Source of the DNA: Nitrospirota bacterium | Lineage (GTDB): Bacteria > Nitrospirota > Thermodesulfovibrionia > UBA6902 | DNA: 64,000 bases | Reading direction: 5' to 3' | NCBI GenBank assembly: GCA_016214845.1 | Contig: JACRMS010000019.1 | Span: 1-64,000 of the forward strand | Part shown: piece after piece, positions 1 to 64,000 of the stretch | Layout of the letters: each line of letters starts with the position of its first letter | Numbering within the stretch: the first letter of the stretch is position 1 | Translations under genes and position numbers: made by a program | Notes under the pieces: model-generated | Database searches by the model: none | The model's input: only the letters and a program-made list of their open reading frames with translations | What the model was told of the DNA's origin: nothing

Positions 1-71
1 CCACTCATCACTTGTTCCATGACTTTAACTCTTTGTATTTCCTTCTGACTCAAAACTATTTCTCCCTTCAT
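1..71 (-). CDS. Transposase N-terminus (cut by window edge)
   Basis: An open frame starts at ATG 71-69 behind a strong Shine-Dalgarno (AAGGAGG, just upstream on the minus strand) and runs off the window after 23 codons. The peptide begins MKGEIVLSQKEIQRVKVMEQ. This opening (a short strand, then a basic helix leading into a helix-turn-helix) is typical of ISNCY/IS1202-like transposases. Only the start is visible, so neither the DDE domain nor the integrity of the element can be judged. The stretch 80-170 carries two copies of a CCTTTGC-like motif, compatible with a subterminal IS end. The element marks this edge as mobile DNA. Confidence 0.6.
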   Translation of the reverse strand, partial: MKGEIVLSQKEIQRVKVMEQVMS

Positions 72-157
72 AGGCTTCTCCTCCTTGAAGGGGACATTTT
101 ACCTTTGCAGTTAATAGGGCCATTATCCCTTTGCTATCACAGTTAAATATTATTTTC

Positions 158-186
158 TTGACAAGATAATGCTATTTCAATAAACT
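158..186 (+). promoter_or_regulatory. Sigma-70-type promoter for the 226-2313 operon
   Basis: A perfect -35 box TTGACA (158-163) is followed after 17 bp by TAAACT (181-186), a four-of-six match to the -10 consensus. Transcription would start near 193, about 33 bases before the ATG at 226. It lies outside the IS-like end at the window edge, so the two-gene operon probably has its own promoter. Confidence 0.5.
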
Positions 187-225
187 TATGTCATCTTCGT
201 TAAGATTGCAGGGGATAACGGTTAA

Positions 226-948
226 ATGATACGAGATCACATATACGTAAGTTCCGAGCTGTTAGGGGCCAAAGAGTATAGTAAAGCAAGTAAGTATAAA
301 TCCCTGAATGATAATAACGATATCCATGCTCTTATTAAAAAACTGAAAGAGATTGGACTATTACCTTTAGAACTAAGTCTTCTTACTACCGAAAATAATC
401 CTCGACTAAATCTTAAAAAATACAAAAAAATATTATTAGCAAGTTGTTTCTCACCATGTAACAAGCTATCCTTGAAAAATCTGCAAGAAATTATGGATCT
501 TGCAGTTCCAGCTGTTCCTGTTAATAATGAGTTATGTGATTTTATTATATTTGATGAAAAAGCATATAACTATACATGTATTCAAAGACAAGCTGCCATC
601 AAAGATCAAACGTTTGATCAAGACATTTGCTACAAAAAAAGCAATGGTACGCCCTTTTATTTAAGAGGTGAAAAACTTTGTGACTCATCCTATAATGATC
701 AGGAAATTATAGAAATACTCTTTAAGTTCCATGAATGTTTTCCTAATGTACGTATCAATGATGACGAGGGACGTCTACCGTTATTTCTTTATAGTTACTT
801 CCTTGATTACATTTTATTTGAAAGCTTCTTTGGTAATGAAATTTTTTGGGGTCGATTTAACTTCGTTTATCCGGATGAAGAAAAAAAACGTAGATTGGCG
901 GAAGGTCGCGTGAATGATTATTTTTATTCACGGAAAAAAGAGGAGTAA
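226..948 (+). CDS. Hypothetical protein, first gene of a two-gene operon
   Basis: A 240-residue soluble protein that I do not recognise. It has no signal peptide or membrane segment, is rich in Asp, Glu, Lys and Tyr, and carries no obvious catalytic motif. Its TAA (946-948) directly abuts the ATG of the next gene at 949, so the two are almost certainly co-transcribed and translationally coupled. Base composition is strongly A+T-rich compared with the housekeeping genes further right, suggesting acquired DNA. Its neighbours (transposase start, QW-repeat protein, nuclease/NTPase) make a role in an accessory or defence module plausible, but nothing in the sequence itself shows that. Confidence 0.7.
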   Translation: MIRDHIYVSSELLGAKEYSKASKYKSLNDNNDIHALIKKLKEIGLLPLELSLLTTENNPRLNLKKYKKILLASCFSPCNKLSLKNLQEIMDLAVPAVPVNNELCDFIIFDEKAYNYTCIQRQAAIKDQTFDQDICYKKSNGTPFYLRGEKLCDSSYNDQEIIEILFKFHECFPNVRINDDEGRLPLFLYSYFLDYILFESFFGNEIFWGRFNFVYPDEEKKRRLAEGRVNDYFYSRKKEE

Positions 949-2313
949 ATGATTTGTTCAATAGTGACTTCTCGTAAGAATGAAACATTCGCATCAAAAC
1001 ATCTGCTAAGTAAATTAAAGGGAATGCCAGAGTTTCATGCCATCTTCTCCGCCAAATTTCACCTGTTGAGTCAAAAAAAACAGGAAGAATTATACAATAA
1101 TTTTTCTGTCCTAAAAGAGTATGGAATTACTTTAAATGATGTGAGAGCAATTGCCGAAGATTTGCATTATTTACAGGCTGAAATAATTTTTGCTGAAATG
1201 AAAGCTATTGTTGACTATATAATAGAATCTCAAAACAGTAAAAGCGGTGCTTGGCATATAATATCAGAGGAAGAATTGCTTAATTTTGAGGGTATTGTAT
1301 ATGGCACCTATGGGGCAAAAATACAAGATTGGACTACTTCTCATAAGACATCACTGATACCTAATGCTTGGGCAAATGCTCTTATGATTCTTATTTTAAT
1401 GAAATGGTTAGGAATCATAAATGAATCTTTGATAGATAAAAAATATATTAACAAAGTTGAGAAAGCTATCTTTTTGGGTAAAAAATGGTTTGATGAAAAT
1501 AAAAATAAAAGCCCAAATATCATGGGCTGGGGACCCTTTGTTCCTGGTATAAGCGATGATTTGGTAAATACATATGATACAAGTCTTGTTTACATTTCAC
1601 TATCATATGATTCTCGATATTCACCGTTGTTTATCGATAAAAACACCAATGAATTAATTCATATTCCAGATATCTTATTATCACCTGAAATACGAAATAA
1701 TGAATCAGGTGCATGGTATACCGACAATACTCAATCACGGAAGGAGGATGTAGGAGCTACAAGTTATGCTATTGTTCTGCTGTTAAAATTATATGAACAT
1801 ACAAAAAAAGGGAAAGAGGAAATAGAGCAAGGAATACAGTGGTTGTGCAACCAACAAAATAATGATGATGGTTGGGGTGAATATCATGACACGCCCTCAA
1901 CTGTGGATAAAACATGCTTGGCTATTATGACGTTATTAAGATATGAAAAATGGTCAAACAATATTTTTGTGACAAAAAGAATAAAAAACGGTTTAACATT
2001 CATTGAACATAAATTGACTCCTTACGATTGTACTAATGATGAGGGACAGTCTTTTCAAATTGAATGTTGGCCTAAAAGAACGTTGGATAACTCTCAAGAT
2101 CCTTGCTTTAGGAACTCTTCTCTTGCAATATCCACCTTATTGAAATGTGGTCATCCTATTTACAGCTATAGTGTTAGAAATAGCGTAACGGGTCTAATCC
2201 GTTTATACAAAGCCAAGAGGAAAGTTATGCAATGTAAGCCTATTGATAAGTTGGATGAGGGTTATTTCCTATGTATGCTTGCCGACTATCTAAAAGCATG
2301 GATCCATTTTTGA
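949..2313 (+). CDS. Cytosolic QW-repeat protein (terpenoid-cyclase/prenyltransferase fold)
   Basis: A 454-residue protein with no signal peptide. The C-terminal two thirds look like alpha/alpha-barrel repeats of the squalene-cyclase/prenyltransferase superfamily. A clear QW-type repeat (GIQWLCNQQNNDDGWGEY) sits near residues 295-312, followed by a helix TCLAIMTLL; earlier helices near residues 128-155 have the same character. I see no DXDD class II cyclase motif, so catalysis as a terpene cyclase is doubtful; the fold also serves as a protein or ligand binder. A GAGGAG ribosome-binding site lies in the end of the upstream gene. The 3' end overlaps the convergent gene at 2286-2768 by 28 bp. 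Family assignment rests on motif pattern only. Confidence 0.65.
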   Translation: MICSIVTSRKNETFASKHLLSKLKGMPEFHAIFSAKFHLLSQKKQEELYNNFSVLKEYGITLNDVRAIAEDLHYLQAEIIFAEMKAIVDYIIESQNSKSGAWHIISEEELLNFEGIVYGTYGAKIQDWTTSHKTSLIPNAWANALMILILMKWLGIINESLIDKKYINKVEKAIFLGKKWFDENKNKSPNIMGWGPFVPGISDDLVNTYDTSLVYISLSYDSRYSPLFIDKNTNELIHIPDILLSPEIRNNESGAWYTDNTQSRKEDVGATSYAIVLLLKLYEHTKKGKEEIEQGIQWLCNQQNNDDGWGEYHDTPSTVDKTCLAIMTLLRYEKWSNNIFVTKRIKNGLTFIEHKLTPYDCTNDEGQSFQIECWPKRTLDNSQDPCFRNSSLAISTLLKCGHPIYSYSVRNSVTGLIRLYKAKRKVMQCKPIDKLDEGYFLCMLADYLKAWIHF

Positions 2314-2768
2314 ATTTGATTTAATGCTTCGGCTGTTTGCCATTCTTTTTCTGATGAAAAGGACTCTTGATTATTTATATATCTTTGGAAAAAAGTAATC
2401 ATTTGTTGTTCTTGAATATTGGGATCACTTAGATAATTAGCTATAGAATTTAAATTTGGTTTTAACAAAACTAATTGTGGAAGCAAATAAGACCAATTCT
2501 GTAAGAACCAAACTTGCAAAGAGGAAGTCCAATTATTAATGGATTCGTTTGCATTCTTAATATGTTCTTGCATCCTACTAATATTAGGTTTTTCCATTAA
2601 CGCATAAAAATCATCTAAATCTTTCAGAAGAATACTGAGGAAATCATGTTTGAACCTTCTTTTTAGAAGGAATTCTTCTATTTGTTTTTTGATTATCTGA
2701 AATATTACTGCACATAATCCTCCCAGTATAGGACCAATCCAAAACCAATGATTTTTTAGTACTTCCAT
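2286..2768 (-). CDS. Small membrane-anchored hypothetical protein
   Basis: A 160-residue protein with one N-terminal hydrophobic segment (about residues 8-25, preceded by NHWFW) and a long, mostly helical cytoplasmic part rich in Lys, Asn and Gln. It is not recognised as a known family. It lies downstream of the nuclease/NTPase gene on the same strand with a gap of about 120 bp, so the two could share a transcript. Its end overlaps the convergent QW-repeat gene by 28 bp. A small single-pass membrane protein beside a STAND-like ATPase resembles an effector or sensor partner in defence modules, but this is only context. Confidence 0.6.
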   Translation of the reverse strand: MEVLKNHWFWIGPILGGLCAVIFQIIKKQIEEFLLKRRFKHDFLSILLKDLDDFYALMEKPNISRMQEHIKNANESINNWTSSLQVWFLQNWSYLLPQLVLLKPNLNSIANYLSDPNIQEQQMITFFQRYINNQESFSSEKEWQTAEALNQIQKWIHAFR

Positions 2769-2890
2769 GATTTCATCTAATCAGTCATAAGAATTAAATC
2801 AGCGATTCTGACAATAACTAAGACCCAGACTTGGAGAATGTTCAGTTCACGTAATCACATTCCCTTTTTACGGTCCATCTTTACAATGCT

Positions 2891-5512
2891 TCAGCATGGC
2901 TCCTTTTTTTCGTCATCATCGGAATCATATACTTCGAAAAGACTAGGGGCTTCAACTTCTTCCCCTGACTCAGCATATAGTTCATTATTAAATCGTAATA
3001 TGTTTTCTTCATATCTCTTAATGATGAATTCCTTATCTCTTGTATAGCCAGAATTAATTTTTGTCACAATAGGTTCGCTTAATATTGGATTTAATGGCGT
3101 CTTACTTTGAGCCATTTCCATTTCTTCTTGAGCATTAAGATACTTTAGGAACAAGTCTACTCGTTCGAATCTTACAAGCGTTCTTTGATATTTGTCTTCT
3201 TCGCGTCCTGTCAAATTATCAACCTTTTTCATAAATGCTGCTAATTCATCTCGCACAGCTTCACTGTCCAAGGGTGTATCCTGCAACACTAAATCCAAAT
3301 AGCAAAATTTATTAACGAGATATTTCAAATAGTAATCACCTGCTCCAGTAATTTTTATATGAGTTGCTCCCTTCAAAGTTTCCTGCGATTTTGTATTCAC
3401 TTCTAATAACCGCCACCTCACCAGTCTCTCAGCGGCCCTTACGAGATCATCCACATTATCAAAGCTATTTTCAAACTCGTATAACACTTTATTCCATTCA
3501 ATAAATCCCCGACCCATTGGGGAGTATTCATTATTATGCAAATCAAGCAGTTTCAGGAGTCTTAGTGCAGTAAAATGGCTACTATTCCTCTCCGTTCCGC
3601 AATCAAATATATTCATTACTGGATTATCAATGGTCTCTTTATAGTACATTCTATCCTTAAGCATAACTGACTTAACGAATTCATGATAAGCGACTTGATA
3701 GTCACTTTCCCTATGAAATATTCGTAACATCTTGTCTACATCAGTAGCTCCAGAAACTAAAAAGGTATTAAACATATCTAAAGCCAATCTCATATTTCCA
3801 TAACAAATTGCTTCAACAAAATATGCAATCCATTTGCTCTTAATGAAAATACTGGATTGTATAATATTTAAGAATTCGAGAATTGCTTTCTTGTCTAATG
3901 TAATGCCGCTACGCAAAATAAGTTTTATTTCTTCATCGGAGCGCATTAATACTTTTGTTGCGTAATTTAACCGATATTCAATTAGTCGACGAAATCGAGG
4001 GGAGGCCACATGAAATTTCTTGCTGGTATAAGCAGTTAATATTTTTTGCGTGCTGGCGGTATGATAAGATTCTTCTCGCATTGAAAGAACTGTCAAGGAG
4101 TTGGTATCTCTTGTTAATTTTTGAGCTAGCAAGAAAAGCTTTTCCTGAAAATCTGGAGTTAATTGGTCAACATTGTCAATAAATATAAATATTGCAAGAT
4201 CTCTTTCATGACAATAGATTAATAATCTCGTAACATAATCAACAGTGTCGTTTTTCCATTCTTCTATATAGGGAGATATTCTTTTTTCATATTCATTCGA
4301 ATCAAGATTTTCAGACTTTAAACGTGATTCATAAAGTAAATCTAATTCTTTTCTGTATATCTTTTTTAGGGTTTTGCGAGTTTCCTTTATCTTATCTGAA
4401 TACCTCTTCCTAATCTCCTCCAAAAGAGAACTGTAAATAGCTGATTCTAGTTGATGAGGTTCTGTTGGAGGACCTAACAAACTTATATAAAACCATATGG
4501 CGTTTCTCCCTAGTATATCTTTACCGGTAATTCGAAGATATCGTTTAATAAACGTAGTTTTTCCAGAACCAATACCCCCAAGCAATAAATAAAGCTGTCC
4601 AATATTTTTTTCTATTGCAGCTTCCATATCTTTATCAAAAATACCTGAGTCTTTTAAGCCGGTATAAATATTTCGTGTCCCCTCTTTTTTAAGAAATAAA
4701 GGAATATAATCCCTAACAACATTGTTTAGATCAAAAGTTACAGACTTTACAGAGCGGGAATAAACATAACAGGACGATAGTATTTCAATTTGCGATTTAT
4801 CAGCAATATCTAAGAAAAATGCCTCGATCACGGGGTGTAGTTGTGCGTGCAAACGATTTCGCTCAAGTGGAAGATCGGAGTTGTACAGCTTGTCTAATAC
4901 TCTATGTTGGTTTCTTTTTGAGTAGCTTACGATAGCAAATTGTTCTTCCAATATTCCCTTATTAAGAGAGTCAAATGATAATAAATTCCAAAATTCAATA
5001 AAATTATTTGTTATATCAATAGTTGAATAAAAGACGATAGAATAACCATCCTTCCATGAGCCTTCAGGTTGCAATGATTTAAAAATTATCCATGAAAAAC
5101 CATTTGTCGCTATTGCATATTTTATAGTAGTATCATCAATACAATATTGACGCACCTGATTTATTGCATCTCGAACTTCCTTAGAAGTTTGAATAATTCC
5201 TGATATTTTCAACCGCCTTCTTCCGGATGTCTCAGGTAGCATAAAAGATGTTCCCTCTCTTTTGGCTTCCACAGCAACATATGCCTTATCTCCTATTCTA
5301 AGTTGATAATCCGTAAAACCTGCTTTGGGGCCAATAGTGAAGTCTTCCCTGCTAATTAAAAATTCAGGCCAGGACAAAACTTCCTTTAAAACCCGGTCTA
5401 TTAATTTCACTCTGGTATCAGTCTCACTAGCTGCGCCTCGATGCTCGCAAAACATCTTAAACTCGGTGCAGATAGATTTAAATTTTTCTAATGCTTCATC
5501 AGGATTACTCAT
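2891..5512 (-). CDS. Nuclease-P-loop NTPase fusion, probable defence protein
   Basis: An 873-residue protein in three parts. Residues 1-190 resemble the HsdR N-terminal nuclease fold: D68 and the E82-A-K84 triad, which sits in VAVEAKREG, fit a PD-(D/E)XK active site. Residues 300-560 form a P-loop NTPase with Walker A GGIGSGKTTF near residue 312 and a Walker B-like IFIDNVDQL near 446, as in STAND/KAP-type ATPases. The remaining C-terminal 300 residues are helical, ending in an acidic tail. The start at 5512 has GGGAGG just upstream. No methylase or specificity subunit lies nearby, so this is not a classical type I restriction enzyme. The family is known for nucleotide-dependent switches with nuclease outputs; a phage-sensing role is inferred. 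The gene is A+T-rich. Confidence 0.7.
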   Translation of the reverse strand: MSNPDEALEKFKSICTEFKMFCEHRGAASETDTRVKLIDRVLKEVLSWPEFLISREDFTIGPKAGFTDYQLRIGDKAYVAVEAKREGTSFMLPETSGRRRLKISGIIQTSKEVRDAINQVRQYCIDDTTIKYAIATNGFSWIIFKSLQPEGSWKDGYSIVFYSTIDITNNFIEFWNLLSFDSLNKGILEEQFAIVSYSKRNQHRVLDKLYNSDLPLERNRLHAQLHPVIEAFFLDIADKSQIEILSSCYVYSRSVKSVTFDLNNVVRDYIPLFLKKEGTRNIYTGLKDSGIFDKDMEAAIEKNIGQLYLLLGGIGSGKTTFIKRYLRITGKDILGRNAIWFYISLLGPPTEPHQLESAIYSSLLEEIRKRYSDKIKETRKTLKKIYRKELDLLYESRLKSENLDSNEYEKRISPYIEEWKNDTVDYVTRLLIYCHERDLAIFIFIDNVDQLTPDFQEKLFLLAQKLTRDTNSLTVLSMREESYHTASTQKILTAYTSKKFHVASPRFRRLIEYRLNYATKVLMRSDEEIKLILRSGITLDKKAILEFLNIIQSSIFIKSKWIAYFVEAICYGNMRLALDMFNTFLVSGATDVDKMLRIFHRESDYQVAYHEFVKSVMLKDRMYYKETIDNPVMNIFDCGTERNSSHFTALRLLKLLDLHNNEYSPMGRGFIEWNKVLYEFENSFDNVDDLVRAAERLVRWRLLEVNTKSQETLKGATHIKITGAGDYYLKYLVNKFCYLDLVLQDTPLDSEAVRDELAAFMKKVDNLTGREEDKYQRTLVRFERVDLFLKYLNAQEEMEMAQSKTPLNPILSEPIVTKINSGYTRDKEFIIKRYEENILRFNNELYAESGEEVEAPSLFEVYDSDDDEKKEPC

Positions 5513-6134
5513 TGCCCTCCCAAATTCTTTTTGTTAATTCAGCTACTAATAATCCCCCTTGGGCCAAATAGTGCAACGGCTCAATACTTAAACTGAAAAT
5601 ATCATAAGCAAAAACAGCGATAAAGAGCAACAAAATACAAGTCTACGCCCTTTTAAAATAGAAAAGTTCTAATATGATGAAAATAATAAGCTATTATTTG
5701 CAAACGTTTATATTGTGATTATCTTTAAGCTTGAACCTGAAACTCACGTTGACAATGGCCGAATTAAAAAATTTAATTCTATTTCTTTTATGCCGCAAGA
5801 AACAACTTCATTTTCTCTCTTGCGGGAAGAAATTAATTTTGAAGTTGGAAGTGAATAATAGAGAAGAGAGTATTAGTGTTAATCAAACAGCGCATCGACA
5901 AATTCGGCGGGATTAAAATCCTGCAGAACTTCATCCGGGATGAAGCTCTCACTCTTTTGCTGACAAAGATGCAGTGTGATAAATTTTTTAACTCTCTGGA
6001 CAAATTTTCAGCGTCCATGAAATTCTGAAGCTATATAATTTTTCTTGCCCAATTGAAAAAAATGGGATACACTTCTTATATAAAAGACCCTTTGTTCGGA
6101 GGTCCTGAGAAATGAAAATCACGTGGGGGATAAT
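5513..6134. other. Long intergenic region with a possible gene remnant
   Basis: About 620 bp between the defence-like island and the lipoprotein gene. It is strongly A+T-rich in its left half. A perfect 8-bp inverted repeat (CCGCAAGA/TCTTGCGG) near 5793-5827 could form a hairpin. A short frame on the plus strand (5876-6028) gives a protein-like 50-residue peptide ending in DKFSASMKF and may be a decayed gene end. Otherwise I see nothing that can be named. Confidence 0.4.
5876..6028 (+). pseudogene. Possible truncated gene remnant
   Basis: A 50-codon frame from GTG 5876 to TGA 6026-6028. The peptide has balanced helical composition (KFGGIKILQNFIRDEALTLL is one stretch), unlike random A+T-rich translation. 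No ribosome-binding site is visible and the frame stays open for only 7 codons upstream, so this may be the tail of a gene destroyed when the neighbouring island arrived. The product is not recognised. Confidence 0.2.
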
Positions 6135-6797
6135 ATGAAAAGACTGCTTTATTTGGGAATTACGGTGGTCCTGGCGCTGTTCCTCTCCGGGTGTGGAGGT
6201 GATGATGGGGGGCACTCCCGGCCGATTTTCGTCGCCCAGATCTTAAGCGACCAACTGGCCGACGGGGATATTGCCTTCGACCCGGTCCTGAATTCCTTCA
6301 TCGTTACAAACGGCCCGGATACCATATTTTTCGGGATCGATGAGGTGGACCGGGATTTGCCGGAATTCCGTGCTTTCCTGGATTTTCCTCTCGATGGGTC
6401 CCTCAATGGTGATGTGGTCCCTGCAAGCGCAGAGATCCTGTCGGCAACCCTGGAGGTTTTCGTCGACGAGGTGAGCTTCGCCGGGACGGTCCCTACGCTC
6501 CTGGACCTCGTTCCTTTTTCCATTACGGGTTTGAGTCCTGCGGATTTCGACTCTCCTCCATTGCAATTTTCAAATGGCAGCGATGCGACTATAGGTTTTG
6601 ATTTCTTTGCCTCGGACCAGAACAATTTCGTGCTTATCGATGTCACCCCTCTGATGCGCGAAGCGCAACGGCTCGGGCTTGCACACTTCCAGGTGCGTTT
6701 TCTGCTCGATTTTGTTTCGAATGCCGGTCTTGTCGGGATCCAGGACTTGCCAAACGTCACGGTGACGGCCCCGCTTCTAACAGTGGAATACCGCTGA
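6135..6797 (+). CDS. Secreted lipoprotein, beta-rich, function unknown
   Basis: A 220-residue lipoprotein. The N-terminus MKRLLYLGITVVLALFLSGC ends in a clear lipobox (LSGC), so it should be lipidated and anchored, most likely in the outer membrane. I chose ATG 6135 over GTG 6123 because it starts the signal peptide cleanly and has a GGGGGA purine run just upstream. The mature part is beta-rich with a segment FVLIDVTPLMREAQ that resembles DNRLRE/CBM96-like carbohydrate-binding modules. That resemblance is weak, and no catalytic residues are evident. It is a single gene, convergent with the DUF2950 gene downstream. Confidence 0.7.
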   Translation: MKRLLYLGITVVLALFLSGCGGDDGGHSRPIFVAQILSDQLADGDIAFDPVLNSFIVTNGPDTIFFGIDEVDRDLPEFRAFLDFPLDGSLNGDVVPASAEILSATLEVFVDEVSFAGTVPTLLDLVPFSITGLSPADFDSPPLQFSNGSDATIGFDFFASDQNNFVLIDVTPLMREAQRLGLAHFQVRFLLDFVSNAGLVGIQDLPNVTVTAPLLTVEYR

Positions 6798-6871
6798 TCC
6801 AGATTTCCGCACGTTCCTAAATTATCTTCTGACCTTCTGACGGCAGGCGATTTATCTGACGAAAAAACCGG

Positions 6872-7852
6872 TTATTTGTCTTGCTGCTGCAAAGTCTCGT
6901 TGACTCTTTGCCAGGTCTTGTCGGGATCAAAAACCTTCATCGCCTCTGCTTTCCGCTTCGTGTCCTTGCCGAGGTCCTTCTGGTAAATGGTCCCCTCCTG
7001 GTTTACCATAAAGGTCATGACACCGGAATTCGCGTATTCAGCGGGCCAGGCAACGAGTGCGAAGCCGAGGATCATCTTCCCCTTAACTACATAATTGTAA
7101 CTCCCTCCTTCTGCATGTTTCCCCTGGCCCGTGAGGATATTGAAATAGTACCCGTGGAAAGGAGAAAGATTGCTGTCCTTTCCGTATCCTTCTCTTGCTG
7201 CCTGCGCGATCAATGGACCGAGGGGGCTCTCTTCTTCGCCCTCTTTTGTTTCCCAATACAGTCCGTCATGCTTCTCTTCGGCGCTGATAAATTTTTGGGC
7301 GAATTCGACCTTGCCGCTGCCCCCGCAATTCTTGCTGGCATATTCATGCTGCGCATCAACATAGGCATCAAGCACCTCGATAACATGCAGTTCATTCCTG
7401 CCTATTCTCCGGTTCAGTATCTCTTCCTTGCCTTCATTTACGTCGAAGAGCCATGCTGTATGCCTTTTCACAAGCGGAATGGGCATGGGCCAGTCGTCGC
7501 TGCCGATGTGGAGGACCATCTTGTCCTCAGATACATGTTCAAGCCTGTTCAACTGGTCATAAGCGATAAGAAATTCTTCACGTCCTGCCCTGTCGGCTAC
7601 GTCATCTCCGGACGAGATCAATGCCTCGCTTCCGGGGCCTAATATGATTTGCATTTCTTTCATATCGTTCGCCCTTACGGCTGCGACAAATGAACTCACC
7701 GCCTCTTCAGGCGAGGGAAAGCCCTTCTGAGTTGGGCCTGCAGCAAGCGAAGCCGAATATGCCCCAAGCAGGAGCAAGGCAATTGCGGCGACACAGGCAG
7801 GCATAGTCAGGCTGCCCTTTCCGCCTTTTTTATGTAATGCAGTCAGATTCAT
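6872..7852 (-). CDS. DUF2950 family exported protein
   Basis: A 326-residue protein with a signal peptide (hydrophobic core VAAIALLLLGAYSASLAA). The body matches the DUF2950 pattern: an N-terminal FPSPEEAVSSFVAAVRANDM segment, a central block on conserved YYWETK/GPL elements, and the closing MTFMVNQEGTIYQKDLG. I start it at ATG 7852, which has GGGAGGAAAA directly upstream; a longer frame to 7894 lacks this. It follows the DUF3300 gene by 48 bp on the same strand. DUF2950 and DUF3300 genes are commonly paired, suggesting a shared periplasmic or envelope role. The biochemical function is not known. Confidence 0.85.
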   Translation of the reverse strand: MNLTALHKKGGKGSLTMPACVAAIALLLLGAYSASLAAGPTQKGFPSPEEAVSSFVAAVRANDMKEMQIILGPGSEALISSGDDVADRAGREEFLIAYDQLNRLEHVSEDKMVLHIGSDDWPMPIPLVKRHTAWLFDVNEGKEEILNRRIGRNELHVIEVLDAYVDAQHEYASKNCGGSGKVEFAQKFISAEEKHDGLYWETKEGEEESPLGPLIAQAAREGYGKDSNLSPFHGYYFNILTGQGKHAEGGSYNYVVKGKMILGFALVAWPAEYANSGVMTFMVNQEGTIYQKDLGKDTKRKAEAMKVFDPDKTWQRVNETLQQQDK

Positions 7853-7900
7853 TTTTCCTCCCTTATGAATATCAACAAGTCTGTCTTCCCTCATTTCTCC

Positions 7901-9139
7901 CTATCTCCGGGACCCTCCGCCGCCTCTGCCGCTACCCTTGGGACCTCCACTTTCAGTGCCTCCCCTTCCCGGACGTTCTTTATCTCCGCTTTTACGCTCC
8001 TGGCCCTTGTCCTGAGGGGATATGCTACGGCGGCTTTCGTTTCCTCTTTGCCTGCTCACACTTCCGCGTTCGCTTGCTTTGCGCTCAGAATTGCCTTCGC
8101 CGATTCCCCTGAATGGAGTGTCCCTGACTACAGGGGCACGACTCCTTTCCCTTTCGGACCTGGCCTTTGGCGTGACACCTTCCCGGCGTTCAATGGGTCG
8201 TCCGTCCTGTCTTTCCATGCGCCTTCCCGGATAACCACGCATTTCCGGGCTTGCTGGTGACACCCGTGACGGTCGCGATCCGTAGCGCTGACTCGTTGTC
8301 CTGTCTCTGTAGGCAACCCCTCTCCTGTGGGACGGGTTATGTACCCATACACGCCTGTCGAAATCCCGCCTGCGGTCAAACCTGTGAAATCGACTCGTTT
8401 TATGGATATCTACATAAATGTGATGGTAAGGCCAGTCAAACCATACCCATGGGAAAAAGCCAATTCCGATAGATACTCTGGGGCCAAACCAGATAACACC
8501 GCTTGTGAAAACAAAACCCGGCGGATAGTACCAGTAATAGGGGGGATAAGCAGGGTACCACCATGGTCCGTATACATAGAGCGGATCATAGACCGGCACA
8601 TAAACAACTTCCGGGGCGGCCGGTTCGATCCTGATTATTTCCTTCTCGATTATGACTTGCTGTTCTTTGGTCGTCTTGAGGTTTCCCTGCTCTTCGGCCT
8701 TCCTGCGCAATTTCTGTATGGCGGCCATGACCTCATCCTCCTGGCTTATGAAGGCATCGCCCAATTTCCCTGTCTGGTCGAGTTTGTCGCTCATGGCAAA
8801 GAGAACGTCAGGGAAATGGCAGAGCGATTTCACACTCGGGTCCCAGGTCTTCTCCTTCAGGGCATCGTTAAGGGCATCGCCTTTCAGGTCCTTGTGCTGG
8901 TTCAACCAGCGTTCAGCCTCGACCACCTCAAGCGGATAGGTCGATGCCATCAGTATCTGGGCTATCAGAGAATCAGGATATAAGGCGATCGGCGCAAGCA
9001 TCTGCGCCAATTCTTCTTCCCCGAACCTGTTGGTTTGCTCTGGTTCCCCGGGATCCTGCGCAGGTATCCCGGGAGGTATGACGAGCATGGCTATGATCAT
9101 CCATGCCAACCCCCGCATAATGATTGCTGAAGCTCTCAT
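7901..9139 (-). CDS. DUF3300 family exported protein
   Basis: A 412-residue protein with an N-terminal signal peptide. The DUF3300 core is recognisable by LAPIALYPDSLIAQILMAST, followed by EVVEAERWL and a middle section very rich in Trp, Tyr and Pro (WWYPAYPPYYWYYPPG). The C-terminal 150 residues are a low-complexity Arg/Ser/Gly/Glu tail, probably disordered and highly charged. ATG 9139 has AAGGAGA upstream and begins a good signal peptide. Upstream of DUF2950 in an apparent two-gene operon. The function of the family is unknown; export to the envelope is supported by the leader. Confidence 0.85.
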   Translation of the reverse strand: MRASAIIMRGLAWMIIAMLVIPPGIPAQDPGEPEQTNRFGEEELAQMLAPIALYPDSLIAQILMASTYPLEVVEAERWLNQHKDLKGDALNDALKEKTWDPSVKSLCHFPDVLFAMSDKLDQTGKLGDAFISQEDEVMAAIQKLRRKAEEQGNLKTTKEQQVIIEKEIIRIEPAAPEVVYVPVYDPLYVYGPWWYPAYPPYYWYYPPGFVFTSGVIWFGPRVSIGIGFFPWVWFDWPYHHIYVDIHKTSRFHRFDRRRDFDRRVWVHNPSHRRGVAYRDRTTSQRYGSRPSRVSPASPEMRGYPGRRMERQDGRPIERREGVTPKARSERERSRAPVVRDTPFRGIGEGNSERKASERGSVSRQRGNESRRSISPQDKGQERKSGDKERPGRGGTESGGPKGSGRGGGGSRR

Positions 9140-9503
9140 AATGTCTCCTTTTGCGCCTCCGGGAAAATCCGGGCGCATTCCGAGCCCCCGTTCAGGTCCC
9201 CTCTCCTTATTCTTTCTGTTTGCCTGTCGGAAATAATTTTACCACTAATTGAAAGACAGTCAAGATTTTAGTTGAAATTAATTTTTCGAATGACTTGCAA
9301 CCTGGTCCATTCTATAAAGGACGATAAGACAGGAAAGATAATCCTCGAAAAGCTGATAGAGAAATTCCCCGGCAACTTCCTGTTATCTGTATTTTTGAAT
9401 TATGTAAAAGGGTACAGGAAAACCGGTTAACTAATAAAACTATTAATCCTTTTTAATAGTCAAGTAATGTCTTCGGTGATAAATAAAGACATAGGGGAGT
9501 TTT
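9140..9503. other. Intergenic region with one small open frame
   Basis: A gap of about 360 bp between the divergent DUF3300 gene and the large secreted protein. It must hold both promoters, but I cannot assign either with confidence. One short protein-like frame (9290-9430) is listed separately. No riboswitch or palindromic element is evident here. Confidence 0.4.
9290..9430 (+). CDS. Possible 46-residue protein or gene fragment
   Basis: A frame from ATG 9290 to TAA 9428-9430 encodes 46 residues with a convincing protein-like composition (KDDKTGKIILEKLIEKF, then a hydrophobic FLLSVFLNYV and a basic end). A TTG at 9272 would lengthen it slightly. There is no clear ribosome-binding site. It may be a small gene or a remnant of a larger one; the product is not recognised. 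Confidence 0.3.
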   Translation: MTCNLVHSIKDDKTGKIILEKLIEKFPGNFLLSVFLNYVKGYRKTG

Positions 9504-12419
9504 ATGAAATCATTCACTTTACTGAAGGTTACCGCGAAAGCATTTATGGCTGTTTTCATACTGCTTATTTTTCTTATCATAATGGACCAGGTTCAAGCAG
9601 CAACTTATTATATAGATTTTGAAAATGGAAACGATGCAAATGATGGTTTATCTCCCAGTTCTCCAAAACGTCATCATCCTTTTGATGAGGACAAGGGCTG
9701 GGCGATAACAGACAATACCGGGCATACTATCTATTTAAAAAAAGGGGTCATTTATCGGGGCCAATTAAATCTTTCTGATAGAAATGGAGCAAGCGCAAGT
9801 GATAGGTTGACGACCACATATGCTGATAGCTTTGGCACCGGAAAGCCGCCTGAGCTTAGGGGTACGAGTGTTTATACAGGGTGGACACAGGACGCGATTT
9901 ACACAAATACGTACAAAAAAAATATTAGCGCGGTTGCCGGATCAATTTTGTTTCTGAGCAATTCGTCGTTCGGGGTTTGGGAGGATGATGCTTATGTGAT
10001 CGGAGTCAGTTCGCTTGCTGACTGCAATAATACACCAGGCACTTTTTATTTTGATGGTTATGATTATATTTATATCCATACTTTTGAAACTGATGATCCG
10101 GATGAACATACAATTGAAGCAACTGATAAAGATTATGGCGTCCGGCAATGGGACTCTCAGTACATTACTTTCCAGGGAATTACCTTTTCAAGGTACAGAA
10201 TAGCGGGGGCCGCTACATTTGAAGCGGCGGGTGATACAGCATTTAATTACTGTATTTTCAGAGATAATGATACCGGGGTAATAGCTAATGGGGATACTGA
10301 TCTGAATAATATTACAGTTATCCGGAATTTATTCCGGGGCATCCATGTAAATAATTCCACTGCGGACGTTGTTCTGAAAAATTCTTTAATTGCCGCTAAC
10401 GCTGTAAATTCCTATGAAGAGGGGGTAGCGGTATTTAATGGATCTTTGCAATATGGTAACAATAATATTGTTGGTAATGGAGCAAGAATTTACAGGGATG
10501 TTGTTGGAGCAGCCGTGGACCTGGGAGGGAATATAAGTCAGACGCCTAATATAACTTCTGATTTCAGCAGTTATTCTTACTTGAGTTTCACTATTGATGA
10601 CGGCCAACATGCTGATTATGTGTATAGCTTAGCCCAATCATTCAATAGCGCAACAGGAGGAAACGTTCCTTTGACACATTATTTTAATTCCTGTGACACG
10701 TATAATCTCAGAACATATTCAAAACCGGCTCATGACGAGTATGACGTAGAAATAGCAAATCACACAGAGGGGCATACCGATTTAAGCCTGTCGTGTGTTA
10801 CCATCCAATTTAAGTATACAGGGGGAAATCCCTTTGGAACTGTGGAGGCCACTGCTTCAGATATCATATTTAGGGATTCTGCTACCACGACCAAAAGCCT
10901 CACTTCCATCCCGGATCTAAATACATTAAAAGCATTTCATTTACCGGGCGGCTGGGAAATGAATCATAATACGGCCAACTCCCTGGATTTGGATATTGTC
11001 GGGATAATACCAGAGACCGACGCCAAAAATTCCTGGGTTGATATGAATGTAACTATCGAAGATTATTTTAATGAAGAGGTGGTAGAACAAAATGATTGCA
11101 TTGAGACAGAGATAGGAGTAAGGCCGGTGTCTTTGGCTTATCCGAACGGCGCATATAGTTTTAACAGCGATACATATTTAGCGAATACAGGCATTGAGTC
11201 TGCCCGGACCACTCAAGAATCTTTTTGGTTGGACCACAATTCGACCCATAAAGTTGACTTGTACTATTTGGGGAACATAGGAATAGGAGACTACCCGATT
11301 AACAGCTTAAGCAGGGCCGAGGCATGGGGCCATCATATTGCTGCCAAACTTAATTTATTTCCAAGTTTTCTGACACCTCATTGGTATAGCAACAGTGATG
11401 TTTCTACAGATTATGCCGATGATTTTCTTCAGATAATTTTAGATAATACTAACGCCAGTGTTGATACGGTGCGGAATAATGTCGACCGTATCAAGCTTAA
11501 TGGCACAGCCAGCAGTAATAGACGTACCTATACCCGGAAAATACCCGTTAACACTTTAGACCTTGGCGATGACTGTGATGTATCGGACCCGGGAACACTC
11601 TGGTACCTGGATGCTGACGGGGACGGCTGCGGAAACCCTGCGGTATCAGTGCAGCAGTGCACCCGGCCGGCAGGTTACGTACTGGATAATGCTGACTGCG
11701 ATGATACGAATTCTGCCATAAATCCCAATATACTCTGGTACCTGGATGCTGACGGAGACGGCTACGGAAATCCTGTCGTATCAGTGCAGCAGTGCACCCA
11801 GCCGGCAGGTTACGTACTGGATAACACAGACTGTGATGATAATGCTCCATTGGAGCATCCAAATCAGACATGGTATCTGGATGCAGATGGTGACAGATAT
11901 TCCGACGGCACAGATGGTACAGCTTCATGCGCAATGCCTTTGGGTTACACGGCTGCATCGGAGCTAATCGCAACTTCCGGTGATTGTGATGATACAAACG
12001 CTGTTCTGAATCCGGCAACACACTGGTATCCGGACTCTGACGGGGATGGTTTCGGAAATCCGTCTGTATCAATTCAACAATGTGAACAGCCGACCGGACC
12101 GCCGCAGTTCGTATTAAACAACGCAGACTGTGATGATAATGCCCCCGGCATCGGATGGCCTCTTGTCAGGATTTTGGGTGCAGCTCCTGCTTGTTATCTC
12201 ACGCTTCAGGATGCATATAATAATACCAGAGACGGAGACATCATCCAGGTTCAAGCCGCGACATTTCTTGAAGATCTTTCAGTAAATCTCGGTAAATCAG
12301 TTGCCATAAAAGGCGGTTATGACCGGACGTACACTACAAATTTCGGAAATACGACACTTAACGGTGACATTTCAACTGCCAATGGGACGCTGATAATTGA
12401 AAACTTTGTTTTGCAGTGA
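9504..12419 (+). CDS. Large secreted protein: beta-helix, NodB-like and MopE-type repeats
   Basis: A 971-residue exported protein with a signal peptide ending near residue 32 (VQAATYYID). Residues 33-340 look like a right-handed beta-helix of the kind found in surface polysaccharide-binding or -degrading proteins. Residues 355-600 carry NodB/polysaccharide-deacetylase features: TIDDG near residue 362 and ANHTEGH further on, which supply the expected Asp and His metal ligands. Residues 695-885 hold tandem Ca-binding-type repeats (WYLDADGDGYGNP, then CDD), as in MopE-related and thrombospondin-3-like proteins. Two of the repeats are near-identical at DNA level with a period of 135 bp. The last 90 residues resume a beta-helix-like pattern. 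ATG 9504 has GGGGAG upstream. Likely acts on or binds extracellular polysaccharide. Confidence 0.75.
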   Translation: MKSFTLLKVTAKAFMAVFILLIFLIIMDQVQAATYYIDFENGNDANDGLSPSSPKRHHPFDEDKGWAITDNTGHTIYLKKGVIYRGQLNLSDRNGASASDRLTTTYADSFGTGKPPELRGTSVYTGWTQDAIYTNTYKKNISAVAGSILFLSNSSFGVWEDDAYVIGVSSLADCNNTPGTFYFDGYDYIYIHTFETDDPDEHTIEATDKDYGVRQWDSQYITFQGITFSRYRIAGAATFEAAGDTAFNYCIFRDNDTGVIANGDTDLNNITVIRNLFRGIHVNNSTADVVLKNSLIAANAVNSYEEGVAVFNGSLQYGNNNIVGNGARIYRDVVGAAVDLGGNISQTPNITSDFSSYSYLSFTIDDGQHADYVYSLAQSFNSATGGNVPLTHYFNSCDTYNLRTYSKPAHDEYDVEIANHTEGHTDLSLSCVTIQFKYTGGNPFGTVEATASDIIFRDSATTTKSLTSIPDLNTLKAFHLPGGWEMNHNTANSLDLDIVGIIPETDAKNSWVDMNVTIEDYFNEEVVEQNDCIETEIGVRPVSLAYPNGAYSFNSDTYLANTGIESARTTQESFWLDHNSTHKVDLYYLGNIGIGDYPINSLSRAEAWGHHIAAKLNLFPSFLTPHWYSNSDVSTDYADDFLQIILDNTNASVDTVRNNVDRIKLNGTASSNRRTYTRKIPVNTLDLGDDCDVSDPGTLWYLDADGDGCGNPAVSVQQCTRPAGYVLDNADCDDTNSAINPNILWYLDADGDGYGNPVVSVQQCTQPAGYVLDNTDCDDNAPLEHPNQTWYLDADGDRYSDGTDGTASCAMPLGYTAASELIATSGDCDDTNAVLNPATHWYPDSDGDGFGNPSVSIQQCEQPTGPPQFVLNNADCDDNAPGIGWPLVRILGAAPACYLTLQDAYNNTRDGDIIQVQAATFLEDLSVNLGKSVAIKGGYDRTYTTNFGNTTLNGDISTANGTLIIENFVLQ
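11597..11832 (+). repeat. 135-bp tandem coding repeat (MopE-type units)
   Basis: Two nearly identical copies of about 100 bp begin at 11597 and 11732, a period of 135 bp or 45 codons. Both encode the unit starting LWYLDADGDG and ending AGYVLDN. More diverged copies follow up to about 12160. The high DNA identity suggests recent unit duplication. Confidence 0.8.
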
Positions 12420-12687
12420 CAGCGTTGCGTAAAGGGCATTCTATTCTTGCAAAGAAATACCCTTACTTCAAAACTCTAAGCAATAAATTCACCGTTTCTT
12501 GAAAATATTGGTGTTCACTTTTAAGTCGTAAGGACATCATTAACTCTTGACTTCTTTTCCCGTTCTGATATTCTTAAAGGGGATGATGAAAATGTCTCTT
12601 ACTCCTTTTTGATATACTTATAGCAGTAAATTATTTTTATTACGGATTTTATATAATATCAGGCAGTTGACGAAAAGTGATTTAGCA

Positions 12688-13752
12688 ATGGATAAAAAAA
12701 ACAATAAAACCGTTCTTGTCGTTGACGACGATGCCGATATCCGCGACTCCATCCTGTTAAACCTGAGTGAATCGGGGGATTATAATGTGGACGTCTGCGG
12801 CAGCGCTGAAGAGGCAATGGCCAGGATCAGGGAAGACAATATTGATGTCGTCCTCACCGACGTTGTTATGCCTGAGGTCTCCGGGATCGAGCTGCTGGAA
12901 AGAATACATGATTTTAACCGCCAGTTGCCTGTTATTTTAATGACCGGATACGCTGATCTGAATCTGGCAATAGCGGCAATAAAAAAAGGGGCCTTTGATT
13001 TTATATTGAAACCTTTCCATCCCGACTATCTGATATATTCAATTAAAAAGGCGATCCAACACGTTAATTTCACGAAAATGAAGGAAGATTACAACCGTCA
13101 TCTTGAACACATGGTGATGCAAAGGACCGAAGAGCTGGAAATTTCCAAAAGGCAGGCGGAAGGCCTGAGCAATGACATTGTAAAACGTTTAACGACAATA
13201 GCGGAGTTCAGGAACATTGAAGCGGTAGAGCATGTATCGAGGATCAGTATTTATTCTGAAATGCTTGCTAAAGAACTGGGGATGCCTTTGGATTTTATCC
13301 AGAAAATAAAGCTTGCCAGCCCTCTGCACGACATCGGCAAGATAGGGATAACGGAAAGTATTTTATTAAAACCAGGCCCCCTTACGCCTGAGGAATTCGA
13401 GGTCATGAAGACACATACTGTAAACGGCGAAATGATCCTGTCAGGGGCCTCTCATCCTGTTTTGCAGATGGCGGCGACCATCGCCCTGAATCATCATGAG
13501 AAATGGGATGGATCAGGATACCCCGGAGGTTTACGGGGCGAAGGCATCCCGCTTGAGGGCAGGATCGTTTGCATTGTGGACCAGTATGATTCGATCAGGA
13601 ATGAAAGGGTCTATAAACCTGCATTGGGACATGACGCCACATTAAAGATAATCACGCAGGGAGACGGAAGGACCCTGCCCTATCATTTCGATCCCGTGGT
13701 TTTAAACGCCTTCGTTAAGATTGCTTCAAAATTTAAGGCAATACATTCTTAA
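12688..13752 (+). CDS. Response regulator with HD-GYP phosphodiesterase domain
   Basis: A 354-residue cytoplasmic two-component output protein. An N-terminal receiver domain (VLVVDDDADIR, then the phosphoacceptor segment VVLTDVVMPE, and the conserved Lys in ILKPFHP) leads through a coiled-coil linker (about residues 130-165) into an HD-GYP domain. The metal-binding and signature residues are visible: HDIGK, HHEKWDGSGYPGGL and VDQYDS. HD-GYP enzymes hydrolyse cyclic di-GMP, so it probably lowers this messenger on phosphorylation. I prefer ATG 12688 to TTG 12667, though neither has a strong ribosome-binding site. No sensor kinase lies next to it. The end is slightly shorter than usual for the domain. 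Confidence 0.88.
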   Translation: MDKKNNKTVLVVDDDADIRDSILLNLSESGDYNVDVCGSAEEAMARIREDNIDVVLTDVVMPEVSGIELLERIHDFNRQLPVILMTGYADLNLAIAAIKKGAFDFILKPFHPDYLIYSIKKAIQHVNFTKMKEDYNRHLEHMVMQRTEELEISKRQAEGLSNDIVKRLTTIAEFRNIEAVEHVSRISIYSEMLAKELGMPLDFIQKIKLASPLHDIGKIGITESILLKPGPLTPEEFEVMKTHTVNGEMILSGASHPVLQMAATIALNHHEKWDGSGYPGGLRGEGIPLEGRIVCIVDQYDSIRNERVYKPALGHDATLKIITQGDGRTLPYHFDPVVLNAFVKIASKFKAIHS

Positions 13753-13801
13753 GCCGCGCAGCCGCCTTGACTTTCAAATCCCTTTGCCTTACCCTTTATA
13801 A

Positions 13802-15160
<1,359 letters not shown>

Positions 15161-15182
15161 TTTTCACTTGTATTTGAGTTTT

Positions 15183-15268
15183 GGAGGGGTGGCCGAGTGG
15201 TCGATGGCGACGGTCTTGAAAACCGTAGGGCGAAAGTCCCGTGGGTTCGAATCCTACCCCCTCCGCCA
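15183..15268 (+). tRNA. tRNA-Ser(UGA)
   Basis: A complete class II tRNA. The acceptor stem is GGAGGGG (15183-15189) paired with CCCCTCC, followed by discriminator G and an encoded CCA (15266-15268). The D-arm GGCCGAGTGG, the anticodon arm with TGA flanked by CT and AA, the long variable arm (TAGGGCGAAAGTCCC) and the T-arm GGGTTCGAATCC are all present. The UGA anticodon and long variable arm identify serine. It lies just after serS. Confidence 0.97.
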
Positions 15269-15351
15269 TAATTTTATTTCATAACTATTTCACAATTTTT
15301 TGGTATATAATATTCAGGTTTTAAAATCACAAAGTGAAAGGAGGTGAAATC

Positions 15352-15924
15352 GTGAAGAAAATATTAACTGTTTTTGCAGTATTAATGTTAGTCATGGCAT
15401 TCTGGGTTGTGGCAAATGGCAATGCAGCAGATTATATCGGAGCAAAGAAATGCAAGGCTTGTCACATGAAAGAGTACAAAGCTTGGGAAAAGACGCTGAT
15501 GGCAACGAGCTTTGAGAATTTAAAGCCGGGCGTAAAAGCAGCGGAAAAGACAAAGGCAAAGATAGATCCCAATAAGGATTACACCGCGGATCCTAACTGT
15601 CTGAAATGTCACACAACCGGCTACGGCAAACCGGGTGGCTTCAAATCCATAGCAGAAACACCTGATCTTGCTAATGTTCAGTGTGAAGGCTGCCATGGTC
15701 CCGGAAGCGAATACTCCAAAGTAATGAAGGCTAATAAGGAATATCCTTTGGCCGAAGGCAAGAAGGCCGGCTTGATAATTCCGTCTGAAGACGAAAAAGG
15801 CTGCATGGCTTGTCATGGCGGGGAAAGCCCGTTCAATGAAAAGGTTGACGCAAAGTACAAGTTTGATTTTAAAGAAAGGCTCAAAAAGACTCACGAGCAT
15901 TTCCCTTTAAAGTACAAACACTAA
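15352..15924 (+). CDS. Tetraheme cytochrome c (c554-like)
   Basis: A 190-residue periplasmic cytochrome with a signal peptide (LTVFAVLMLVMAFWVVANGNAA). Four CXXCH heme sites are visible: CKACH, CLKCH, CEGCH followed by GPGSEY, and CMACH. The CEGCHGPGSEY context is typical of the cytochrome c554/c-prime family of multiheme electron carriers. Start is GTG 15352, preceded by a strong AGGAGGTG; a frame extending to 15334 reads through this site. A TATAAT box at 15306-15311 may be its -10 element. A good intrinsic terminator follows, so it appears monocistronic. Likely role: periplasmic electron transfer; the redox partner is unknown. Confidence 0.9.
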   Translation: MKKILTVFAVLMLVMAFWVVANGNAADYIGAKKCKACHMKEYKAWEKTLMATSFENLKPGVKAAEKTKAKIDPNKDYTADPNCLKCHTTGYGKPGGFKSIAETPDLANVQCEGCHGPGSEYSKVMKANKEYPLAEGKKAGLIIPSEDEKGCMACHGGESPFNEKVDAKYKFDFKERLKKTHEHFPLKYKH

Positions 15925-15934
15925 AAACAAAAAG

Positions 15935-15987
15935 AAAGCCGACATTCTTTAGTTGAAAAACAAAAGATGCCGGCTTTTCTTTTTTTA
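15935..15987 (+). terminator. Intrinsic terminator after the tetraheme cytochrome
   Basis: Arms AAAGCCGACATTCTTT (15935-15950) and AAAGATGCCGGCTTT (15963-15977) pair with minor bulges, followed by a T tract to 15987. It begins 10 bp after the cytochrome stop codon. Confidence 0.8.
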
Positions 15988-15998
15988 TAGATTGTCTT

Positions 15999-16062
15999 AG
16001 CCACGAATAATCACGAATGATCACAAAGTTTTATTCGTGTTCATTTGTGCCAATTCGTGGCT
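15999..16062. repeat. Palindromic element, CCACGAAT family
   Basis: Outer arms AGCCACGAAT (15999-16008) and ATTCGTGGCT (16053-16062) are perfectly complementary, with further imperfect pairing inside. It lies between the cytochrome terminator and the 3' end of convergent mnmG. It belongs to the set of long intergenic hairpins seen throughout this window. Confidence 0.7.
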
Positions 16063-16072
16063 GGTTTCTGGT

Positions 16073-17947
16073 TTATAAATTCTCTTTCCTTCTCTGCCTC
16101 ACGACAGCTACCATCAGGAGCGAGATCGCAGCCGGCGTAACGCCGGGGACTCTGCTTGCCTGTCCGAGGTTCAGAGGCCTGACCTCTTCGAGCTTCTCCA
16201 CAATTTCCGTTGATAGCCCGTTAATGCCTCTGTAAACAAATCCTTCCGGTATGATTTTCTCTTCAACCTTTTTGAATTTCTCCGCCTGCTCCGCCTGCCT
16301 GTCAATATAGCCTTTATACTTTGTCTGGATCTCTACCTGGTTTATAACATCCTGTGAAATGCCGTTGTTTGACGGAGAGACTTCCGCGATATCCGCATAT
16401 TTGATTTCCGGCCTTTTCAATAAATGATACAGCGAGGCGTCTTCTTTTATTGTTGAGCCGCCGAGTTTCTCAAGCACGGGATTTATTACTTGCGGCTTCA
16501 CCCGCGTGGACTTTATTCTCTTCAACTCTTTTTCTACCGCTTCTTTTTTTCTGAGGAAAGCATCATATTGTTCATCGTTGATAAGCCCAAGGTTATGTCC
16601 CTTTTCCAGGAGGCGCAGATCGGCATTGTCCTGACGCAGCAAAAGCCTGTATTCAGCCCTTGAGGTAAACATCCTGTACGGTTCCTTGGTCCCTTTTGTC
16701 ACGAGGTCATCGATCAAAACTCCGATATAAGCCTCATGCCTGCCGAGGATGAACGGCCCCATGTTTTTCAGCTTCAGTGCCGCGTTTATCCCGGCGACAA
16801 ATCCCTGGGCGGCAGCCTCTTCATAGCCTGATGTGCCGTTGATCTGTCCCGCAAGAAAAAGCCCTTCTATGGCCTTTGTCTCAAGTGTCGGCTTCAATTG
16901 AGTGGGATAGACAAAGTCATACTCTATCGCGTAACCGGATTTCCTTATCTCTGCATTCTCCAGACCTTTGATGCTTCTTACCATCTTAAGCTGGACCTCG
17001 CGCGGCAGGCTCGTGGAAATGCCGTTGGCATAATATTCATCCGAATCAATGCCTTCAGGTTCGAGAAATATCTGGTGCCTTATCTTGTCCTTAAACCTGA
17101 CGACCTTGTCTTCAATTGACGGGCAGTAGCGGGGGCCGATCCCCTTGATTATCCCGCTGTAGAGAGGGGAAAATTTCAGTCCGTCCTGAATTATTTTGTG
17201 GGTCTCTGTGTTTGTGTAAGTCATGTAACAGGGCATCTGCTGATTTGTGATCTCTTTCGTGAACAACGACATGGGTGGAGGAGGCACATCGCCGTCCTGG
17301 ATTTCCATGACTGAGAAATCTATGCTCCCTGCTTCAAGCCTCGGAGGGGTCCCGGTCTTCAGCCTTCCGATCTTGAATCCGATATCGTGAAGACTCTTTG
17401 AAAGATTGATCGAAGGCGGCTCGCCGATCCTGCCTGCGGGGAAATTCTCCAGCCCTATATGGATCAACCCGTTTAAAAATGTCCCTGTCGCAATAATCAA
17501 AGCCTTTGCCCTGTACACCTGTTCTGTTGTCTTTATCCCGCAAACTTTATCTCCCTCGATCAAAATCTCTTCAACGCTCTCCTGTTTGATATCAAGCCGT
17601 GCCTGGGCCTCAAGCGCTTCTCTCATGTATCTTCTGTACAATGCCCGGTCTGCCTGCACTCTCGTTGCCCACACAGCAGGGCCTTTGCTCTTGTTAAGAA
17701 CTTTGAATTGAATGCCCGCCTTGTCCGTGATTTTCGCCATCTCGCCGCCGAGCGCGTCAATCTCTTTGACAAGATGGCTCTTCGCAAGCCCGCCGACAGC
17801 GGGGTTACAGGACATCTGGCCTATGGTGTCAAGGCTCATGGTGAAAATGGCCGTGTTAAATCCCATTCGCGCTGAGGCAAGAGCTGCCTCGCACCCGGCG
17901 TGTCCTGCGCCGATAACTATGATGTCGTAGTCGCTGTTTGATTTCAT
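16073..17947 (-). CDS. mnmG: tRNA uridine-34 5-carboxymethylaminomethyl modification enzyme MnmG (GidA)
   Basis: A 624-residue FAD protein that works with MnmE to build the cmnm5 group on U34 of several tRNAs. The N-terminal dinucleotide-binding motif VIGAGHAGCEAALASARMG, the downstream MSCNPAVGGLAKSHL, the central GRLKTGTPPR and the C-terminal YKGYIDRQ and SRVPGVTPAA segments are all diagnostic. Length is normal. It lies 53 bp after the carrier protein gene at 18001 on the same strand, so it could be read from the lipid cluster transcript; a functional link is not implied. No mnmE is in the window. Confidence 0.96.
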   Translation of the reverse strand: MKSNSDYDIIVIGAGHAGCEAALASARMGFNTAIFTMSLDTIGQMSCNPAVGGLAKSHLVKEIDALGGEMAKITDKAGIQFKVLNKSKGPAVWATRVQADRALYRRYMREALEAQARLDIKQESVEEILIEGDKVCGIKTTEQVYRAKALIIATGTFLNGLIHIGLENFPAGRIGEPPSINLSKSLHDIGFKIGRLKTGTPPRLEAGSIDFSVMEIQDGDVPPPPMSLFTKEITNQQMPCYMTYTNTETHKIIQDGLKFSPLYSGIIKGIGPRYCPSIEDKVVRFKDKIRHQIFLEPEGIDSDEYYANGISTSLPREVQLKMVRSIKGLENAEIRKSGYAIEYDFVYPTQLKPTLETKAIEGLFLAGQINGTSGYEEAAAQGFVAGINAALKLKNMGPFILGRHEAYIGVLIDDLVTKGTKEPYRMFTSRAEYRLLLRQDNADLRLLEKGHNLGLINDEQYDAFLRKKEAVEKELKRIKSTRVKPQVINPVLEKLGGSTIKEDASLYHLLKRPEIKYADIAEVSPSNNGISQDVINQVEIQTKYKGYIDRQAEQAEKFKKVEEKIIPEGFVYRGINGLSTEIVEKLEEVRPLNLGQASRVPGVTPAAISLLMVAVVRQRRKENL

Positions 17948-18000
17948 GGAAATATAATAACAAAAATAAATAAACGGTCAGGTTGGTGAAGAGGAGTCTG

Positions 18001-18282
18001 CTAAGAAGCTTTTTTCCTGTTCTCAAATACGTAATTCGCAAGGGTATCAATGGAGGTAAAAATTTCCTTCCGGTTTTCCATGTCCTTGACCTCTAACCCG
18101 AAGTTGCGCTGAAGCAGAACAACAATCTCTACTGCGTCCAGGGAATCCAGCCCCAGCCCGTCACCGAACAGCATCTCGTCGTCCTTAATATCTTCAGGCT
18201 TGATGTCTTCCAGTGATAAACCGGTTACAAGCATCTCTTTTAAATCCTTCTTTATCTGCGCTAAATTCTGTGCCATTGCCAT
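18001..18282 (-). CDS. Acyl carrier protein (last gene of the lipid cluster)
   Basis: A 93-residue acyl carrier protein. The phosphopantetheine attachment site is clear in GDGLGLDSLDAVEIVVLLQ (Ser of DSL). The preceding DDEMLFGDG and the later FTSIDTLANYVFENR complete the four-helix fold. TAAAGGAGT lies just upstream of the start. It is one of two carrier proteins in the 18-40 kb cluster; two distinct carriers are also usual in aryl-polyene pathways. It would hold growing acyl chains for the ketosynthases and dehydratases. A palindromic element (18312-18374) separates it from the gene upstream. Confidence 0.93.
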   Translation of the reverse strand: MAMAQNLAQIKKDLKEMLVTGLSLEDIKPEDIKDDEMLFGDGLGLDSLDAVEIVVLLQRNFGLEVKDMENRKEIFTSIDTLANYVFENRKKAS

Positions 18283-18311
18283 ACTCCTTTATTTAATTTG
18301 AAATTGAAAAC

Positions 18312-18374
18312 ATCCACAGATTACTCAGATTAACACAGATTTTTTTATTAGTAAAATCTGCGCCCTCTGCGGAT
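18312..18374. repeat. Palindromic element, CCACAGATT family
   Basis: ATCCACAGATTACTCAGATT on the left is complementary to the AAAATCTGCG and CTCTGCGGAT segments on the right, around a T-rich loop. The same family occurs near 28.1, 39.3 and 41.3 kb. Confidence 0.65.
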
Positions 18375-18383
18375 AAATTTATC

Positions 18384-19313
18384 TTACTGTATCCCCATCA
18401 AGTCCAGCCCCTTATCGATTGTCACTATCCGCATGCCGGGGTATTTTTTTTGGATATATTCGATCATGTCATTAATATCTTCTTTCTCATTATAGATTAC
18501 CCTGTCTAACTTGCATGTGGCCCCGCTCGTCTGGCCTTTGATTGTATCATTTGCCTGTGGAATTCCCCCAAGAGGGACAAAAGATATTGCACGGCCCATG
18601 AAAACAAATCCATTGTCAGTATATTTGCCCACTGCGCCTGAAGGCTGGAAGAGTAAATTTTCTCCTGATATAAAATTACCGTTTTTATCTGATATTTTTA
18701 ATTTTGCATCGATCTGATGGTGGTAGAAGATCAGCCATTTTTTCTCAGAATACGCATTGTCAATATAGCTTTCCATTTTGCCGAGATCGTGTTTAATAGA
18801 GTAAGATTTCAGTTCATACCTGTCTAAAATATAAGGGTTCAACATGCTGCCCCCTTCTCTTGCCGACCTGTAATATTTCTCTGCAATTTTCTTGACCATC
18901 TGATTTGTTTTGTTATATGGATAAACGAGATTTCTAACAGTCAGTCCGAGGTTCTCAAGGACTGATTTTGACCCGGACAATTCAGTCTCAACCTTACTTC
19001 CGGACAGTGCCCTCAGGTTTGGATGAGATTCCGTATGGCTCAATATTTCCCAGCCGTCCTTTTGAAGTTCCGCAAGTTGTGAGGCGCTTAAATAGTCTTT
19101 AGTGTCAAGCCAATTTGTTGTGATAGCGGCGCAGGCGACCTCGGCATGTGATTTAAAAATATCCCTGGCAACCGTGTAATCCGTCTCATTGCCGTCGTCA
19201 AAGACAAACGTGACAAGCGGTTTTGAATTTATATTCACAGATGAATCTTTGGGGGGGGCCCCGCTGCATGAAACGAGAAAAAATATCAATGTAAAGCTGA
19301 TATACCGGTCCAT
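18384..19313 (-). CDS. NodB-type polysaccharide deacetylase lipoprotein
   Basis: A 309-residue lipoprotein with leader ISFTLIFFLVSCSG (lipobox VSC). The NodB homology domain begins with TFVFDDGNETDY, which contains the catalytic and metal-binding Asp pair, followed by the HTESHPNL histidine motif. Family members remove N- or O-acetyl groups from polysaccharides or glycolipids. The C-terminal 90 residues add a beta-rich region. Placement inside the lipid cluster, on the same strand between a radical SAM gene and a carrier protein gene, suggests it trims the sugar head group of the final product on the envelope side. This is inferred from context. Confidence 0.8.
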   Translation of the reverse strand: MDRYISFTLIFFLVSCSGAPPKDSSVNINSKPLVTFVFDDGNETDYTVARDIFKSHAEVACAAITTNWLDTKDYLSASQLAELQKDGWEILSHTESHPNLRALSGSKVETELSGSKSVLENLGLTVRNLVYPYNKTNQMVKKIAEKYYRSAREGGSMLNPYILDRYELKSYSIKHDLGKMESYIDNAYSEKKWLIFYHHQIDAKLKISDKNGNFISGENLLFQPSGAVGKYTDNGFVFMGRAISFVPLGGIPQANDTIKGQTSGATCKLDRVIYNEKEDINDMIEYIQKKYPGMRIVTIDKGLDLMGIQ

Positions 19314-19392
19314 ATTTACCTGACTCTTTTAGTTAGAAGCATAATTTTTAACTTATAGATGTGTCCAATTAAAATCCCGCTCAGGTCCCTTG

Positions 19393-20826
19393 TCAATGTT
19401 CATCCTTCGGCTCGAAGTCCTTTCTGATCTTCAGGAATGAAGGCAGGTTTTTTATCATTCTGTAAGTGCTGTGAGGTGATTTAAACATAAGAGGCCCAAA
19501 CTTCCTGACCCAGTTCTTACTCGTATAGAACCTTTTTATAAATTGCTTGTATAGTTCTTCAAGCCTTTCTTTTGATTCAATCCCTTTTGGGACAAAGACA
19601 AAATTCAGGCAGTTCATTAATTCCCAATCCTCATTAAAAACACCCTCTTCATGAATGGTCTTAAATATGGGCGCGCCAGGGAAGGGAGTAAATTTTGTCA
19701 TGTTCATGTCATCCAGCTCTAATTCCGCGATAAAATCAGACGTAGTTTTTATGGTTTTCTCAGTCTCTCCCGGCAGCCCCATAATAAAAAGGCCTTTTAC
19801 CCGGAGCCCGTTTCTCTGGATCTGTTTTACTGTTTTTTTCATCTCGCCTAAATCGGCGTTCGATTTGTGTCTGCTGAGTATTTCCTGGTCCCCTGACTCA
19901 ATGCCCAGGCTGACCATCCAGCATCCGGAGGCCTTGAGCATCTTCAACAGATCGTCATCAATGTGTCCCAGCCTTACCGCGCAATTAAATGTCATGTGCA
20001 GGGGCTTGGCCTGCAATAAACGGCAAAACTCCTCAATCCGCTTGCGATGGAAAGTGAATAAGTCGTCATAGAAAAAAACATGTCTTATTTTAAATTCTTT
20101 TTTCAGGAACGCCATGTGTTCATATAGATATACTGCGGAGTTAAAGCGGAAACTCCTGCGAAAAACAGAACGGTCGCAGTATGAGCATTGGTAAGGGCAG
20201 CCCCGGCTGGAAATGATTGTCGAGCATGGGGCATGCGGGTAGTTATAAAGCGGCGGATGATACGCACCGGGAAAGCCCTCAAGTTTATTGAAGGCAGGAA
20301 AGGGGAGGTCATCAAGCTCACATAGATCAGTACGAAAGCCATTCGATTGTATCTCTTTTCCGCTGCGGAAGATCAACCCCTGTATATTCTCAGGCTTAAC
20401 GCCCAGGGCAAGCTCTGACATGGCTTTTTCTCCCTCGCCTATTATCAGAAAATCTATGGCTGGAAAGGATGCGAGTACGCTCTCTTTCAGCGCTGAGACG
20501 TGAACGCCTCCAAAGACGGTCCCGATATCAGGGTAGACTCTTTTGATCTCCTCCGCCTGCCTGTACGCATCGAGAAAACTGGAAGTGGTTGCGGTAAACC
20601 CTGCAAGCAACGGCCTGAAGTCCCGGACGCGTCTCATGGTTTCCTCTGTCCCTGCCAGCCTGGCCGGGGCGTTACAATTCAGGATATCCACTTCGATCCC
20701 CTGCTTCATCAGGAACGCCATTATAGACAGTATGCCGATAGGCGCGCTGCGGTTGGCCATGAGGATCCTGTCTTTGCTGCCCTCGATCCAGTTTGAACCG
20801 AATGGATGGATAAATAGTATTCTCAT
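19393..20826 (-). CDS. Cobalamin-binding-type radical SAM protein (first of three)
   Basis: A 477-residue class B-type radical SAM enzyme. The N-terminal 150 residues form a B12-binding-like Rossmann domain (GGVHVSALKES is its signature loop). The radical SAM cluster motif CPYQCSYC lies near residue 207 with spacing CX3CX2C for the 4Fe-4S cluster. The C-terminal region after about residue 400 is the usual helical extension. Family members methylate unactivated carbons or catalyse ring and oxidation chemistry. It sits between the deacetylase and acyltransferase genes, in the same orientation as the cluster. The substrate is probably the cluster's acyl chain or its head group, but cannot be read from sequence. 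Confidence 0.88.
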   Translation of the reverse strand: MRILFIHPFGSNWIEGSKDRILMANRSAPIGILSIMAFLMKQGIEVDILNCNAPARLAGTEETMRRVRDFRPLLAGFTATTSSFLDAYRQAEEIKRVYPDIGTVFGGVHVSALKESVLASFPAIDFLIIGEGEKAMSELALGVKPENIQGLIFRSGKEIQSNGFRTDLCELDDLPFPAFNKLEGFPGAYHPPLYNYPHAPCSTIISSRGCPYQCSYCDRSVFRRSFRFNSAVYLYEHMAFLKKEFKIRHVFFYDDLFTFHRKRIEEFCRLLQAKPLHMTFNCAVRLGHIDDDLLKMLKASGCWMVSLGIESGDQEILSRHKSNADLGEMKKTVKQIQRNGLRVKGLFIMGLPGETEKTIKTTSDFIAELELDDMNMTKFTPFPGAPIFKTIHEEGVFNEDWELMNCLNFVFVPKGIESKERLEELYKQFIKRFYTSKNWVRKFGPLMFKSPHSTYRMIKNLPSFLKIRKDFEPKDEH

Positions 20827-20850
20827 CTTTTAACTTTTCCCGTCATCCGG

Positions 20851-21753
20851 TTAAGCCTTGTCCTTCCAGATATCACGGAAGACAAACCATTGAAACGGAT
20901 ATTTTGCAGTGTAGTCCTCCATTATTCGGGCGAATTCCTGGACCCAGGACCTGATATCATCATGCTTTTTATTTCTCGAACTGTAACGCGGAATTATAAC
21001 ATGAGAGGCATCCACCAGATATTTCTTTGAGGAAATTTTGGCTGACAGCAGAACAACTACTGGACATTGCGCTGCCGCCGCAATGCTGAAAGCGCCGTAT
21101 GGGAACACGGCCTTTTCACCTAAAAAATATACCTCTTCAGAACTGTATCCGTCACTGCGGTCCCCCATTATGGAAACAAGATCGCCCTCATTGATTACCT
21201 TCATGATCTCAATAACGCCGCCCAAAAAATTTTCTATGGAAATTATCTTTATCATCTCCCTGTCGCTGTCAAGGGCCAATGCTTTTTTGACTGCAACATT
21301 CTCCTCCGGCGACATTAATAAATAAACCGTCTTCTCCAGTTTCTTCAACGCGGTCATTGTAACCTGCCAGTTGCCGACGTGTGCTGTGAGTAAGATCAAA
21401 CCTTTCGGTGTGGCGGACAAAAGGTTTTGTATCTCATCATATCCCTTAAACTCTACTTCAAACTCTCCAACTCCCGAAACTGCGTAATGCCTGTCTATCA
21501 GATTTTTACCCTGATTAACAAACAGTGTGTACACACAGTAAACTCTCTGCAAAAAGTTATACGTTTTAAACCGCCGCCTTATATACGCCATGCTTGAGGT
21601 GACGGCTGGTCGGTCAAAGAGCAGATAGTAAAGGCAGACGGGATAAAGCAATCCGTAAGCCCCGGACAACCCGAAGGCCCTTAACGCGGCCCTGAAAAAC
21701 CAGAAGCCTAATCTGTTGCCCCGTTTCTTATTAGAGGATTTTTGTCGTGTCAT
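20851..21753 (-). CDS. LpxL/HtrB-like acyltransferase with altered catalytic motif
   Basis: A 300-residue inner-membrane-associated acyltransferase of the lysophospholipid/lipid A acyltransferase superfamily. The core reads LLTAHVGNWQVTMTALKK, followed by IMGDRSDGYSS and PVVVLLSAKI. In LpxL-type enzymes the motif is HX4(E/D); here the acidic residue is replaced by Gln (H-VGNW-Q), so activity may be altered. It follows the GT2/DUF2062 gene. Aryl-polyene clusters commonly carry a GT2 and an LpxL-like acyltransferase, sometimes fused; here they are separate. It probably attaches an acyl chain to the glycosylated lipid anchor. Confidence 0.82.
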   Translation of the reverse strand: MTRQKSSNKKRGNRLGFWFFRAALRAFGLSGAYGLLYPVCLYYLLFDRPAVTSSMAYIRRRFKTYNFLQRVYCVYTLFVNQGKNLIDRHYAVSGVGEFEVEFKGYDEIQNLLSATPKGLILLTAHVGNWQVTMTALKKLEKTVYLLMSPEENVAVKKALALDSDREMIKIISIENFLGGVIEIMKVINEGDLVSIMGDRSDGYSSEEVYFLGEKAVFPYGAFSIAAAAQCPVVVLLSAKISSKKYLVDASHVIIPRYSSRNKKHDDIRSWVQEFARIMEDYTAKYPFQWFVFRDIWKDKA

Positions 21754-21770
21754 TTGTATTTAAATATTCA

Positions 21771-21879
21771 CCACAGAGAACACGGAGACAAGAAGGAAAG
21801 ATTTCGGACAAGCCGAAATGACAGACATTGCGTCATTCCCGCTTGTCGGGAATCCTTCTTGTCTCTGTGCCCTCTGTGG
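21771..21879. repeat. Nested palindromic elements
   Basis: Outer arms CCACAGAGAACACGGAGACA (from 21771) and TGTCTCTGTGCCCTCTGTGG (to 21879) pair almost fully. Inside lies a second element, containing GTCATTCCCGCTTGTCGGGA, of the GTCATTCC family also seen near 24.5 and 36.4 kb. One mobile-looking hairpin appears to have inserted into another. Confidence 0.75.
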
Positions 21880-21886
21880 CTCAATC

Positions 21887-23053
21887 TCATGTTGATGTAA
21901 TCCGCTTTCTTATCACAGCCGCCGTAAAGAAAACAATGCCTCCGGTAATCGCGGCCCCGATGGGCGCGATAATTAATGATCCCAAAAACCATTCAAACAA
22001 CCGGTCGGAGAATTGCGCGAACACGGTCTCAAAAGAAATGTCCGTCAGCCAGCGTCCGTGTCTTAAAAAATATCCGATCATGATGCAGAGCGCGGGAACA
22101 AGAGGCGGCATGAAAAAGTGCTGCACATTGACAGCCACTATCTTATTCAGGTTAAGACGCGACGAAACGTATATTATGACAATCGTGTGAACGAACAGAA
22201 GCGGGAGTATGGCAAAAAACGCGCCGACTGCTGCTGCTGCCGCAAGCCCGCCGGGGGTTGCGCTTTCGGTCAGGAGCATTTTTAATAACTTGCCCGGGTG
22301 AAAAATTATTTTAAAGTCGGTTTTTTTCTGCTCGACCAGCCGTTTGTGTCCCCACGGCAGCAAACGCCTTGCGATAAGTGTCACGTGTGTGTGTGAAATA
22401 CGCAGATTATCCAGGAACGGTTTGAAGCTTGAAACGCGGTGTTCGGGCTTTGGATAACTGACATCCACCTCAACTGTTTTTAATTGCAGTCCGGCCCATG
22501 CGGCCTTTGCCAGCACCTCTGCCTCAAAGTCATAATGAGAACCTCTGAACTTCAGCTGGTTGAGATATCTGACAGGATACGCGCGGAACCCGCTCTGGCA
22601 ATCGTCAACATACAGTCCTGTTTCAACGCGCAGCCAGAAATTGGCAAACTGCCTGCCGAACCTGCTTTTGCCGGGGACGTTTGCCGTGTTGAAATTCCTG
22701 CAACCTATGATTATGCCCGCCTCCTCTTCATTTAGAAGCGGAAGAAATTTTTCAATGTCTTTTGGATCGTGCTGGCCGTCAGCGTCGATGGTTATCATGT
22801 AAGTCCCGCCACGGCCCTCAATATATTTTGAGGCCGTTAAGATCGCCTGTCCCTTGCCGAGGTTATTTTCATGTCTCAACATGATAATGTCGATACCGGA
22901 AAGCAGCGCGCTAATGTCCGCGTCAGTGCTGCCGTCGTCAATGACAACAACGTTCTTTAAAATAGAACGGCAGCCAGCGGCAATATTTCTGACAGTGTCT
23001 TTGTTGTTGTAAACAGGTATCGCGCACCAGATATGATTATTATCCTGCGGCAT
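21887..23053 (-). CDS. Family 2 glycosyltransferase with DUF2062 membrane domain
   Basis: A 388-residue protein. Residues 1-230 form a GT2 (dolichyl-phosphate-mannose-synthase-like) domain: CAIPVYNNKDTV, VVIDDGSTDAD, a DADGQHD catalytic block and DCQSGFRAYP. Residues 255-385 carry DUF2062 with two or more membrane segments (ILPLLFVHTIVIIYVSS, PLVPALCIMIGYFL). I start it at ATG 23053, which overlaps the TAA of the upstream radical SAM gene by 14 bp; a frame extending to 23149 lies wholly inside that gene and has no leader. It likely transfers a sugar to the lipid product at the inner membrane. Similar GT2/DUF2062 proteins occur in aryl-polyene clusters. Confidence 0.88.
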   Translation of the reverse strand: MPQDNNHIWCAIPVYNNKDTVRNIAAGCRSILKNVVVIDDGSTDADISALLSGIDIIMLRHENNLGKGQAILTASKYIEGRGGTYMITIDADGQHDPKDIEKFLPLLNEEEAGIIIGCRNFNTANVPGKSRFGRQFANFWLRVETGLYVDDCQSGFRAYPVRYLNQLKFRGSHYDFEAEVLAKAAWAGLQLKTVEVDVSYPKPEHRVSSFKPFLDNLRISHTHVTLIARRLLPWGHKRLVEQKKTDFKIIFHPGKLLKMLLTESATPGGLAAAAAVGAFFAILPLLFVHTIVIIYVSSRLNLNKIVAVNVQHFFMPPLVPALCIMIGYFLRHGRWLTDISFETVFAQFSDRLFEWFLGSLIIAPIGAAITGGIVFFTAAVIRKRITST

Positions 23054-24410
23054 GGTGTTTTCTTGAAGGATGCTTTTTGTCCTGCAATAGCATGTCCCAC
23101 AGCGTGCCGGAGTAGCCCATCTTGTGAAGCATCCGCAGGCTGCTGTCAAATGTATCCGGCGGAAAGATACAGTGGCGGATTGAAGCGAAGGCCTCAGTCA
23201 GTGTCTTTTCCAGCCAGTCCTTATCAACCGCGGGCGAGATATAATAAATCGGTTTAAGCATATTGTTGTCCGGCAAGAGGACCTTTTCCTTTAACGCGAT
23301 TTTTGCCAGATGGGTATCAGGCAGGATCCTTATTCCCATAAAAACAAATACAACGCATTTTTGCAATCTCTTGATATTCTCGATCCCCTCAAGCACGGTC
23401 TCCTGTGTTTCGCCCGGACAGCCGAACATAAAAAAATGCGAAGTGGCGACCCCGTGTCTGACAAATAGATCGTTGCACTCCACGATGTCCTGAAAGGAAA
23501 ACCCCTTGCCTAATTTTCTGAGGGTGGTATCGCTCGCTGCGTCAGAGCCGATCTCAACGGCAATGAGCCCTGTCTCCTTCATCATCTCCACGATCTCGTC
23601 ATTCAGCCCCTGCGGTTTGAAAAATCCGGTCCACGGCACCGTGACCTTGCGGCGCAGCATCTCGTTTATCACGCCGAGGTAAGCGCCTTTGTCGTCATTG
23701 AAAACGGAATCCACAAAGAAGATATATTTTACTTTATGCACATTGGCAAGCAGCTCTATATCATCGACAACTAAACGCGGGTCTCTCTGCCGGATGCCGG
23801 GACCTTCCAATACCGGGTATGAACAGTAAATGCACTTGTGGGTGCATCCGCGTTTTGTCTGCACGGAAGCGATATTGCCGCTTTGCAGATAATATTTTAT
23901 TAACTCATCATCGTAGTGCGCCGGAAATATTTCCGCACCGGAAAGCCTTATAACAGAACCGATAACCCGATTTTCAGGATAAATACCGTTGACCGCGTCT
24001 GCGGCAAACTTTACAGCCAGAGATTCGCCTTCCCCAACGATACCGTAATCCGCGCCTGTCTCTTTCAGTATCAATTCCGGCATCAGGGAAAAACCAGCCC
24101 CGCCCAACAGCACCTTCGCAGTGGAGACCTCCCTGATCTTCTTCACGATAGTTTTCACATTTTCGATGTAATACTGTTCATTCATAAGATTGACATTATC
24201 AACGTTGCGTATGGAAATGCCTATCAGCTCCGGACTGAATTTTTCTATTTCCATCCCAACGGCGTTAAGAAAGTCTTCATGCTGGAGGATGTCGAACTGA
24301 CGCACATCGTGTCCTGCATTTTTCAGAGCGGCCGCGATTACGCTGACCCCCAGCGGATAGATCGGGTACGGCGAAACAGTCGTGTTGGATGAGATCAATA
24401 GTATTTTCAT
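23040..24410 (-). CDS. Cobalamin-binding-type radical SAM protein (second of three)
   Basis: A 456-residue radical SAM enzyme. The N-terminal B12-binding-like domain includes YPLGVSVIAAALKNAGHDVR and LLGGAGFSLMPELI. The cluster motif CTHKCIYC lies near residue 185, and the following segments IEIGSDAASD and FFMFGCPGETQET match the usual TIM-barrel strands. The gene is translationally coupled to the downstream glycosyltransferase by a 14-bp overlap, which ties it to glycolipid assembly. About 170 bp containing a palindromic element separates it from the third radical SAM gene upstream. The reaction is unknown; methylation or C-C bond chemistry is typical of the class. Confidence 0.88.
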   Translation of the reverse strand: MKILLISSNTTVSPYPIYPLGVSVIAAALKNAGHDVRQFDILQHEDFLNAVGMEIEKFSPELIGISIRNVDNVNLMNEQYYIENVKTIVKKIREVSTAKVLLGGAGFSLMPELILKETGADYGIVGEGESLAVKFAADAVNGIYPENRVIGSVIRLSGAEIFPAHYDDELIKYYLQSGNIASVQTKRGCTHKCIYCSYPVLEGPGIRQRDPRLVVDDIELLANVHKVKYIFFVDSVFNDDKGAYLGVINEMLRRKVTVPWTGFFKPQGLNDEIVEMMKETGLIAVEIGSDAASDTTLRKLGKGFSFQDIVECNDLFVRHGVATSHFFMFGCPGETQETVLEGIENIKRLQKCVVFVFMGIRILPDTHLAKIALKEKVLLPDNNMLKPIYYISPAVDKDWLEKTLTEAFASIRHCIFPPDTFDSSLRMLHKMGYSGTLWDMLLQDKKHPSRKHHAAG

Positions 24411-24453
24411 AAATTAACAATTAGCATTGGGCCTGTTTATAACTCTGTTGTCT

Positions 24454-24542
24454 GTCATTCCGGCAGTCCTTAAGCCGGAATCCAGTCTTTTTTCTGGATT
24501 CCCGTTTTCACCAACAGTAGGCGCTTTAGGCGCGGGAATGAC
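24454..24542. repeat. Palindromic element, GTCATTCC family
   Basis: The element begins GTCATTCCGG and ends CGCGGGAATGAC, with inner arms GGAATCCAG and CTGGATTCC. It fills most of the gap between two radical SAM genes of the same cluster, so it does not obviously stop transcription of the operon. Confidence 0.7.
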
Positions 24543-24578
24543 GAACCGGCGATTTATAAGCAGATTCCAATTCATTCC

Positions 24579-25835
24579 TTATTTGTCTTTGAGACTCCAT
24601 CTGCCTCTTCTGAGGCGGCTTCCTTTGTAAGTGCCGTCGGCCTTTTCCTTCTCAATCACCTTGAGAAATAATTTCGCCATTTGCAGGTTCTGGCTGCAAT
24701 CCCGGTAGAACGTGTCCCACGCGTAGAAAAACATTTTCTGCAGCGCATCCACGCTCATCTTTGCGGGCTGAAACACAACCTCCGCGCCTGTGTAGTGAAG
24801 CCAGTCGTTATGAAGAATTCTTTTCTGCTTCTCAAGGTCTGCCCTGATGGGCGTGTGGGGAAACGGCGTGAGTATTGTAAATTCCGCAAGGTCCAGCTCG
24901 ATCTCAAGCAGGAAATCAACAAGACGCTTGATGTAATCCTCATCATGGTCGTCCATGCCGAGGATAATGGTCCCCTCCACACCGATGCCGCGTTCCTTGA
25001 GCCTCTTCACCCGCCTCCGTATGTGGTCCGATGTATCGAAGACCGCCTGATACACATACCAGCAGCCTGCCTCTGCGGCAAGGTCCAATATCTCGTCATC
25101 ATCTTTGATGGGGTGAGAGATCCATTTCTTCTTCAGAGGGATCAATGCCCTGAACAATTCCTTTTCCCATTCGTCATCCTGCGCGAGGGAATTGTCCACA
25201 AAGAAAAGCCGGTTGTTGTCGAGCTGTTCCAGTTCCCGGACCACCGCGTCAATCGCCCTGGCCCTGAATTTCCGCCCGCCGAGAAAAGGCGTACAGCAGG
25301 GGAAACAGTTAAACCGGCAGCCGCGTGAGGCGTGCACAAGGTCAACCATCTGCACGCCCCGGTAATTATATAATTTGCGGTTTAAGATACTACGCCTCGC
25401 CGGGCCGATCAAATTCATGTCAGGAAAGTCATTGAGATAGTTGTAGACTTTTTTCAGCTTATTATTTCTGACATCGTTTATGACTTCTTCAAAACGCCCC
25501 TCTGCCTCGCCGAGGAAGACCGCGTCAGCGTGCAGCATGGTTTCCTCGGAGTGCAGCATGGTCCCGATACCGCCGAATATGACTGGAACGCCTTGTTTCC
25601 TGAAACGGTCCGCGAGCTCCCAGGCACGCGGTATCTGGCAGGTGAGCATGACCGAGAAAGCCACAATATCGGCCTTTTCGTCAAAATCAACGGGCTGAAT
25701 GTTCTCATCGTAAAAAGATATTTCAACGTCATCAGGGATGGCGGCCGCAAAACAGACAGGCCCGTGCGGCGGGAGGTGGAATTCCGTCTGCCTGTTTAAC
25801 TTGGGCCATGAGGGATAGATAATTTTTATTTTCAT
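24579..25835 (-). CDS. Cobalamin-binding-type radical SAM protein (third of three)
   Basis: A 418-residue radical SAM enzyme with an N-terminal cobalamin-binding-like domain (FSVMLTCQIPRAWELADRF and VIFGGIGTMLHSEE). The cluster motif CRFNCFPC, followed by CTPFLGGRKFRAR, lies near residue 172. The later GTIILGMDDHDEDY and TILTPFPHTPI strands are standard. Its start overlaps the stop of the chain-length-factor-like gene (ATGA, 25832-25835), placing it directly in the ketosynthase operon. That coupling makes it the radical SAM protein most likely to act on the growing or finished acyl chain. The C-terminus is basic (RLRRGRWS). Confidence 0.88.
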   Translation of the reverse strand: MKIKIIYPSWPKLNRQTEFHLPPHGPVCFAAAIPDDVEISFYDENIQPVDFDEKADIVAFSVMLTCQIPRAWELADRFRKQGVPVIFGGIGTMLHSEETMLHADAVFLGEAEGRFEEVINDVRNNKLKKVYNYLNDFPDMNLIGPARRSILNRKLYNYRGVQMVDLVHASRGCRFNCFPCCTPFLGGRKFRARAIDAVVRELEQLDNNRLFFVDNSLAQDDEWEKELFRALIPLKKKWISHPIKDDDEILDLAAEAGCWYVYQAVFDTSDHIRRRVKRLKERGIGVEGTIILGMDDHDEDYIKRLVDFLLEIELDLAEFTILTPFPHTPIRADLEKQKRILHNDWLHYTGAEVVFQPAKMSVDALQKMFFYAWDTFYRDCSQNLQMAKLFLKVIEKEKADGTYKGSRLRRGRWSLKDK

Positions 25836-26503
25836 TGATCTCTTCCTTTGCGTAAGCTCGAAAATTCTTTTACCAGCTTGTCCTGCGGCATGTCCCTGCT
25901 CAATATGGCCCTGGCCTTATCAGCGTCACACAGAAAATCTTTATTAGCGGCATTGTCTCTCATGAGCGTAAAATAAACGGCCTCATTTTCCCCTGTCATC
26001 CCCGCAAACATCGCTGTGGTTTCCTCAGAGAGGAGCATCTCAGATGCCGTTGTAATTACCTTCAGCAGCGATTTCTTCGGGGCGGAAGAGAAAAACACCG
26101 GGCCCTGCAAACCAAAATGTATTGCCGCTTCTCCAAGCGGGCTTGACGGCAGCGTGTAAATAAAGAGATTGCCCCTCGCCAGGGTCCGCCCGCAATCCAG
26201 GTAGTCCTTGAAATAATCAATGTCCGCCTGCAAAGAACCTGAATCGTTAGCGCCGATGGCCCCGATGTCCTGCTTTAGCTCCGGCGAGTAATCAATTCCG
26301 GCGTCCTTCAATGCGAGCGCGATTGCATAACAGGTCAGCTTTGATATTCTATCAAGCCTGCCGAAATATTTAAACGGATGGGAGAAAACCTTTTTGGACA
26401 AACCGCCAAAACCGGTATCGCCTTCAAAGGCAACCCTGGTCCCCTTTGCGATGCATCCGTATTCCTTCGCATCAATCCATCCTATGCCGTAAATATTAAT
26501 CAT
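25832..26503 (-). CDS. Truncated, Cys-less ketosynthase-like protein (chain-length-factor-like)
   Basis: A 223-residue protein that resembles only the N-terminal half of a beta-ketoacyl synthase (MINIYGIGWID, then LSKLTCYAIALALKDAGIDY and a GEAAIHFGLQGP segment). Where an active ketosynthase has its nucleophilic Cys, this protein reads FFSSAPKKS, and the C-terminal His motifs are absent. It follows the ketosynthase gene without any gap (26504/26503). In aryl-polyene synthases a ketosynthase pairs with a Cys-less chain-length factor, and this is the obvious counterpart. Its half length is unusual. I infer a non-catalytic partner that shapes chain length. Confidence 0.75.
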   Translation of the reverse strand: MINIYGIGWIDAKEYGCIAKGTRVAFEGDTGFGGLSKKVFSHPFKYFGRLDRISKLTCYAIALALKDAGIDYSPELKQDIGAIGANDSGSLQADIDYFKDYLDCGRTLARGNLFIYTLPSSPLGEAAIHFGLQGPVFFSSAPKKSLLKVITTASEMLLSEETTAMFAGMTGENEAVYFTLMRDNAANKDFLCDADKARAILSRDMPQDKLVKEFSSLRKGRDQ

Positions 26504-27625
26504 TCATTTCACCACCAGCGCCGTATTGATCCCGCTGAAACCCGCGTTTGTTATGAGCGCCATCTTTTTATTTGATAATGCGCGCTGTTTATTTGAAACC
26601 CAGCCATGCGCGTCATCATCGGCAGCTTTTAGATTTACAGTAAGCGGGACCACTTTCTCCTTTAACGCCCTGAGCGCCGTTATTGTTTCAACAAGTCCCG
26701 CTGCTCCGAGGGTGTGCCCTATGGCCCCTTTGACGGAATAAACGGGCAACTTGTTTTTGAACACGGCATGAAATGCCCTCATCTCCATCGCATCGTTGTA
26801 AACCGTTCCAGTGCCGTGCGCTGAGATGAAACCGATGCCGCCTTCATCCGCGCCCGCGGACCTTAATGCCTTTTTTACGGCCATTATCAATCCGTCGCTC
26901 GTGCGGGAAGGGCCTGTCATATGGTTGGCGTCGTCGCTCATCCCCCAGCCCGCTATTTCACCAATGATATTTCTTTTCTCCCTTTTTGCCCTCGCATCGC
27001 TCATGAGCAGCGCATATACAGCGGCCTCACCGAGGCTCAGGCCGCTCCTTTTTTTATCAAACGGTTTTGCTGCAAATTTTTCGAGCGCCATCAGCGAAGA
27101 GAAACCCGCGTAAACAAATTCCGTGACGCTGTCGCAGGCAGTTACTAAAACGCAATCGCCGTATCCGCTGCGTATCATCGAGGCAGCCCTTGCCAAAGCC
27201 GTTGATGATGAGGCGCAGGCAGCGGAGATGATCATGCCGCTGTCTTTGACCCCGGCGAGGGCCGAGATCTTTTTCAGGAGTTTATGCGGATTGCTGTCTG
27301 AAGCGTCTCCCCTGCCTGTAAGAAATTTTTTCTCAAGCAGATCAATCTCTCCTTTTGTCGTTGCCAGAATAAGTTTTGCGTCTTCCGGTATCGATGCGGA
27401 ATTATCTTTAAGCAGCAGCCTGAACATCTGCATCACCAAAGAATCATTCTTAAGATATTTCAGGCCATTAATTACGGCTGCATTATCAGACTGGAATGCT
27501 TTGGTGTTAAACCTGTCTATTTTTGAAATCGCCGTCCCGCCGGACCTGATGCCGTTCCAGAGCGCGTCTGTCCCCGCTCCAAACGCGGTGACCATATCGC
27601 ATGAGACAACAACTGCTTTTTTCAT
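26504..27625 (-). CDS. Beta-ketoacyl-ACP synthase (aryl-polyene KS-like)
   Basis: A 373-residue condensing enzyme. The Cys-His-His triad is intact: Cys in SAACASSSTALA, His in SAHGTGTVYNDAME, and His in GAIGHTLGAAG. It begins MKKAVVVSCDMVTAFGAG. I place the start at ATG 27625, which overlaps the TGA of the thioesterase gene (ATGA); a longer frame to 27664 lies in that gene. It is followed directly by the Cys-less partner. It should extend acyl-ACP chains by decarboxylative condensation with malonyl-ACP. The sequence resembles secondary-metabolite ketosynthases more than housekeeping FabF. Confidence 0.88.
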   Translation of the reverse strand: MKKAVVVSCDMVTAFGAGTDALWNGIRSGGTAISKIDRFNTKAFQSDNAAVINGLKYLKNDSLVMQMFRLLLKDNSASIPEDAKLILATTKGEIDLLEKKFLTGRGDASDSNPHKLLKKISALAGVKDSGMIISAACASSSTALARAASMIRSGYGDCVLVTACDSVTEFVYAGFSSLMALEKFAAKPFDKKRSGLSLGEAAVYALLMSDARAKREKRNIIGEIAGWGMSDDANHMTGPSRTSDGLIMAVKKALRSAGADEGGIGFISAHGTGTVYNDAMEMRAFHAVFKNKLPVYSVKGAIGHTLGAAGLVETITALRALKEKVVPLTVNLKAADDDAHGWVSNKQRALSNKKMALITNAGFSGINTALVVK

Positions 27626-28107
27626 CTCCTGTGAAACTCTCCGGCCTTCCATCTCGTCCTGCATCTTTCAAGCAAAGGAGGCGATATTATGCAAACCTCT
27701 CCGGTCGCTGCGGCGGTCAGCACCTGCACCGTGTATCCGCTCGTTGCGATACGGCCGTCTTCCTTTAAAAGATAATACTCCGTGTTAATGCGTGAACTCT
27801 CGTCCCACACCAGGACGGCCCGTATTTTAAACACTTCCCCCAGACGGAGGGGCTTCAGATAATCAATATAAAGCTGAGCAATGGGCGCGCGCAAGCCTGA
27901 CTCGTAAAAATCCTTATACGACAGGCCGCATACCCTGCCAAGCTCCTCGGAGCCTTCCTCAAAAAAGACCGGGTATCTGCCGTGCCAGACTATGCCCAGG
28001 AGATCGACCTCATTGAAATGGACGCGCCGCTCAACCTCAACCACAATCGGCCCCGGCGCTCCCTCGGCGCTCTTAAAATAATTTTTAGCTCTCCGCCTGT
28101 TTTCCAT
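27622..28107 (-). CDS. Hotdog-fold acyl thioesterase (4HBT type)
   Basis: A 161-residue hotdog protein of the 4-hydroxybenzoyl-CoA thioesterase family. The pattern VERRVHFNEVDLLGIVWHGRYPVFFEEGSEEL matches the family (here split as VHFNEVDLLGIVWHGRY and following), with the catalytic Asp expected in the EVD segment. It is coupled to the ketosynthase gene by an ATGA overlap. Thioesterases of this type occur in aryl-polyene clusters and could release or edit acyl-ACP intermediates. No good ribosome-binding site is visible at ATG 28107; a palindromic element lies just upstream. Confidence 0.8.
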   Translation of the reverse strand: MENRRRAKNYFKSAEGAPGPIVVEVERRVHFNEVDLLGIVWHGRYPVFFEEGSEELGRVCGLSYKDFYESGLRAPIAQLYIDYLKPLRLGEVFKIRAVLVWDESSRINTEYYLLKEDGRIATSGYTVQVLTAAATGEVCIISPPLLERCRTRWKAGEFHRR

Positions 28108-28124
28108 TTGTTTATAATTTCTTT

Positions 28125-28199
28125 AGCCGCAGATCAGCACGGATGCACACAGATTTTTTAAAGTTTTTCTAATCTGTGCAATCTGCGAAATCTGTGGAT
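28125..28199. repeat. Palindromic element, CCACAGATT family
   Basis: AGCCGCAGATCAGCACGGAT and CACACAGATT on the left pair with AATCTGTGCA and AATCTGTGGA on the right. It occupies the gap between the dehydratase and thioesterase genes inside the cluster. A half-element with CTCTGTGGTTT follows to about 28222. Confidence 0.65.
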
Positions 28200-28228
28200 A
28201 TATTTTCTGTGTCCTCTGTGGTTTATTG

Positions 28229-28615
28229 TTAATTTTTAAATTCCACTTTGAGTTTTAACTCCGATATCTTTTTATCGCCTTTGCTGAAGTACGCCCTCAG
28301 GACGAAGTCAGCGTCTGTTTTGTCAATGCCTTTGCACATGCAGGTAATTTCTTCGGAAGGAGAAACGGTCGAGAAAAACTTTGCAAGGACGATCTCCTTC
28401 AGCGTGACTTTCCTGTCTTTCCATTTCTCAAGCATTGTCATGGCGCACTGTATCTGGCATACGCCGGGCAGTATTTTGTTGCCAGGGAAATGCCCCTGAA
28501 AGCCTATGAAATCTTCGGGAAAGACAAAACGCGCGATCAGCCCCGGGGCTTCTTTGACCGTCCCTTCTTCCAACCCGCTCATGCATTTCTCGATCTCTCT
28601 TTTTATGGAACTCAA
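28229..28615 (-). CDS. FabZ/ApeI-like hotdog dehydratase
   Basis: A 128-residue hotdog-fold protein. The core GFQGHFPGNKILPGVCQIQC contains the catalytic His and the LPG loop of 3-hydroxyacyl-ACP dehydratases. It would remove water from 3-hydroxyacyl-ACP to give the trans-2-enoyl chain; repeated use without an enoyl reductase gives conjugated polyenes. It overlaps the DUF3261-like lipoprotein gene upstream by 4 bp. In aryl-polyene synthases this type acts with an ApeP-like partner; that partner here is the C-terminal domain of the fusion at 32430-33905. Confidence 0.85.
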   Translation of the reverse strand: MSSIKREIEKCMSGLEEGTVKEAPGLIARFVFPEDFIGFQGHFPGNKILPGVCQIQCAMTMLEKWKDRKVTLKEIVLAKFFSTVSPSEEITCMCKGIDKTDADFVLRAYFSKGDKKISELKLKVEFKN

Positions 28616-29277
28616 CCCCTGATCTCCTTCAATTTTATTGTCAGACCGTAACCGTATTTGTAATTATCTAAGATAATACCTGAGGGATATATTTTTCCAT
28701 CTTTCTGCCGGTATTCGTAATAGGAGACACGCCAGTTAAGCCTGCTGTCCTCATAATAATTTTTTTCGACCAAATGGCCGCCTTCGCCTGCGAAGATATA
28801 TTCAACAACTCCCGCCCCCAGCGGCTCATCGAATATAACTTTATACTTTCTCTTTTTTACTTCAGCCGAGGCAGACGGGGTGAGGTCAAAATATATCCTC
28901 CTGATGTCCTCGCCGACCGTGCGGGGGAAGTTGCCTTTCTTAGTGAATTGCTCCATCGCAAAATGGGAATCGATCCGGTCTTTATCTCCGGCCAATTCAA
29001 AGAGCTTTACACCCATGGGATTTATGCAGACCACGGTGAAAGTCTTTTCCTTTGCATCTACCTTTATGTAACCAAGCCCTGATAACTTGTTCCAGTTGTA
29101 ATCAAAGACGATCGAGTTTATGAGCATGAAATTTTCAGGCGAATGGCCCCTGAACTCTTCCACAAGCGCCCACGGGTCTGCGCTTTCCATCGGGACTTCC
29201 GAAGCCTTTTGAAAAGGAATGCCGGCGCATGAGGTGATGCAAGCAAATAAGATTAGGATTATCAGTAAACGTTTCAT
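28612..29277 (-). CDS. DUF3261-like lipoprotein of the export module
   Basis: A 221-residue lipoprotein with leader MKRLLIILILFACITSC (lipobox ITSC). The mature part has a beta-rich LolB-like pattern (LGYIKVDAKEKTFTVVCINP, then VKLFELAGDKDRI), fitting the DUF3261 proteins that accompany MMPL transporters in aryl-polyene clusters. I start at ATG 29277, which has GAGGGA five bases upstream; TTG 29289 is less likely. The MMPL stop lies just ahead, and the dehydratase overlaps its end. Probable role: receiving the lipid at the outer membrane. Confidence 0.8.
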   Translation of the reverse strand: MKRLLIILILFACITSCAGIPFQKASEVPMESADPWALVEEFRGHSPENFMLINSIVFDYNWNKLSGLGYIKVDAKEKTFTVVCINPMGVKLFELAGDKDRIDSHFAMEQFTKKGNFPRTVGEDIRRIYFDLTPSASAEVKKRKYKVIFDEPLGAGVVEYIFAGEGGHLVEKNYYEDSRLNWRVSYYEYRQKDGKIYPSGIILDNYKYGYGLTIKLKEIRG

Positions 29278-29285
29278 GGTATCCC

Positions 29286-31685
29286 TCAATTCGCCTTTCC
29301 TTTCACAAACAACTCACATAATTTCGGCACGACCATTACTGATGAAAAAAATCCCGCGCCCAGGCCGATGACCATTGTTATTCCCACAGAAGAGAGGGCC
29401 GGGTGCTTTGCAAAGATCAGGACCCCCACGCCGATCAGCGTAGTTATCGTGCAAAGCGTAATTGCCATGACTGTGCCGGTGTTCATCTCTTTTCTGCTGC
29501 GGAATGTCATGAATATGCCGTAATCCGAATTTAGTCCAATCACTAAAACTCCCGCGATCATATTGGCCGCGTTTATTGAAAGCCCGAAAAGGGCCATAAG
29601 GCCAAAAAGCCAGATAATGCTGGTCAGCGACGGCACGAGGGCTATCAGTGTCTCTCTAACATTAAAGAAACACAGGTAAGTCATCACGATCACGCTGATC
29701 GTTGATATCCAGGTCATAAGCTTCAAGTCTTTTGATACGACCTCGGACAGCGTGTTGGAGAGGACAGAGGCTGAGACGAGATACGAATTTGGATAACGCC
29801 TGCTTATTTCATTCATGGAATCCACATACTCTTTTGTGTCGGGGAAAAATGACACAACGCGGTAGCCGTCATCTGTCCTTTGAACAAAGCGTTCAAATAA
29901 ACTGTTGCCGGCTTCTCCTCTATCAAGAGGGGGCAGGGGTGTGTTGTTAAAATGGTTGACTTTCAGGCTTTCAAAAAAGGGATCAAACGCGCGTTCGGAA
30001 AAATTATATTTTTTGCCTTCCTGTAAAAGAAGGCCCCTGAGTTTTTGTCTTCTCTCTTCCGACCAGAACCTATGCCAGCGTTCCGCGTTTTGCTTCCTGG
30101 TCTTTTCCGCCTGCCATAATAAAGCCATGCTGGTGAAGTTTTCCGCTCCGACAGCCTGCACAGCGTCTTTGTAGATCTTTTCATTAATCTCCAGCGCGCC
30201 TTCGTAACCTTTCGAGTTGACAACAAGCACGGCAGGTGTTTTATTGCCTCCCCATGTTTTGTGAAAACGTTCCTCCGCATTTCTTATCTCTTTTTCAGTC
30301 CCGTCCAGGTTTTTGATATCTCTTTCAAACTCAACGTGGACGGCAAAGTAAGACAACGCAAGCGTAAAAAAGATCCAGAACAGGACGGTCAATCCGTTTG
30401 AGATATTTCCGCGCTCAAGCTTTTCAGCGATGCGGTCCGCAAAGGAGGCTTTGACGTCCGGCTTCAACATGAGATGGGGCAGCACAAATATGGAAATAAA
30501 CGTTGACAGTACAATGCTGATGATCGCTACAACCGCAAGCTGGTTGTAGCCTTTTATCCCGGAGAAAAAAAAGGCCAGGAAAATAGCTATCGTCGTCAAG
30601 GCGCCGAAGCCTACGGGTTTTATAACGTGTTTCACAAAGGGGGCGGAGTCGCTTTTCCCCTGCGCGGCAAAATAGACATGGGTCCCGTAATCAGTGGCGA
30701 TCCCCGCGACTGTGGAGCCCAAACCGATTACCCAGTATGAGAGTTTTCCGACAAGCAGATACGACAGATCAATGGAAAACACGATCGTCACGACAGGTAT
30801 CATGAATATCGTAACCGCGCTGACATCCCTTATCACTACCCCGTACAAAAGCAGCATGGCGATTGCCGCAATAATGCTGATCAAATATATATCATTCTTT
30901 ATCAGCTTCTCATTGCTGACGGTATGGGCGTGCCCGCAGATGATGTCCGCGCGGATATAGCCGGGCAGTGTTTTGAGGCTGTTTTTAAGGGAAGCCAATA
31001 TTTTTTTTGAGCCTGCGGAATCCGTGACGGCAACCGCGGACTTCGCGATTAACATTGCATGCCTGCCGTCCCTGCTGACAAAATGCCCGTCTTTTATTTC
31101 CACGTCATATCCGGTTGAGGAGGAAAGGGCCTTGAGTTTTTCAAGGACAAGCATCCTCATTCCAAGCGGGTCAGAGCGTAACATGGAGCCAAGCAGCATA
31201 CCCTGAGGTTTTAACAATTGCAGGTAGGCGTCATGAAGCTTTTGGGAAACGTGCTTCCGGTCTATCCACTCGTCTATTTGAGAGAGTTCATTCTCAGAAA
31301 CCATCTCCGGCAGGTTTTTGAACATGGCGTCGATGTCTTTGGCAACCGAGGATTCAGATATCCCGACTGTGACCTCAGGAAACAGATTTCTGTCCAATGA
31401 GCCGGCCAACAGGTCCATCTCTCTCAGGAGGTCGTTAATGTCCTTTTCAGGAGAGGTCAATTCTAGGGACACAACCACCTTACCGGCAATATTTGAATTG
31501 CGGAAGAATTCCATGCTCCTGCCGAGGACCTCATTTTGGGGCAGGATATTGTCCATGCTGCTTTCGTATTCGACAAAGTAAAGGGCTGCAAGGCTGATGA
31601 GTATAAGCAGGATGAGGATGACCTGCACCGGTCTTTTGTTTCTCGCGGTGTAGTCGTAAAAACGGCCTGAGTATTTATCAAACAC
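29286..31685 (-). CDS. MMPL/RND-family lipid exporter
   Basis: A 799-residue inner-membrane transporter with the RND duplication: one N-terminal membrane segment, a large periplasmic loop, five membrane helices (IIAAIAMLLLYGVVI onward), then the same again (ISTISVIVMTYLCFF onward). Proteins of this family export polyene lipids and flip glycolipids. I prefer GTG 31685, which overlaps the LolA-like stop by 8 bp and has GAGGTC upstream; a frame to 31775 lies inside that gene. The second periplasmic loop contains an inserted peptide NNTPLPPLDRGEAG encoded by a repeat element (29912-29946). Confidence 0.9.
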   Translation of the reverse strand: MFDKYSGRFYDYTARNKRPVQVILILLILISLAALYFVEYESSMDNILPQNEVLGRSMEFFRNSNIAGKVVVSLELTSPEKDINDLLREMDLLAGSLDRNLFPEVTVGISESSVAKDIDAMFKNLPEMVSENELSQIDEWIDRKHVSQKLHDAYLQLLKPQGMLLGSMLRSDPLGMRMLVLEKLKALSSSTGYDVEIKDGHFVSRDGRHAMLIAKSAVAVTDSAGSKKILASLKNSLKTLPGYIRADIICGHAHTVSNEKLIKNDIYLISIIAAIAMLLLYGVVIRDVSAVTIFMIPVVTIVFSIDLSYLLVGKLSYWVIGLGSTVAGIATDYGTHVYFAAQGKSDSAPFVKHVIKPVGFGALTTIAIFLAFFFSGIKGYNQLAVVAIISIVLSTFISIFVLPHLMLKPDVKASFADRIAEKLERGNISNGLTVLFWIFFTLALSYFAVHVEFERDIKNLDGTEKEIRNAEERFHKTWGGNKTPAVLVVNSKGYEGALEINEKIYKDAVQAVGAENFTSMALLWQAEKTRKQNAERWHRFWSEERRQKLRGLLLQEGKKYNFSERAFDPFFESLKVNHFNNTPLPPLDRGEAGNSLFERFVQRTDDGYRVVSFFPDTKEYVDSMNEISRRYPNSYLVSASVLSNTLSEVVSKDLKLMTWISTISVIVMTYLCFFNVRETLIALVPSLTSIIWLFGLMALFGLSINAANMIAGVLVIGLNSDYGIFMTFRSRKEMNTGTVMAITLCTITTLIGVGVLIFAKHPALSSVGITMVIGLGAGFFSSVMVVPKLCELFVKGKAN
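29912..29946 (-). repeat. Repeat element inserted in frame in the MMPL gene
   Basis: The plus strand reads CTTCTCCTCTATCAAGAGGG and then GGCAGGGGTGTG. It is closely similar to the intergenic element at 47779-47815 and encodes the Pro-rich peptide NTPLPPLDRGE in the second periplasmic loop. The reading frame is preserved on both sides. Confidence 0.7.
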
Positions 31686-32343
31686 GCCTTTTGACCTCAA
31701 AGTCCGGGCCTTCAATGGGGGCGTCAAAAATGGTGTCTTTGAAAATGATGGTGGTGCTGTCTCCGCTGACCTCAAGTATCCTGATCTGCTTTAAATACCG
31801 TTCATCTTCCCTGAGTCCGATGGTAATGCTTTTAATGATCTTCCCGGCGGCATTATTTGCCTTTGGCGCAAATTCAAAAACAAGAGGCGACTTCTTTAAA
31901 ATACGCACATCATAATCTTTCAGGAGAGAAATATAATCTCCTGAAAACCACACGGTAAGCTGATTCAGCACATTTTGCAAAACAGGATTGCCGGACAGCG
32001 CTATTTCCTGTACGCGGTTAGTGTCCTCATCCCACTGGCGGATGGATTTATCAGTGATGACCACGGAATATTTTACCGGCTCGTCAACGTGCCACGCGAT
32101 CCTGCCGGGTTTTTGCAGGTAGATCCTGCCTTTCATAACGATCTTGTTTTGAAAGATCGCCAAGTCCTTCTCCTGGACAAAATTCGTCTTTAAGCTCTTG
32201 AAGGCGGAGACGTTCTCCCCAATCCTGCGCAGCATCCCGGGGATTTCAGTCGCATCGTCTGCCGCTGTTAAGCCGGATGCGCAGAGGACCAGCAGGAAGA
32301 AAGAAAGCAGCGGAAATGTAATAAAAATATTTTTGACTTTCAT
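31678..32343 (-). CDS. LolA-like outer-membrane lipid carrier
   Basis: A 221-residue periplasmic protein with a signal peptide (FPLLSFFLLVLCASGLTAA). The beta-barrel half-shell pattern of LolA is visible: LKTNFVQEKDLAIFQNKIVM, then GRIYLQKPGRIAWHVDEP and ITDKSIRQWDEDTNRVQEI. LolA family proteins ferry lipids or lipoproteins across the periplasm. Placement directly ahead of the MMPL transporter (8-bp overlap) and the DUF3261 lipoprotein gives the three-part export set usual for aryl polyenes. It lies 86 bp after the radical SAM-dehydratase fusion. Confidence 0.87.
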   Translation of the reverse strand: MKVKNIFITFPLLSFFLLVLCASGLTAADDATEIPGMLRRIGENVSAFKSLKTNFVQEKDLAIFQNKIVMKGRIYLQKPGRIAWHVDEPVKYSVVITDKSIRQWDEDTNRVQEIALSGNPVLQNVLNQLTVWFSGDYISLLKDYDVRILKKSPLVFEFAPKANNAAGKIIKSITIGLREDERYLKQIRILEVSGDSTTIIFKDTIFDAPIEGPDFEVKRRV

Positions 32344-32429
32344 TGGCGTTGCATCTTTTTTGATCTATTACCTAAATGGACAAGCGGAACTGCAAAGATA
32401 GGTCGGGTAAAAATTTTCTTCACAGATTA

Positions 32430-33905
32430 TTATTTATCACCATTATGCCAGACCGTTATCTCGCCTCTGGCAATTAAATCTTCTCCTTTAAAAATTTCTC
32501 CTTTTATTATCCCGAACTCGCTGAACCTGGCGACCTTGGAAACAGACACAAGCAGTTTGTCGCCTGCGTGAGCGCTGCCTAATATCTCAAGATTTTTTAT
32601 TCCAAGCAGAAGCCCCTGTGATTTCGGCCCGCCGTTGCCTGCGTGTTTAAGTCCGTCCTGGGCTGCTATCGCCTGTGAAATGATCTCCGGATAAGACGCT
32701 TCATCAAGTCTTCCGTCTTCCCCGGCAAAGATCGCGTCTGCCGGGATCTCAGCCTCTGAAAGAGACGCCCTCTCTTTCACTTCCATAAGTTTGTTTACCA
32801 TGAGCATGGGCGGTTTGTGGGGAACGAGCTTGGCGGCCTCGGTCGGCAGGCAGATAATATCTTCCTGCCTGTCCAGATTTTCCCAGCACAGCGGATCAGA
32901 GGCCAGGTAATCGCCTGTCATCTGATAGGCCGCCCCGCGGCATCCGTAGCACACACTTTTTTTAGCGCATTTGCCGCAGGGGCCTTTTATTGTGTTCTTG
33001 TAATTTCTGAGGTCCTGTATGACTTCGCTGTCCAATATGATCTCGGAGAGTTTCTTTTCTTTTACATTGCCGACCGGGATGGTGACACCAACGCAGGGCG
33101 TTACATCTCCGTAAACGTTGACCGCGCAGGAAAACTGGTGTCTCAGACATTGTTCGCCAACCAGCGGAGGCTGAGGTTTCCAATCGTAGCCGAATTTATT
33201 ACGGTCGATGTCCGCGATCCGCTGAAATAACTCCCAGACCTGCCGGGGATCGGCTGACAGGAAATCGTTTTCCCTTGCCCTTCCCTGTGGCGTTATCATT
33301 TCAAAATAGGGAGAAATATTTTGCTCCCTCAGCCACTCCCACATACGAACAAGCTCGCCGATATTCTGACGGCATATTACCGTGCTTATTCCAAGGGGAC
33401 TATTATGGGGGAAACCTTCTTCCTTCAGAATGTTGAAGGCCGCCTGTATCTGCCTGTACGCCCCCTTTTTTCCCGACAGGATATCCTGAAGCTTTTCATC
33501 GGTCGTATTCATTTTCAGGACCACCGTGACATTGTTTTCTGCCAAAATTCTTGCAGAGTCCTGCGTCATATTTGCGCCGTTTGTAAAAAGCTCGATATCA
33601 AGGTCAAGCCCTTTAATGAAACCTATCATTTCCATTATGTGGGGATACAACATAGGCTCTCCCCCGAGGATGATAATTTTCCTGGCGCCTAAATCCTTTG
33701 CCTGCTGTATTACGCCGCGGCTTTCCCCGGCGGTCATCTCCTGTTTGCCGTTGACGCCGTTTTGCACGTAGCAGTAGACGCACTTGAAATTACAGTCGCG
33801 GTTAAATTCTATCTCCATGGACAGAAGACCGCCTTTGCCGGCAACCTGTTCTATTTCTGCCGCGGAAAATTCCGCCCCGTAGATACGGGCCTGACATCGC
33901 ATCAT
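32430..33905 (-). CDS. Radical SAM/SPASM-like enzyme fused to an ApeP-like dehydratase
   Basis: A 491-residue fusion. The radical SAM domain has the cluster motif CNFKCVYC with Cys at residues 38, 42 and 45. Residues 265-345 hold further cysteines (PCVGV, CGKC, CYGC, LCWEN), as in SPASM/twitch auxiliary Fe-S domains. From about residue 354 to the end runs a hotdog domain, PTEAAKLVPHKPPML onward, that matches the ApeP-like dehydratase partner of aryl-polyene synthases, including the PHKPPM His motif. The frame is continuous across the junction. It overlaps the ligase gene by 4 bp (ATGA). The fusion suggests radical chemistry on an acyl-ACP substrate; that is inferred. Confidence 0.88.
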   Translation of the reverse strand: MMRCQARIYGAEFSAAEIEQVAGKGGLLSMEIEFNRDCNFKCVYCYVQNGVNGKQEMTAGESRGVIQQAKDLGARKIIILGGEPMLYPHIMEMIGFIKGLDLDIELFTNGANMTQDSARILAENNVTVVLKMNTTDEKLQDILSGKKGAYRQIQAAFNILKEEGFPHNSPLGISTVICRQNIGELVRMWEWLREQNISPYFEMITPQGRARENDFLSADPRQVWELFQRIADIDRNKFGYDWKPQPPLVGEQCLRHQFSCAVNVYGDVTPCVGVTIPVGNVKEKKLSEIILDSEVIQDLRNYKNTIKGPCGKCAKKSVCYGCRGAAYQMTGDYLASDPLCWENLDRQEDIICLPTEAAKLVPHKPPMLMVNKLMEVKERASLSEAEIPADAIFAGEDGRLDEASYPEIISQAIAAQDGLKHAGNGGPKSQGLLLGIKNLEILGSAHAGDKLLVSVSKVARFSEFGIIKGEIFKGEDLIARGEITVWHNGDK

Positions 33906-35200
33906 TGATCTGTTCTCCTATCTATAAAACGCATGGCCTTGCGGGAATTCCCGGCGAAAAGCTGTTTCCTGATCTCTTCTCCGCTTGATATTATTACGTC
34001 GGGCCTTACTCTCAAACGCGCCTGAAGTATGTCCATTATCTCTTTTTCCGTACAGGAATTGCCGTTTACCGAGACATATACCTTCAGTGCATCGGAGAGG
34101 TCAAAGTCACTGGTTACGGAAACATAGTATTCAGCAACTTCGGGGATTTCGTCAAGTGCCGAGTATACAGCCTGCGGATACAAAGTCGTACCCTTGTATT
34201 TCATCATCTGCTTTTTTCTGCCCAGGATTGGGCCAAGGCGGGGCGACTTCCTCCCGCATTCGCACGGCCCGTCTATCAGGAAACTCACGTCGCCTGTCCT
34301 GAACCTGAGCAAAGGCATCCCTTCAATAAAAAAGGTCGTCACCACAACTTCCCCAACTTCACCGGGCGGCAGGACTTCTCCATTATCATTGACGATCTCT
34401 GCTATCGCCAGTTCGGGATGAAGGTGTCCGCCATTTTGCGCGGTACAGTCGCAGAATGTAGTTATTGTCTCGGAAGAGGCGTATGTTGAAAACACCCTGG
34501 CCCCCCAGATTTCTTCCAGGTACGCGCCCATTTTCAGCAAAGATAAATTTTTGTCCCTGAGCGGTTCCCCGATGCAGATAAATTTTTTCACCCCGGTTTT
34601 GCGCGGATCTATTCCCTTTGATTGCAGAAATAGTCCCAGCTTGTGCAAAAATGACGGGACGCCTACAATCGCAGTCGGCTTCATGCGCAGAATAATTTCC
34701 ATGTGGCTGTCAACACTGTTCAGTCCGTTCCTGACAGCGGCGGCCCCGATCGCCCTTATCCCCAAAAAATACGCAAGCCCCGCGATAAAGCACCTGTCAA
34801 TAGTGCATGTGAGCAGGACGATATCATCCGGTGTTATTCCGCATGAGGCAAAAGATATCTCCTCATTGTAAGCCAGCCGCCTCAGGTCGTTTTCGGTGTA
34901 CATTATTTTTGTCGGCTTGCCGGTGGTCCCTGACGATAAGACAATGTCCACAATCTTTGACATCGGGACCGCAAGCAGTTCGTCATTATGGTTTTCAAAA
35001 GCCGATTTATTGGTAAACGGCAGCGAGCTTAAATTTTCAAGGGTAATTTTGTTTAAAGCTATACCGTCCAATGTCCTGCGGTAAAATGGAGAGTTTTCGT
35101 AAATGTAAGCGAGGTGGTTTTGCAAAAGTCTCTCCTGCACGGCCCTGATTTCGTCAGGCGTGGAGAATTCAATATTTCTGTATTGATAGAGATCATTCAT
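33902..35200 (-). CDS. PaaK-like acyl-activating ligase
   Basis: A 432-residue AMP-forming ligase of the phenylacetate-CoA ligase branch. The nucleotide loop SSGTTGKPTKIMYTENDLRR, the central YASSETITTF and the RFRTGDVSF hinge are all present; the C-terminal FAGNSRKAMRF carries the catalytic Lys. It would activate a carboxylic acid as an acyl-adenylate for loading onto CoA or a carrier protein. In aryl-polyene pathways a ligase loads the aromatic starter; the acid used here is not known. It overlaps PlsC upstream and the fusion gene downstream (both ATGA). Confidence 0.88.
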   Translation of the reverse strand: MNDLYQYRNIEFSTPDEIRAVQERLLQNHLAYIYENSPFYRRTLDGIALNKITLENLSSLPFTNKSAFENHNDELLAVPMSKIVDIVLSSGTTGKPTKIMYTENDLRRLAYNEEISFASCGITPDDIVLLTCTIDRCFIAGLAYFLGIRAIGAAAVRNGLNSVDSHMEIILRMKPTAIVGVPSFLHKLGLFLQSKGIDPRKTGVKKFICIGEPLRDKNLSLLKMGAYLEEIWGARVFSTYASSETITTFCDCTAQNGGHLHPELAIAEIVNDNGEVLPPGEVGEVVVTTFFIEGMPLLRFRTGDVSFLIDGPCECGRKSPRLGPILGRKKQMMKYKGTTLYPQAVYSALDEIPEVAEYYVSVTSDFDLSDALKVYVSVNGNSCTEKEIMDILQARLRVRPDVIISSGEEIRKQLFAGNSRKAMRFIDRRTDQ

Positions 35201-35946
35201 GCCGCGCCCTCCATCGAGGCGAGTTCCTGTCGCATAATTTCCCGCACCCTGTTTTTTAATGTGAACACGTTCGCGCCCTTATAATCCTGCGGCTGAATAG
35301 CAGGCAGCCTGCGTATTTTTATTGTCACCGGCCTCATAAGCCATGAACCTTTCGGAGGCGTATTCTCATTCCCTGTGATGCAAATAGGGACTAAGGAGGC
35401 ATTTGTCTGCAGCGCGAGGCGGAAGGCGGAGCCGTGGAAACTGCCCATTTCCCTTCCCGTGGACCGCGTCCCCTCAGGGAAAAATATTATTGAGACTTTG
35501 TCTTCAAGGACCTTCGCGGCTTTCTCAAGGAACAGTTCGTGGTCCATCATCCTTATATTCAGGTACCCGGCGAACCGGGCGAAAAAACCGAGGACGGGAA
35601 TGCGGAAAGGCCAGATATTTACAACCTGGATTGCTTCATGAGGGAGCACGGACATCAGGAAGGCGTCTGACGCGGACCTGTGGTTGCTGACGAAGATATA
35701 AGGCCCCTGAAGACTACCTTTTGAATGATCTTCATAGCGGACCCTGATAAAAGGGAAGGGGACCAGGACCATTCCTTTTCCGTACCAGCTTATGGCGCGG
35801 CGGAATCTTTTCATTACGTAGCGTTTGGGCGCAACCAGCGATATCAGGGTCACAAAGATTATTAAAACAGGAATAGCTATAATGGAAAAAATCATAAAAG
35901 CACTATACAAATAGAGATTCAAGAAAAATAGTATAAAATATTTCAT
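35197..35946 (-). CDS. PlsC-type 1-acylglycerol-phosphate acyltransferase
   Basis: A 249-residue membrane-associated acyltransferase. It has N-terminal hydrophobic segments (YLYSAFMIFSIIAIPVLII), then the HX4D catalytic motif in SNHRSASDAF and the FFPEGTRS substrate motif. Family members transfer acyl chains from ACP or CoA to glycerol-phosphate-type acceptors. Within the cluster it probably moves the finished chain to a membrane acceptor. It overlaps the ligase gene by 4 bp. A hairpin (35958-36039) separates it from the carrier protein gene upstream. Confidence 0.9.
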   Translation of the reverse strand: MKYFILFFLNLYLYSAFMIFSIIAIPVLIIFVTLISLVAPKRYVMKRFRRAISWYGKGMVLVPFPFIRVRYEDHSKGSLQGPYIFVSNHRSASDAFLMSVLPHEAIQVVNIWPFRIPVLGFFARFAGYLNIRMMDHELFLEKAAKVLEDKVSIIFFPEGTRSTGREMGSFHGSAFRLALQTNASLVPICITGNENTPPKGSWLMRPVTIKIRRLPAIQPQDYKGANVFTLKNRVREIMRQELASMEGAA

Positions 35947-35957
35947 TTAAAAAAACT

Positions 35958-36039
35958 TAAGAGTTATGAGTGAAAAGTTAAGAGTTCAGGAGACGATGTA
36001 TCGTGATCTTTTCAGTTTTAATTTTCAACTTTTAACTTA
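35958..36039. repeat. Imperfect palindrome, AGTTAAAAGT family
   Basis: TAAGAGTTATGAGTGAAAAG and AGTTAAGAGTT on the left partly pair with AACTTTTAACTTA on the right. It lies between the carrier protein and acyltransferase genes of the cluster. The pairing is weaker than in the other families. Confidence 0.45.
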
Positions 36040-36300
36040 TTTTGTCGCCCCTTCTTCATTCTTTATCGCTGAAATAAAGTCGTAAATGTCCTGCAGGGTC
36101 CTTATGTTTCTGACCTTTTCCTCATTCCGTATCTTGACGCCGAAGCTTTTCTGGAGCGCTACTACCAGATCAACAATATCAAGGCTGTCAAGGCCGAGGT
36201 CGGTGAATATGTGCGCGCCCGGCAGCAATTTGTCCTTTTCTATTTCAAATGATTCCTCAAACACCTTATTGGTTTTATCGATGATCTCTTGCTCGGTCAT
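36037..36300 (-). CDS. Acyl carrier protein
   Basis: An 87-residue acyl carrier protein. The phosphopantetheine site is in FTDLGLDSLDIVDLVVALQ, and the C-terminal helix is RTLQDIYDFISAIKN. GGAGGAAAAT lies directly before ATG 36300. It follows the ketosynthase gene in transcription order and precedes the PlsC gene. With the carrier at 18001-18282 it makes two distinct carriers in the cluster, as in aryl-polyene synthesis, where one may carry the starter and the other the growing chain. Confidence 0.94.
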   Translation of the reverse strand: MTEQEIIDKTNKVFEESFEIEKDKLLPGAHIFTDLGLDSLDIVDLVVALQKSFGVKIRNEEKVRNIRTLQDIYDFISAIKNEEGATK

Positions 36301-36361
36301 ATTTTCCTCCAGTTATTCTAATTATTACACTATGTCGTCTCTGTCACAGGTCCAAATTTCT

Positions 36362-36447
36362 GTCATTCCGGCTTGTCCGGAATCTTTACAGAAGGATTCC
36401 CGACGCGCGGAGCCTGTCCCGACTTGTTCGGGGCTTACGGGAATGAC
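36362..36447. repeat. Palindromic element, GTCATTCC family
   Basis: Begins GTCATTCCGGCTTGTCCGGA and ends CGGGAATGAC, with an internal GGATTCCCG. It sits in the gap between the carrier protein and ketosynthase genes; a degenerate CTCTGTGG end follows near 36503-36510. Confidence 0.7.
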
Positions 36448-36519
36448 ACCCAAAAACATACATTCAAATTTCGAACCCGGCGGTCTCTGCCGCTCTGCAC
36501 CCTCTGTGGTACATAATCA

Positions 36520-37746
36520 CTATATTTTCCTGCACACCAGTGAAGCGTTAATGCCTCCGAAGGCGAAGCAGTTTTTCAGGATTGTGTTGATCTCTTTATT
36601 AACGGGTTTTGTAATATGGTTTAATCCTTCACAGTCAGGACTGACCTCGTCTAAATTCAGTGTCGGGTAGATAATATTTTTTCCCATCATTATCAATGAA
36701 GCGATCAGTTCAATTGCCCCCGATGCGCCGAGCGTATGTCCGATGTACCCTTTCAAGCTGCTTACCGGGCTAACATCACCGAATATTTCTTTTATGGCCC
36801 CGGCTTCTTCCGTATCACCATGCGGTGTGCCGGTGGCGTGCGCGTTTATATAGTCTATCTTCTCCGGTGTTGTTTCAGCATTCCGCAAGGCTTCATTCAT
36901 GCAATTGGTCATGGATTTTTTATCCGACTGGCTCATGTGAGAGCCGCTCCCGCAAGTGCTGTAGCCGGTGATCTCCGCGTAGATCTTCGCATTTCTTTTA
37001 ACGGCGTGTTCGTATTCTTCCAGTGCCAGTATACCGCTCCCCTCTCCGCAGACCAGCCCGTCGCGGTCTTTATCAAAGGGGCGCGGGGTCTTTTGCGGGG
37101 TCTGGTTGTATTTGGCAGAAGTCGCAAAGAGGACATCAAAAGAGCCGGTAACCGTGGGATGAAGCTCCTCAGCCCCTCCGCATAAAATTATATCCTGCCT
37201 TCCAAGTCTTATTAAATCATATCCCGCGCCAATAGCCTGAAGGCCTGAGGCGCAGGCCGCTGCCGTGGCAGCTATGTACCCTGTCAATCCGAGGTACTGG
37301 GCCACATTCGCTGAAGCCGTGTGCGACATGCACTGAAAGAACATCGTGGAGGGCAACTGCGTCAAATCTCTATCCGGCAGCATCATTTCAAATACATCAT
37401 TAATGCTCCTTGAACTCCCCATGGTCGAACCGATAACACACCCGGTCCTGCCCGAAGATAATCCGGCGGGAGTTATCCCGGAATCGGTAAGCGCCTGCTC
37501 CGCTGCCTGAACAGCGAATATGCTCATGCGTCCCATTGAGCGCCTGCTCTGCCGGGGGATCTTCTTTTCATCTTTTAATTCCGCAGGGGCCGCCACATGA
37601 CTTCTCATGCCGATATACTTCGTCCACTCCTCCATGAAGCGCACAGCGCTCCTGCCCGTTTCAAGCCCTTCAATAAAAGGGCCGATGCTGTTTCCTAAAG
37701 GTGTGACGACTCCGATTCCTGTGATCACTACGCGTTTTAATTGCAT
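36520..37746 (-). CDS. FabF-type beta-ketoacyl-ACP synthase
   Basis: A 408-residue ketosynthase of normal length. The triad is intact: Cys in TAAACASGLQAIGAGYDLI, His in NAHATGTPHGDTEEAGA, and His in KGYIGHTLGASGAIE. It starts MQLKRVVITGIGVVTPLG, the standard FabF opening. This is the second active ketosynthase of the cluster, corresponding to the ApeR-like enzyme thought to act early in aryl-polyene synthesis; the KS at 26504-27625 with its Cys-less partner would extend the chain. Role assignment between the two is inferred. Confidence 0.92.
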   Translation of the reverse strand: MQLKRVVITGIGVVTPLGNSIGPFIEGLETGRSAVRFMEEWTKYIGMRSHVAAPAELKDEKKIPRQSRRSMGRMSIFAVQAAEQALTDSGITPAGLSSGRTGCVIGSTMGSSRSINDVFEMMLPDRDLTQLPSTMFFQCMSHTASANVAQYLGLTGYIAATAAACASGLQAIGAGYDLIRLGRQDIILCGGAEELHPTVTGSFDVLFATSAKYNQTPQKTPRPFDKDRDGLVCGEGSGILALEEYEHAVKRNAKIYAEITGYSTCGSGSHMSQSDKKSMTNCMNEALRNAETTPEKIDYINAHATGTPHGDTEEAGAIKEIFGDVSPVSSLKGYIGHTLGASGAIELIASLIMMGKNIIYPTLNLDEVSPDCEGLNHITKPVNKEINTILKNCFAFGGINASLVCRKI

Positions 37747-37758
37747 AACATTCTATTT

Positions 37759-37818
37759 ACCACATAGGCACGGAGACACAGAGAAATATTAATTAGACGC
37801 CTCTGTGTCTCTGTGGTT
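37759..37818. repeat. Palindromic element, CCACAGAGACAC family
   Basis: ACCACATAGGCACGGAGACA and CACAGAG on the left pair with CCTCTGTGTCTCTGTGGTT on the right around an A+T-rich loop. It lies in the gap between the CrtI-like gene and the ketosynthase gene. Confidence 0.7.
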
Positions 37819-39316
37819 AATTTAAACCCTTGCTCAAGAATTTATTATACTGCTCCTCTTCCAGAATATACCGCCCGACGAGAAACGAAGACATCATGGC
37901 GCCCATTATCCCCGGTAAAAGGGAGCTTTGTCCTGCGGCGTATAAATTGCGGAGGGGGAGCTTGCCGATCAGATTGTACTGGCCGATCTTCTGTTTTACT
38001 CCATAAGCAGAGCCGTCAGGGCTGTTCAGGTAATCTCTGAATGTAAGCACGGACGCTGAATCAATAACTTTTATCCGGTCTTTATATCTGGGGAACGCGT
38101 TATAAATGCGGCCTGTTATATTTTCAACCTTCTCTTTTTTGTAATCCCCGTAAGCCTGCGGCCTCCTGCCGGTCTTTGAATCCTTCCAGTTCTCAACGTG
38201 TTCAATGAAGGACGGTTCAAACGCGTTAATGGTTTTGTATATTTTCCCCTTCACTTCTTCTATTGATTTAATGATCACCAATGCCGATTGCCCCCGGTTT
38301 GCCGGGTCTAAAAGCTGATTAACATCTGTGTGAGGAAAGATAGAGAGTATATTTGAATTAAAATCGGGTTCGTCATATTCTTCATCCAATACCGCAAAGA
38401 CCGTGAAGAAACCCGCAGAAGATTCAAATGATGTGACACGGTCAACAAATGCCTTGCTCAAATTCTGCTCCGGCAGGACCTTTAATATTTCGCCTGGATG
38501 TATCGTGAAGATACAGTTTTCAGCCGTGACCTCTTCGCCTGTATTAAGGATGAACCTTCCCGCCTTTTTATTGTTGACGTCTTCCAGCTTTGCAATGTAT
38601 TTGCCGCAGCGTATTTCAATATCGGAGCTTTTAAATTTTGCCTCAAAGGCCTTTATGAAGGCTTCCCCGCCATCTTTGACCCGCGCGACCGACTCGTAAA
38701 GTCCGAGACACATCCTGCTGTGATTGGCAAATGAGATCTCCTTCGGCATCACGCCGTAGCACATCGCAAAACCGGACAGCAGCGCCTTTAAAACAGCATT
38801 ATCTGTCAGCCCGTTTAATACCTCATCCAGGCTCAAAAAATCTTCATTCATAGGGTTGTGCAACGCGGTGAGCGCCTGCAGATCCATGGAGGGCGTGTTA
38901 GCGCAGACCTGCTGGACTTTCTCAAAATACCTGTCAAGGGCCGACTCTTCCCCGGGGAAATAGCCTTTAAATTTCTTCTTTAATTTTTCAAGCCCGTACG
39001 GGATTTCATAGAGCCTGCCCTCCGGTTCAAAGAAAAAGGAGTTTGCGTTTTCTTCAGATAAAAAAACCGGCTGGATCAAATCACGGATCCCAAGCGCCGA
39101 CAGCATGTCGTACAGCAGGCCGTTTTTATGAAGCCCTCCGGTGAAATGGAAACCCGTATCAAAAGGGACGCCCTTTTTATAAAACCGGGACACAGAGCCT
39201 CCAATGCGGGGGCTCTTTTCAAGCAGCAGCACCTTGCGCCCGTTCATCCCGAGGATAAGCGCCATGGTCAATCCGCTGATGCCGCTTCCAACAACTATGT
39301 CGTCATATTTTTGCAT
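37817..39316 (-). CDS. CrtI/retinol-saturase-like FAD oxidoreductase
   Basis: A 499-residue flavoprotein. The N-terminal FAD motif VVGSGISGLTMALILGMNG and VLLLEKSPRIGGSVSRF match phytoene-desaturase-like enzymes; the C-terminal YAAGQSSLLPGIMGAMMSS completes the cofactor site. The family desaturates or saturates conjugated polyene chains. In this cluster it could reduce, desaturate or isomerise the polyene. Similar oxidoreductases are not a standard part of the known aryl-polyene core, so this is a departure. It lies between the FabG-like and ketosynthase genes, with palindromic elements on both sides. Confidence 0.85.
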   Translation of the reverse strand: MQKYDDIVVGSGISGLTMALILGMNGRKVLLLEKSPRIGGSVSRFYKKGVPFDTGFHFTGGLHKNGLLYDMLSALGIRDLIQPVFLSEENANSFFFEPEGRLYEIPYGLEKLKKKFKGYFPGEESALDRYFEKVQQVCANTPSMDLQALTALHNPMNEDFLSLDEVLNGLTDNAVLKALLSGFAMCYGVMPKEISFANHSRMCLGLYESVARVKDGGEAFIKAFEAKFKSSDIEIRCGKYIAKLEDVNNKKAGRFILNTGEEVTAENCIFTIHPGEILKVLPEQNLSKAFVDRVTSFESSAGFFTVFAVLDEEYDEPDFNSNILSIFPHTDVNQLLDPANRGQSALVIIKSIEEVKGKIYKTINAFEPSFIEHVENWKDSKTGRRPQAYGDYKKEKVENITGRIYNAFPRYKDRIKVIDSASVLTFRDYLNSPDGSAYGVKQKIGQYNLIGKLPLRNLYAAGQSSLLPGIMGAMMSSFLVGRYILEEEQYNKFLSKGLN

Positions 39317-39325
39317 TTGAACCTT

Positions 39326-39419
39326 AATCCACAGATTTCGCAGATTACACAGATGGAAAAGAAAAAAATAAACGCTCTTTGAAAATCTGCGTAAATCCGA
39401 GTTAATCTGTGGCTGGATT
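39326..39419. repeat. Palindromic element, CCACAGATT family
   Basis: AATCCACAGATTTCGCAGAT and TACACAGAT on the left pair with AATCTGCGTAAATCC and GTTAATCTGTGG on the right. It occupies the gap between fabG-like and CrtI-like genes. Confidence 0.7.
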
Positions 39420-39455
39420 TATTTTTCTCTGCTCACTCCGTGGTCATAAAACAAC

Positions 39456-40178
39456 CTACATCGCCAGTCCGCCGTTGACGCCGATTACCTGTCCGTGGAT
39501 ATACATGTTTTCTTCCGTGCACAGGAAGTTCACTACTGAAGCAACATCCTCGGACCTGCCAACCCTGTTCAGCGGAATCAATGGCAGCACCTGCGCCTTC
39601 GGGATTTTTTCGGTCAATTCCGTTTCAATAAAACCGGGCGCAACCACATTGACAAGTATATTTTTCTTTCCAACTTCACGCGCTAATGCCTTGGCCGCGC
39701 CGATCAGTCCCGCCTTTGAAGCGGAATAATTTACCTGCCCCGCATGGCCTATCTGTCCAGACGTTGACGATACAATAATAATGCGTCCCTTTTTGGCCCG
39801 TAACATTGAAAACAATACCATGCGTGTCACGTTGTAAAACCCGTCAAGATTTGTGGAAAGGACGGAATCCCACTCATCTCTTGTCATCCACACTAACAAA
39901 TTATCACGGGTGATCCCCGAATTGTACACGAGCACATCAGGGGCGAAGTCCTCAACTCTCGGGGCCAGGGCGTCTTCCGTCTCTTTGTAACTTGAGACAT
40001 CAAACGGTATCAAATCGCAGGTCACGCCGGAAGCTTCTATTTCCGACTTTACTTCTTTTGCGGCCTCGTGATTGCTCTTGTAGGTCAGCCAGATATTAAA
40101 TCCTGATTTAGCCAGACTTAAAGCTATCGCGCGCCCGATACCGCGGCTTCCGCCGATTATTAATGCAGTTTTTGCCAT
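39456..40178 (-). CDS. FabG-type 3-ketoacyl-ACP reductase (SDR)
   Basis: A 240-residue short-chain dehydrogenase. The NADPH loop is ALIIGGSRGIGRAIALSL; the catalytic Ser, Tyr and Lys lie in IVSSTSGQIGHAGQVNYSAS followed by K; VAPGFIETE is conserved. It reduces 3-ketoacyl-ACP to the 3-hydroxy form, the step before the dehydratases. As the most upstream gene of the minus-strand cluster it sits behind the best promoter found for it (40193-40222). It has a very short leader and no clear Shine-Dalgarno. Confidence 0.92.
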   Translation of the reverse strand: MAKTALIIGGSRGIGRAIALSLAKSGFNIWLTYKSNHEAAKEVKSEIEASGVTCDLIPFDVSSYKETEDALAPRVEDFAPDVLVYNSGITRDNLLVWMTRDEWDSVLSTNLDGFYNVTRMVLFSMLRAKKGRIIIVSSTSGQIGHAGQVNYSASKAGLIGAAKALAREVGKKNILVNVVAPGFIETELTEKIPKAQVLPLIPLNRVGRSEDVASVVNFLCTEENMYIHGQVIGVNGGLAM

Positions 40179-40192
40179 GGGAATGTCCGGTT

Positions 40193-40222
40193 ATTATATT
40201 AGTACCGGAGGCGTTTTTTCAA
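40193..40222 (-). promoter_or_regulatory. Promoter at the head of the lipid cluster
   Basis: On the minus strand TTGAAA (40222-40217) and TATAAT (40198-40193) are separated by 18 bp. Transcription would start near 40186, only about 8 bases before the fabG-like ATG at 40178. This is the strongest promoter candidate upstream of the cluster. Confidence 0.6.
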
Positions 40223-40257
40223 TGAAACAACGTCACTTCATTAATTGCAAAGGTAGT

Positions 40258-40310
40258 CAGTAGTTAGTAGGCAGTAGTTGGAACCCCTGACTACTGTCTA
40301 CTAACTACTG
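40258..40310. repeat. Near-perfect 21-bp hairpin between fabG-like gene and moaA
   Basis: Arms CAGTAGTTAGTAGGCAGTAGT (written here as 21 bases at 40258-40278) and 40290-40310 match at 20 of 21 positions around an 11-base loop. TTTTGTTTG follows on the plus strand. It probably ends minus-strand transcription of moaA ahead of the cluster promoter. Confidence 0.8.
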
Positions 40311-40348
40311 TTTTGTTTGCGCCAATAGTGCGGGACCTCTTAACGTGA

Positions 40349-41329
40349 TTACCCGCCGATCTTGGACATGGGGTTTATGCGTTCGGGGGAATCCGCATTC
40401 TCGTTGATCAGATGCCGCTCCGGTTTTATTTTAACAGCCTTGAGGAACAACGCTTCAATTTCATCATCGGAGGCGCCGTTTCTCATCGGGGTTTTGATAT
40501 CAATCTCAACCTTTGAAAAGAGACACGGCCTGATCTTCCCGTTAGAGGTAAGGCGCAGCCTGTTGCAGAAGCCGCAGAAATGGTCGCTGACAGGGCTGAT
40601 AATCCCGATAACTCCTTTTGCGCCCTTTATCCTGTAATTTCTTGACGGCCCCTTGCCTTTGAACTCATAACTCTCCAGGCTGCCCAGAGGAGATATTATT
40701 TCCATGATCTCCGCAGCGCTAACGCATTTTTCTTTTTGCCAGGCTTCCCCGGATGACACGGGCATAAATTCTATAAACCTTATGTGGTAGTCCTTCTCAA
40801 GTGTAAGGGCCGCAAAAGAAAATATCTCATCATCATTTATCCCGCGGATGGGGACGACGTTGATCTTCACCGGCGAAAGCCCAACACTCTCCGCCTCGTT
40901 TATCGCCTTCAGGACACGCCTGATATCGCCCCCTTTTGTTATGGCCCTGTATTTTTCAGCGTCCATGGTGTCGAGACTTATATTTACGCGGGCAAGACCT
41001 GCTTTTTTTAATTCTCCGGCAAGCTCAGGCAGCATGATGCCGTTTGTGGTAAGGCTCAGGTCATGTATGCCGGTTTGTTTGATCGATGAGATCAGGACAA
41101 GGATGTTTTTTCTCAGCAGAGGCTCGCCGCCTGTTATCCTGACTTTTCTCAGGCCGTGTTTATGAGCAATGCGCACGAACCTGACAATTTCCCCGTCAGT
41201 CATTATCTCGGCATCGTCAAAATTCTTCAGTCCCTTTGACGGCTTGCAGTAAACGCATTTCAGGTTGCACTTGTCCGTGATGGATATCCGGAGATAATCA
41301 ATGCGTCGGTTGTAAGAGTCTTTTATCAT
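40349..41329 (-). CDS. moaA: GTP 3',8-cyclase MoaA (molybdenum cofactor)
   Basis: A 326-residue radical SAM enzyme that starts molybdenum cofactor synthesis by cyclising GTP. The first cluster motif has Cys at residues 21, 25 and 28 (ITDKCNLKCVYC). The second, C-terminal cluster is in HFCGFCNRLRLTSNGKIRPC. The protein ends in Gly-Gly, as the functional enzyme requires. No moaC is visible nearby. A palindromic element (41341-41414) separates it from the molybdopterin-domain gene upstream, and the ModE-like regulator follows that, forming a small Mo locus. Confidence 0.95.
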   Translation of the reverse strand: MIKDSYNRRIDYLRISITDKCNLKCVYCKPSKGLKNFDDAEIMTDGEIVRFVRIAHKHGLRKVRITGGEPLLRKNILVLISSIKQTGIHDLSLTTNGIMLPELAGELKKAGLARVNISLDTMDAEKYRAITKGGDIRRVLKAINEAESVGLSPVKINVVPIRGINDDEIFSFAALTLEKDYHIRFIEFMPVSSGEAWQKEKCVSAAEIMEIISPLGSLESYEFKGKGPSRNYRIKGAKGVIGIISPVSDHFCGFCNRLRLTSNGKIRPCLFSKVEIDIKTPMRNGASDDEIEALFLKAVKIKPERHLINENADSPERINPMSKIGG

Positions 41330-41340
41330 AGTTGTTTATA

Positions 41341-41414
41341 TCCACAGATTTCGCAGATTCCACAGTTAAATTATGCGGCTTCAAAAAATCTGCGGCATCT
41401 GTGTAATCTGCGGA
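41341..41414. repeat. Palindromic element, CCACAGATT family
   Basis: TCCACAGATTTCGCAGATTC on the left pairs with AATCTGCGGC and GTAATCTGCGGA on the right. It lies between the molybdopterin-domain gene and moaA. Confidence 0.65.
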
Positions 41415-41421
41415 CGAAAAA

Positions 41422-42516
41422 TTATTTCCCGAACGGGCACACAGGGTAATTGCATACCTTGCACTTCAGGCACATCCCGCCGTGACCAAGCTCCGCAAGC
41501 TCTTTTCTGCCGATCTTTTCACCTGCTAATATCCTCGGCAGGATGAGATCGAACACCGTTATGCTGGCATACATCCCGCAAGCAGGTATCCCCAGGATGG
41601 GAATGAGGTCGAACTCTGCGCGCTTTCCCGCTTGCGAGCTTAAATACGCAACCAGAAACATCGACCCCGGCAAAACCGGCGAGCCGTATGTGAACTCCTC
41701 AGCCCCCAGATTCCTGATCGCAAATCTTGTTACATCGTCAGGGTCTACCGACATTCCGCCTGTGGTAATTATTAAATCAGCCCCGGCGGAGATCAATTCC
41801 TTAATTCTGCCTTCGATATGAGCTGCGTCATCCGGGGCAAAATGCACGCCGATGACTTCTCCATCCACGCCCTTTATTTTTTTCGTTATAACGGGTTCAA
41901 AGGCGTCTTTGATCCTGCCGTGATAAACCTCGTTGCCGGTTATCACAATTCCGGTCTTTGGTTTCCTCATTCCCTTTACGCTGAGAACACCGCCTGCGTC
42001 ATCGGCTGTTTTTACCGCATCTTCCACAATAGATTTTTTCACGACAAGCGGAATGGCCCTTGTCCCGGCAACAAGCTGCCCTTCTTTTACAACGGTGTTA
42101 TTGTGAACAGTAGCGCACATTACTTCGCCAAGCATATTGAATCCAAGGAGCGCTTCACGGTTGACCTTCAGCAGGCCGTCTCTTGATGCGATGAGATTTA
42201 TCTTCCCCTCGTTTGGCTCGCCGTCCATTTTTACGCCTTCGCCCGCAAGCGCCTCTGCAATGGCGTAAGCCGCGTCGTTCTCGTGCATCTCGTCTTCTTT
42301 GATCTCAAGGACAAACAAGTGCTCCTTGCCGAGTCTCTGGAGATGGCTGATGTCCTCTTCACGGATAATATGCCCCTTTTTAAACGCCCTGCCCTTGAAT
42401 TCCCCCGGCCTTATCTCCGTTATATCATGGGCGAGGACCGTCCCGACCGCCTCAGTAACAGACACTACCTTTGTGCCGATGCCTTTCTCTTTCACATCAT
42501 CCTGAATACCGCACAT
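41422..42516 (-). CDS. Molybdopterin-binding (MoeA/MogA-type) domain protein with Cys-rich tail
   Basis: A 364-residue protein. The C-terminal half is a molybdopterin-binding domain: VITGNEVYHGRI, ISAGADLIITTGGMSVDPDD and GIPACGMYASITVFD. The N-terminal half has a conserved GRAFKKGHIIREEDI region. The end carries four cysteines (CLKCKVCNYPVC), which could bind a metal or Fe-S cluster and are not typical of MoeA. AGGAGGT lies 5-10 bases before ATG 42516. The neighbours moaA and the ModE-like gene suggest a role in Mo cofactor handling or Mo sensing; the exact reaction is unclear. Confidence 0.85.
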   Translation of the reverse strand: MCGIQDDVKEKGIGTKVVSVTEAVGTVLAHDITEIRPGEFKGRAFKKGHIIREEDISHLQRLGKEHLFVLEIKEDEMHENDAAYAIAEALAGEGVKMDGEPNEGKINLIASRDGLLKVNREALLGFNMLGEVMCATVHNNTVVKEGQLVAGTRAIPLVVKKSIVEDAVKTADDAGGVLSVKGMRKPKTGIVITGNEVYHGRIKDAFEPVITKKIKGVDGEVIGVHFAPDDAAHIEGRIKELISAGADLIITTGGMSVDPDDVTRFAIRNLGAEEFTYGSPVLPGSMFLVAYLSSQAGKRAEFDLIPILGIPACGMYASITVFDLILPRILAGEKIGRKELAELGHGGMCLKCKVCNYPVCPFGK

Positions 42517-42555
42517 ACTAATGGACCTCCTATCTTTTATAAAACAATATCTGCT

Positions 42556-42927
42556 TTATCTGATCTTTTTTCCTGTTGATCTTTTCAAAGACCTGGTTGC
42601 CCCGAATATTCCTGAAAACTTACTGTCGATAATCTCAGTTACGCCTTCTTCAAGCTCTTTGTATTTCACTAAAAACTCCTCAGCATTTTTTGTAAGCGCC
42701 GCGCCGCCGCCATTTTTGCCGCCCGCTTTTCTTTCAACAAGCTTGATGCCGAGCCTTTGTTCCATCAACTGTATATAGCTCAACGCCTTTCTGTATGAGA
42801 TATTGATTTCCTTTGCTGCCTTATTTATAGAGCCGTATTTGATGATCCCTTCAAGCAGCGCCCTTTTGCCGCTGCCGAATACTGTTTCACCATCCACCTC
42901 AAGCCATATCTTTGAGCGTATCTGCAT
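42556..42927 (-). CDS. ModE-like molybdate-responsive regulator (HTH domain only)
   Basis: A 123-residue winged-helix protein matching the N-terminal DNA-binding domain of ModE: KIWLEVDGETVFGSGKRALL, then SINKAAKEINISYRKALSYI. There is no C-terminal molybdate-binding (TOBE) domain, so it may sense Mo through a partner or not at all. I start it at ATG 42927; ATG 42945 would put the operator inside the gene. The perfect palindrome at 42931-42958 covers its promoter, so it probably represses itself and the Mo genes downstream. Confidence 0.85.
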   Translation of the reverse strand: MQIRSKIWLEVDGETVFGSGKRALLEGIIKYGSINKAAKEINISYRKALSYIQLMEQRLGIKLVERKAGGKNGGGAALTKNAEEFLVKYKELEEGVTEIIDSKFSGIFGATRSLKRSTGKKIR

Positions 42928-42930
42928 ATA

Positions 42931-42958
42931 ACCGTTATAACACATTTGTCATAACGGT
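42931..42958. promoter_or_regulatory. ModE-type operator over the regulator's own promoter
   Basis: ACCGTTAT (42931-42938) and ATAACGGT (42951-42958) form a perfect 8-bp inverted repeat with a 12-bp spacer. The CGTTAT-N12-ATAACG layout is like the ModE site at the E. coli modA promoter as I remember it. A minus-strand -10 box TATAAC (42939-42934) lies inside, with TAGACA further upstream. Confidence 0.65.
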
Positions 42959-42969
42959 GTCTATAAAAA

Positions 42970-43070
42970 ATAAGAAGTTGAGAGGATAAGAAGATATGAA
43001 GCTGAGAAAAAGCAAAACTATTCTTTTCTCATTTTCTTAATTTCGCAACTTCTCATCTTCTATTCTTCTC
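42970..43070. repeat. Imperfect palindrome, AGTTGAGAGG family
   Basis: AAGTTGAGAGGATAAGAAGA and GAAGCTGAGAAAA on the left partly pair with TTTTCTCATTTTCTTAA and AACTTCTCATCTTC on the right. A CTCTGTGGTT end follows at about 43077-43086. It lies between the ModE-like and flavin reductase genes. Confidence 0.55.
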
Positions 43071-43084
43071 AGTGTTCTCTGTGG

Positions 43085-43615
43085 TTAATACTCTAGGTCC
43101 ATCTTTATCTTCCCGTTACATCCGATGCTTATCAGCTTAGTATAATGAATGGAATAGAGATGCATCACCTTTTCGGGATTGCCATGTATCGCAACAACGT
43201 CCGCAATATAGACTGTATGGTCTCCTGACTCCACCTGGTCCACAACCTTGCATTCAAAAGACACGGTCGCTCCATCTATAGCGGGAGGCTTTACTGACTT
43301 TGAAGGGACCGCTTTGAACCCCGTATCCTTGAACTTGTCCATTTCGCTTCCGCTTTTTGAGCCGCATATCCAAGAGTCCTTTTCCTGGCCTTCCGACGGG
43401 AAGCAGAGCACAAATTCCCCGTGGTGCTCAAGGCACTCGTGCGAATATCTCTTGTGTCCCACAGAAACTGCAACCATCAGCGGCGACCATGACGAAAACA
43501 TCCACCATGAAAGCCCCATGATGTTGGGCCTTTCTCTTTTGTCCAATGTAACGATAAGCACGTAAGGATACGGCGAAGCTAATTCAAAGGCCTCTTGCCG
43601 GTCAAGTTCTTTCAT
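43085..43615 (-). CDS. Flavin reductase-like / flavoredoxin family protein
   Basis: A 176-residue FMN-binding split-barrel protein. The pattern PNIMGLSWWMFSSWSPLMVA, then VSVGHKRYSHECL and EFVLCFPSEGQ matches the flavin reductase/flavoredoxin family. Such proteins bind FMN and pass electrons to partner enzymes or reduce free flavin. It overlaps the PfkB-type kinase gene by 4 bp (ATG at 43615). The partner and substrate cannot be read from the sequence. Oxygen-sensitive metabolism would fit its occurrence in anaerobes. Confidence 0.87.
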   Translation of the reverse strand: MKELDRQEAFELASPYPYVLIVTLDKRERPNIMGLSWWMFSSWSPLMVAVSVGHKRYSHECLEHHGEFVLCFPSEGQEKDSWICGSKSGSEMDKFKDTGFKAVPSKSVKPPAIDGATVSFECKVVDQVESGDHTVYIADVVAIHGNPEKVMHLYSIHYTKLISIGCNGKIKMDLEY

Positions 43616-44529
43616 TGTGAGCCTCCTCCATAATTTATTATAAATTCTTTCACTTCATTCAATACCGGGATCCCTGCCCTGCCGCCTAATTGCCTGCATT
43701 TCAACGCTGCAAACGCTGACGCGAAACGCACGGTTTCCTTTATATTCCATTCCTGCAAAAGACCGTAAATATATCCGGCGTGAAACACATCGCCGGCCCC
43801 TGTCGTATCAACCACAGTAACTTTAAACGCGGGTGTATGAAAAACTTCACCTCCGGCGATTGTTATGCTGCCTTTGCTGCCGAGTGTAATAGTTGCCGCC
43901 TTTGCGCCAAACGACTTCATTTTGAGGATGGCCTTTTCAGGGTCAAAGCTGCCGGGAGTGGTCACGAATTCTCTTGCGAATTCTTCCGAACCGACTACGT
44001 AGTCGCATAAATGCGCGAGTTCGATCATCCCCTCTCTCATCCTGCCGGCGTCGAGCATTACAGGAATATTTTTTTCTTTTGCCTTTTGAGCGGCGTAGAT
44101 CGAAGCCTCGGTCATAAGGCCGTCAATAAGCAGGAAGCCGGCATTGTCAAGGAAATCATCCGGCAGCTCATGCGGTTTCAAAGGTTCAGCTGAAGGCCTT
44201 TTCCAGAAGATCGTGCGCCTGCCGCTGCCTTTTTCAACAGCGATGAATGCGGCCTGTGAATCTGAGCGCGGCCTTGTCAGCAGCCCCTTTATATCGATGC
44301 CTTCCGACCGGATGGATTCAGAGATCTTTTTACCGGCTTCGTCATCACCGGTCATGCCGCAGAAACTGCAATCAATGCCCAATCTTGAAAGGCTGACAAG
44401 CGCTGTGGCAACAGGGCCGCCGCCGGATATGGTCCAGTCGAGCACCTCTTTTTTTGTATCCGGCGCAGGGAAGGAATCTATAATAAACAAATGATCAAGC
44501 GAACACTGTCCCAGCCCCGCGACTTTCAT
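43612..44529 (-). CDS. PfkB-family carbohydrate kinase
   Basis: A 305-residue ribokinase-type sugar kinase. The N-terminal GLGQCSLDHLFIIDSFP and SGGGPVATALVSLSRLG, and the C-terminal DTTGAGDVFHAGYIYGLLQ with the catalytic Asp, identify PfkB members. The substrate (sugar, nucleoside or other) is not evident. I start it at ATG 44529 because the family normally opens here; a frame to 44565 adds a weak leader. It overlaps the flavin reductase gene by 4 bp. Confidence 0.88.
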   Translation of the reverse strand: MKVAGLGQCSLDHLFIIDSFPAPDTKKEVLDWTISGGGPVATALVSLSRLGIDCSFCGMTGDDEAGKKISESIRSEGIDIKGLLTRPRSDSQAAFIAVEKGSGRRTIFWKRPSAEPLKPHELPDDFLDNAGFLLIDGLMTEASIYAAQKAKEKNIPVMLDAGRMREGMIELAHLCDYVVGSEEFAREFVTTPGSFDPEKAILKMKSFGAKAATITLGSKGSITIAGGEVFHTPAFKVTVVDTTGAGDVFHAGYIYGLLQEWNIKETVRFASAFAALKCRQLGGRAGIPVLNEVKEFIINYGGGSQ

Positions 44530-44663
44530 GTTTATAATCATAAGGGTGTTAATTAGAGAATGCAAGACGGTTTTTAAAAGACAGGGAGGGAGGTATGCTA
44601 AATTGGGGATATGATATAATTACAAATGCCGTTACCACTCTATCCAATCTCTAAAATACAAAT

Positions 44664-44755
44664 AACCACAGAGACACGGAGGCACGGAGGAAGAAAAATA
44701 ATAAGGGTTCTGTTTTCATTGCTAATTTTCTCTGTGTCTCAGTGCCTCTGTGGTT
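44664..44755. repeat. Palindromic element, CCACAGAGACAC family
   Basis: AACCACAGAGACACGGAGGC and ACGGAGGAAG on the left pair with TTTTCTCTGTGTCTC and GCCTCTGTGGTT on the right. It occupies the divergent gap ahead of the histidine kinase gene and ends only about 28 bp before its ATG. Confidence 0.75.
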
Positions 44756-44783
44756 CTAATAAGTTGTTTTCAACTTAAATACC

Positions 44784-46679
44784 ATGGATGAACTAATAAA
44801 AATACTCGAACAGTTCGGCGGGGGCACAGGCAGCGGACCCTCCAATACAGTGGTGCGGTTTCTCCTGCCGGCATTTTTCTGGTCGGTCCTTTTTTTAATA
44901 GCAATCAGACAATGGCGCAAGACCCGCGAGAAGCGTGATCTGTACATAGGCGGGGCTTCGCTGATCGGCATGTTCCGGGAGATGCTCATGTTTGCGGCGG
45001 AGTACGGAAGCTACAGGGAATATGTGCCGTTTGATTTCATGTTTAAATATTATCCGCCGCTGGAACACGCGGCCACCATGCTTTCCTGCATCTTCATCGC
45101 CTATGCCTTCCTTTACTACCTGCTTAAATGGCGGACATTATCGAGGAGCTTCTTTATCATTTCCTCATTCGTTACCGTGCTTGTTTACGCAATCACAGCG
45201 TCTCAGTGGCCGGACTTTTTGAAAATCCACCCTGAAACCCGTTTCGGGGCCTTCTGGGGAGACATGGCCTTCAGGGTCAGCGCCTCGGTTTTTATGGGGA
45301 CAGCGTTAGGCGCGTTTCTATTCGCAAAGATAAAGGGAAAGAAGATCCCAAAGTCCGTGCTCGTCGGGTTTCTGTTCTTTTTCCTTGACGAATTTCTTAT
45401 GATCTTCAATCTTGCCACCGATGAAATCTATGTGCACACATACGCGCCGGTAAGACATAATCTCCATATATGGGCCATCCCTTTTTTTATAGGCACGTAC
45501 TGGGCGGATTTAAAACAGCGGTTCCTCGAAGCCGAGCACACGATAAAAGGCATTTTCAACCTGAGCCCGAGTATGCTCTGCATCATGGATTTTAAAGGAG
45601 TTATTGAAACTGTCAGCCCTGCCTCAGAGGCGATCTTCGGCATTTCTCCGGCGGACATGCGTGGCAGGAGATTAAGTGACTTCGGTTTTGCTGATAACGC
45701 GTGGCGGCTGCATGATGACAACGACGGTAATCAGACGATAAACTGCTACGCTGATTATGCTTCAGGAGACGACACCATGAAATACCTCCAGTGCAATATG
45801 CATCCTGTGCCTTCGGAGGAGCTTATTTATGCGGTCGTCATCGACATCACCGGGCACAAACTTGCTGAAGAAGCGGCGAGAAAAAGCGAGGCGGAAGCCA
45901 TGCGCGCCTCCCACCTTGCCTCGCTCGGCGAGCTGGCAGCGGGTGTGGCCCACGAGATTAACAACCCGGTCAACGGGATCATAAATTATGCCCAGCTCCT
46001 GACAGACAAACTCGACAATAAAAGCGTTGAAGGGGACATTGCCCGCAGGATCATAAAGGAAGGAGACCGCATTGCGGTCATCGTCAAAAGCCTCCTCTCC
46101 ATTACAAGGATGAAGGAGCATGAGCGGACGTTTGTTATTTTAAATGAGCTTTTCCAGGACGTTTTCAATCTCGTGGAGACGCAGCTTCTTAAAGACGGGA
46201 CAAAAATCCGGACGGAGTTGTCAGGCGAGGCCAGGATCTGGTGCAATCCTCAGCAGATACAGCAGGTCTTTCTAAATGTCATAAACAACGCGCGGTATGC
46301 CCTGAATAAGAAATACCCCGCGGGCGTTGAAGGCAAAGAACTGCACTTACGCACAGAATGGCTGACCATCGCAGACAAACCGCATCTGCGGATCGTATGC
46401 CATGATAACGGCATCGGAATTCCCAAGGAAGACATCGGTAAAATATTCAATCCCTTCTTTTCAACAAAGCCGAAAGGGGAAGGGACTGGTTTAGGCATGA
46501 GCATAAGCTATGGTATTATACAAGAGCACGGAGGCAAGATTACTATCGAGAGCGTCGAGAACGAATATACTGACGTCATTATCGATCTTCCGGTAAATCC
46601 CGTTGGTCCCGGCGGGGCATTAACCACGGCAGCAGAGCAGCGGGGCATTATTTCTAACGGTGTAAAGGAGAATGAATGA
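44784..46679 (+). CDS. Membrane sensor histidine kinase with PAS domain
   Basis: A 631-residue kinase. Residues 20-250 hold several membrane segments (LLPAFFWSVLFLIAIRQW onward). A PAS domain follows (FNLSPSMLCIMDFKGVIETV). The HisKA phosphoacceptor is His 390 in VAHEINNPVNGIINYAQLL. The ATPase domain has the N, G1 and G2 boxes (VINNARYALN, HDNGIGIP, GEGTGLGMSISYG). The next gene, a response regulator, overlaps its stop by 4 bp. The signal sensed is unknown. No good ribosome-binding site is visible at ATG 44784. Confidence 0.93.
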   Translation: MDELIKILEQFGGGTGSGPSNTVVRFLLPAFFWSVLFLIAIRQWRKTREKRDLYIGGASLIGMFREMLMFAAEYGSYREYVPFDFMFKYYPPLEHAATMLSCIFIAYAFLYYLLKWRTLSRSFFIISSFVTVLVYAITASQWPDFLKIHPETRFGAFWGDMAFRVSASVFMGTALGAFLFAKIKGKKIPKSVLVGFLFFFLDEFLMIFNLATDEIYVHTYAPVRHNLHIWAIPFFIGTYWADLKQRFLEAEHTIKGIFNLSPSMLCIMDFKGVIETVSPASEAIFGISPADMRGRRLSDFGFADNAWRLHDDNDGNQTINCYADYASGDDTMKYLQCNMHPVPSEELIYAVVIDITGHKLAEEAARKSEAEAMRASHLASLGELAAGVAHEINNPVNGIINYAQLLTDKLDNKSVEGDIARRIIKEGDRIAVIVKSLLSITRMKEHERTFVILNELFQDVFNLVETQLLKDGTKIRTELSGEARIWCNPQQIQQVFLNVINNARYALNKKYPAGVEGKELHLRTEWLTIADKPHLRIVCHDNGIGIPKEDIGKIFNPFFSTKPKGEGTGLGMSISYGIIQEHGGKITIESVENEYTDVIIDLPVNPVGPGGALTTAAEQRGIISNGVKENE

Positions 46680-47056
46680 GCGCAAGCATACTTGTAATTG
46701 ACGATGAGGAGAGCATCAGATACACCTTTGAAAATTTTCTTTTTGAGGCCGGGTACCGTGTTGTGACTGCAAAGGATTTTCCCGAAGCCGCCCGCGAGAT
46801 CGGGAGAGGGCAGTTTGACCTTGTTATCACGGACATCATCCTTGGAGGGAAAACAGGGATTGATATACTGCGCCTGCTGCATGAAAAAGGAATCGTTTGC
46901 CCGGTTGTTGTCATAACCGGATACCCCTCCATTGAAACCGCGGCCGAGGCCGTCAAACTGAGCGCCTTTGACTACGCCATGAAACCCGTGACAAAAGATA
47001 CGCTTTTAAATATTGTAAAAAAAGCCTTAGCTTCAAAAAAACTGCCTAATAAGTAA
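46676..47056 (+). CDS. Single-domain response regulator
   Basis: A 126-residue receiver domain (ILVIDDEESIRYTFENFLF, phosphoacceptor in DLVITDIILGG, conserved Lys in AMKPVTKD) with no output domain. ATG 46676 overlaps the kinase stop (ATGA), so the pair is coupled. It probably passes a phosphate on or acts by protein contact. Confidence 0.93.
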   Translation: MSASILVIDDEESIRYTFENFLFEAGYRVVTAKDFPEAAREIGRGQFDLVITDIILGGKTGIDILRLLHEKGIVCPVVVITGYPSIETAAEAVKLSAFDYAMKPVTKDTLLNIVKKALASKKLPNK

Positions 47057-47136
47057 GGCTCCTGCATTACCGTATTTAATTCTTTTTTCCATATCGATTC
47101 CTAAATACCTGCCCTGCTTGCTTACACTTGCTTGCC

Positions 47137-47173
47137 TTGACAAAATAATCTCCATATAGTATACATATGTATA
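47137..47173 (+). promoter_or_regulatory. lexA promoter with overlapping palindromic operator
   Basis: TTGACA (47137-47142) and TATACA (47160-47165) are 17 bp apart. The -10 box is part of a perfect 14-bp palindrome TATACATATGTATA (47160-47173). This layout suits LexA self-repression. Transcription would start within a few bases of the lexA ATG, giving a leaderless or nearly leaderless message. Confidence 0.6.
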
Positions 47174-47174
47174 T

Positions 47175-47774
47175 ATGATGGAATTGACCGGCAGACAGAA
47201 AAAGGTCCTGGACTTCCTTAAAGAGTACGCGCAAAAGCACGGCTATCCTCCGACAGTCAGGGAAATAGGCGAGTATTTCGGGTTCCTGTGGGCTGCCGCG
47301 AGGATGCACCTGAAGGCAATCGAGCGGAAGGGATTTATAAAGATAAACCCCGCCAAATCACGGGGGATAGAGATACTGGGGCTCAGGCAATCGGAAGGAA
47401 TTATGGCCCCCGTGGCCGGGAGGATAAGGGCGGGCAGGCCGATATTAGCGGTTGAAGAGATCGACTCGCACATCTTTATTGATAAAACACTTTTCCCGGC
47501 AGAGGACGCTTTCTCCCTAAAAGTTACAGGCGACAGCATGATGGACGCGGGGATACTCGACGGCGACTTTATAGTGGTAAGGCCTCAAAGCACTATAAGA
47601 AATGGCGAGATCGGGGTCGCTCTCATAGAAGATGAGGCTACAGTAAAGAGGGTCTTCAGGGAGAAGGGGAAGATAATTCTAAAACCCGAAAACAAGACCA
47701 TGAAGCCTGTGACATACAACGCAGATGAAGTGACCATCATGGGAAAAGTCATGGGCGTCATAAGGAAGATGTGA
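47175..47774 (+). CDS. lexA: LexA repressor, SOS regulator
   Basis: A 199-residue repressor-protease. The N-terminal winged helix opens MMELTGRQKKVLDFLKEY and contains TVREIGEYFGF. The self-cleavage bond is Ala86-Gly87 in RIRAGRPILA. The Ser-Lys dyad is Ser121 (GDSMMDAGILDGDF) and Lys158 (EATVKRVF). On DNA damage, RecA filaments trigger cleavage and release SOS genes. No Shine-Dalgarno precedes ATG 47175/47178; a -10 box ends 10 bases upstream. The dinB gene further right was probably once adjacent. Confidence 0.95.
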   Translation: MMELTGRQKKVLDFLKEYAQKHGYPPTVREIGEYFGFLWAAARMHLKAIERKGFIKINPAKSRGIEILGLRQSEGIMAPVAGRIRAGRPILAVEEIDSHIFIDKTLFPAEDAFSLKVTGDSMMDAGILDGDFIVVRPQSTIRNGEIGVALIEDEATVKRVFREKGKIILKPENKTMKPVTYNADEVTIMGKVMGVIRKM

Positions 47775-47778
47775 TCCA

Positions 47779-47815
47779 ACTTCTCCCCTCTACCAAGAGG
47801 GGATTAAGGGGTGTG
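47779..47815 (+). repeat. Repeat element after lexA, same family as the MMPL insert
   Basis: Reads ACTTCTCCCCTCTACCAAGA and then GGGGATTAAGGGGTGTG. CCCCTC and GAGGGG form a hairpin. It is closely similar to the element inside the MMPL gene at 29912-29946. It begins 5 bp after the lexA stop and supplies the purine-rich AAGGGG before the next ATG. Confidence 0.7.
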
Positions 47816-47818
47816 TCT

Positions 47819-48058
47819 ATGCAGATCAGTGAACACATAAGCGTCATAGTCTCATTCGGGCCGCGTTACAGGATAAGGCCTGTCAAGTTCAAATGGTCGG
47901 GGAAGACTTTTGAAGTTAAAGAGATCACATACATGTGGAAAACGACCGAGGGACAAAACCTGGTCCACCATTTTTCCGTGACAGACGGCAGGACACTGTA
48001 TGAGCTTGCCTTCGACGCAACGTCCCTGATATGGCGGCTGGAGGGTGTGGAGACTTAA
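47819..48058 (+). CDS. Small conserved protein beside lexA (DUF6504-like)
   Basis: A 79-residue protein. The pattern IRPVKFKWSGKTFEVKEITY, W, then HHFSVTDGRTLYELAFD and a final WRLEGVE resembles DUF6504-type proteins found beside translesion polymerase genes. I start at ATG 47819, with AAGGGG about 9 bases upstream provided by the repeat element; a GTG at 47771 lies inside the end of lexA. Its position in the SOS locus suggests a DNA-repair-linked role. The match is by eye and tentative. Confidence 0.6.
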   Translation: MQISEHISVIVSFGPRYRIRPVKFKWSGKTFEVKEITYMWKTTEGQNLVHHFSVTDGRTLYELAFDATSLIWRLEGVET

Positions 48059-48069
48059 GAAGCGCAATA

Positions 48070-48130
48070 GTGCAAAAGTACAAAAGAGCAAAAAAGGCAG
48101 GGACTTTAATCTTTTTTAAAACTTTTGCAC
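48070..48130. repeat. Palindrome, GTGCAAAAGT family
   Basis: GTGCAAAAGT (48070-48079) and ACTTTTGCAC (48121-48130) are perfectly complementary, with further A/T pairing inside. It separates the two small genes after lexA. Confidence 0.65.
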
Positions 48131-48149
48131 TTTTCATAAGGAGGGGATC

Positions 48150-48353
48150 ATGACAATTAATGAAGCAGTATCTGAAGTGTTCTGGAGGGCGTTAAAGGAA
48201 TTGCCCAAGAAAGAAAGAGACGGTGTGGTAACAAGAATGACCAGGGACAAGGAATTCATGACGGAATTGCTCGGCGCTATCATCGAGCAGCGCAGTAAGG
48301 AATCGTCAGACAGTTCCGATTACCTCGCAGACATACGGAGAAAACAGAATTGA
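48150..48353 (+). CDS. Small helical hypothetical protein
   Basis: A 67-residue, probably all-helical and highly charged protein (FWRALKELPKKERDGVVTRM is one helix). AAGGAGGGG lies 5 bases before ATG 48150, the best ribosome-binding site in this locus, so it is likely expressed. It is not recognised; the pattern is compatible with a small antitoxin-like or regulatory protein. Composition matches lexA rather than the A+T-rich island that begins just after it. Confidence 0.6.
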   Translation: MTINEAVSEVFWRALKELPKKERDGVVTRMTRDKEFMTELLGAIIEQRSKESSDSSDYLADIRRKQN

Positions 48354-48413
48354 ACTTCTCAATAGGCTATCGATGTGATATATTAAAACATTCTTAGCAG
48401 TGGGGGTAGCCAA

Positions 48414-49586
48414 GTGGGGCAGACAAAAGATTTTTTTAAAGAGAAAAAACCTTGGTCCATATTCAAGGATAGAATTCTTGACTACTATTTAGTCCCGTAT
48501 ATATCTAAAATTCTTAGAACAGGCAAGCCATTAGTTATATTCGATTGTTTTGCAGGTAAAGGAAAGTTTGATGATGGGGAGAATGGATCTCCAGTTATTA
48601 TCGCTGAGCATATAAGAGCTACAATTCAAAAGCAGCCTTTTGTTAATGGCTTTTTTATAGAAAAGAAGTATAGTGAGGAATTAAAAAACAATCTAAGAAA
48701 TTATCTAAACACACATATCTTGGCCGGAACATTCGAGGAAAACCTAAAAAACATTTTATCAGTGGACAGAAGCAATAATGTTTTTTTGTATATTGATCCC
48801 TATGGGATTAAAAGCTTGAACCTCAATAATTTCCATCAAATAAAGAACACCAATTTCTTCACACTGGAACTGCTTATGAATTTTAATTCGGCTGGCTTTC
48901 TCAGAGAAGGATGCCGTTTACTGAAATTTGAGGACTTATTTAAAGACGATGAGATAACTGATTATGAGAGTGATGAGGATATTAACACTATTGAAAAAAT
49001 GGATGCTATTGCTGGTGGAGATTATTGGCAGGAAATCTTAAAGAATTATTACAGCGGCACAATTGACATGCATCGGGCAGAAGAACAGTTTATCTGGGAA
49101 TATAGGGAAAAAATTAAAGAGGTTTTTAGATATACGGTAAATATACCTATCAAAATTAAGTCCAGCCATTTACCGAAATACAGATTGTTTTTCGGTTCCA
49201 ATCATGAAGACGGTCTGATTTTGATGGCTGATAATATGAATAGAAAATGGAAAGAGATGCTGGCAAAAGAAAGAGACAAACAGGGCGTGCTATTTGAATT
49301 TGAATTCCCTGACTTAAGACTCCTGAAAGGATTTGACATCTATCAAGATATTCTGGCAAGCTTGCCGTCAAATGGTGGAAAAGTATCACTGAAAAAAGTA
49401 ATTATAAATCTTATTATGAAATATGGCATTACATTTTCTGAAAAAGAGTACAAGCAGAAAATAAAAGAAATGGATAATACGGCATTGTATATTGACCGCA
49501 ATCCAGCATTTACTCCTAAAACAAAAAAGCCGGTAACATCCATGGACTACGATGAATATCAAATCACTTTAAGGAAGAAGGTATGA
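48414..49586 (+). CDS. tcmP: Three-Cys-motif partner protein TcmP
   Basis: A 390-residue protein of the TcmP family. The opening QTKDFFKEKKPWSIFKDRIL, the methylase-like loop FDCFAGKGKFDDGENGSP, and FLYIDPYGIKSL are diagnostic. The glycine-rich loop and DPYG resemble a Rossmann methyltransferase fold, but the reaction is not known. It starts at GTG 48414 behind a G-rich stretch. It overlaps the three-Cys protein gene by 4 bp (ATGA), the usual pairing for this family. The gene is markedly more A+T-rich than lexA and dinB on either side. Confidence 0.85.
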   Translation: MGQTKDFFKEKKPWSIFKDRILDYYLVPYISKILRTGKPLVIFDCFAGKGKFDDGENGSPVIIAEHIRATIQKQPFVNGFFIEKKYSEELKNNLRNYLNTHILAGTFEENLKNILSVDRSNNVFLYIDPYGIKSLNLNNFHQIKNTNFFTLELLMNFNSAGFLREGCRLLKFEDLFKDDEITDYESDEDINTIEKMDAIAGGDYWQEILKNYYSGTIDMHRAEEQFIWEYREKIKEVFRYTVNIPIKIKSSHLPKYRLFFGSNHEDGLILMADNMNRKWKEMLAKERDKQGVLFEFEFPDLRLLKGFDIYQDILASLPSNGGKVSLKKVIINLIMKYGITFSEKEYKQKIKEMDNTALYIDRNPAFTPKTKKPVTSMDYDEYQITLRKKV

Positions 49587-50428
49587 ACAAGAAGAATAAA
49601 ACCACCCTTATTCAGCGGAAATCCCTTCTCTACAAGACAGCCGTTGAGTATGGCGACTATACAATCAATCATGTGGAAGGTTGTTCTCATGGATGTTTGT
49701 ATCCCTGTTACGCCATGATGATGGCTAAGAGATTTGGCAAGGTAAAGAGTTACGATGAATGGATTAAGCCTAAAATCGTTGCAAATGCCGTTGAGCTTTT
49801 GGAAAAAGAAATTCCAAAACATAACGACAAGATTAAATTTGTGCATCTCTGTTTCAGCACAGACCCGTTTATGTACGGCTATGAAGAAATATCGGATTTA
49901 AGTTTGCGATTAATCAGGATGCTGAATGAGGCAGGCATCAGATGCACAGCTCTTACAAAGGGTGTTTTGCCTTTGGAGTTAGCTTTGTTCAGCAAAAAAA
50001 ATGAGTTCGGGATGACGCTGATTTCACTTAATGAAGATTTCAGAAAAAAGTACGAACCTTTTGCTGCGCCCTATAAGAAACGGATTGATAGTCTTTACCG
50101 CTTGCACAAAAAAGGAATCAAGACATGGGTAAGTATCGAACCATATCCGACTCCGAACATAATTGACCAGGATTTTGCCGACATCTTAGAATCTATTTCA
50201 TTCGTGGATAAAATCATCTTCGGAAGGCTCAATTATAATGCGATGGTTACAAGGTATCCGGATTATAAAAACTTCTACAATGACCTGAGCCACCAGGCAA
50301 TAGAATTCTGCGCAAGGCATGGTAAGGAGTGGCATATAAAAAATGGGACAATGACCAATGGAGCGAGCAGTAATGTTGTTAAAAACAATGTCTCGGCAAA
50401 AGGTTTGTTGGAGTGCGGGGTTTTTTAA
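49583..50428 (+). CDS. Three-Cys-motif radical-SAM-like protein
   Basis: A 281-residue protein, the usual partner of TcmP. Its cysteine motif is CSHGCLYPC, spaced CX3CX3C rather than the standard CX3CX2C of radical SAM enzymes. Other barrel-like segments are FVHLCFSTDPFMYG, CTALTKGVLPLEL and TWVSIEPYPTPN, as in SplB-like proteins. Chemistry is unknown; an Fe-S cluster is likely. It is coupled to tcmP by an ATGA overlap. The pair is often on mobile DNA or next to restriction-modification genes, as here. Confidence 0.8.
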   Translation: MNKKNKTTLIQRKSLLYKTAVEYGDYTINHVEGCSHGCLYPCYAMMMAKRFGKVKSYDEWIKPKIVANAVELLEKEIPKHNDKIKFVHLCFSTDPFMYGYEEISDLSLRLIRMLNEAGIRCTALTKGVLPLELALFSKKNEFGMTLISLNEDFRKKYEPFAAPYKKRIDSLYRLHKKGIKTWVSIEPYPTPNIIDQDFADILESISFVDKIIFGRLNYNAMVTRYPDYKNFYNDLSHQAIEFCARHGKEWHIKNGTMTNGASSNVVKNNVSAKGLLECGVF

Positions 50429-50460
50429 CAGCATATAAATACGTTGACGGGAATTATATC

Positions 50461-50489
50461 TTTAAAGGCAGATAATTCTTAATTATAAT
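50461..50489 (+). promoter_or_regulatory. Possible promoter for the methylase-nuclease pair
   Basis: TTTAAA (50461-50466) and TATAAT (50484-50489) are separated by 17 bp. The start would be near 50496, about 28 bases before ATG 50524. Confidence 0.4.
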
Positions 50490-50523
50490 AGGGTATCATA
50501 AATAGCAAAGAGGTTTTAATTTT

Positions 50524-51438
50524 ATGGCTATTCCACATCCCATTCCTTATCAAGGCAGCAAGCGTGCTTTAGCAAGCATCATACTTTCTTTTTTCCCGTC
50601 AAATGTTGAAAAACTCATTGAGCCGTTTTCAGGATCGGCGGCGGTGTCAATTGCAGCGGCATATCATAGAAAAGCAAAAAGTTTTCACCTTAATGATCTA
50701 AATAAAGCATTAATTGATTTATGGAATGAAATCATAAACAAGCCGCAGGTCATTGCTAAAGCATACGAAAAGCTTTGGTTTGCGCAAGAAGGAAGGGAAA
50801 GGGAATTCTATGATTTAGTCCGCAAAAAATTCAATCACTCTCAACGCCCGGATCATTTTCTTTATTTGCTGGCCCGATGTGTTAAGGCTTCTGTGCGATA
50901 CAACTCTAATGGAGAGTTTAATCAAAGTCCTGATAATAGAAGGAGGGGCGCTAACCCCGATACGATGAAAACCAACATTCTTGGGGCCTCCCATCTTTTA
51001 AAAAGTCGAGCAACTGTAACGTCTTCGGATTATGAAGACATCATTGCTGCTACTGAACCGTCTGACATTATATATATGGACCCGCCATACCAGGGGGTTT
51101 GCAGCAATCGTGATTCGAGATATATAAATGGACTGCAATGTGAACGGTTTGTTGAAGCGCTTCACAGACTTAATAATAGAAAGATTTCGTATATTGTAAG
51201 TTATGATGGACGGACAGGCTCTAAAGCGTATGGCAAACTTCTGCCTGACTTTCTCAGATTAAAGCATTTAGAAATAGATGCCGGAAGATCATCTCAATCA
51301 ACGCTGTTAGGACGCGCCGACAATACCATTGAATCTTTATACTTATCTCCTGCTTTGGTGCTGCGTATAGATAACCTGTCTATCAATAAAAGGGAATCCT
51401 TCCATCACCAAAATTCATTATTTGAAGCTGCCATATGA
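50524..51438 (+). CDS. DNA adenine methylase (D12/Dam type)
   Basis: A 304-residue N6-adenine DNA methyltransferase of the D12 class. The SAM motif is IEPFSGSAAVSIAA and the catalytic motif is IYMDPPYQGV. The opening PIPYQGSKRALASII is typical. It is the modification half of a restriction-modification pair: the nuclease gene overlaps its stop by 4 bp (ATGA). The recognition sequence cannot be read from the protein. A possible separate promoter lies at 50461-50489, allowing methylation to precede cutting. Composition is A+T-rich. Confidence 0.92.
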   Translation: MAIPHPIPYQGSKRALASIILSFFPSNVEKLIEPFSGSAAVSIAAAYHRKAKSFHLNDLNKALIDLWNEIINKPQVIAKAYEKLWFAQEGREREFYDLVRKKFNHSQRPDHFLYLLARCVKASVRYNSNGEFNQSPDNRRRGANPDTMKTNILGASHLLKSRATVTSSDYEDIIAATEPSDIIYMDPPYQGVCSNRDSRYINGLQCERFVEALHRLNNRKISYIVSYDGRTGSKAYGKLLPDFLRLKHLEIDAGRSSQSTLLGRADNTIESLYLSPALVLRIDNLSINKRESFHHQNSLFEAAI

Positions 51439-52166
51439 CCCAGCGCAAATATCCAAGAGAGTTCTTAGCCAGATTAAAAGCAGTTACAAGCAAGCGTCCC
51501 AAGACGGTCATCGAACATATTCTGAAACATGGCTTCATCACTACGGAAGACCTTGAAAAGAAATACGGCTATAAACATCCACCAAGAGCAGCACGGGATG
51601 TCCGGGAACAGGGCATACCACTCGAAACTTTCAATGTTAAGAATACGGAAGGCCGGACTATAGCTGCATACAGATTCGCTGAGCTTTCCAGCATTAGTCA
51701 TGATAAGCTCGGAGGGAGAAAGATATTTTCAAAAGAGTTCAAAAATGAACTTATTGAAGATCTTGGCTGTAAGTGTTCCATCTGTCTTGAATTATACGAG
51801 GAAAGGTATTTACAAGTTGATCACCGCGTTCCTTACGAAGTTTCAGGAGATTGCAATAACAATGAAAGAAATACTAAAGAGTACATGCTGCTATGCGGTT
51901 CCTGTAATCGGGCAAAGTCCTGGTCTTGTGAACACTGTTCCAATTGGCTTGAGGAAAAATCTGCTGCTGTCTGCCAGTCATGTTATTGGGCCTGTCCGAA
52001 TGATTATAAACACATTGCCCTGAGACGCATTAGAAGGCTTGATATAGTTTGGGCTGAACACGAAGTGGAAATATTTGAGAAATTCAAGGAGCGTGTTGAG
52101 AAGATGAAAAAATCAATGCCCACTTATGTAAAGTCTATTATTGAAAATCATCTGAAGGAAAATTAA
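51435..52166 (+). CDS. HNH-type restriction endonuclease
   Basis: A 243-residue protein. An N-terminal helix-turn-helix (ILKHGFITTEDLEKKYGY) leads into an HNH nuclease core: CKCSICLELYEERY, then LQVDHRVPYEV with the His, and YMLLCGSCNRAKSWSC. More cysteines follow (CEHCSNW, CQSC), likely binding zinc. It is co-transcribed with the adenine methylase, so a type II restriction enzyme is the natural reading. The N-terminal HTH may help target recognition. The specificity is unknown. It ends 38 bp before dinB. Confidence 0.82.
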   Translation: MTQRKYPREFLARLKAVTSKRPKTVIEHILKHGFITTEDLEKKYGYKHPPRAARDVREQGIPLETFNVKNTEGRTIAAYRFAELSSISHDKLGGRKIFSKEFKNELIEDLGCKCSICLELYEERYLQVDHRVPYEVSGDCNNNERNTKEYMLLCGSCNRAKSWSCEHCSNWLEEKSAAVCQSCYWACPNDYKHIALRRIRRLDIVWAEHEVEIFEKFKERVEKMKKSMPTYVKSIIENHLKEN

Positions 52167-52204
52167 TCGTCCCATCCTTATTGCTGCCACGTGGAAACCA
52201 ACCC

Positions 52205-53428
52205 ATGCACAACATCATCCTCTGCATAGACATGGATGCCTTCTTTGCCTCGGTGGAGCAGCAGGCGAATCCGAAGCTGCGCGGCAAGCCGATTGCGGTC
52301 ATCGGCTCCGGCGGCAGGACGGTCGTCACCACACGTTCGTATGAGGCGAGGAAATTCGGCGTTAAGACGGGGATGAATATTTATGAGACGAAGAAGTTGT
52401 GTCCGCATATCATCTTTGTTGTTGGAGATAGTGAAAAATATACTCACACCTGCAGGGAGCTTTCCAAAGTTTACAGCAGGTTCACGCCCGATATTGAGGT
52501 CTACTCCATTGATGAAGCCTTCCTTGATGTGACGACAACGCATCATCTGTTCGGGGGGGCTGAGGCTATCGGACTTTCAATTAAGGAGGAAGTCAAAAAA
52601 CAGTTCGGCATCAATTGCACGGTCGGCATCGCCTCGAATATCCTTATGGCAAAACTTGCCAGCGACATTGCAAAGCCGGACGGTTTACGGTGGTTTAAGG
52701 AAGAAGATTTTCCGTCCATACTCAAAGATTTGCCTGTGAAAGAATTATGGGGCATCGGTCTGTCAATCGAGCGAAGACTTGCTGAACTTGGCATAAAAAC
52801 CTGCGGCGAGCTTGGCAGCGCGCCTGCAAGTTTATTGAGAAACAGATTCGGCATTGTCGGGGAGACATTAAAGCTCATGGGGCAGGGGATCTGCCACAGG
52901 CCGCTCATCGTCCGGGAAGAAGACCCGAAATCCATCGGTCACAGCATGACATTACCTCAGGATATTTCAAACAGGAAGCAGATAGAGGCGCAGATTTTAA
53001 AGTTAAGCGCGATGGTTGGAAGGCGGGCGAGGAAGTACGGCTTTGCAGGGAAGAAGGTCACCCTCACCATACGGTATCCTGATTTTGAGACCTTCACAAA
53101 GCAGACTACTCTGTCCGAGCACACAAACATTACCCGTGAAATTTACAACTGCGCATTGGGCATTCTCAATTCCATACGCCTTCGTGATAAGGTCAGGTTG
53201 GTCGGCGTCAGCATCTCACAATTAAAAAGGGATGATAATGAGCAGATGGCGTTATTTGATCACAGGGCAAAGGAGAAATCCATCCTCAATGCAGTTGATT
53301 CCATCAATGACAAGCACGGGGAGTTCACTGTCACATGGGCGTCTTATCTTGAGCAGGCAAGGCCGCCGGGTGTTATATCTTCGGCGTGGAGGCCATCCGG
53401 CGTAAGGAACGTAAATATAAAAAATTGA
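52205..53428 (+). CDS. dinB: DNA polymerase IV (DinB), translesion polymerase
   Basis: A 407-residue Y-family polymerase. Catalytic acids are in LCIDMDAFFASVEQQ and VYSIDEAFLDVT. GIASNILMAKLASDIAKP and the helix-hairpin-helix LWGIGLSIERRLAELGI are standard. It copies past damaged bases as part of the SOS response. I start it at ATG 52205; the frame extends to 52181. It lacks the C-terminal clamp-binding consensus in an obvious form, though QMALFDH may serve. Its G+C content matches lexA, not the island between them. Confidence 0.95.
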   Translation: MHNIILCIDMDAFFASVEQQANPKLRGKPIAVIGSGGRTVVTTRSYEARKFGVKTGMNIYETKKLCPHIIFVVGDSEKYTHTCRELSKVYSRFTPDIEVYSIDEAFLDVTTTHHLFGGAEAIGLSIKEEVKKQFGINCTVGIASNILMAKLASDIAKPDGLRWFKEEDFPSILKDLPVKELWGIGLSIERRLAELGIKTCGELGSAPASLLRNRFGIVGETLKLMGQGICHRPLIVREEDPKSIGHSMTLPQDISNRKQIEAQILKLSAMVGRRARKYGFAGKKVTLTIRYPDFETFTKQTTLSEHTNITREIYNCALGILNSIRLRDKVRLVGVSISQLKRDDNEQMALFDHRAKEKSILNAVDSINDKHGEFTVTWASYLEQARPPGVISSAWRPSGVRNVNIKN

Positions 53429-53451
53429 GAATGGAGATTTGATACGCTCTT

Positions 53452-54195
53452 TTATTTGTTATCAATATAAAACACAGTGCTGACAGAGGCCTGCAGCTTT
53501 ATTGTTCCGGCCTCAACAGGAGTGGCGCTTTGGGCCATTACTGTTTCTTCCCGCGCAATACCAAATCTGTATACAGGTCTCGGCATCTCGCTGCTGCATG
53601 AGACAGAGGCGTCCTTTGCGCCGGCAATTTTTGTCCCGAGAGAACGTGCAACAACCTCTGCTTCTGACGCGGCCCTTTCTGTCGCCTTTTCAAGCAGACG
53701 TTTACAATACTCCCTGTTATCTGAAAGAGTGAAGCTTATATTATCAACCCTGTTTGCGCCTTCTTCTACTGCGCCGTCGATGAACCTGCCAACGTCATTT
53801 ATTTGTTTTGTCTGAACGGCAACCTGGTTTATCACCTTGTACCCGATGAACTTGTTCTTCCTCGCTGGTTGATCGTATTCATATAACGGCTGGATGGAAT
53901 ATGAGGCGGTCTTTATCGTATCTCCTTCGTCTTTATTTATGAGTTCTTTCATTTTTCTGATCACCTTTTCGGTTATTGTTTTATTATCCTGCGTTGCCCG
54001 GGATACAGCAAGTGCTGTGTTCTCGATTGCCAACACTATTTCAGCGTTATCGGGAGGGTAATCTTCCGACGCATTGCCTGTTACGGAAATTGTCCCCTTC
54101 CTGGCCTCCTGCGGGTTCTCCGCGAAAACACTATCGGCAACAAACAAAATACAAATCCACACAACCATTGACCCTATAAATTTTCTCCGGTCCAT
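53452..54195 (-). CDS. SIMPL-domain (DUF541) periplasmic protein
   Basis: A 247-residue exported protein with a signal peptide (MVVWICILFVADSVFA). The mature part follows the SIMPL/DUF541 pattern: ISVTGNASEDYPPDNAEIVL, VIRKMKELINK, and IKTASYSIQPLYEYD. AAAGGAGG lies before ATG 54195. It begins 10 bp after the stop of the NtrC-type regulator on the same strand, so it is probably co-transcribed. The function of the family is not settled; envelope stress tolerance has been suggested. Confidence 0.85.
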   Translation of the reverse strand: MDRRKFIGSMVVWICILFVADSVFAENPQEARKGTISVTGNASEDYPPDNAEIVLAIENTALAVSRATQDNKTITEKVIRKMKELINKDEGDTIKTASYSIQPLYEYDQPARKNKFIGYKVINQVAVQTKQINDVGRFIDGAVEEGANRVDNISFTLSDNREYCKRLLEKATERAASEAEVVARSLGTKIAGAKDASVSCSSEMPRPVYRFGIAREETVMAQSATPVEAGTIKLQASVSTVFYIDNK

Positions 54196-54205
54196 TTCGC
54201 CTCCT

Positions 54206-55555
54206 TTATTTCTTTTTGCTGATGCCCCATCTTTTCCTCTTTTCCCAGAGCGACTTCCTTGTTATGCCGAGCATGTCCGCCAGGGCCTGCTCGCCGTAGC
54301 TGGCCTCGTATCGTAAAATAAACTCCTTTGTGTATTCCTCTATCGAGAAGGCCTTTTCGAGGGCCTCGCACGGAAACGGCGATATGTCCTGAAGCGTCTC
54401 CGGCAGATGCTCAGGAAGGATAGTGTCGCCGTCCGTGATCAGCACCGCCCTTTCGATTATGTTTTGCAGTTCCCTGACATTGCCGGGCCATAAGTAGTTC
54501 GTCAAGAGCGTCTGCGCGGTGGCATTAATGGACTTAATATGTTTGCCGATCTCATTGGAATATTTTTCGAGGAAGTGCCCTGCAAGTACAATTATATCTT
54601 CCTTGCGCTCACGCAGAGGCGGCAGCTTCAATGTGACCACATTAATTCTGTAGTAGAGGTCTTCCCTGAAAGTCCCCTCCTTCACCGCCTTCACAATGTC
54701 CCTGTTTGTCGCGGTGATGATCCTGATATCGATCTTTCTGCTCTGCACCCCGCCAAGCGGCCTTATCTCAAGGTCGTCAATAACACGGAGGAGTTTCGCC
54801 TGCAATGAGAGGTTCAGGTCGCCTATCTCGTCAAGAAACACAGCGCCTCCGTCCGCCTCTTCAAAGAGGCCCCTCTTTGCGCTCACGGCCCCGGTAAAGG
54901 CGCCCTTCGTGTATCCGAACAACTCGGACTCCAGGAGGTTGTCAGGAATGGCGCTGCAGTTTATCGGCACAAACGGCTTATCACGCCTTGAGCTGTTGTA
55001 GTGCACGGCCCGCGCAAACAGCTCTTTCCCCGTGCCTGTCTCGCCAAGAAGGAGGATGTTGCTCTTGGAGCCGGCGATCTTTTTTACCTCGTCTATAAGA
55101 GATGTAATGACCTTGCTTTGTCCAATTATCTTTTCAAAATCATATCTCTCCTCGATCTGCTTTTTCAGAATGAGGTTCTCCGCCCTCAGCGCTTTTTCCT
55201 TCAAAGCGTTCCTGATGGTGCTTTTTATTTCTTCATGGATTATAGGTTTCGCAACATAATCATACGCGCCCGCCCTCAACGCGCCTACAGCCGTCTCAAG
55301 CGACGCATACGCGGTAATGACGATTACCGCCTGGTCCGCTATTTTCTCCCTCACCCTCCGCACAAGCTCTATGCCGTCAATACCGGGAAGGATGATGTCG
55401 GTTATTATGAGGTCGTAACTGCCTTCCTCGATGCTCTTCAGCCCTGATTCAGCGCTGTTGACCGTATCAACCGTATAACCTTCATGCGAGAGCACCCTCT
55501 TTAAGGATTCCCGCAGGGTCTCCTCGTCCTCCACTATAAGTATTTTTTCAGCCAT
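54206..55555 (-). CDS. NtrC-family sigma-54-dependent response regulator
   Basis: A 449-residue transcription activator. An N-terminal receiver domain (ILIVEDEETLRESL, DLIITDIILPGIDG), a central AAA+ domain with Walker A GETGTGKELFARAVH, the sigma-54 contact loop GAFTGAVSAKRG and Walker B GGAVFLDEIGDL, and a C-terminal Fis-type helix-turn-helix (ALADMLGITRKSLWEKRK). I start it at ATG 55555, with AAAGGAC upstream; a frame to 55708 has no support. It is an orphan with no kinase adjacent. It could activate the sigma-54 promoter at 60983. Confidence 0.94.
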   Translation of the reverse strand: MAEKILIVEDEETLRESLKRVLSHEGYTVDTVNSAESGLKSIEEGSYDLIITDIILPGIDGIELVRRVREKIADQAVIVITAYASLETAVGALRAGAYDYVAKPIIHEEIKSTIRNALKEKALRAENLILKKQIEERYDFEKIIGQSKVITSLIDEVKKIAGSKSNILLLGETGTGKELFARAVHYNSSRRDKPFVPINCSAIPDNLLESELFGYTKGAFTGAVSAKRGLFEEADGGAVFLDEIGDLNLSLQAKLLRVIDDLEIRPLGGVQSRKIDIRIITATNRDIVKAVKEGTFREDLYYRINVVTLKLPPLRERKEDIIVLAGHFLEKYSNEIGKHIKSINATAQTLLTNYLWPGNVRELQNIIERAVLITDGDTILPEHLPETLQDISPFPCEALEKAFSIEEYTKEFILRYEASYGEQALADMLGITRKSLWEKRKRWGISKKK

Positions 55556-55658
55556 GCTTCGGGTCCTTTGTTTTATCTTTAAAGCCCATGATATTAAATA
55601 ATATACTACAGACTGAAAATCCTTGCCGGGAGTTTTCTTAAAATGTAAAGTATCTGAT

Positions 55659-55943
55659 ATGCTGCTTCGTTTGCTCAATAAATTCATATCCGCGCACAAG
55701 GAGATCATTTACCGCGAGGCAGCGCTCGTTAAAGGTTTCATGCAGCTTTTGATGAAGCCGGTAAACACCGGAATAAAGTGGTCGAAGGAAGAAAGGAAGC
55801 TGCTCATCTCTCACATAAAACATTTGTCCCTCTATGTACCAAAGCTGATAATCTTCCTTTTGCCCGGAGGCGCGCTGATACCTTTTCTTGCGGAGATACT
55901 CGACAGGAGAAAAGAAAAAAGAAACACCAAGGCAAAGCAATAG
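55659..55943 (+). CDS. Small LETM1-like protein
   Basis: A 94-residue protein. The segment LVKGFMQLLMKPVNTGIKWS, then HIKHLSLYVPKLIIFLLPGGALIPFLAEIL resembles the membrane-proximal part of LETM1-domain proteins. One hydrophobic segment is evident, followed by a basic tail. ATG 55659 is chosen because the homologous-looking part starts there; a TTG at 55623 is possible. There is no clear ribosome-binding site. Its function in bacteria is unknown. Confidence 0.6.
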   Translation: MLLRLLNKFISAHKEIIYREAALVKGFMQLLMKPVNTGIKWSKEERKLLISHIKHLSLYVPKLIIFLLPGGALIPFLAEILDRRKEKRNTKAKQ

Positions 55944-55951
55944 CTTTCAAA

Positions 55952-56743
55952 TTACTCTAAAGGGACCAGTTTGATCTCATAAAGAACAGGCCATAATTTA
56001 CCCGTAACAAAGAGCCTGTCGCTCACTGCGTCATAGGCAATGCCGTTAAGGACCTTTCTCTTCTGCTCGTCATTGACAGGAGAAAGCCCTTCCAGATTTA
56101 TTAATCCTGTCACGCGGCCTGTCTCTTGATCGATCTTTACAATAAGGTCCGTCGGCCATATGTTTGCATATATTTCGCCGTTAATATATTCCAGTTCATT
56201 GAGCCTGAGTACCGGACCTTTATTGTCATGCGCTTTGATCCGGCGGACTTCTTTAAAGGTCTCCGGGTCAAGAAAATACAGGCACTCTGTCCCGTCGCTC
56301 ATTATTAACTGCCTGCCGTCATAAGTAAGGCCCCATCCTTCTGTGGGATAGCTGAATTTCTTGTGCAGCTTAAAGCTGTCCTTATCGTAAACAAATCCGA
56401 CGCGGGACTTCCATGTCAACTGGATGATTTTGTCCCCGTAGACCGTAATGCCTTCACCGAACAGATCGGGTGACAGCTTATGAATTTTAAGAGGCTCCCC
56501 GGTTTCAAGTTTTACCTTCCGCAATGAAGACTGTCCGTTCAGCCCCGTCCCTTCATACAAAACACCTTCTTCAAAAACCAGTCCCTGGGTAAATGCCTGC
56601 CGGTCATGAGGATAAGTGTTGACGATTTTATAGGTGAAAACAGGAGCGGCTGCCGCGCCCTCCTCTGATTCCGCAAATTTATCGGAATTCAGAAGAATGG
56701 AAAGCGCAAAGAATAATACAATACTGAATTTCCTTAAAATCAT
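55952..56743 (-). CDS. Glutaminyl-peptide cyclotransferase (glutamine cyclotransferase)
   Basis: A 263-residue exported protein with a signal peptide (FSIVLFFALSILLNSDKFA). The five-bladed propeller pattern of glutamine cyclotransferases is clear: YPHDRQAFTQGLVFEEGVLY, LFGEGITVYGDKIIQLTW, YPTEGWGLTYDG, and LNELEYINGEIYANIW. These enzymes turn N-terminal Gln into pyroglutamate. It is divergent from hypF with only 18 bp between the two start codons, so their control regions must overlap coding DNA. Confidence 0.9.
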   Translation of the reverse strand: MILRKFSIVLFFALSILLNSDKFAESEEGAAAAPVFTYKIVNTYPHDRQAFTQGLVFEEGVLYEGTGLNGQSSLRKVKLETGEPLKIHKLSPDLFGEGITVYGDKIIQLTWKSRVGFVYDKDSFKLHKKFSYPTEGWGLTYDGRQLIMSDGTECLYFLDPETFKEVRRIKAHDNKGPVLRLNELEYINGEIYANIWPTDLIVKIDQETGRVTGLINLEGLSPVNDEQKRKVLNGIAYDAVSDRLFVTGKLWPVLYEIKLVPLE

Positions 56744-56761
56744 TTATTATAAATATACCCT

Positions 56762-59014
56762 ATGAGATTAAAAGTCAACATAACTGGACTTGTCCAGGGA
56801 GTGGGTTTCAGGCCTTTTGTCTACAGGCTGGCTGAGGAATTGGGATTGAGAGGATATGTGTTAAACGATACAGCCGGCGTACTGATCGAGGCCGAGGGGG
56901 AGAAGGGAAGCCTCGATGAGTTCCTCGTCCGTGTGGAAAAAGATAGACCCGCGATCTCAAAGATCTACAGCCTCCGCCATACCTTCCTTGAAGAATCCGG
57001 CTTAGAAGAATTCGAGATACGTGAAAGCAAAGAAGAGGGAGGTAAAAGGGCGTTCATCCTTCCCGACATTGCCGTCTGTGATGAATGTCTGAATGAAATT
57101 ACAAATCCAAAAGACCGCAGGTTCCTCTATCCCTTTACAAACTGCACAAACTGCGGGCCCCGGTTTACCATTATCAACAAACTGCCCTATGACAGAAAAA
57201 ATACTTCCATGAAAGATTTCAGGATGTGTCTGAAATGTGAGAAGGAATATAACCTCGCCGAGGACAGGAGATTTCACGCCCAGCCTGACGCGTGTCATGA
57301 ATGCGGGCCGTGGATAAGCCTCTATGACTGCGATGGCGCGTTATTATGTGAAAAAGAAGAGGCGCTTGAAAAGGCCGTAAACCTGGTCCGCAAAGGGCAT
57401 ATCGTTGCCGTTAAAGGCATTGGCGGATATCATCTGATCTGCGACGCAACAAATGAAGACGCTGTCAGCAGGTTGAGACAAAAAAAACACCGGGAGGAAA
57501 AGCCCCTTGCTGTAATGTTCCCTGATCTGGATTCAATAAGGAAAGAAGCGCATCTCAACATGCTCGAGGAGCGCGCGGTACAGGCGATAGAGAGGCCGGT
57601 TGTAATAGTCAAAAAAAGAGAGGGCACAGCTCTCGCCCGTTCTGTTTCGCCCGGCAACAGCACTGCCGGAGTATTTCTTCCCTATACGCCGCTGCATCAT
57701 TTAATTTTAAAAAAACTGAAAAAGCCTGTTGTGGCCACAAGCGCCAACACCACGGACGAACCGATTGCAAAAGATCAAGCTGACGCCCTTTCCCGGCTCT
57801 CAGCGATAGCCGACTATTTTCTCTCGCATAACAGGGAGATCGTCAGAAGGTGTGATGATTCCGTCGTAAGAATTGTGGCGGAAAGGCAGATGCCGGTAAG
57901 GCGTTCAAGAGGTTTTGCGCCTCTGCCTGTAAACGTGCCTTTCAAATTCAATAAACCCGTCCTCGCCCTGGGGCCTTTCATGAACAACACCATCGCGCTG
58001 GGCATTGATGACAGGGTGTTTTTGTCCCAGCATATAGGAGACCTCGATACTCCGCTCGCAGTGGAATTTTATGATGAGACGATAAAAGATTTTCTCAGGT
58101 TATTTGACGTTAAACCCGAAATAGTTGTTTCGGATCTGCATCCCGGATATTACAGCACAAAATACGGTGAAGCGCATTACGCGGACAGGCTGGTAAAGGT
58201 GCAGCACCATTATGCCCACATATTATCGTGCATGGTTGAAAATGAAATACCTGAAGATGCGGAAGTAATAGGTTTCGCGTTTGACGGGACTGGTTACGGG
58301 ACTGACAAAACCATCTGGGGCGGTGAGGTTTTGATATCTTCATACAGGGGATTTAAGAGGGCGTATCATTTACAACCCTATAAACTTCCGGGCGGGGAGA
58401 AGGCTGTTAAAGAGCCTTGCAGGACGGCCCTTTCTCTTTTATACGAGACGTTTGGTGAAAGGACAAAAACTTTTGATTTCATCCCCCTGAGCGAAGAGGA
58501 GAGATCGTTCCTGATCAACATGATGGAAAAGGACATTAACTCCCCGCTCACAACAAGCATGGGAAGACTCTTTGACGGGGTTGCCTCTATTGCCGGATTA
58601 AAGCACAGGGCATCCTACCACGCCCAGGCCGCTATTGAACTGGAACAGGCGGCTGTGAAATCTGACATAACCGGCTCGTATCCGGTTGTTGTCAAAAACA
58701 ACATGATTTATCAATTCACTGCCATCGATAGCATAGTCGATGATCTAAAGGCCGGGACCCCTACTGAGGTGATTGCAAAGAAATTCCACAATACGGTCGT
58801 CGGGATAATCGTTAACATTTCAGAGTCCGTCAGGGATGAAACCGGCATAACCGCCGTTGCATTATCAGGAGGAGTATTTCAAAACGCGGTGTTGCTTGAA
58901 AACACCTTCCGGCGTCTTAAAGAAACCGGGTTCAGGCCGCTGGTCCACCAGCTTGTCCCTCCAAATGACGGCGGCATAGCCCTCGGCCAGGCTGCTTACG
59001 GCAGGTCCATATGA
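56762..59014 (+). CDS. hypF: Carbamoyltransferase HypF ([NiFe] hydrogenase maturation)
   Basis: A 750-residue protein of full family length. It has an N-terminal acylphosphatase domain (GLVQGVGFRPFVYRLAEELG), two zinc fingers (CDECLNEI, CTNCGPRF; CLKCEKEYN, CHECGPW), a YrdC-like domain (AVKGIGGYHLICDATNED) and a C-terminal carbamoyl-transfer domain (HHYAHILSCMVEN, ALSGGVFQNAVLLE). It makes the cyanide ligand precursor for [NiFe] hydrogenases. No other hyp or hydrogenase genes are in the window. There is no Shine-Dalgarno; TATAAA at 56748-56753 sits close to the ATG. It overlaps the VanZ-like gene by 4 bp. Confidence 0.96.
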   Translation: MRLKVNITGLVQGVGFRPFVYRLAEELGLRGYVLNDTAGVLIEAEGEKGSLDEFLVRVEKDRPAISKIYSLRHTFLEESGLEEFEIRESKEEGGKRAFILPDIAVCDECLNEITNPKDRRFLYPFTNCTNCGPRFTIINKLPYDRKNTSMKDFRMCLKCEKEYNLAEDRRFHAQPDACHECGPWISLYDCDGALLCEKEEALEKAVNLVRKGHIVAVKGIGGYHLICDATNEDAVSRLRQKKHREEKPLAVMFPDLDSIRKEAHLNMLEERAVQAIERPVVIVKKREGTALARSVSPGNSTAGVFLPYTPLHHLILKKLKKPVVATSANTTDEPIAKDQADALSRLSAIADYFLSHNREIVRRCDDSVVRIVAERQMPVRRSRGFAPLPVNVPFKFNKPVLALGPFMNNTIALGIDDRVFLSQHIGDLDTPLAVEFYDETIKDFLRLFDVKPEIVVSDLHPGYYSTKYGEAHYADRLVKVQHHYAHILSCMVENEIPEDAEVIGFAFDGTGYGTDKTIWGGEVLISSYRGFKRAYHLQPYKLPGGEKAVKEPCRTALSLLYETFGERTKTFDFIPLSEEERSFLINMMEKDINSPLTTSMGRLFDGVASIAGLKHRASYHAQAAIELEQAAVKSDITGSYPVVVKNNMIYQFTAIDSIVDDLKAGTPTEVIAKKFHNTVVGIIVNISESVRDETGITAVALSGGVFQNAVLLENTFRRLKETGFRPLVHQLVPPNDGGIALGQAAYGRSI

Positions 59015-59889
59015 TTGAAGAACGTGTTGAAACATGGAACCTGAGGGCGTGGCTGTGGGTTTTTTTATGCGCCGCTGGTATCATGGCCACGGTCCCTGTC
59101 GCGCGGGGTGTTCAACGGCTTGTTTATAAAACAGCCGGACGGGAGTTTTTTACTTATTCGGTACTTTTTGTTGTCGCGATCGGACTGGCTGCGGTCATCT
59201 GTTTTTTTATTTTTAAACTGAAGATAAAAAATGCTTCCCAGTACATTTGGATTTTCGCGTGCGCAGGGCTGTATTCATACTTCACTATACATATACAAAG
59301 TCCTGAAGAGGCGGTCCATTTTATTGAATACGGGCTGCTGTCGTATTGCCTGTTCAATGCGCTCAGCTACCGGATCCAAGACCGGACAATATACTTGACC
59401 ACTGTTTTATGCGTGTTGTTATTTGGCACGGCGGACGAGTTTTTTCAGTGGTTAATACCGCAAAGATTCTGGGATTTCAGGGATGTGGGCTTTAACACCC
59501 TTGGAGGAGGGATCTTTCAACTCGCGATGTGGAAAGGGATCAAACCGGGAGTTATCAGTAAGCCTGTAAAGAAACTCTCTGTCAGCCTGCTTGCCGGAAT
59601 TATAACTATTGACTTAATCATAATCGGCCTCTGTCTTTCCAACACCCCGGATGCTGTAAACTGGTACACGGGGGCCTTTACAGGTTTATCATGGCTTAGG
59701 GCTGAAGAGCCTATGATTAAATATAATCACAAACATGCAGGCCCGGGGGGGATCCTTTCTTTTTTTACACCGGGGACCGTATGGTTATTAATTATTGTGC
59801 TGTTGTTTGTAGTCTGGACATTTGCTGCATACTGGAAAAAAACAATTGGCCTAAACCGGAGGGAATCTTCAAATGAACATAAAGATTAA
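59011..59889 (+). CDS. VanZ-like integral membrane protein
   Basis: A 292-residue protein with about seven membrane segments. The VanZ-like core is recognisable by EEAVHFIEYGLLSYCLFNAL and GTADEFFQWLIPQRFWDFRD, then a GFNTLGGG loop. The function of the family is poorly defined; some members affect glycopeptide susceptibility. ATG 59011 overlaps the hypF stop (ATGA) and its own end overlaps the ATP-cone gene by 17 bp, giving a tight three-gene operon. Confidence 0.85.
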   Translation: MIEERVETWNLRAWLWVFLCAAGIMATVPVARGVQRLVYKTAGREFFTYSVLFVVAIGLAAVICFFIFKLKIKNASQYIWIFACAGLYSYFTIHIQSPEEAVHFIEYGLLSYCLFNALSYRIQDRTIYLTTVLCVLLFGTADEFFQWLIPQRFWDFRDVGFNTLGGGIFQLAMWKGIKPGVISKPVKKLSVSLLAGIITIDLIIIGLCLSNTPDAVNWYTGAFTGLSWLRAEEPMIKYNHKHAGPGGILSFFTPGTVWLLIIVLLFVVWTFAAYWKKTIGLNRRESSNEHKD

Positions 59890-60712
59890 AAAGGCATCGG
59901 GAATAATTGAGGACTTCAATTCCCAGAAGCTCCTGGAATCCCTGATCAGGTCAGGAGCGGATAGGGAACATGCGGAAGAAGTTATCGAAAGGATGGTCCC
60001 GGAAATAACTCCATACACAAGTACGAAAAGGATTTTCAGGCTCGCGCATAAATATCTCAGACAATTCAACCACGCCTCTGTGCTGAGGTACTCGTTAAAA
60101 AGGGCCCTCTTCAGGCTTGGCCCTTCAGGCTATCCATTCGAGAAATTTTTTGCCGAACTGTTGAGGCACTACGGATACCACGCGGACGTTAATGTAATAA
60201 TGGAGGGGCAGTGCGTTAAACACGAAATCGATGTGTTTGCGGAAAGTGAAAAGGAAATCCTTCTTGTGGAATGCAAATACCGCAACACCGCTGAAGGCGC
60301 TCCTGATGTAAAGACCACGCTGTATGTTAACTCGCGCTTTCAGGACCTCAAGCCTGTGATCAAAAGCCGATATCCAAACAAGGCCTTTGCCGGATGGCTG
60401 GTAACAAATACCCGCTTCACCTCTGATGCCCTTCAGTATTCCCGATGCATCGGCCTCAAGGTAAAAAGCTGGCGGTATCCGGACAACAACAGTCTTGAGA
60501 AAATGATCGAGGACAAAAAACTGTACCCCGTAACGGTAATGTCAACCCTGAATTCCGCCCAGATCAGGAGACTGATCGAACATAGGGTTATCCTTATGAA
60601 AGACCTTGCACAGATGAAGGCACAGGATATCCAGAAACTGTTATCTGTTAAAGAGAGTAAGGCCTCCATTCTCAAGCAACAAGCAGATGAACTGTGTTTC
60701 TGTGGTGATTAA
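59873..60712 (+). CDS. ATP-cone domain fused to a Mrr-like nuclease domain
   Basis: A 279-residue protein. Residues 3-85 form an ATP-cone, the nucleotide-sensing domain of NrdR and ribonucleotide reductases (SGIIEDFNSQKLLESLIRSG, then TSTKRIFRLAHKYL). Residues 90-215 resemble a PD-(D/E)XK nuclease: D120 in HEIDVFAES and E133-C-K135 in LLVECKYRN. The C-terminal part (LNSAQIRRLIEHRVILMKDL, AQDIQKLLSVK) looks like a helix-hairpin-helix DNA-binding module. It would couple nucleotide levels to DNA cleavage or repair. It overlaps the VanZ-like gene by 17 bp. Confidence 0.85.
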   Translation: MNIKIKKASGIIEDFNSQKLLESLIRSGADREHAEEVIERMVPEITPYTSTKRIFRLAHKYLRQFNHASVLRYSLKRALFRLGPSGYPFEKFFAELLRHYGYHADVNVIMEGQCVKHEIDVFAESEKEILLVECKYRNTAEGAPDVKTTLYVNSRFQDLKPVIKSRYPNKAFAGWLVTNTRFTSDALQYSRCIGLKVKSWRYPDNNSLEKMIEDKKLYPVTVMSTLNSAQIRRLIEHRVILMKDLAQMKAQDIQKLLSVKESKASILKQQADELCFCGD

Positions 60713-60788
60713 CCTTGATTTCCTGCCTCTAAACAACCATTGAAAAATCAATGCTATTTTAAATTCAGATAATACAATAGCCTGTTCA

Positions 60789-60822
60789 GAAAGTGTCGGG
60801 TTTACTTGAAAGTGTCGAGTTT
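60789..60822 (+). repeat. Direct repeats, possible activator binding site
   Basis: GAAAGTGTCGGGTTT (60789-60803) and GAAAGTGTCGAGTTT (60808-60822) differ at one base and are 19 bp apart. They lie about 160-190 bp upstream of a sigma-54-type promoter, the usual distance for an enhancer-binding regulator. Confidence 0.5.
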
Positions 60823-60982
60823 TTTTACGCAATTTAATCTTATCGTAACCCTTTTATTTGTCAGAATATTTTAAGTAAAAGGAAAAATCATGCCATGAAT
60901 ACGTCGGGTATCTTTACATTGTTCCTGGTTATAATTAAAGATAAAATTGAAAACATTCTGTAAAATCAAGCTGTTGTAATTC

Positions 60983-60998
60983 TGGCAGTGAACTTGCA
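60983..60998 (+). promoter_or_regulatory. Sigma-54-type promoter of the PEP-CTERM gene
   Basis: TGGCAG, five bases, then TTGCA match the -24/-12 consensus (TGGCAC-N5-TTGCA) at all but one position, with GG and GC correctly spaced. The start would be about 97 bases before ATG 61107. PEP-CTERM genes in other bacteria are known to be under sigma-54/PrsR-type control. Confidence 0.65.
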
Positions 60999-61106
60999 AT
61001 GAATTTAGTTAATTACTGACAGAGTAAGGTCGAAATCTCGTCACTGGGAAAAAAAGCTGGAAATTTTCTGTAATACTTTATGCAAACCAATAAAGGAGGT
61101 GAAAAG

Positions 61107-61733
61107 ATGAAAAAACTTTTTCTAAGCAGTTTGGTAATGCTCATCTCGCTATCTATCGCGAGCATGGCATTCGCAATTACCTTTAGTGAGGTTCCGTTAG
61201 GAACAACAGATCCCACTATAGACGGAGTGAGTTTTTGGGCAGGCGACCCAGTGGTATTATACGACACTTTTGTTGACGATTCATTGTCCTCCGGTAATCC
61301 GTATCTTATGAACGGAATTGATGACGGAACAGGAAACAGTCCTGGATCGTATGATACTTTTATCGGTGTCAGCGCTCCTACTGCTACACTGTTCGGTGAA
61401 GTATCTTTTGATATTCTGTCAGAGTATCAATTGCCGGGCGGATCCACTCTTTGGTTACAAGGGCTCCTCAGCGGCGCTCCGGTTGAAAGCCTGTCTCTCG
61501 TTGTCAATGATAACAGCTATCACAACATGCTGCTTACATTTGCAAGTGGGGCCGACACCCTTTACATCTATGATAATCTCAATGAATTAATGTATGGAGA
61601 TGCATTCCACATTGACAACTTTAGCAGCACTCCTTACACCGTGCCGCCGCCGCCGTCGGTTCCTGAACCATCAACTCTCATTTTGTTAGCATCCGGTCTT
61701 GCAGGTGCATGGTATATGAGAAAGAGAACTTAA
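61107..61733 (+). CDS. PEP-CTERM sorted exported protein
   Basis: A 208-residue exported protein. The signal peptide is LSSLVMLISLSIASMAFA. The C-terminus is a textbook PEP-CTERM sorting signal: VPEPSTLILLASGLAGAWYM then a basic RKRT, processed by exosortase. The mature part is beta-rich and acidic with no catalytic motif (ITFSEVPLGTTDPTIDGVSF onward). AAAGGAGGTG precedes ATG 61107. It is preceded by a sigma-54-type promoter and followed by an intrinsic terminator. The organism should encode exosortase elsewhere. Confidence 0.92.
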   Translation: MKKLFLSSLVMLISLSIASMAFAITFSEVPLGTTDPTIDGVSFWAGDPVVLYDTFVDDSLSSGNPYLMNGIDDGTGNSPGSYDTFIGVSAPTATLFGEVSFDILSEYQLPGGSTLWLQGLLSGAPVESLSLVVNDNSYHNMLLTFASGADTLYIYDNLNELMYGDAFHIDNFSSTPYTVPPPPSVPEPSTLILLASGLAGAWYMRKRT

Positions 61734-61770
61734 AACTGTAAACAAACAACTTAAGACAAAACAAATTAAA

Positions 61771-61808
61771 CTTTCCCTCTCCTTATCAAAAGGGGAGGGA
61801 AAACTTTT
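61771..61808 (+). terminator. Intrinsic terminator after the PEP-CTERM gene
   Basis: TTTCCCTCTCC and GGGGAGGGAAA form an 11-bp stem with one G-U pair around a short loop, followed by TTTTT. It begins 38 bp after the stop codon. It resembles the CCCTCTN-AAGAGGGG elements at 29.9 and 47.8 kb. Confidence 0.75.
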
Positions 61809-61831
61809 TACGAAAGGGGGTACGATAAACT

Positions 61832-64000
61832 ATGAAAAAGAAGATAACGTTAAAGTATTTTTTTCTGTCCATCTTCTTGATTATTGGTTGCCTGGCATTG
61901 GCCCAGTCAGCCACAGCCGGCCCGTTAATTGTTCGGGTGCAGCCAAGCGGCGAGGCTTTTTCCAATGCATATGTTATTACAGGCGAGGCAAGGACATTAT
62001 TCGGCAATGTGGAGGGGGGTACGCCTCCATATGACTACAGATGGGAAATAAGCAACGGGACCGACACGGGATTCGTTCTGGTTGGCGACCCGCGTTATAT
62101 CTCTATTGACGGAGTAGTCTTCGGCAGCGCCGGAGATCAATGGGCGAGATTAACAGTAAGTGATGCAGACGGCAATTCAAGCTCAGCTACTATAGGCCTG
62201 AAAGTAATAGCCGCTGCCAGCGATACTTTGAACCGTAAAAAGAATTCGGCAATTGACCGTGGACTCAGATACTTGTACCTGCAGGAGGGGCTCTCAGCCT
62301 CAGGCAGTTCCTGGCCGGGCAGTGGATATCCCATTGGGAGTACCGGCATGGCGCTTGTTGCATTAGAGAACCATGGGCACAACCTGCAGTCGCCGGACAG
62401 CGACATTTACAAGAAGTCAGTGCAGCAGGGGATACAATATCTCCTTAATAGCGCATACAACGTTCAACTATCAGATCAAGCCTGCATAGGTGATCCTGAG
62501 GCCAATGACGGCGATACCGACAACGACGACCTTGGGGTTATTTTTTCTGGTGGCGGACCTGAAATGTACACGGACCCGATTGCGATGCTGGCAATTGTTA
62601 ACAGTAGTGAGGAGGCATTTGCCAAAGCCCTAACGGTAAATACAACGAGCGGCGATGTTAACGGCATGAACCTCTGGGATGTCATAGTTGACGCCAAAGA
62701 CTTTCTTGCCTTTGCCCAAGGCGATGCTACGCCTGGTAGCAGCGGCAACAGTTTCACCTGCTCTACGGGAAATACTTATGTGTATATATACACCAATGGC
62801 CTTTCCGTAACTGAGCTTGATGCTTACCGCTGGAGTTTTGACACTTCTGTTGATGCTTGTCCGGGAACCTTGACAGTTGACTGGGGTGATGGCACTGCCC
62901 CTGAGATATTTGCTGGTATTGACTGGTGCTATTATCCACAGACCGGCGTGCAATACCTTACACATGATTATGCTTCTGCAGGGTCCTATAATGTAACCGT
63001 GCGGCACGAAGGTACAGAGCTTTGTACTACACAGATTAATTTAGCTGACGTAGTACAATGCGACGAGACCATGAATTATATTAAAGGCTGGCGCTACGAG
63101 AGAAACTACGGTGACAGCGACAACTCCGTTACACAATGGCCCACACTTGCTCTTCAGGAGGCGCGTGACCGCTGGCATATAAATGTCAATCCGAGAGTAA
63201 ACGAGGAGCTTAATGACTGGCTTCTCTACAGCCAGAATGCAAACGGTGGTTTTGGTTATACGGGCGGGGCTGATTGGGATTGGCTTAACTTCCCCAAGAC
63301 ATCTGCCGGATTGATAATGCTGAAGTACCTTGGCCAGACGCCTGCGGATACGCGCGTTGGCAATGCGCTGGGTTATCTGGATACAGCATGGAGCTGGACA
63401 TCTACTGATGGAAATTTGGGTAACATCTACGCCATGTATGGCTTTTACAAGGGCATGAAGCTTTTGTCCCTTGCAGACCTCAACGGACGTACTTGGGAAG
63501 AGATATATACCGATTATCTTGTTAATAGCCAGTATCCGTGGAACAACGCATGGGGAGACTGCTGCTGGATGGACGAGTCTTTTGCCACCTATACAGCTCT
63601 TGCGATCCTCGCACCTGCGGTTGCCGGATTGCCGCCTGTGGCTGACGCAGGAGGTCCCTATCCTGATGTGAACGCCGGTCAGGCAGTCAACCTTGACGGC
63701 AGCGGCTCATATCATCAGGACCCTGCAAAAAATCTTGTCAAGTACGAATGGGATTTTGACGCATCAAACGGACTCTGGTGGGAGACAAAACCAGCCCCTG
63801 ACGCAGGAGAAGGCGCAGTTGGAATAACACCAACAACATCTTACCCTGATGTCGGACAAGATAACACATACACAGTAACATTGCGTGTAACCGATGACAG
63901 CAGCCCTGTCCAGACGGACACGGATACTGCAACCGTAACCGTGGCTTCAGGCCAAGTCGCGCCTGTTGCAGTTACCAATGGACCATGGGCCGGTTTGCCG
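61832..64000 (+). CDS. Large secreted protein with PKD and QW-type repeats (cut by window edge)
   Basis: The frame is open for 723 codons from ATG 61832 to the window end. A signal peptide (YFFLSIFLIIGCLALAQSATA) is followed by a beta-sandwich (residues 30-125), helical repeats of the prenyltransferase/squalene-cyclase type (about 130-235 and 390-590; NGGFGYTGG lies near 470), and PKD-like domains (VDWGDGTAPEIF near residue 349; PPVADAGGPYPDVNAGQAVN from about 600). PKD domains mediate binding at the cell surface; the QW-like repeats are probably structural. AAAGGGGG lies about 9 bases before the ATG. A C-terminal sorting signal would lie beyond the window. Confidence 0.82.
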   Translation, partial: MKKKITLKYFFLSIFLIIGCLALAQSATAGPLIVRVQPSGEAFSNAYVITGEARTLFGNVEGGTPPYDYRWEISNGTDTGFVLVGDPRYISIDGVVFGSAGDQWARLTVSDADGNSSSATIGLKVIAAASDTLNRKKNSAIDRGLRYLYLQEGLSASGSSWPGSGYPIGSTGMALVALENHGHNLQSPDSDIYKKSVQQGIQYLLNSAYNVQLSDQACIGDPEANDGDTDNDDLGVIFSGGGPEMYTDPIAMLAIVNSSEEAFAKALTVNTTSGDVNGMNLWDVIVDAKDFLAFAQGDATPGSSGNSFTCSTGNTYVYIYTNGLSVTELDAYRWSFDTSVDACPGTLTVDWGDGTAPEIFAGIDWCYYPQTGVQYLTHDYASAGSYNVTVRHEGTELCTTQINLADVVQCDETMNYIKGWRYERNYGDSDNSVTQWPTLALQEARDRWHINVNPRVNEELNDWLLYSQNANGGFGYTGGADWDWLNFPKTSAGLIMLKYLGQTPADTRVGNALGYLDTAWSWTSTDGNLGNIYAMYGFYKGMKLLSLADLNGRTWEEIYTDYLVNSQYPWNNAWGDCCWMDESFATYTALAILAPAVAGLPPVADAGGPYPDVNAGQAVNLDGSGSYHQDPAKNLVKYEWDFDASNGLWWETKPAPDAGEGAVGITPTTSYPDVGQDNTYTVTLRVTDDSSPVQTDTDTATVTVASGQVAPVAVTNGPWAGLP

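Follow-up and report, generated by a model that had tools for sequence, protein, structure and literature searches.

Introduction

In FabZ-type dehydratases the active site is formed by a His from one subunit and an acid from the other. Two described systems stand closest to the gene reported here. The first is the APE (aryl-polyene) type of pigment cluster, with gene functions available for E. coli CFT073 (PMC8253772) and a published ApeI/ApeP heterodimer that has a single active site (PMC8041823). ApeP of Xenorhabdus (6QSR) and of E. coli CFT073 (apeP) is a stand-alone protein that has lost the His and kept the Glu, and an ApeI-like partner is encoded nearby. A fused arrangement is found in ApeH-ApeI of Acinetobacter baumannii, where a pathway enzyme other than the dehydratase, the ligase, bears a subunit of the dehydratase heterodimer (ApeI) at its C-terminus (PMC8041823).

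The second system is the proposed ladderane cluster of the kuste3335-3352 type (gene list in PMC4790861), a FASII-like cluster in which the radical SAM/SPASM enzyme Kuste3343 adjoins a PaaK-type ligase and a B12-radical SAM gene. When expressed in E. coli, Kuste3343 was not detected (PMC4790861). The parts of Rattray et al. (PMC2649909) used here note SAM-radical, phytoene-desaturase-like and phenylacetyl-CoA-ligase genes in Kuenenia and Desulfotalea and make no mention of a fused form, and 'ladderane' clusters in non-anammox phyla have been reported (PMC9902471). This orphan radical SAM enzyme has long been proposed for ladderane or anaerobic polyunsaturated lipid synthesis.

Described here is a gene that joins a Kuste3343 homologue to an ApeP-like hotdog domain, located in a stretch of 64,000 nucleotides from a member of the Nitrospirota (contig JACRMS010000019.1, positions 1 to 64,000), the whole of which is called the window. 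No published account of a radical SAM-ApeP (radical SAM-hotdog) fusion was found in the open-access literature, relative to which the protein counts as a new and widespread variant that combines parts of two known kinds. It is a 'Rosetta stone' in that it links the orphan enzyme to a named machine, the ApeI:ApeP dehydratase, and the fusion probably couples the radical step to the machinery that builds the chain.

Reading frame and domains

The ORF at 32430-33905 on the minus strand begins with ATG and encodes 491 aa in a single intact frame with zero internal stops. Its features are as follows.

32430..33905, minus strand: radical SAM/SPASM-ApeP fusion protein, 491 aa (Pfam, family profile, AlphaFold2 model, Foldseek)
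32886..33905, minus strand: N-terminal radical SAM core and SPASM region (residues 1-340), Kuste3343 homologue (Pfam; L146 profile match 483 bits; 45.8% identity)
33771..33794, minus strand: CX3CX2C motif, Cys38/42/45 (present in 76/77 relatives)
32886..33149, minus strand: SPASM region with eight Cys from Cys253 to Cys340, expected to hold two auxiliary clusters (every Cys kept in 75-77 of 77 relatives)
32433..32861, minus strand: C-terminal ApeP-like hotdog, residues 349-491 (family profile, Pfam, Foldseek)
32685..32687, minus strand: Glu407, invariant candidate catalytic acid (77/77 relatives)

Pfam places Radical_SAM at residues 32-188 (E 3.5e-21) and SPASM at residues 253-313 (E 3.2e-9). 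The Cys residues are arranged as 38/42/45, 253/260/271/322 and 310/313/319/340, which we take to be the pattern of anSME-type enzymes with two auxiliary clusters, and each of the three core and eight auxiliary Cys is kept in at least 75 of 77 relatives. A further Cys near the N-terminus, Cys4, is kept in 73 of 77 fused proteins and missing from two unfused relatives (L023 and L024). Regarding the named SPASM families of NCBIfam (such as AhbD, NirJ and PqqE), none of the matches listed reaches its cut-off, the best being AhbD with 142.7 bits vs 500; an AhbD or NirJ identity for the radical SAM half was ruled out on these scores, which fall far under the cut-offs.

The whole-protein AlphaFold2 model has a mean pLDDT of 90.8 and a pTM of 0.89, and a fold search with it recovers both halves (SkfB, SuiB, PqqE, BlsE and anSME; ApeP and FabZ). 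The solved structures closest to the radical SAM part are the RiPP maturases SkfB and SuiB, then PqqE, as would be expected of a RiPP-type peptide maturase that happens to bear a hotdog. That reading is very improbable and was dropped: clustering of ORFs of 90 aa or more from the 80 loci described below gave no recurrent peptide gene family, the neighbours are synthase, ligase and export genes, and the top folds also include BlsE, which is a small-molecule enzyme.

Distribution and phylogeny

Scanning contigs at one genome per species yielded 361 relatives, and the best 80 of the 361 are all full-length fusions, with 46-96% identity, from about nine phyla. According to the record labels, the carriers belong to Nitrospirota, Thermodesulfobacteriota (Geobacteraceae, Desulfobacteraceae), Myxococcota, Omnitrophota, Verrucomicrobiota, Kiritimatiellota, Lentisphaerota, Planctomycetota and Bacteroidota; they are mostly MAGs, for which individual labels may be wrong. 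Among 396 sampled genomes of the window's phylum, 20 contained a match (15 fused and 5 unfused), and the ten genomes examined from the window's genus, its own included, comprised five with the fused form, two with the unfused form and three with neither.

When the radical SAM parts are placed on a tree, one branch (SH-aLRT 100) divides 50 fused from 9 unfused proteins, so that a single fusion event would suffice to explain the tree. Phyla are intermixed (e.g., Geobacteraceae beside Nitrospirota), which suggests transfer of the fusion between phyla.

The first-pass annotation had described one continuous frame made of a radical SAM/SPASM-like enzyme and an ApeP-like hotdog, and had named a missed stop or frameshift, or homologues with the two halves always separate, as grounds for abandoning it. 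The radical SAM/SPASM assignment is borne out by Pfam and the conserved Cys, and the fusion is genuine, being one ORF here and full-length in the best 80 of 361 relatives. The chance that two genes were joined by a sequencing or assembly error is negligible, since the same fusion is present in every one of these 80 independent records and in 15 of the 20 matching genomes of the phylum. That the halves are normally separate was likewise ruled out; the nine unfused radical SAM homologues studied form a clade of their own.

The hotdog half and its partner

For the window protein alone, the C-terminal ~140 residues match PF22817 (ApeP-like) weakly (E 0.009, 16 bits vs a 27-bit cut-off), and the same Pfam family is matched by 29 of 39 family members (E up to 0.01; best 9.2e-8). 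A family profile compared with the PDB places Xenorhabdus ApeP (6QSR chain B) first, with E 3.7e-16 and well ahead of FabZ proteins; 6QSR_B, the ApeP of the ApeI:P complex, also ranks first in a Foldseek search with the AlphaFold2 model. The hotdog profile gives E 1.4e-18 for ApeP vs 6e-5 for the anammox FabZ. With ApeP the best profile, PDB and fold match, the ApeP-like nature of this half, as annotated in the first pass, is supported.

The PHKPPM motif by which the hotdog had been recognised fared less well: its His is kept in 41 of 77 relatives, with Gln in the other 36, and is thus not the defining residue. Invariant instead are Glu407 and Gln411 (77/77). The position of the FabZ-type catalytic His is occupied by Phe in 74 of 77. 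The hotdog had also been expected to pair with the following protein.

28229..28615, minus strand: ApeI-like hotdog partner, His42 kept, Gln56 in place of the acid (Pfam, profile comparison, alignment)

The pairing is supported by complementary halves of a dehydratase site. The ApeI-like partners have the catalytic His in 39 of 39 cases and Gln or another non-acidic residue at the acid position in 38 of 39, and an ApeI-like gene is found in 52 of the 80 fusion loci, many contigs being too short to reach its position. Because the hotdog keeps the Glu and has lost the His, and the partner keeps the His without an acid, the fusion is probably an obligate subunit of a split-site dehydratase of the ApeI:ApeP type, and there are fairly strong grounds for expecting that dehydration should need the fusion protein. 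Analogy by itself does not prove the split site, as the ApeI-type proteins of E. coli and Xenorhabdus retain an acid of their own (Asp), which the window-type partners have lost.

Loss of the His could also mean that the hotdog is a non-catalytic docking module and that a homodimer of the ApeI-like protein performs the dehydration. This is improbable, given a Glu407/Gln411 pair that never varies and partners which, with one exception, are without an acid of their own.

Organisation of the operon

Most of the 80 best fusion loci share one conserved operon, usually in the order FabG, CrtI-like, KS1, ACP, PlsC, FlxY/PaaK-like ligase, fusion, LolA, RND, LolB, ApeI-like, thioesterase, KS2, half-KS, two B12-radical SAM proteins and GT2. 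In the window, the genes around the fusion and its partner are as follows.

39456..40178, minus strand: FabG ketoreductase, ApeQ-like (profile comparison)
37817..39316, minus strand: CrtI/phytoene-desaturase-like flavoenzyme, Kuste3336-like (profile comparison)
36520..37746, minus strand: KS1, ketosynthase, ApeR-like (NCBIfam, profile comparison)
36037..36300, minus strand: acyl carrier protein, ApeF-like (profile comparison)
35197..35946, minus strand: PlsC-type acyltransferase, ApeD-like (profile comparison)
33902..35200, minus strand: FlxY/PaaK-like adenylating ligase, Kuste3344 homologue, ATGA overlap with the fusion start (NCBIfam, profile comparison)
31678..32343, minus strand: LolA-like carrier, ApeL-like (Pfam, NCBIfam, profile comparison)
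29286..31775, minus strand: RND/MMPL transporter, ApeM/Kuste3337-like, true start probably further in (Pfam, profile comparison)
28612..29289, minus strand: LolB-like DUF3261, ApeN-like (Pfam, profile comparison)
27622..28107, minus strand: 4HBT thioesterase, ApeK-like (Pfam, profile comparison)
26504..27664, minus strand: KS2, ketosynthase, Kuste3346/3349-like (Pfam, profile comparison)
25832..26503, minus strand: half-length KS-like protein, probable chain-length factor (Pfam, profile comparison)
24579..25835, minus strand: B12-binding radical SAM protein a (Pfam)
23040..24410, minus strand: B12-binding radical SAM protein b, Kuste3342-like (Pfam, profile comparison)
21887..23149, minus strand: GT2 glycosyltransferase with DUF2062 (Pfam, profile comparison)
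20851..21753, minus strand: lipid A-type acyltransferase, like the C-terminal part of ApeJ (Pfam)

The half-length KS-like protein is kept in 44 of 80 loci and is probably a short chain-length factor. Its profile has weak matches to Kuste3348 and to Kuste3345, the latter listed as 'unknown', and none to ApeC, the annotated chain length factor of E. coli, which is likewise short (240 aa). Three B12-binding radical SAM proteins are encoded in the one cluster (19393-20826, 23040-24410 and 24579-25835). These may carry out methylations, since no methyltransferase gene family was found to recur in the 80 related loci. A polysaccharide deacetylase gene (18384-19313) adjoins the cluster, and ladderane-type clusters carry one too.

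Comparison with APE and ladderane clusters

The family profiles were measured against two yardsticks: the APE proteins of E. coli CFT073, and a locus of the planctomycete set (L146) in a single-contig genome of 4.41 Mb (G160), which is taken to be Kuenenia and whose gene order in this locus is that published for kuste3335-3352. Across both yardsticks, Kuste3343 (the L146 protein listed above) is the sole match of the radical SAM profile and Kuste3344 (379 bits) that of the ligase profile; the profile of B12-radical SAM protein b matches Kuste3342 (385 bits) and that of the CrtI-like enzyme Kuste3336. The best matches of the KS1, FabG, thioesterase, LolA, LolB, PlsC, ACP and ApeI profiles are APE proteins. 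As the profiles split between Kuste and APE proteins, the fusion protein and the operon are each a combination of ladderane-type and APE-type parts.

Regarding the APE side, the set of KS, short CLF, KR, ApeI, ApeP, ACP, thioesterase and LolA/RND/LolB is present, with profile matches to ApeR, Q, P, I, F, K, L, M, N and D. A search of the operon profiles for an ApeH-type ligase and an ApeB methyltransferase gave no ApeB match, and the ligase matched only Kuste3344, as above. ApeP is here fused to a radical SAM enzyme, unlike the stand-alone APE protein; the A. baumannii ligase bears ApeI, whereas the radical SAM enzyme of the window bears ApeP. Scores against the flexirubin families of NCBIfam are below the cut-offs for both FlxY (window ligase, 469 bits vs 520) and LolA2 (window LolA, 106 vs 125).

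Regarding the ladderane side, radical SAM, ligase, B12-radical SAM, CrtI-like and GT genes are shared between the window's cluster and the kuste3335-3352 type. The latter differs in being a colinear set with two methyltransferases, a separate FabZ and an unfused radical SAM enzyme, whereas the enzyme is fused in the window and its relatives have no recurring methyltransferase family. Kuste3343 and its unfused relatives are without the hotdog and form the separate clade. Four Nitrospirota loci, L023, L024, L026 and L148 (genomes G002, G007, G039 and G535), contain clusters of the kuste3335-3352 type in which most of the genes between the TPR/deacetylase end and the phytoene desaturase are colinear with L146. 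Because such clusters occur in Nitrospirota, either the product is not anammox-specific or the cluster is not for ladderanes.

The comparison defines a widespread hybrid gene cluster of anaerobic, mostly uncultured phyla, which probably makes a polyene lipid.

Proposed function

The fusion is best explained as a two-function subunit in the synthesis of a polyene lipid, providing part of a split-site dehydratase and a radical SAM enzyme for an ACP-bound or newly activated acyl group; this is favoured with a confidence moderately above even. The protein would belong to an iterative type II polyketide/fatty-acid-like synthase of anaerobic bacteria with an APE- or flexirubin-like product. ApeI would give the catalytic His and the fused ApeP-like half the Glu of one composite dehydratase site, which, judging from the invariant complementary residues, would introduce a double bond in each elongation round. 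Pairing of the hotdogs would hold the radical SAM/SPASM half on the synthase, where a 5'-deoxyadenosyl radical may modify an ACP-bound acyl group or one freshly activated by the overlapping ligase (moderate confidence), most likely the starter or a young chain. A more specific proposal, put forward tentatively and at somewhat less than an even chance, is that the radical SAM/SPASM enzyme is a built-in dehydratase subunit of a type II synthase, acts there on the ACP-bound chain or starter, and performs the same reaction as the Kuste3343 step of the ladderane-type pathway. The fusion protein and its expected partner offer a route to an assay of the radical step.

The position of the ligase bears on the substrate. 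In the window, the ligase stop and the fusion start overlap as ATGA; among 60 loci whose ligase adjoins the fusion, the gap mostly stays within some 10 nt, and the same 4-nt overlap occurs in 17 (ORF starts assigned mechanically). Because the fusion directly follows, and often overlaps, the acid ligase gene, a starter or early-chain step fits the gene order at least as well as an elongation step on an ACP-bound chain. Some clusters have a ligase that does not adjoin the fusion, which weakens a strict ligase-fusion coupling. Six clusters without an adjacent ligase have ligase homologues elsewhere in the genome, those of G348 and L047 being closer to the ladderane-type paralogue. The surroundings of the distant ligases of L165 and L166 were checked for a starter pathway and gave no clue, the ligase being the only cluster gene there.

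Alternatively, the radical SAM half might, with the overlapping ligase, make or modify a free starter acid (e.g., an aryl acid), the hotdog aiding dehydration or only tethering the supply near the synthase. The frequent ATGA overlap would suit this, as would the side-by-side position of ligase and radical SAM genes in clusters of both types, those with the hotdog and those without it; both observations equally suit the two-function explanation. It is nevertheless rather unlikely: an enzyme for a free acid would need no fusion to a dehydratase subunit, no conserved starter-acid gene was found near the operon in the 80 loci, and there are several clusters in which the fusion is present and the ligase lies in another part of the genome. 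For the radical SAM half, the favoured reaction is one on an acyl substrate that is ACP-bound or ligase-activated.

One MAG of the planctomycete set (G122; L150, 6778-8289) encodes a fusion without the CX3CX2C segment, in which the SPASM Cys, the hotdog and the Glu are retained and which FabG-CrtI-KS1-ACP still adjoin. No close ligase homologue was found in this genome, and the joint absence of ligase and radical SAM motif can be counted in favour of the two-function explanation and of the free-acid alternative alike. This single MAG suggests that the hotdog may matter without radical chemistry, and that the radical SAM function and the ligase go together.

In one PVC-group MAG (L099), the genes directly upstream of the fusion (7815-9864) resemble components of 2-hydroxyacyl-CoA dehydratase / benzoyl-CoA reductase, judged by eye, a possible hint of an aromatic or cyclic starter.
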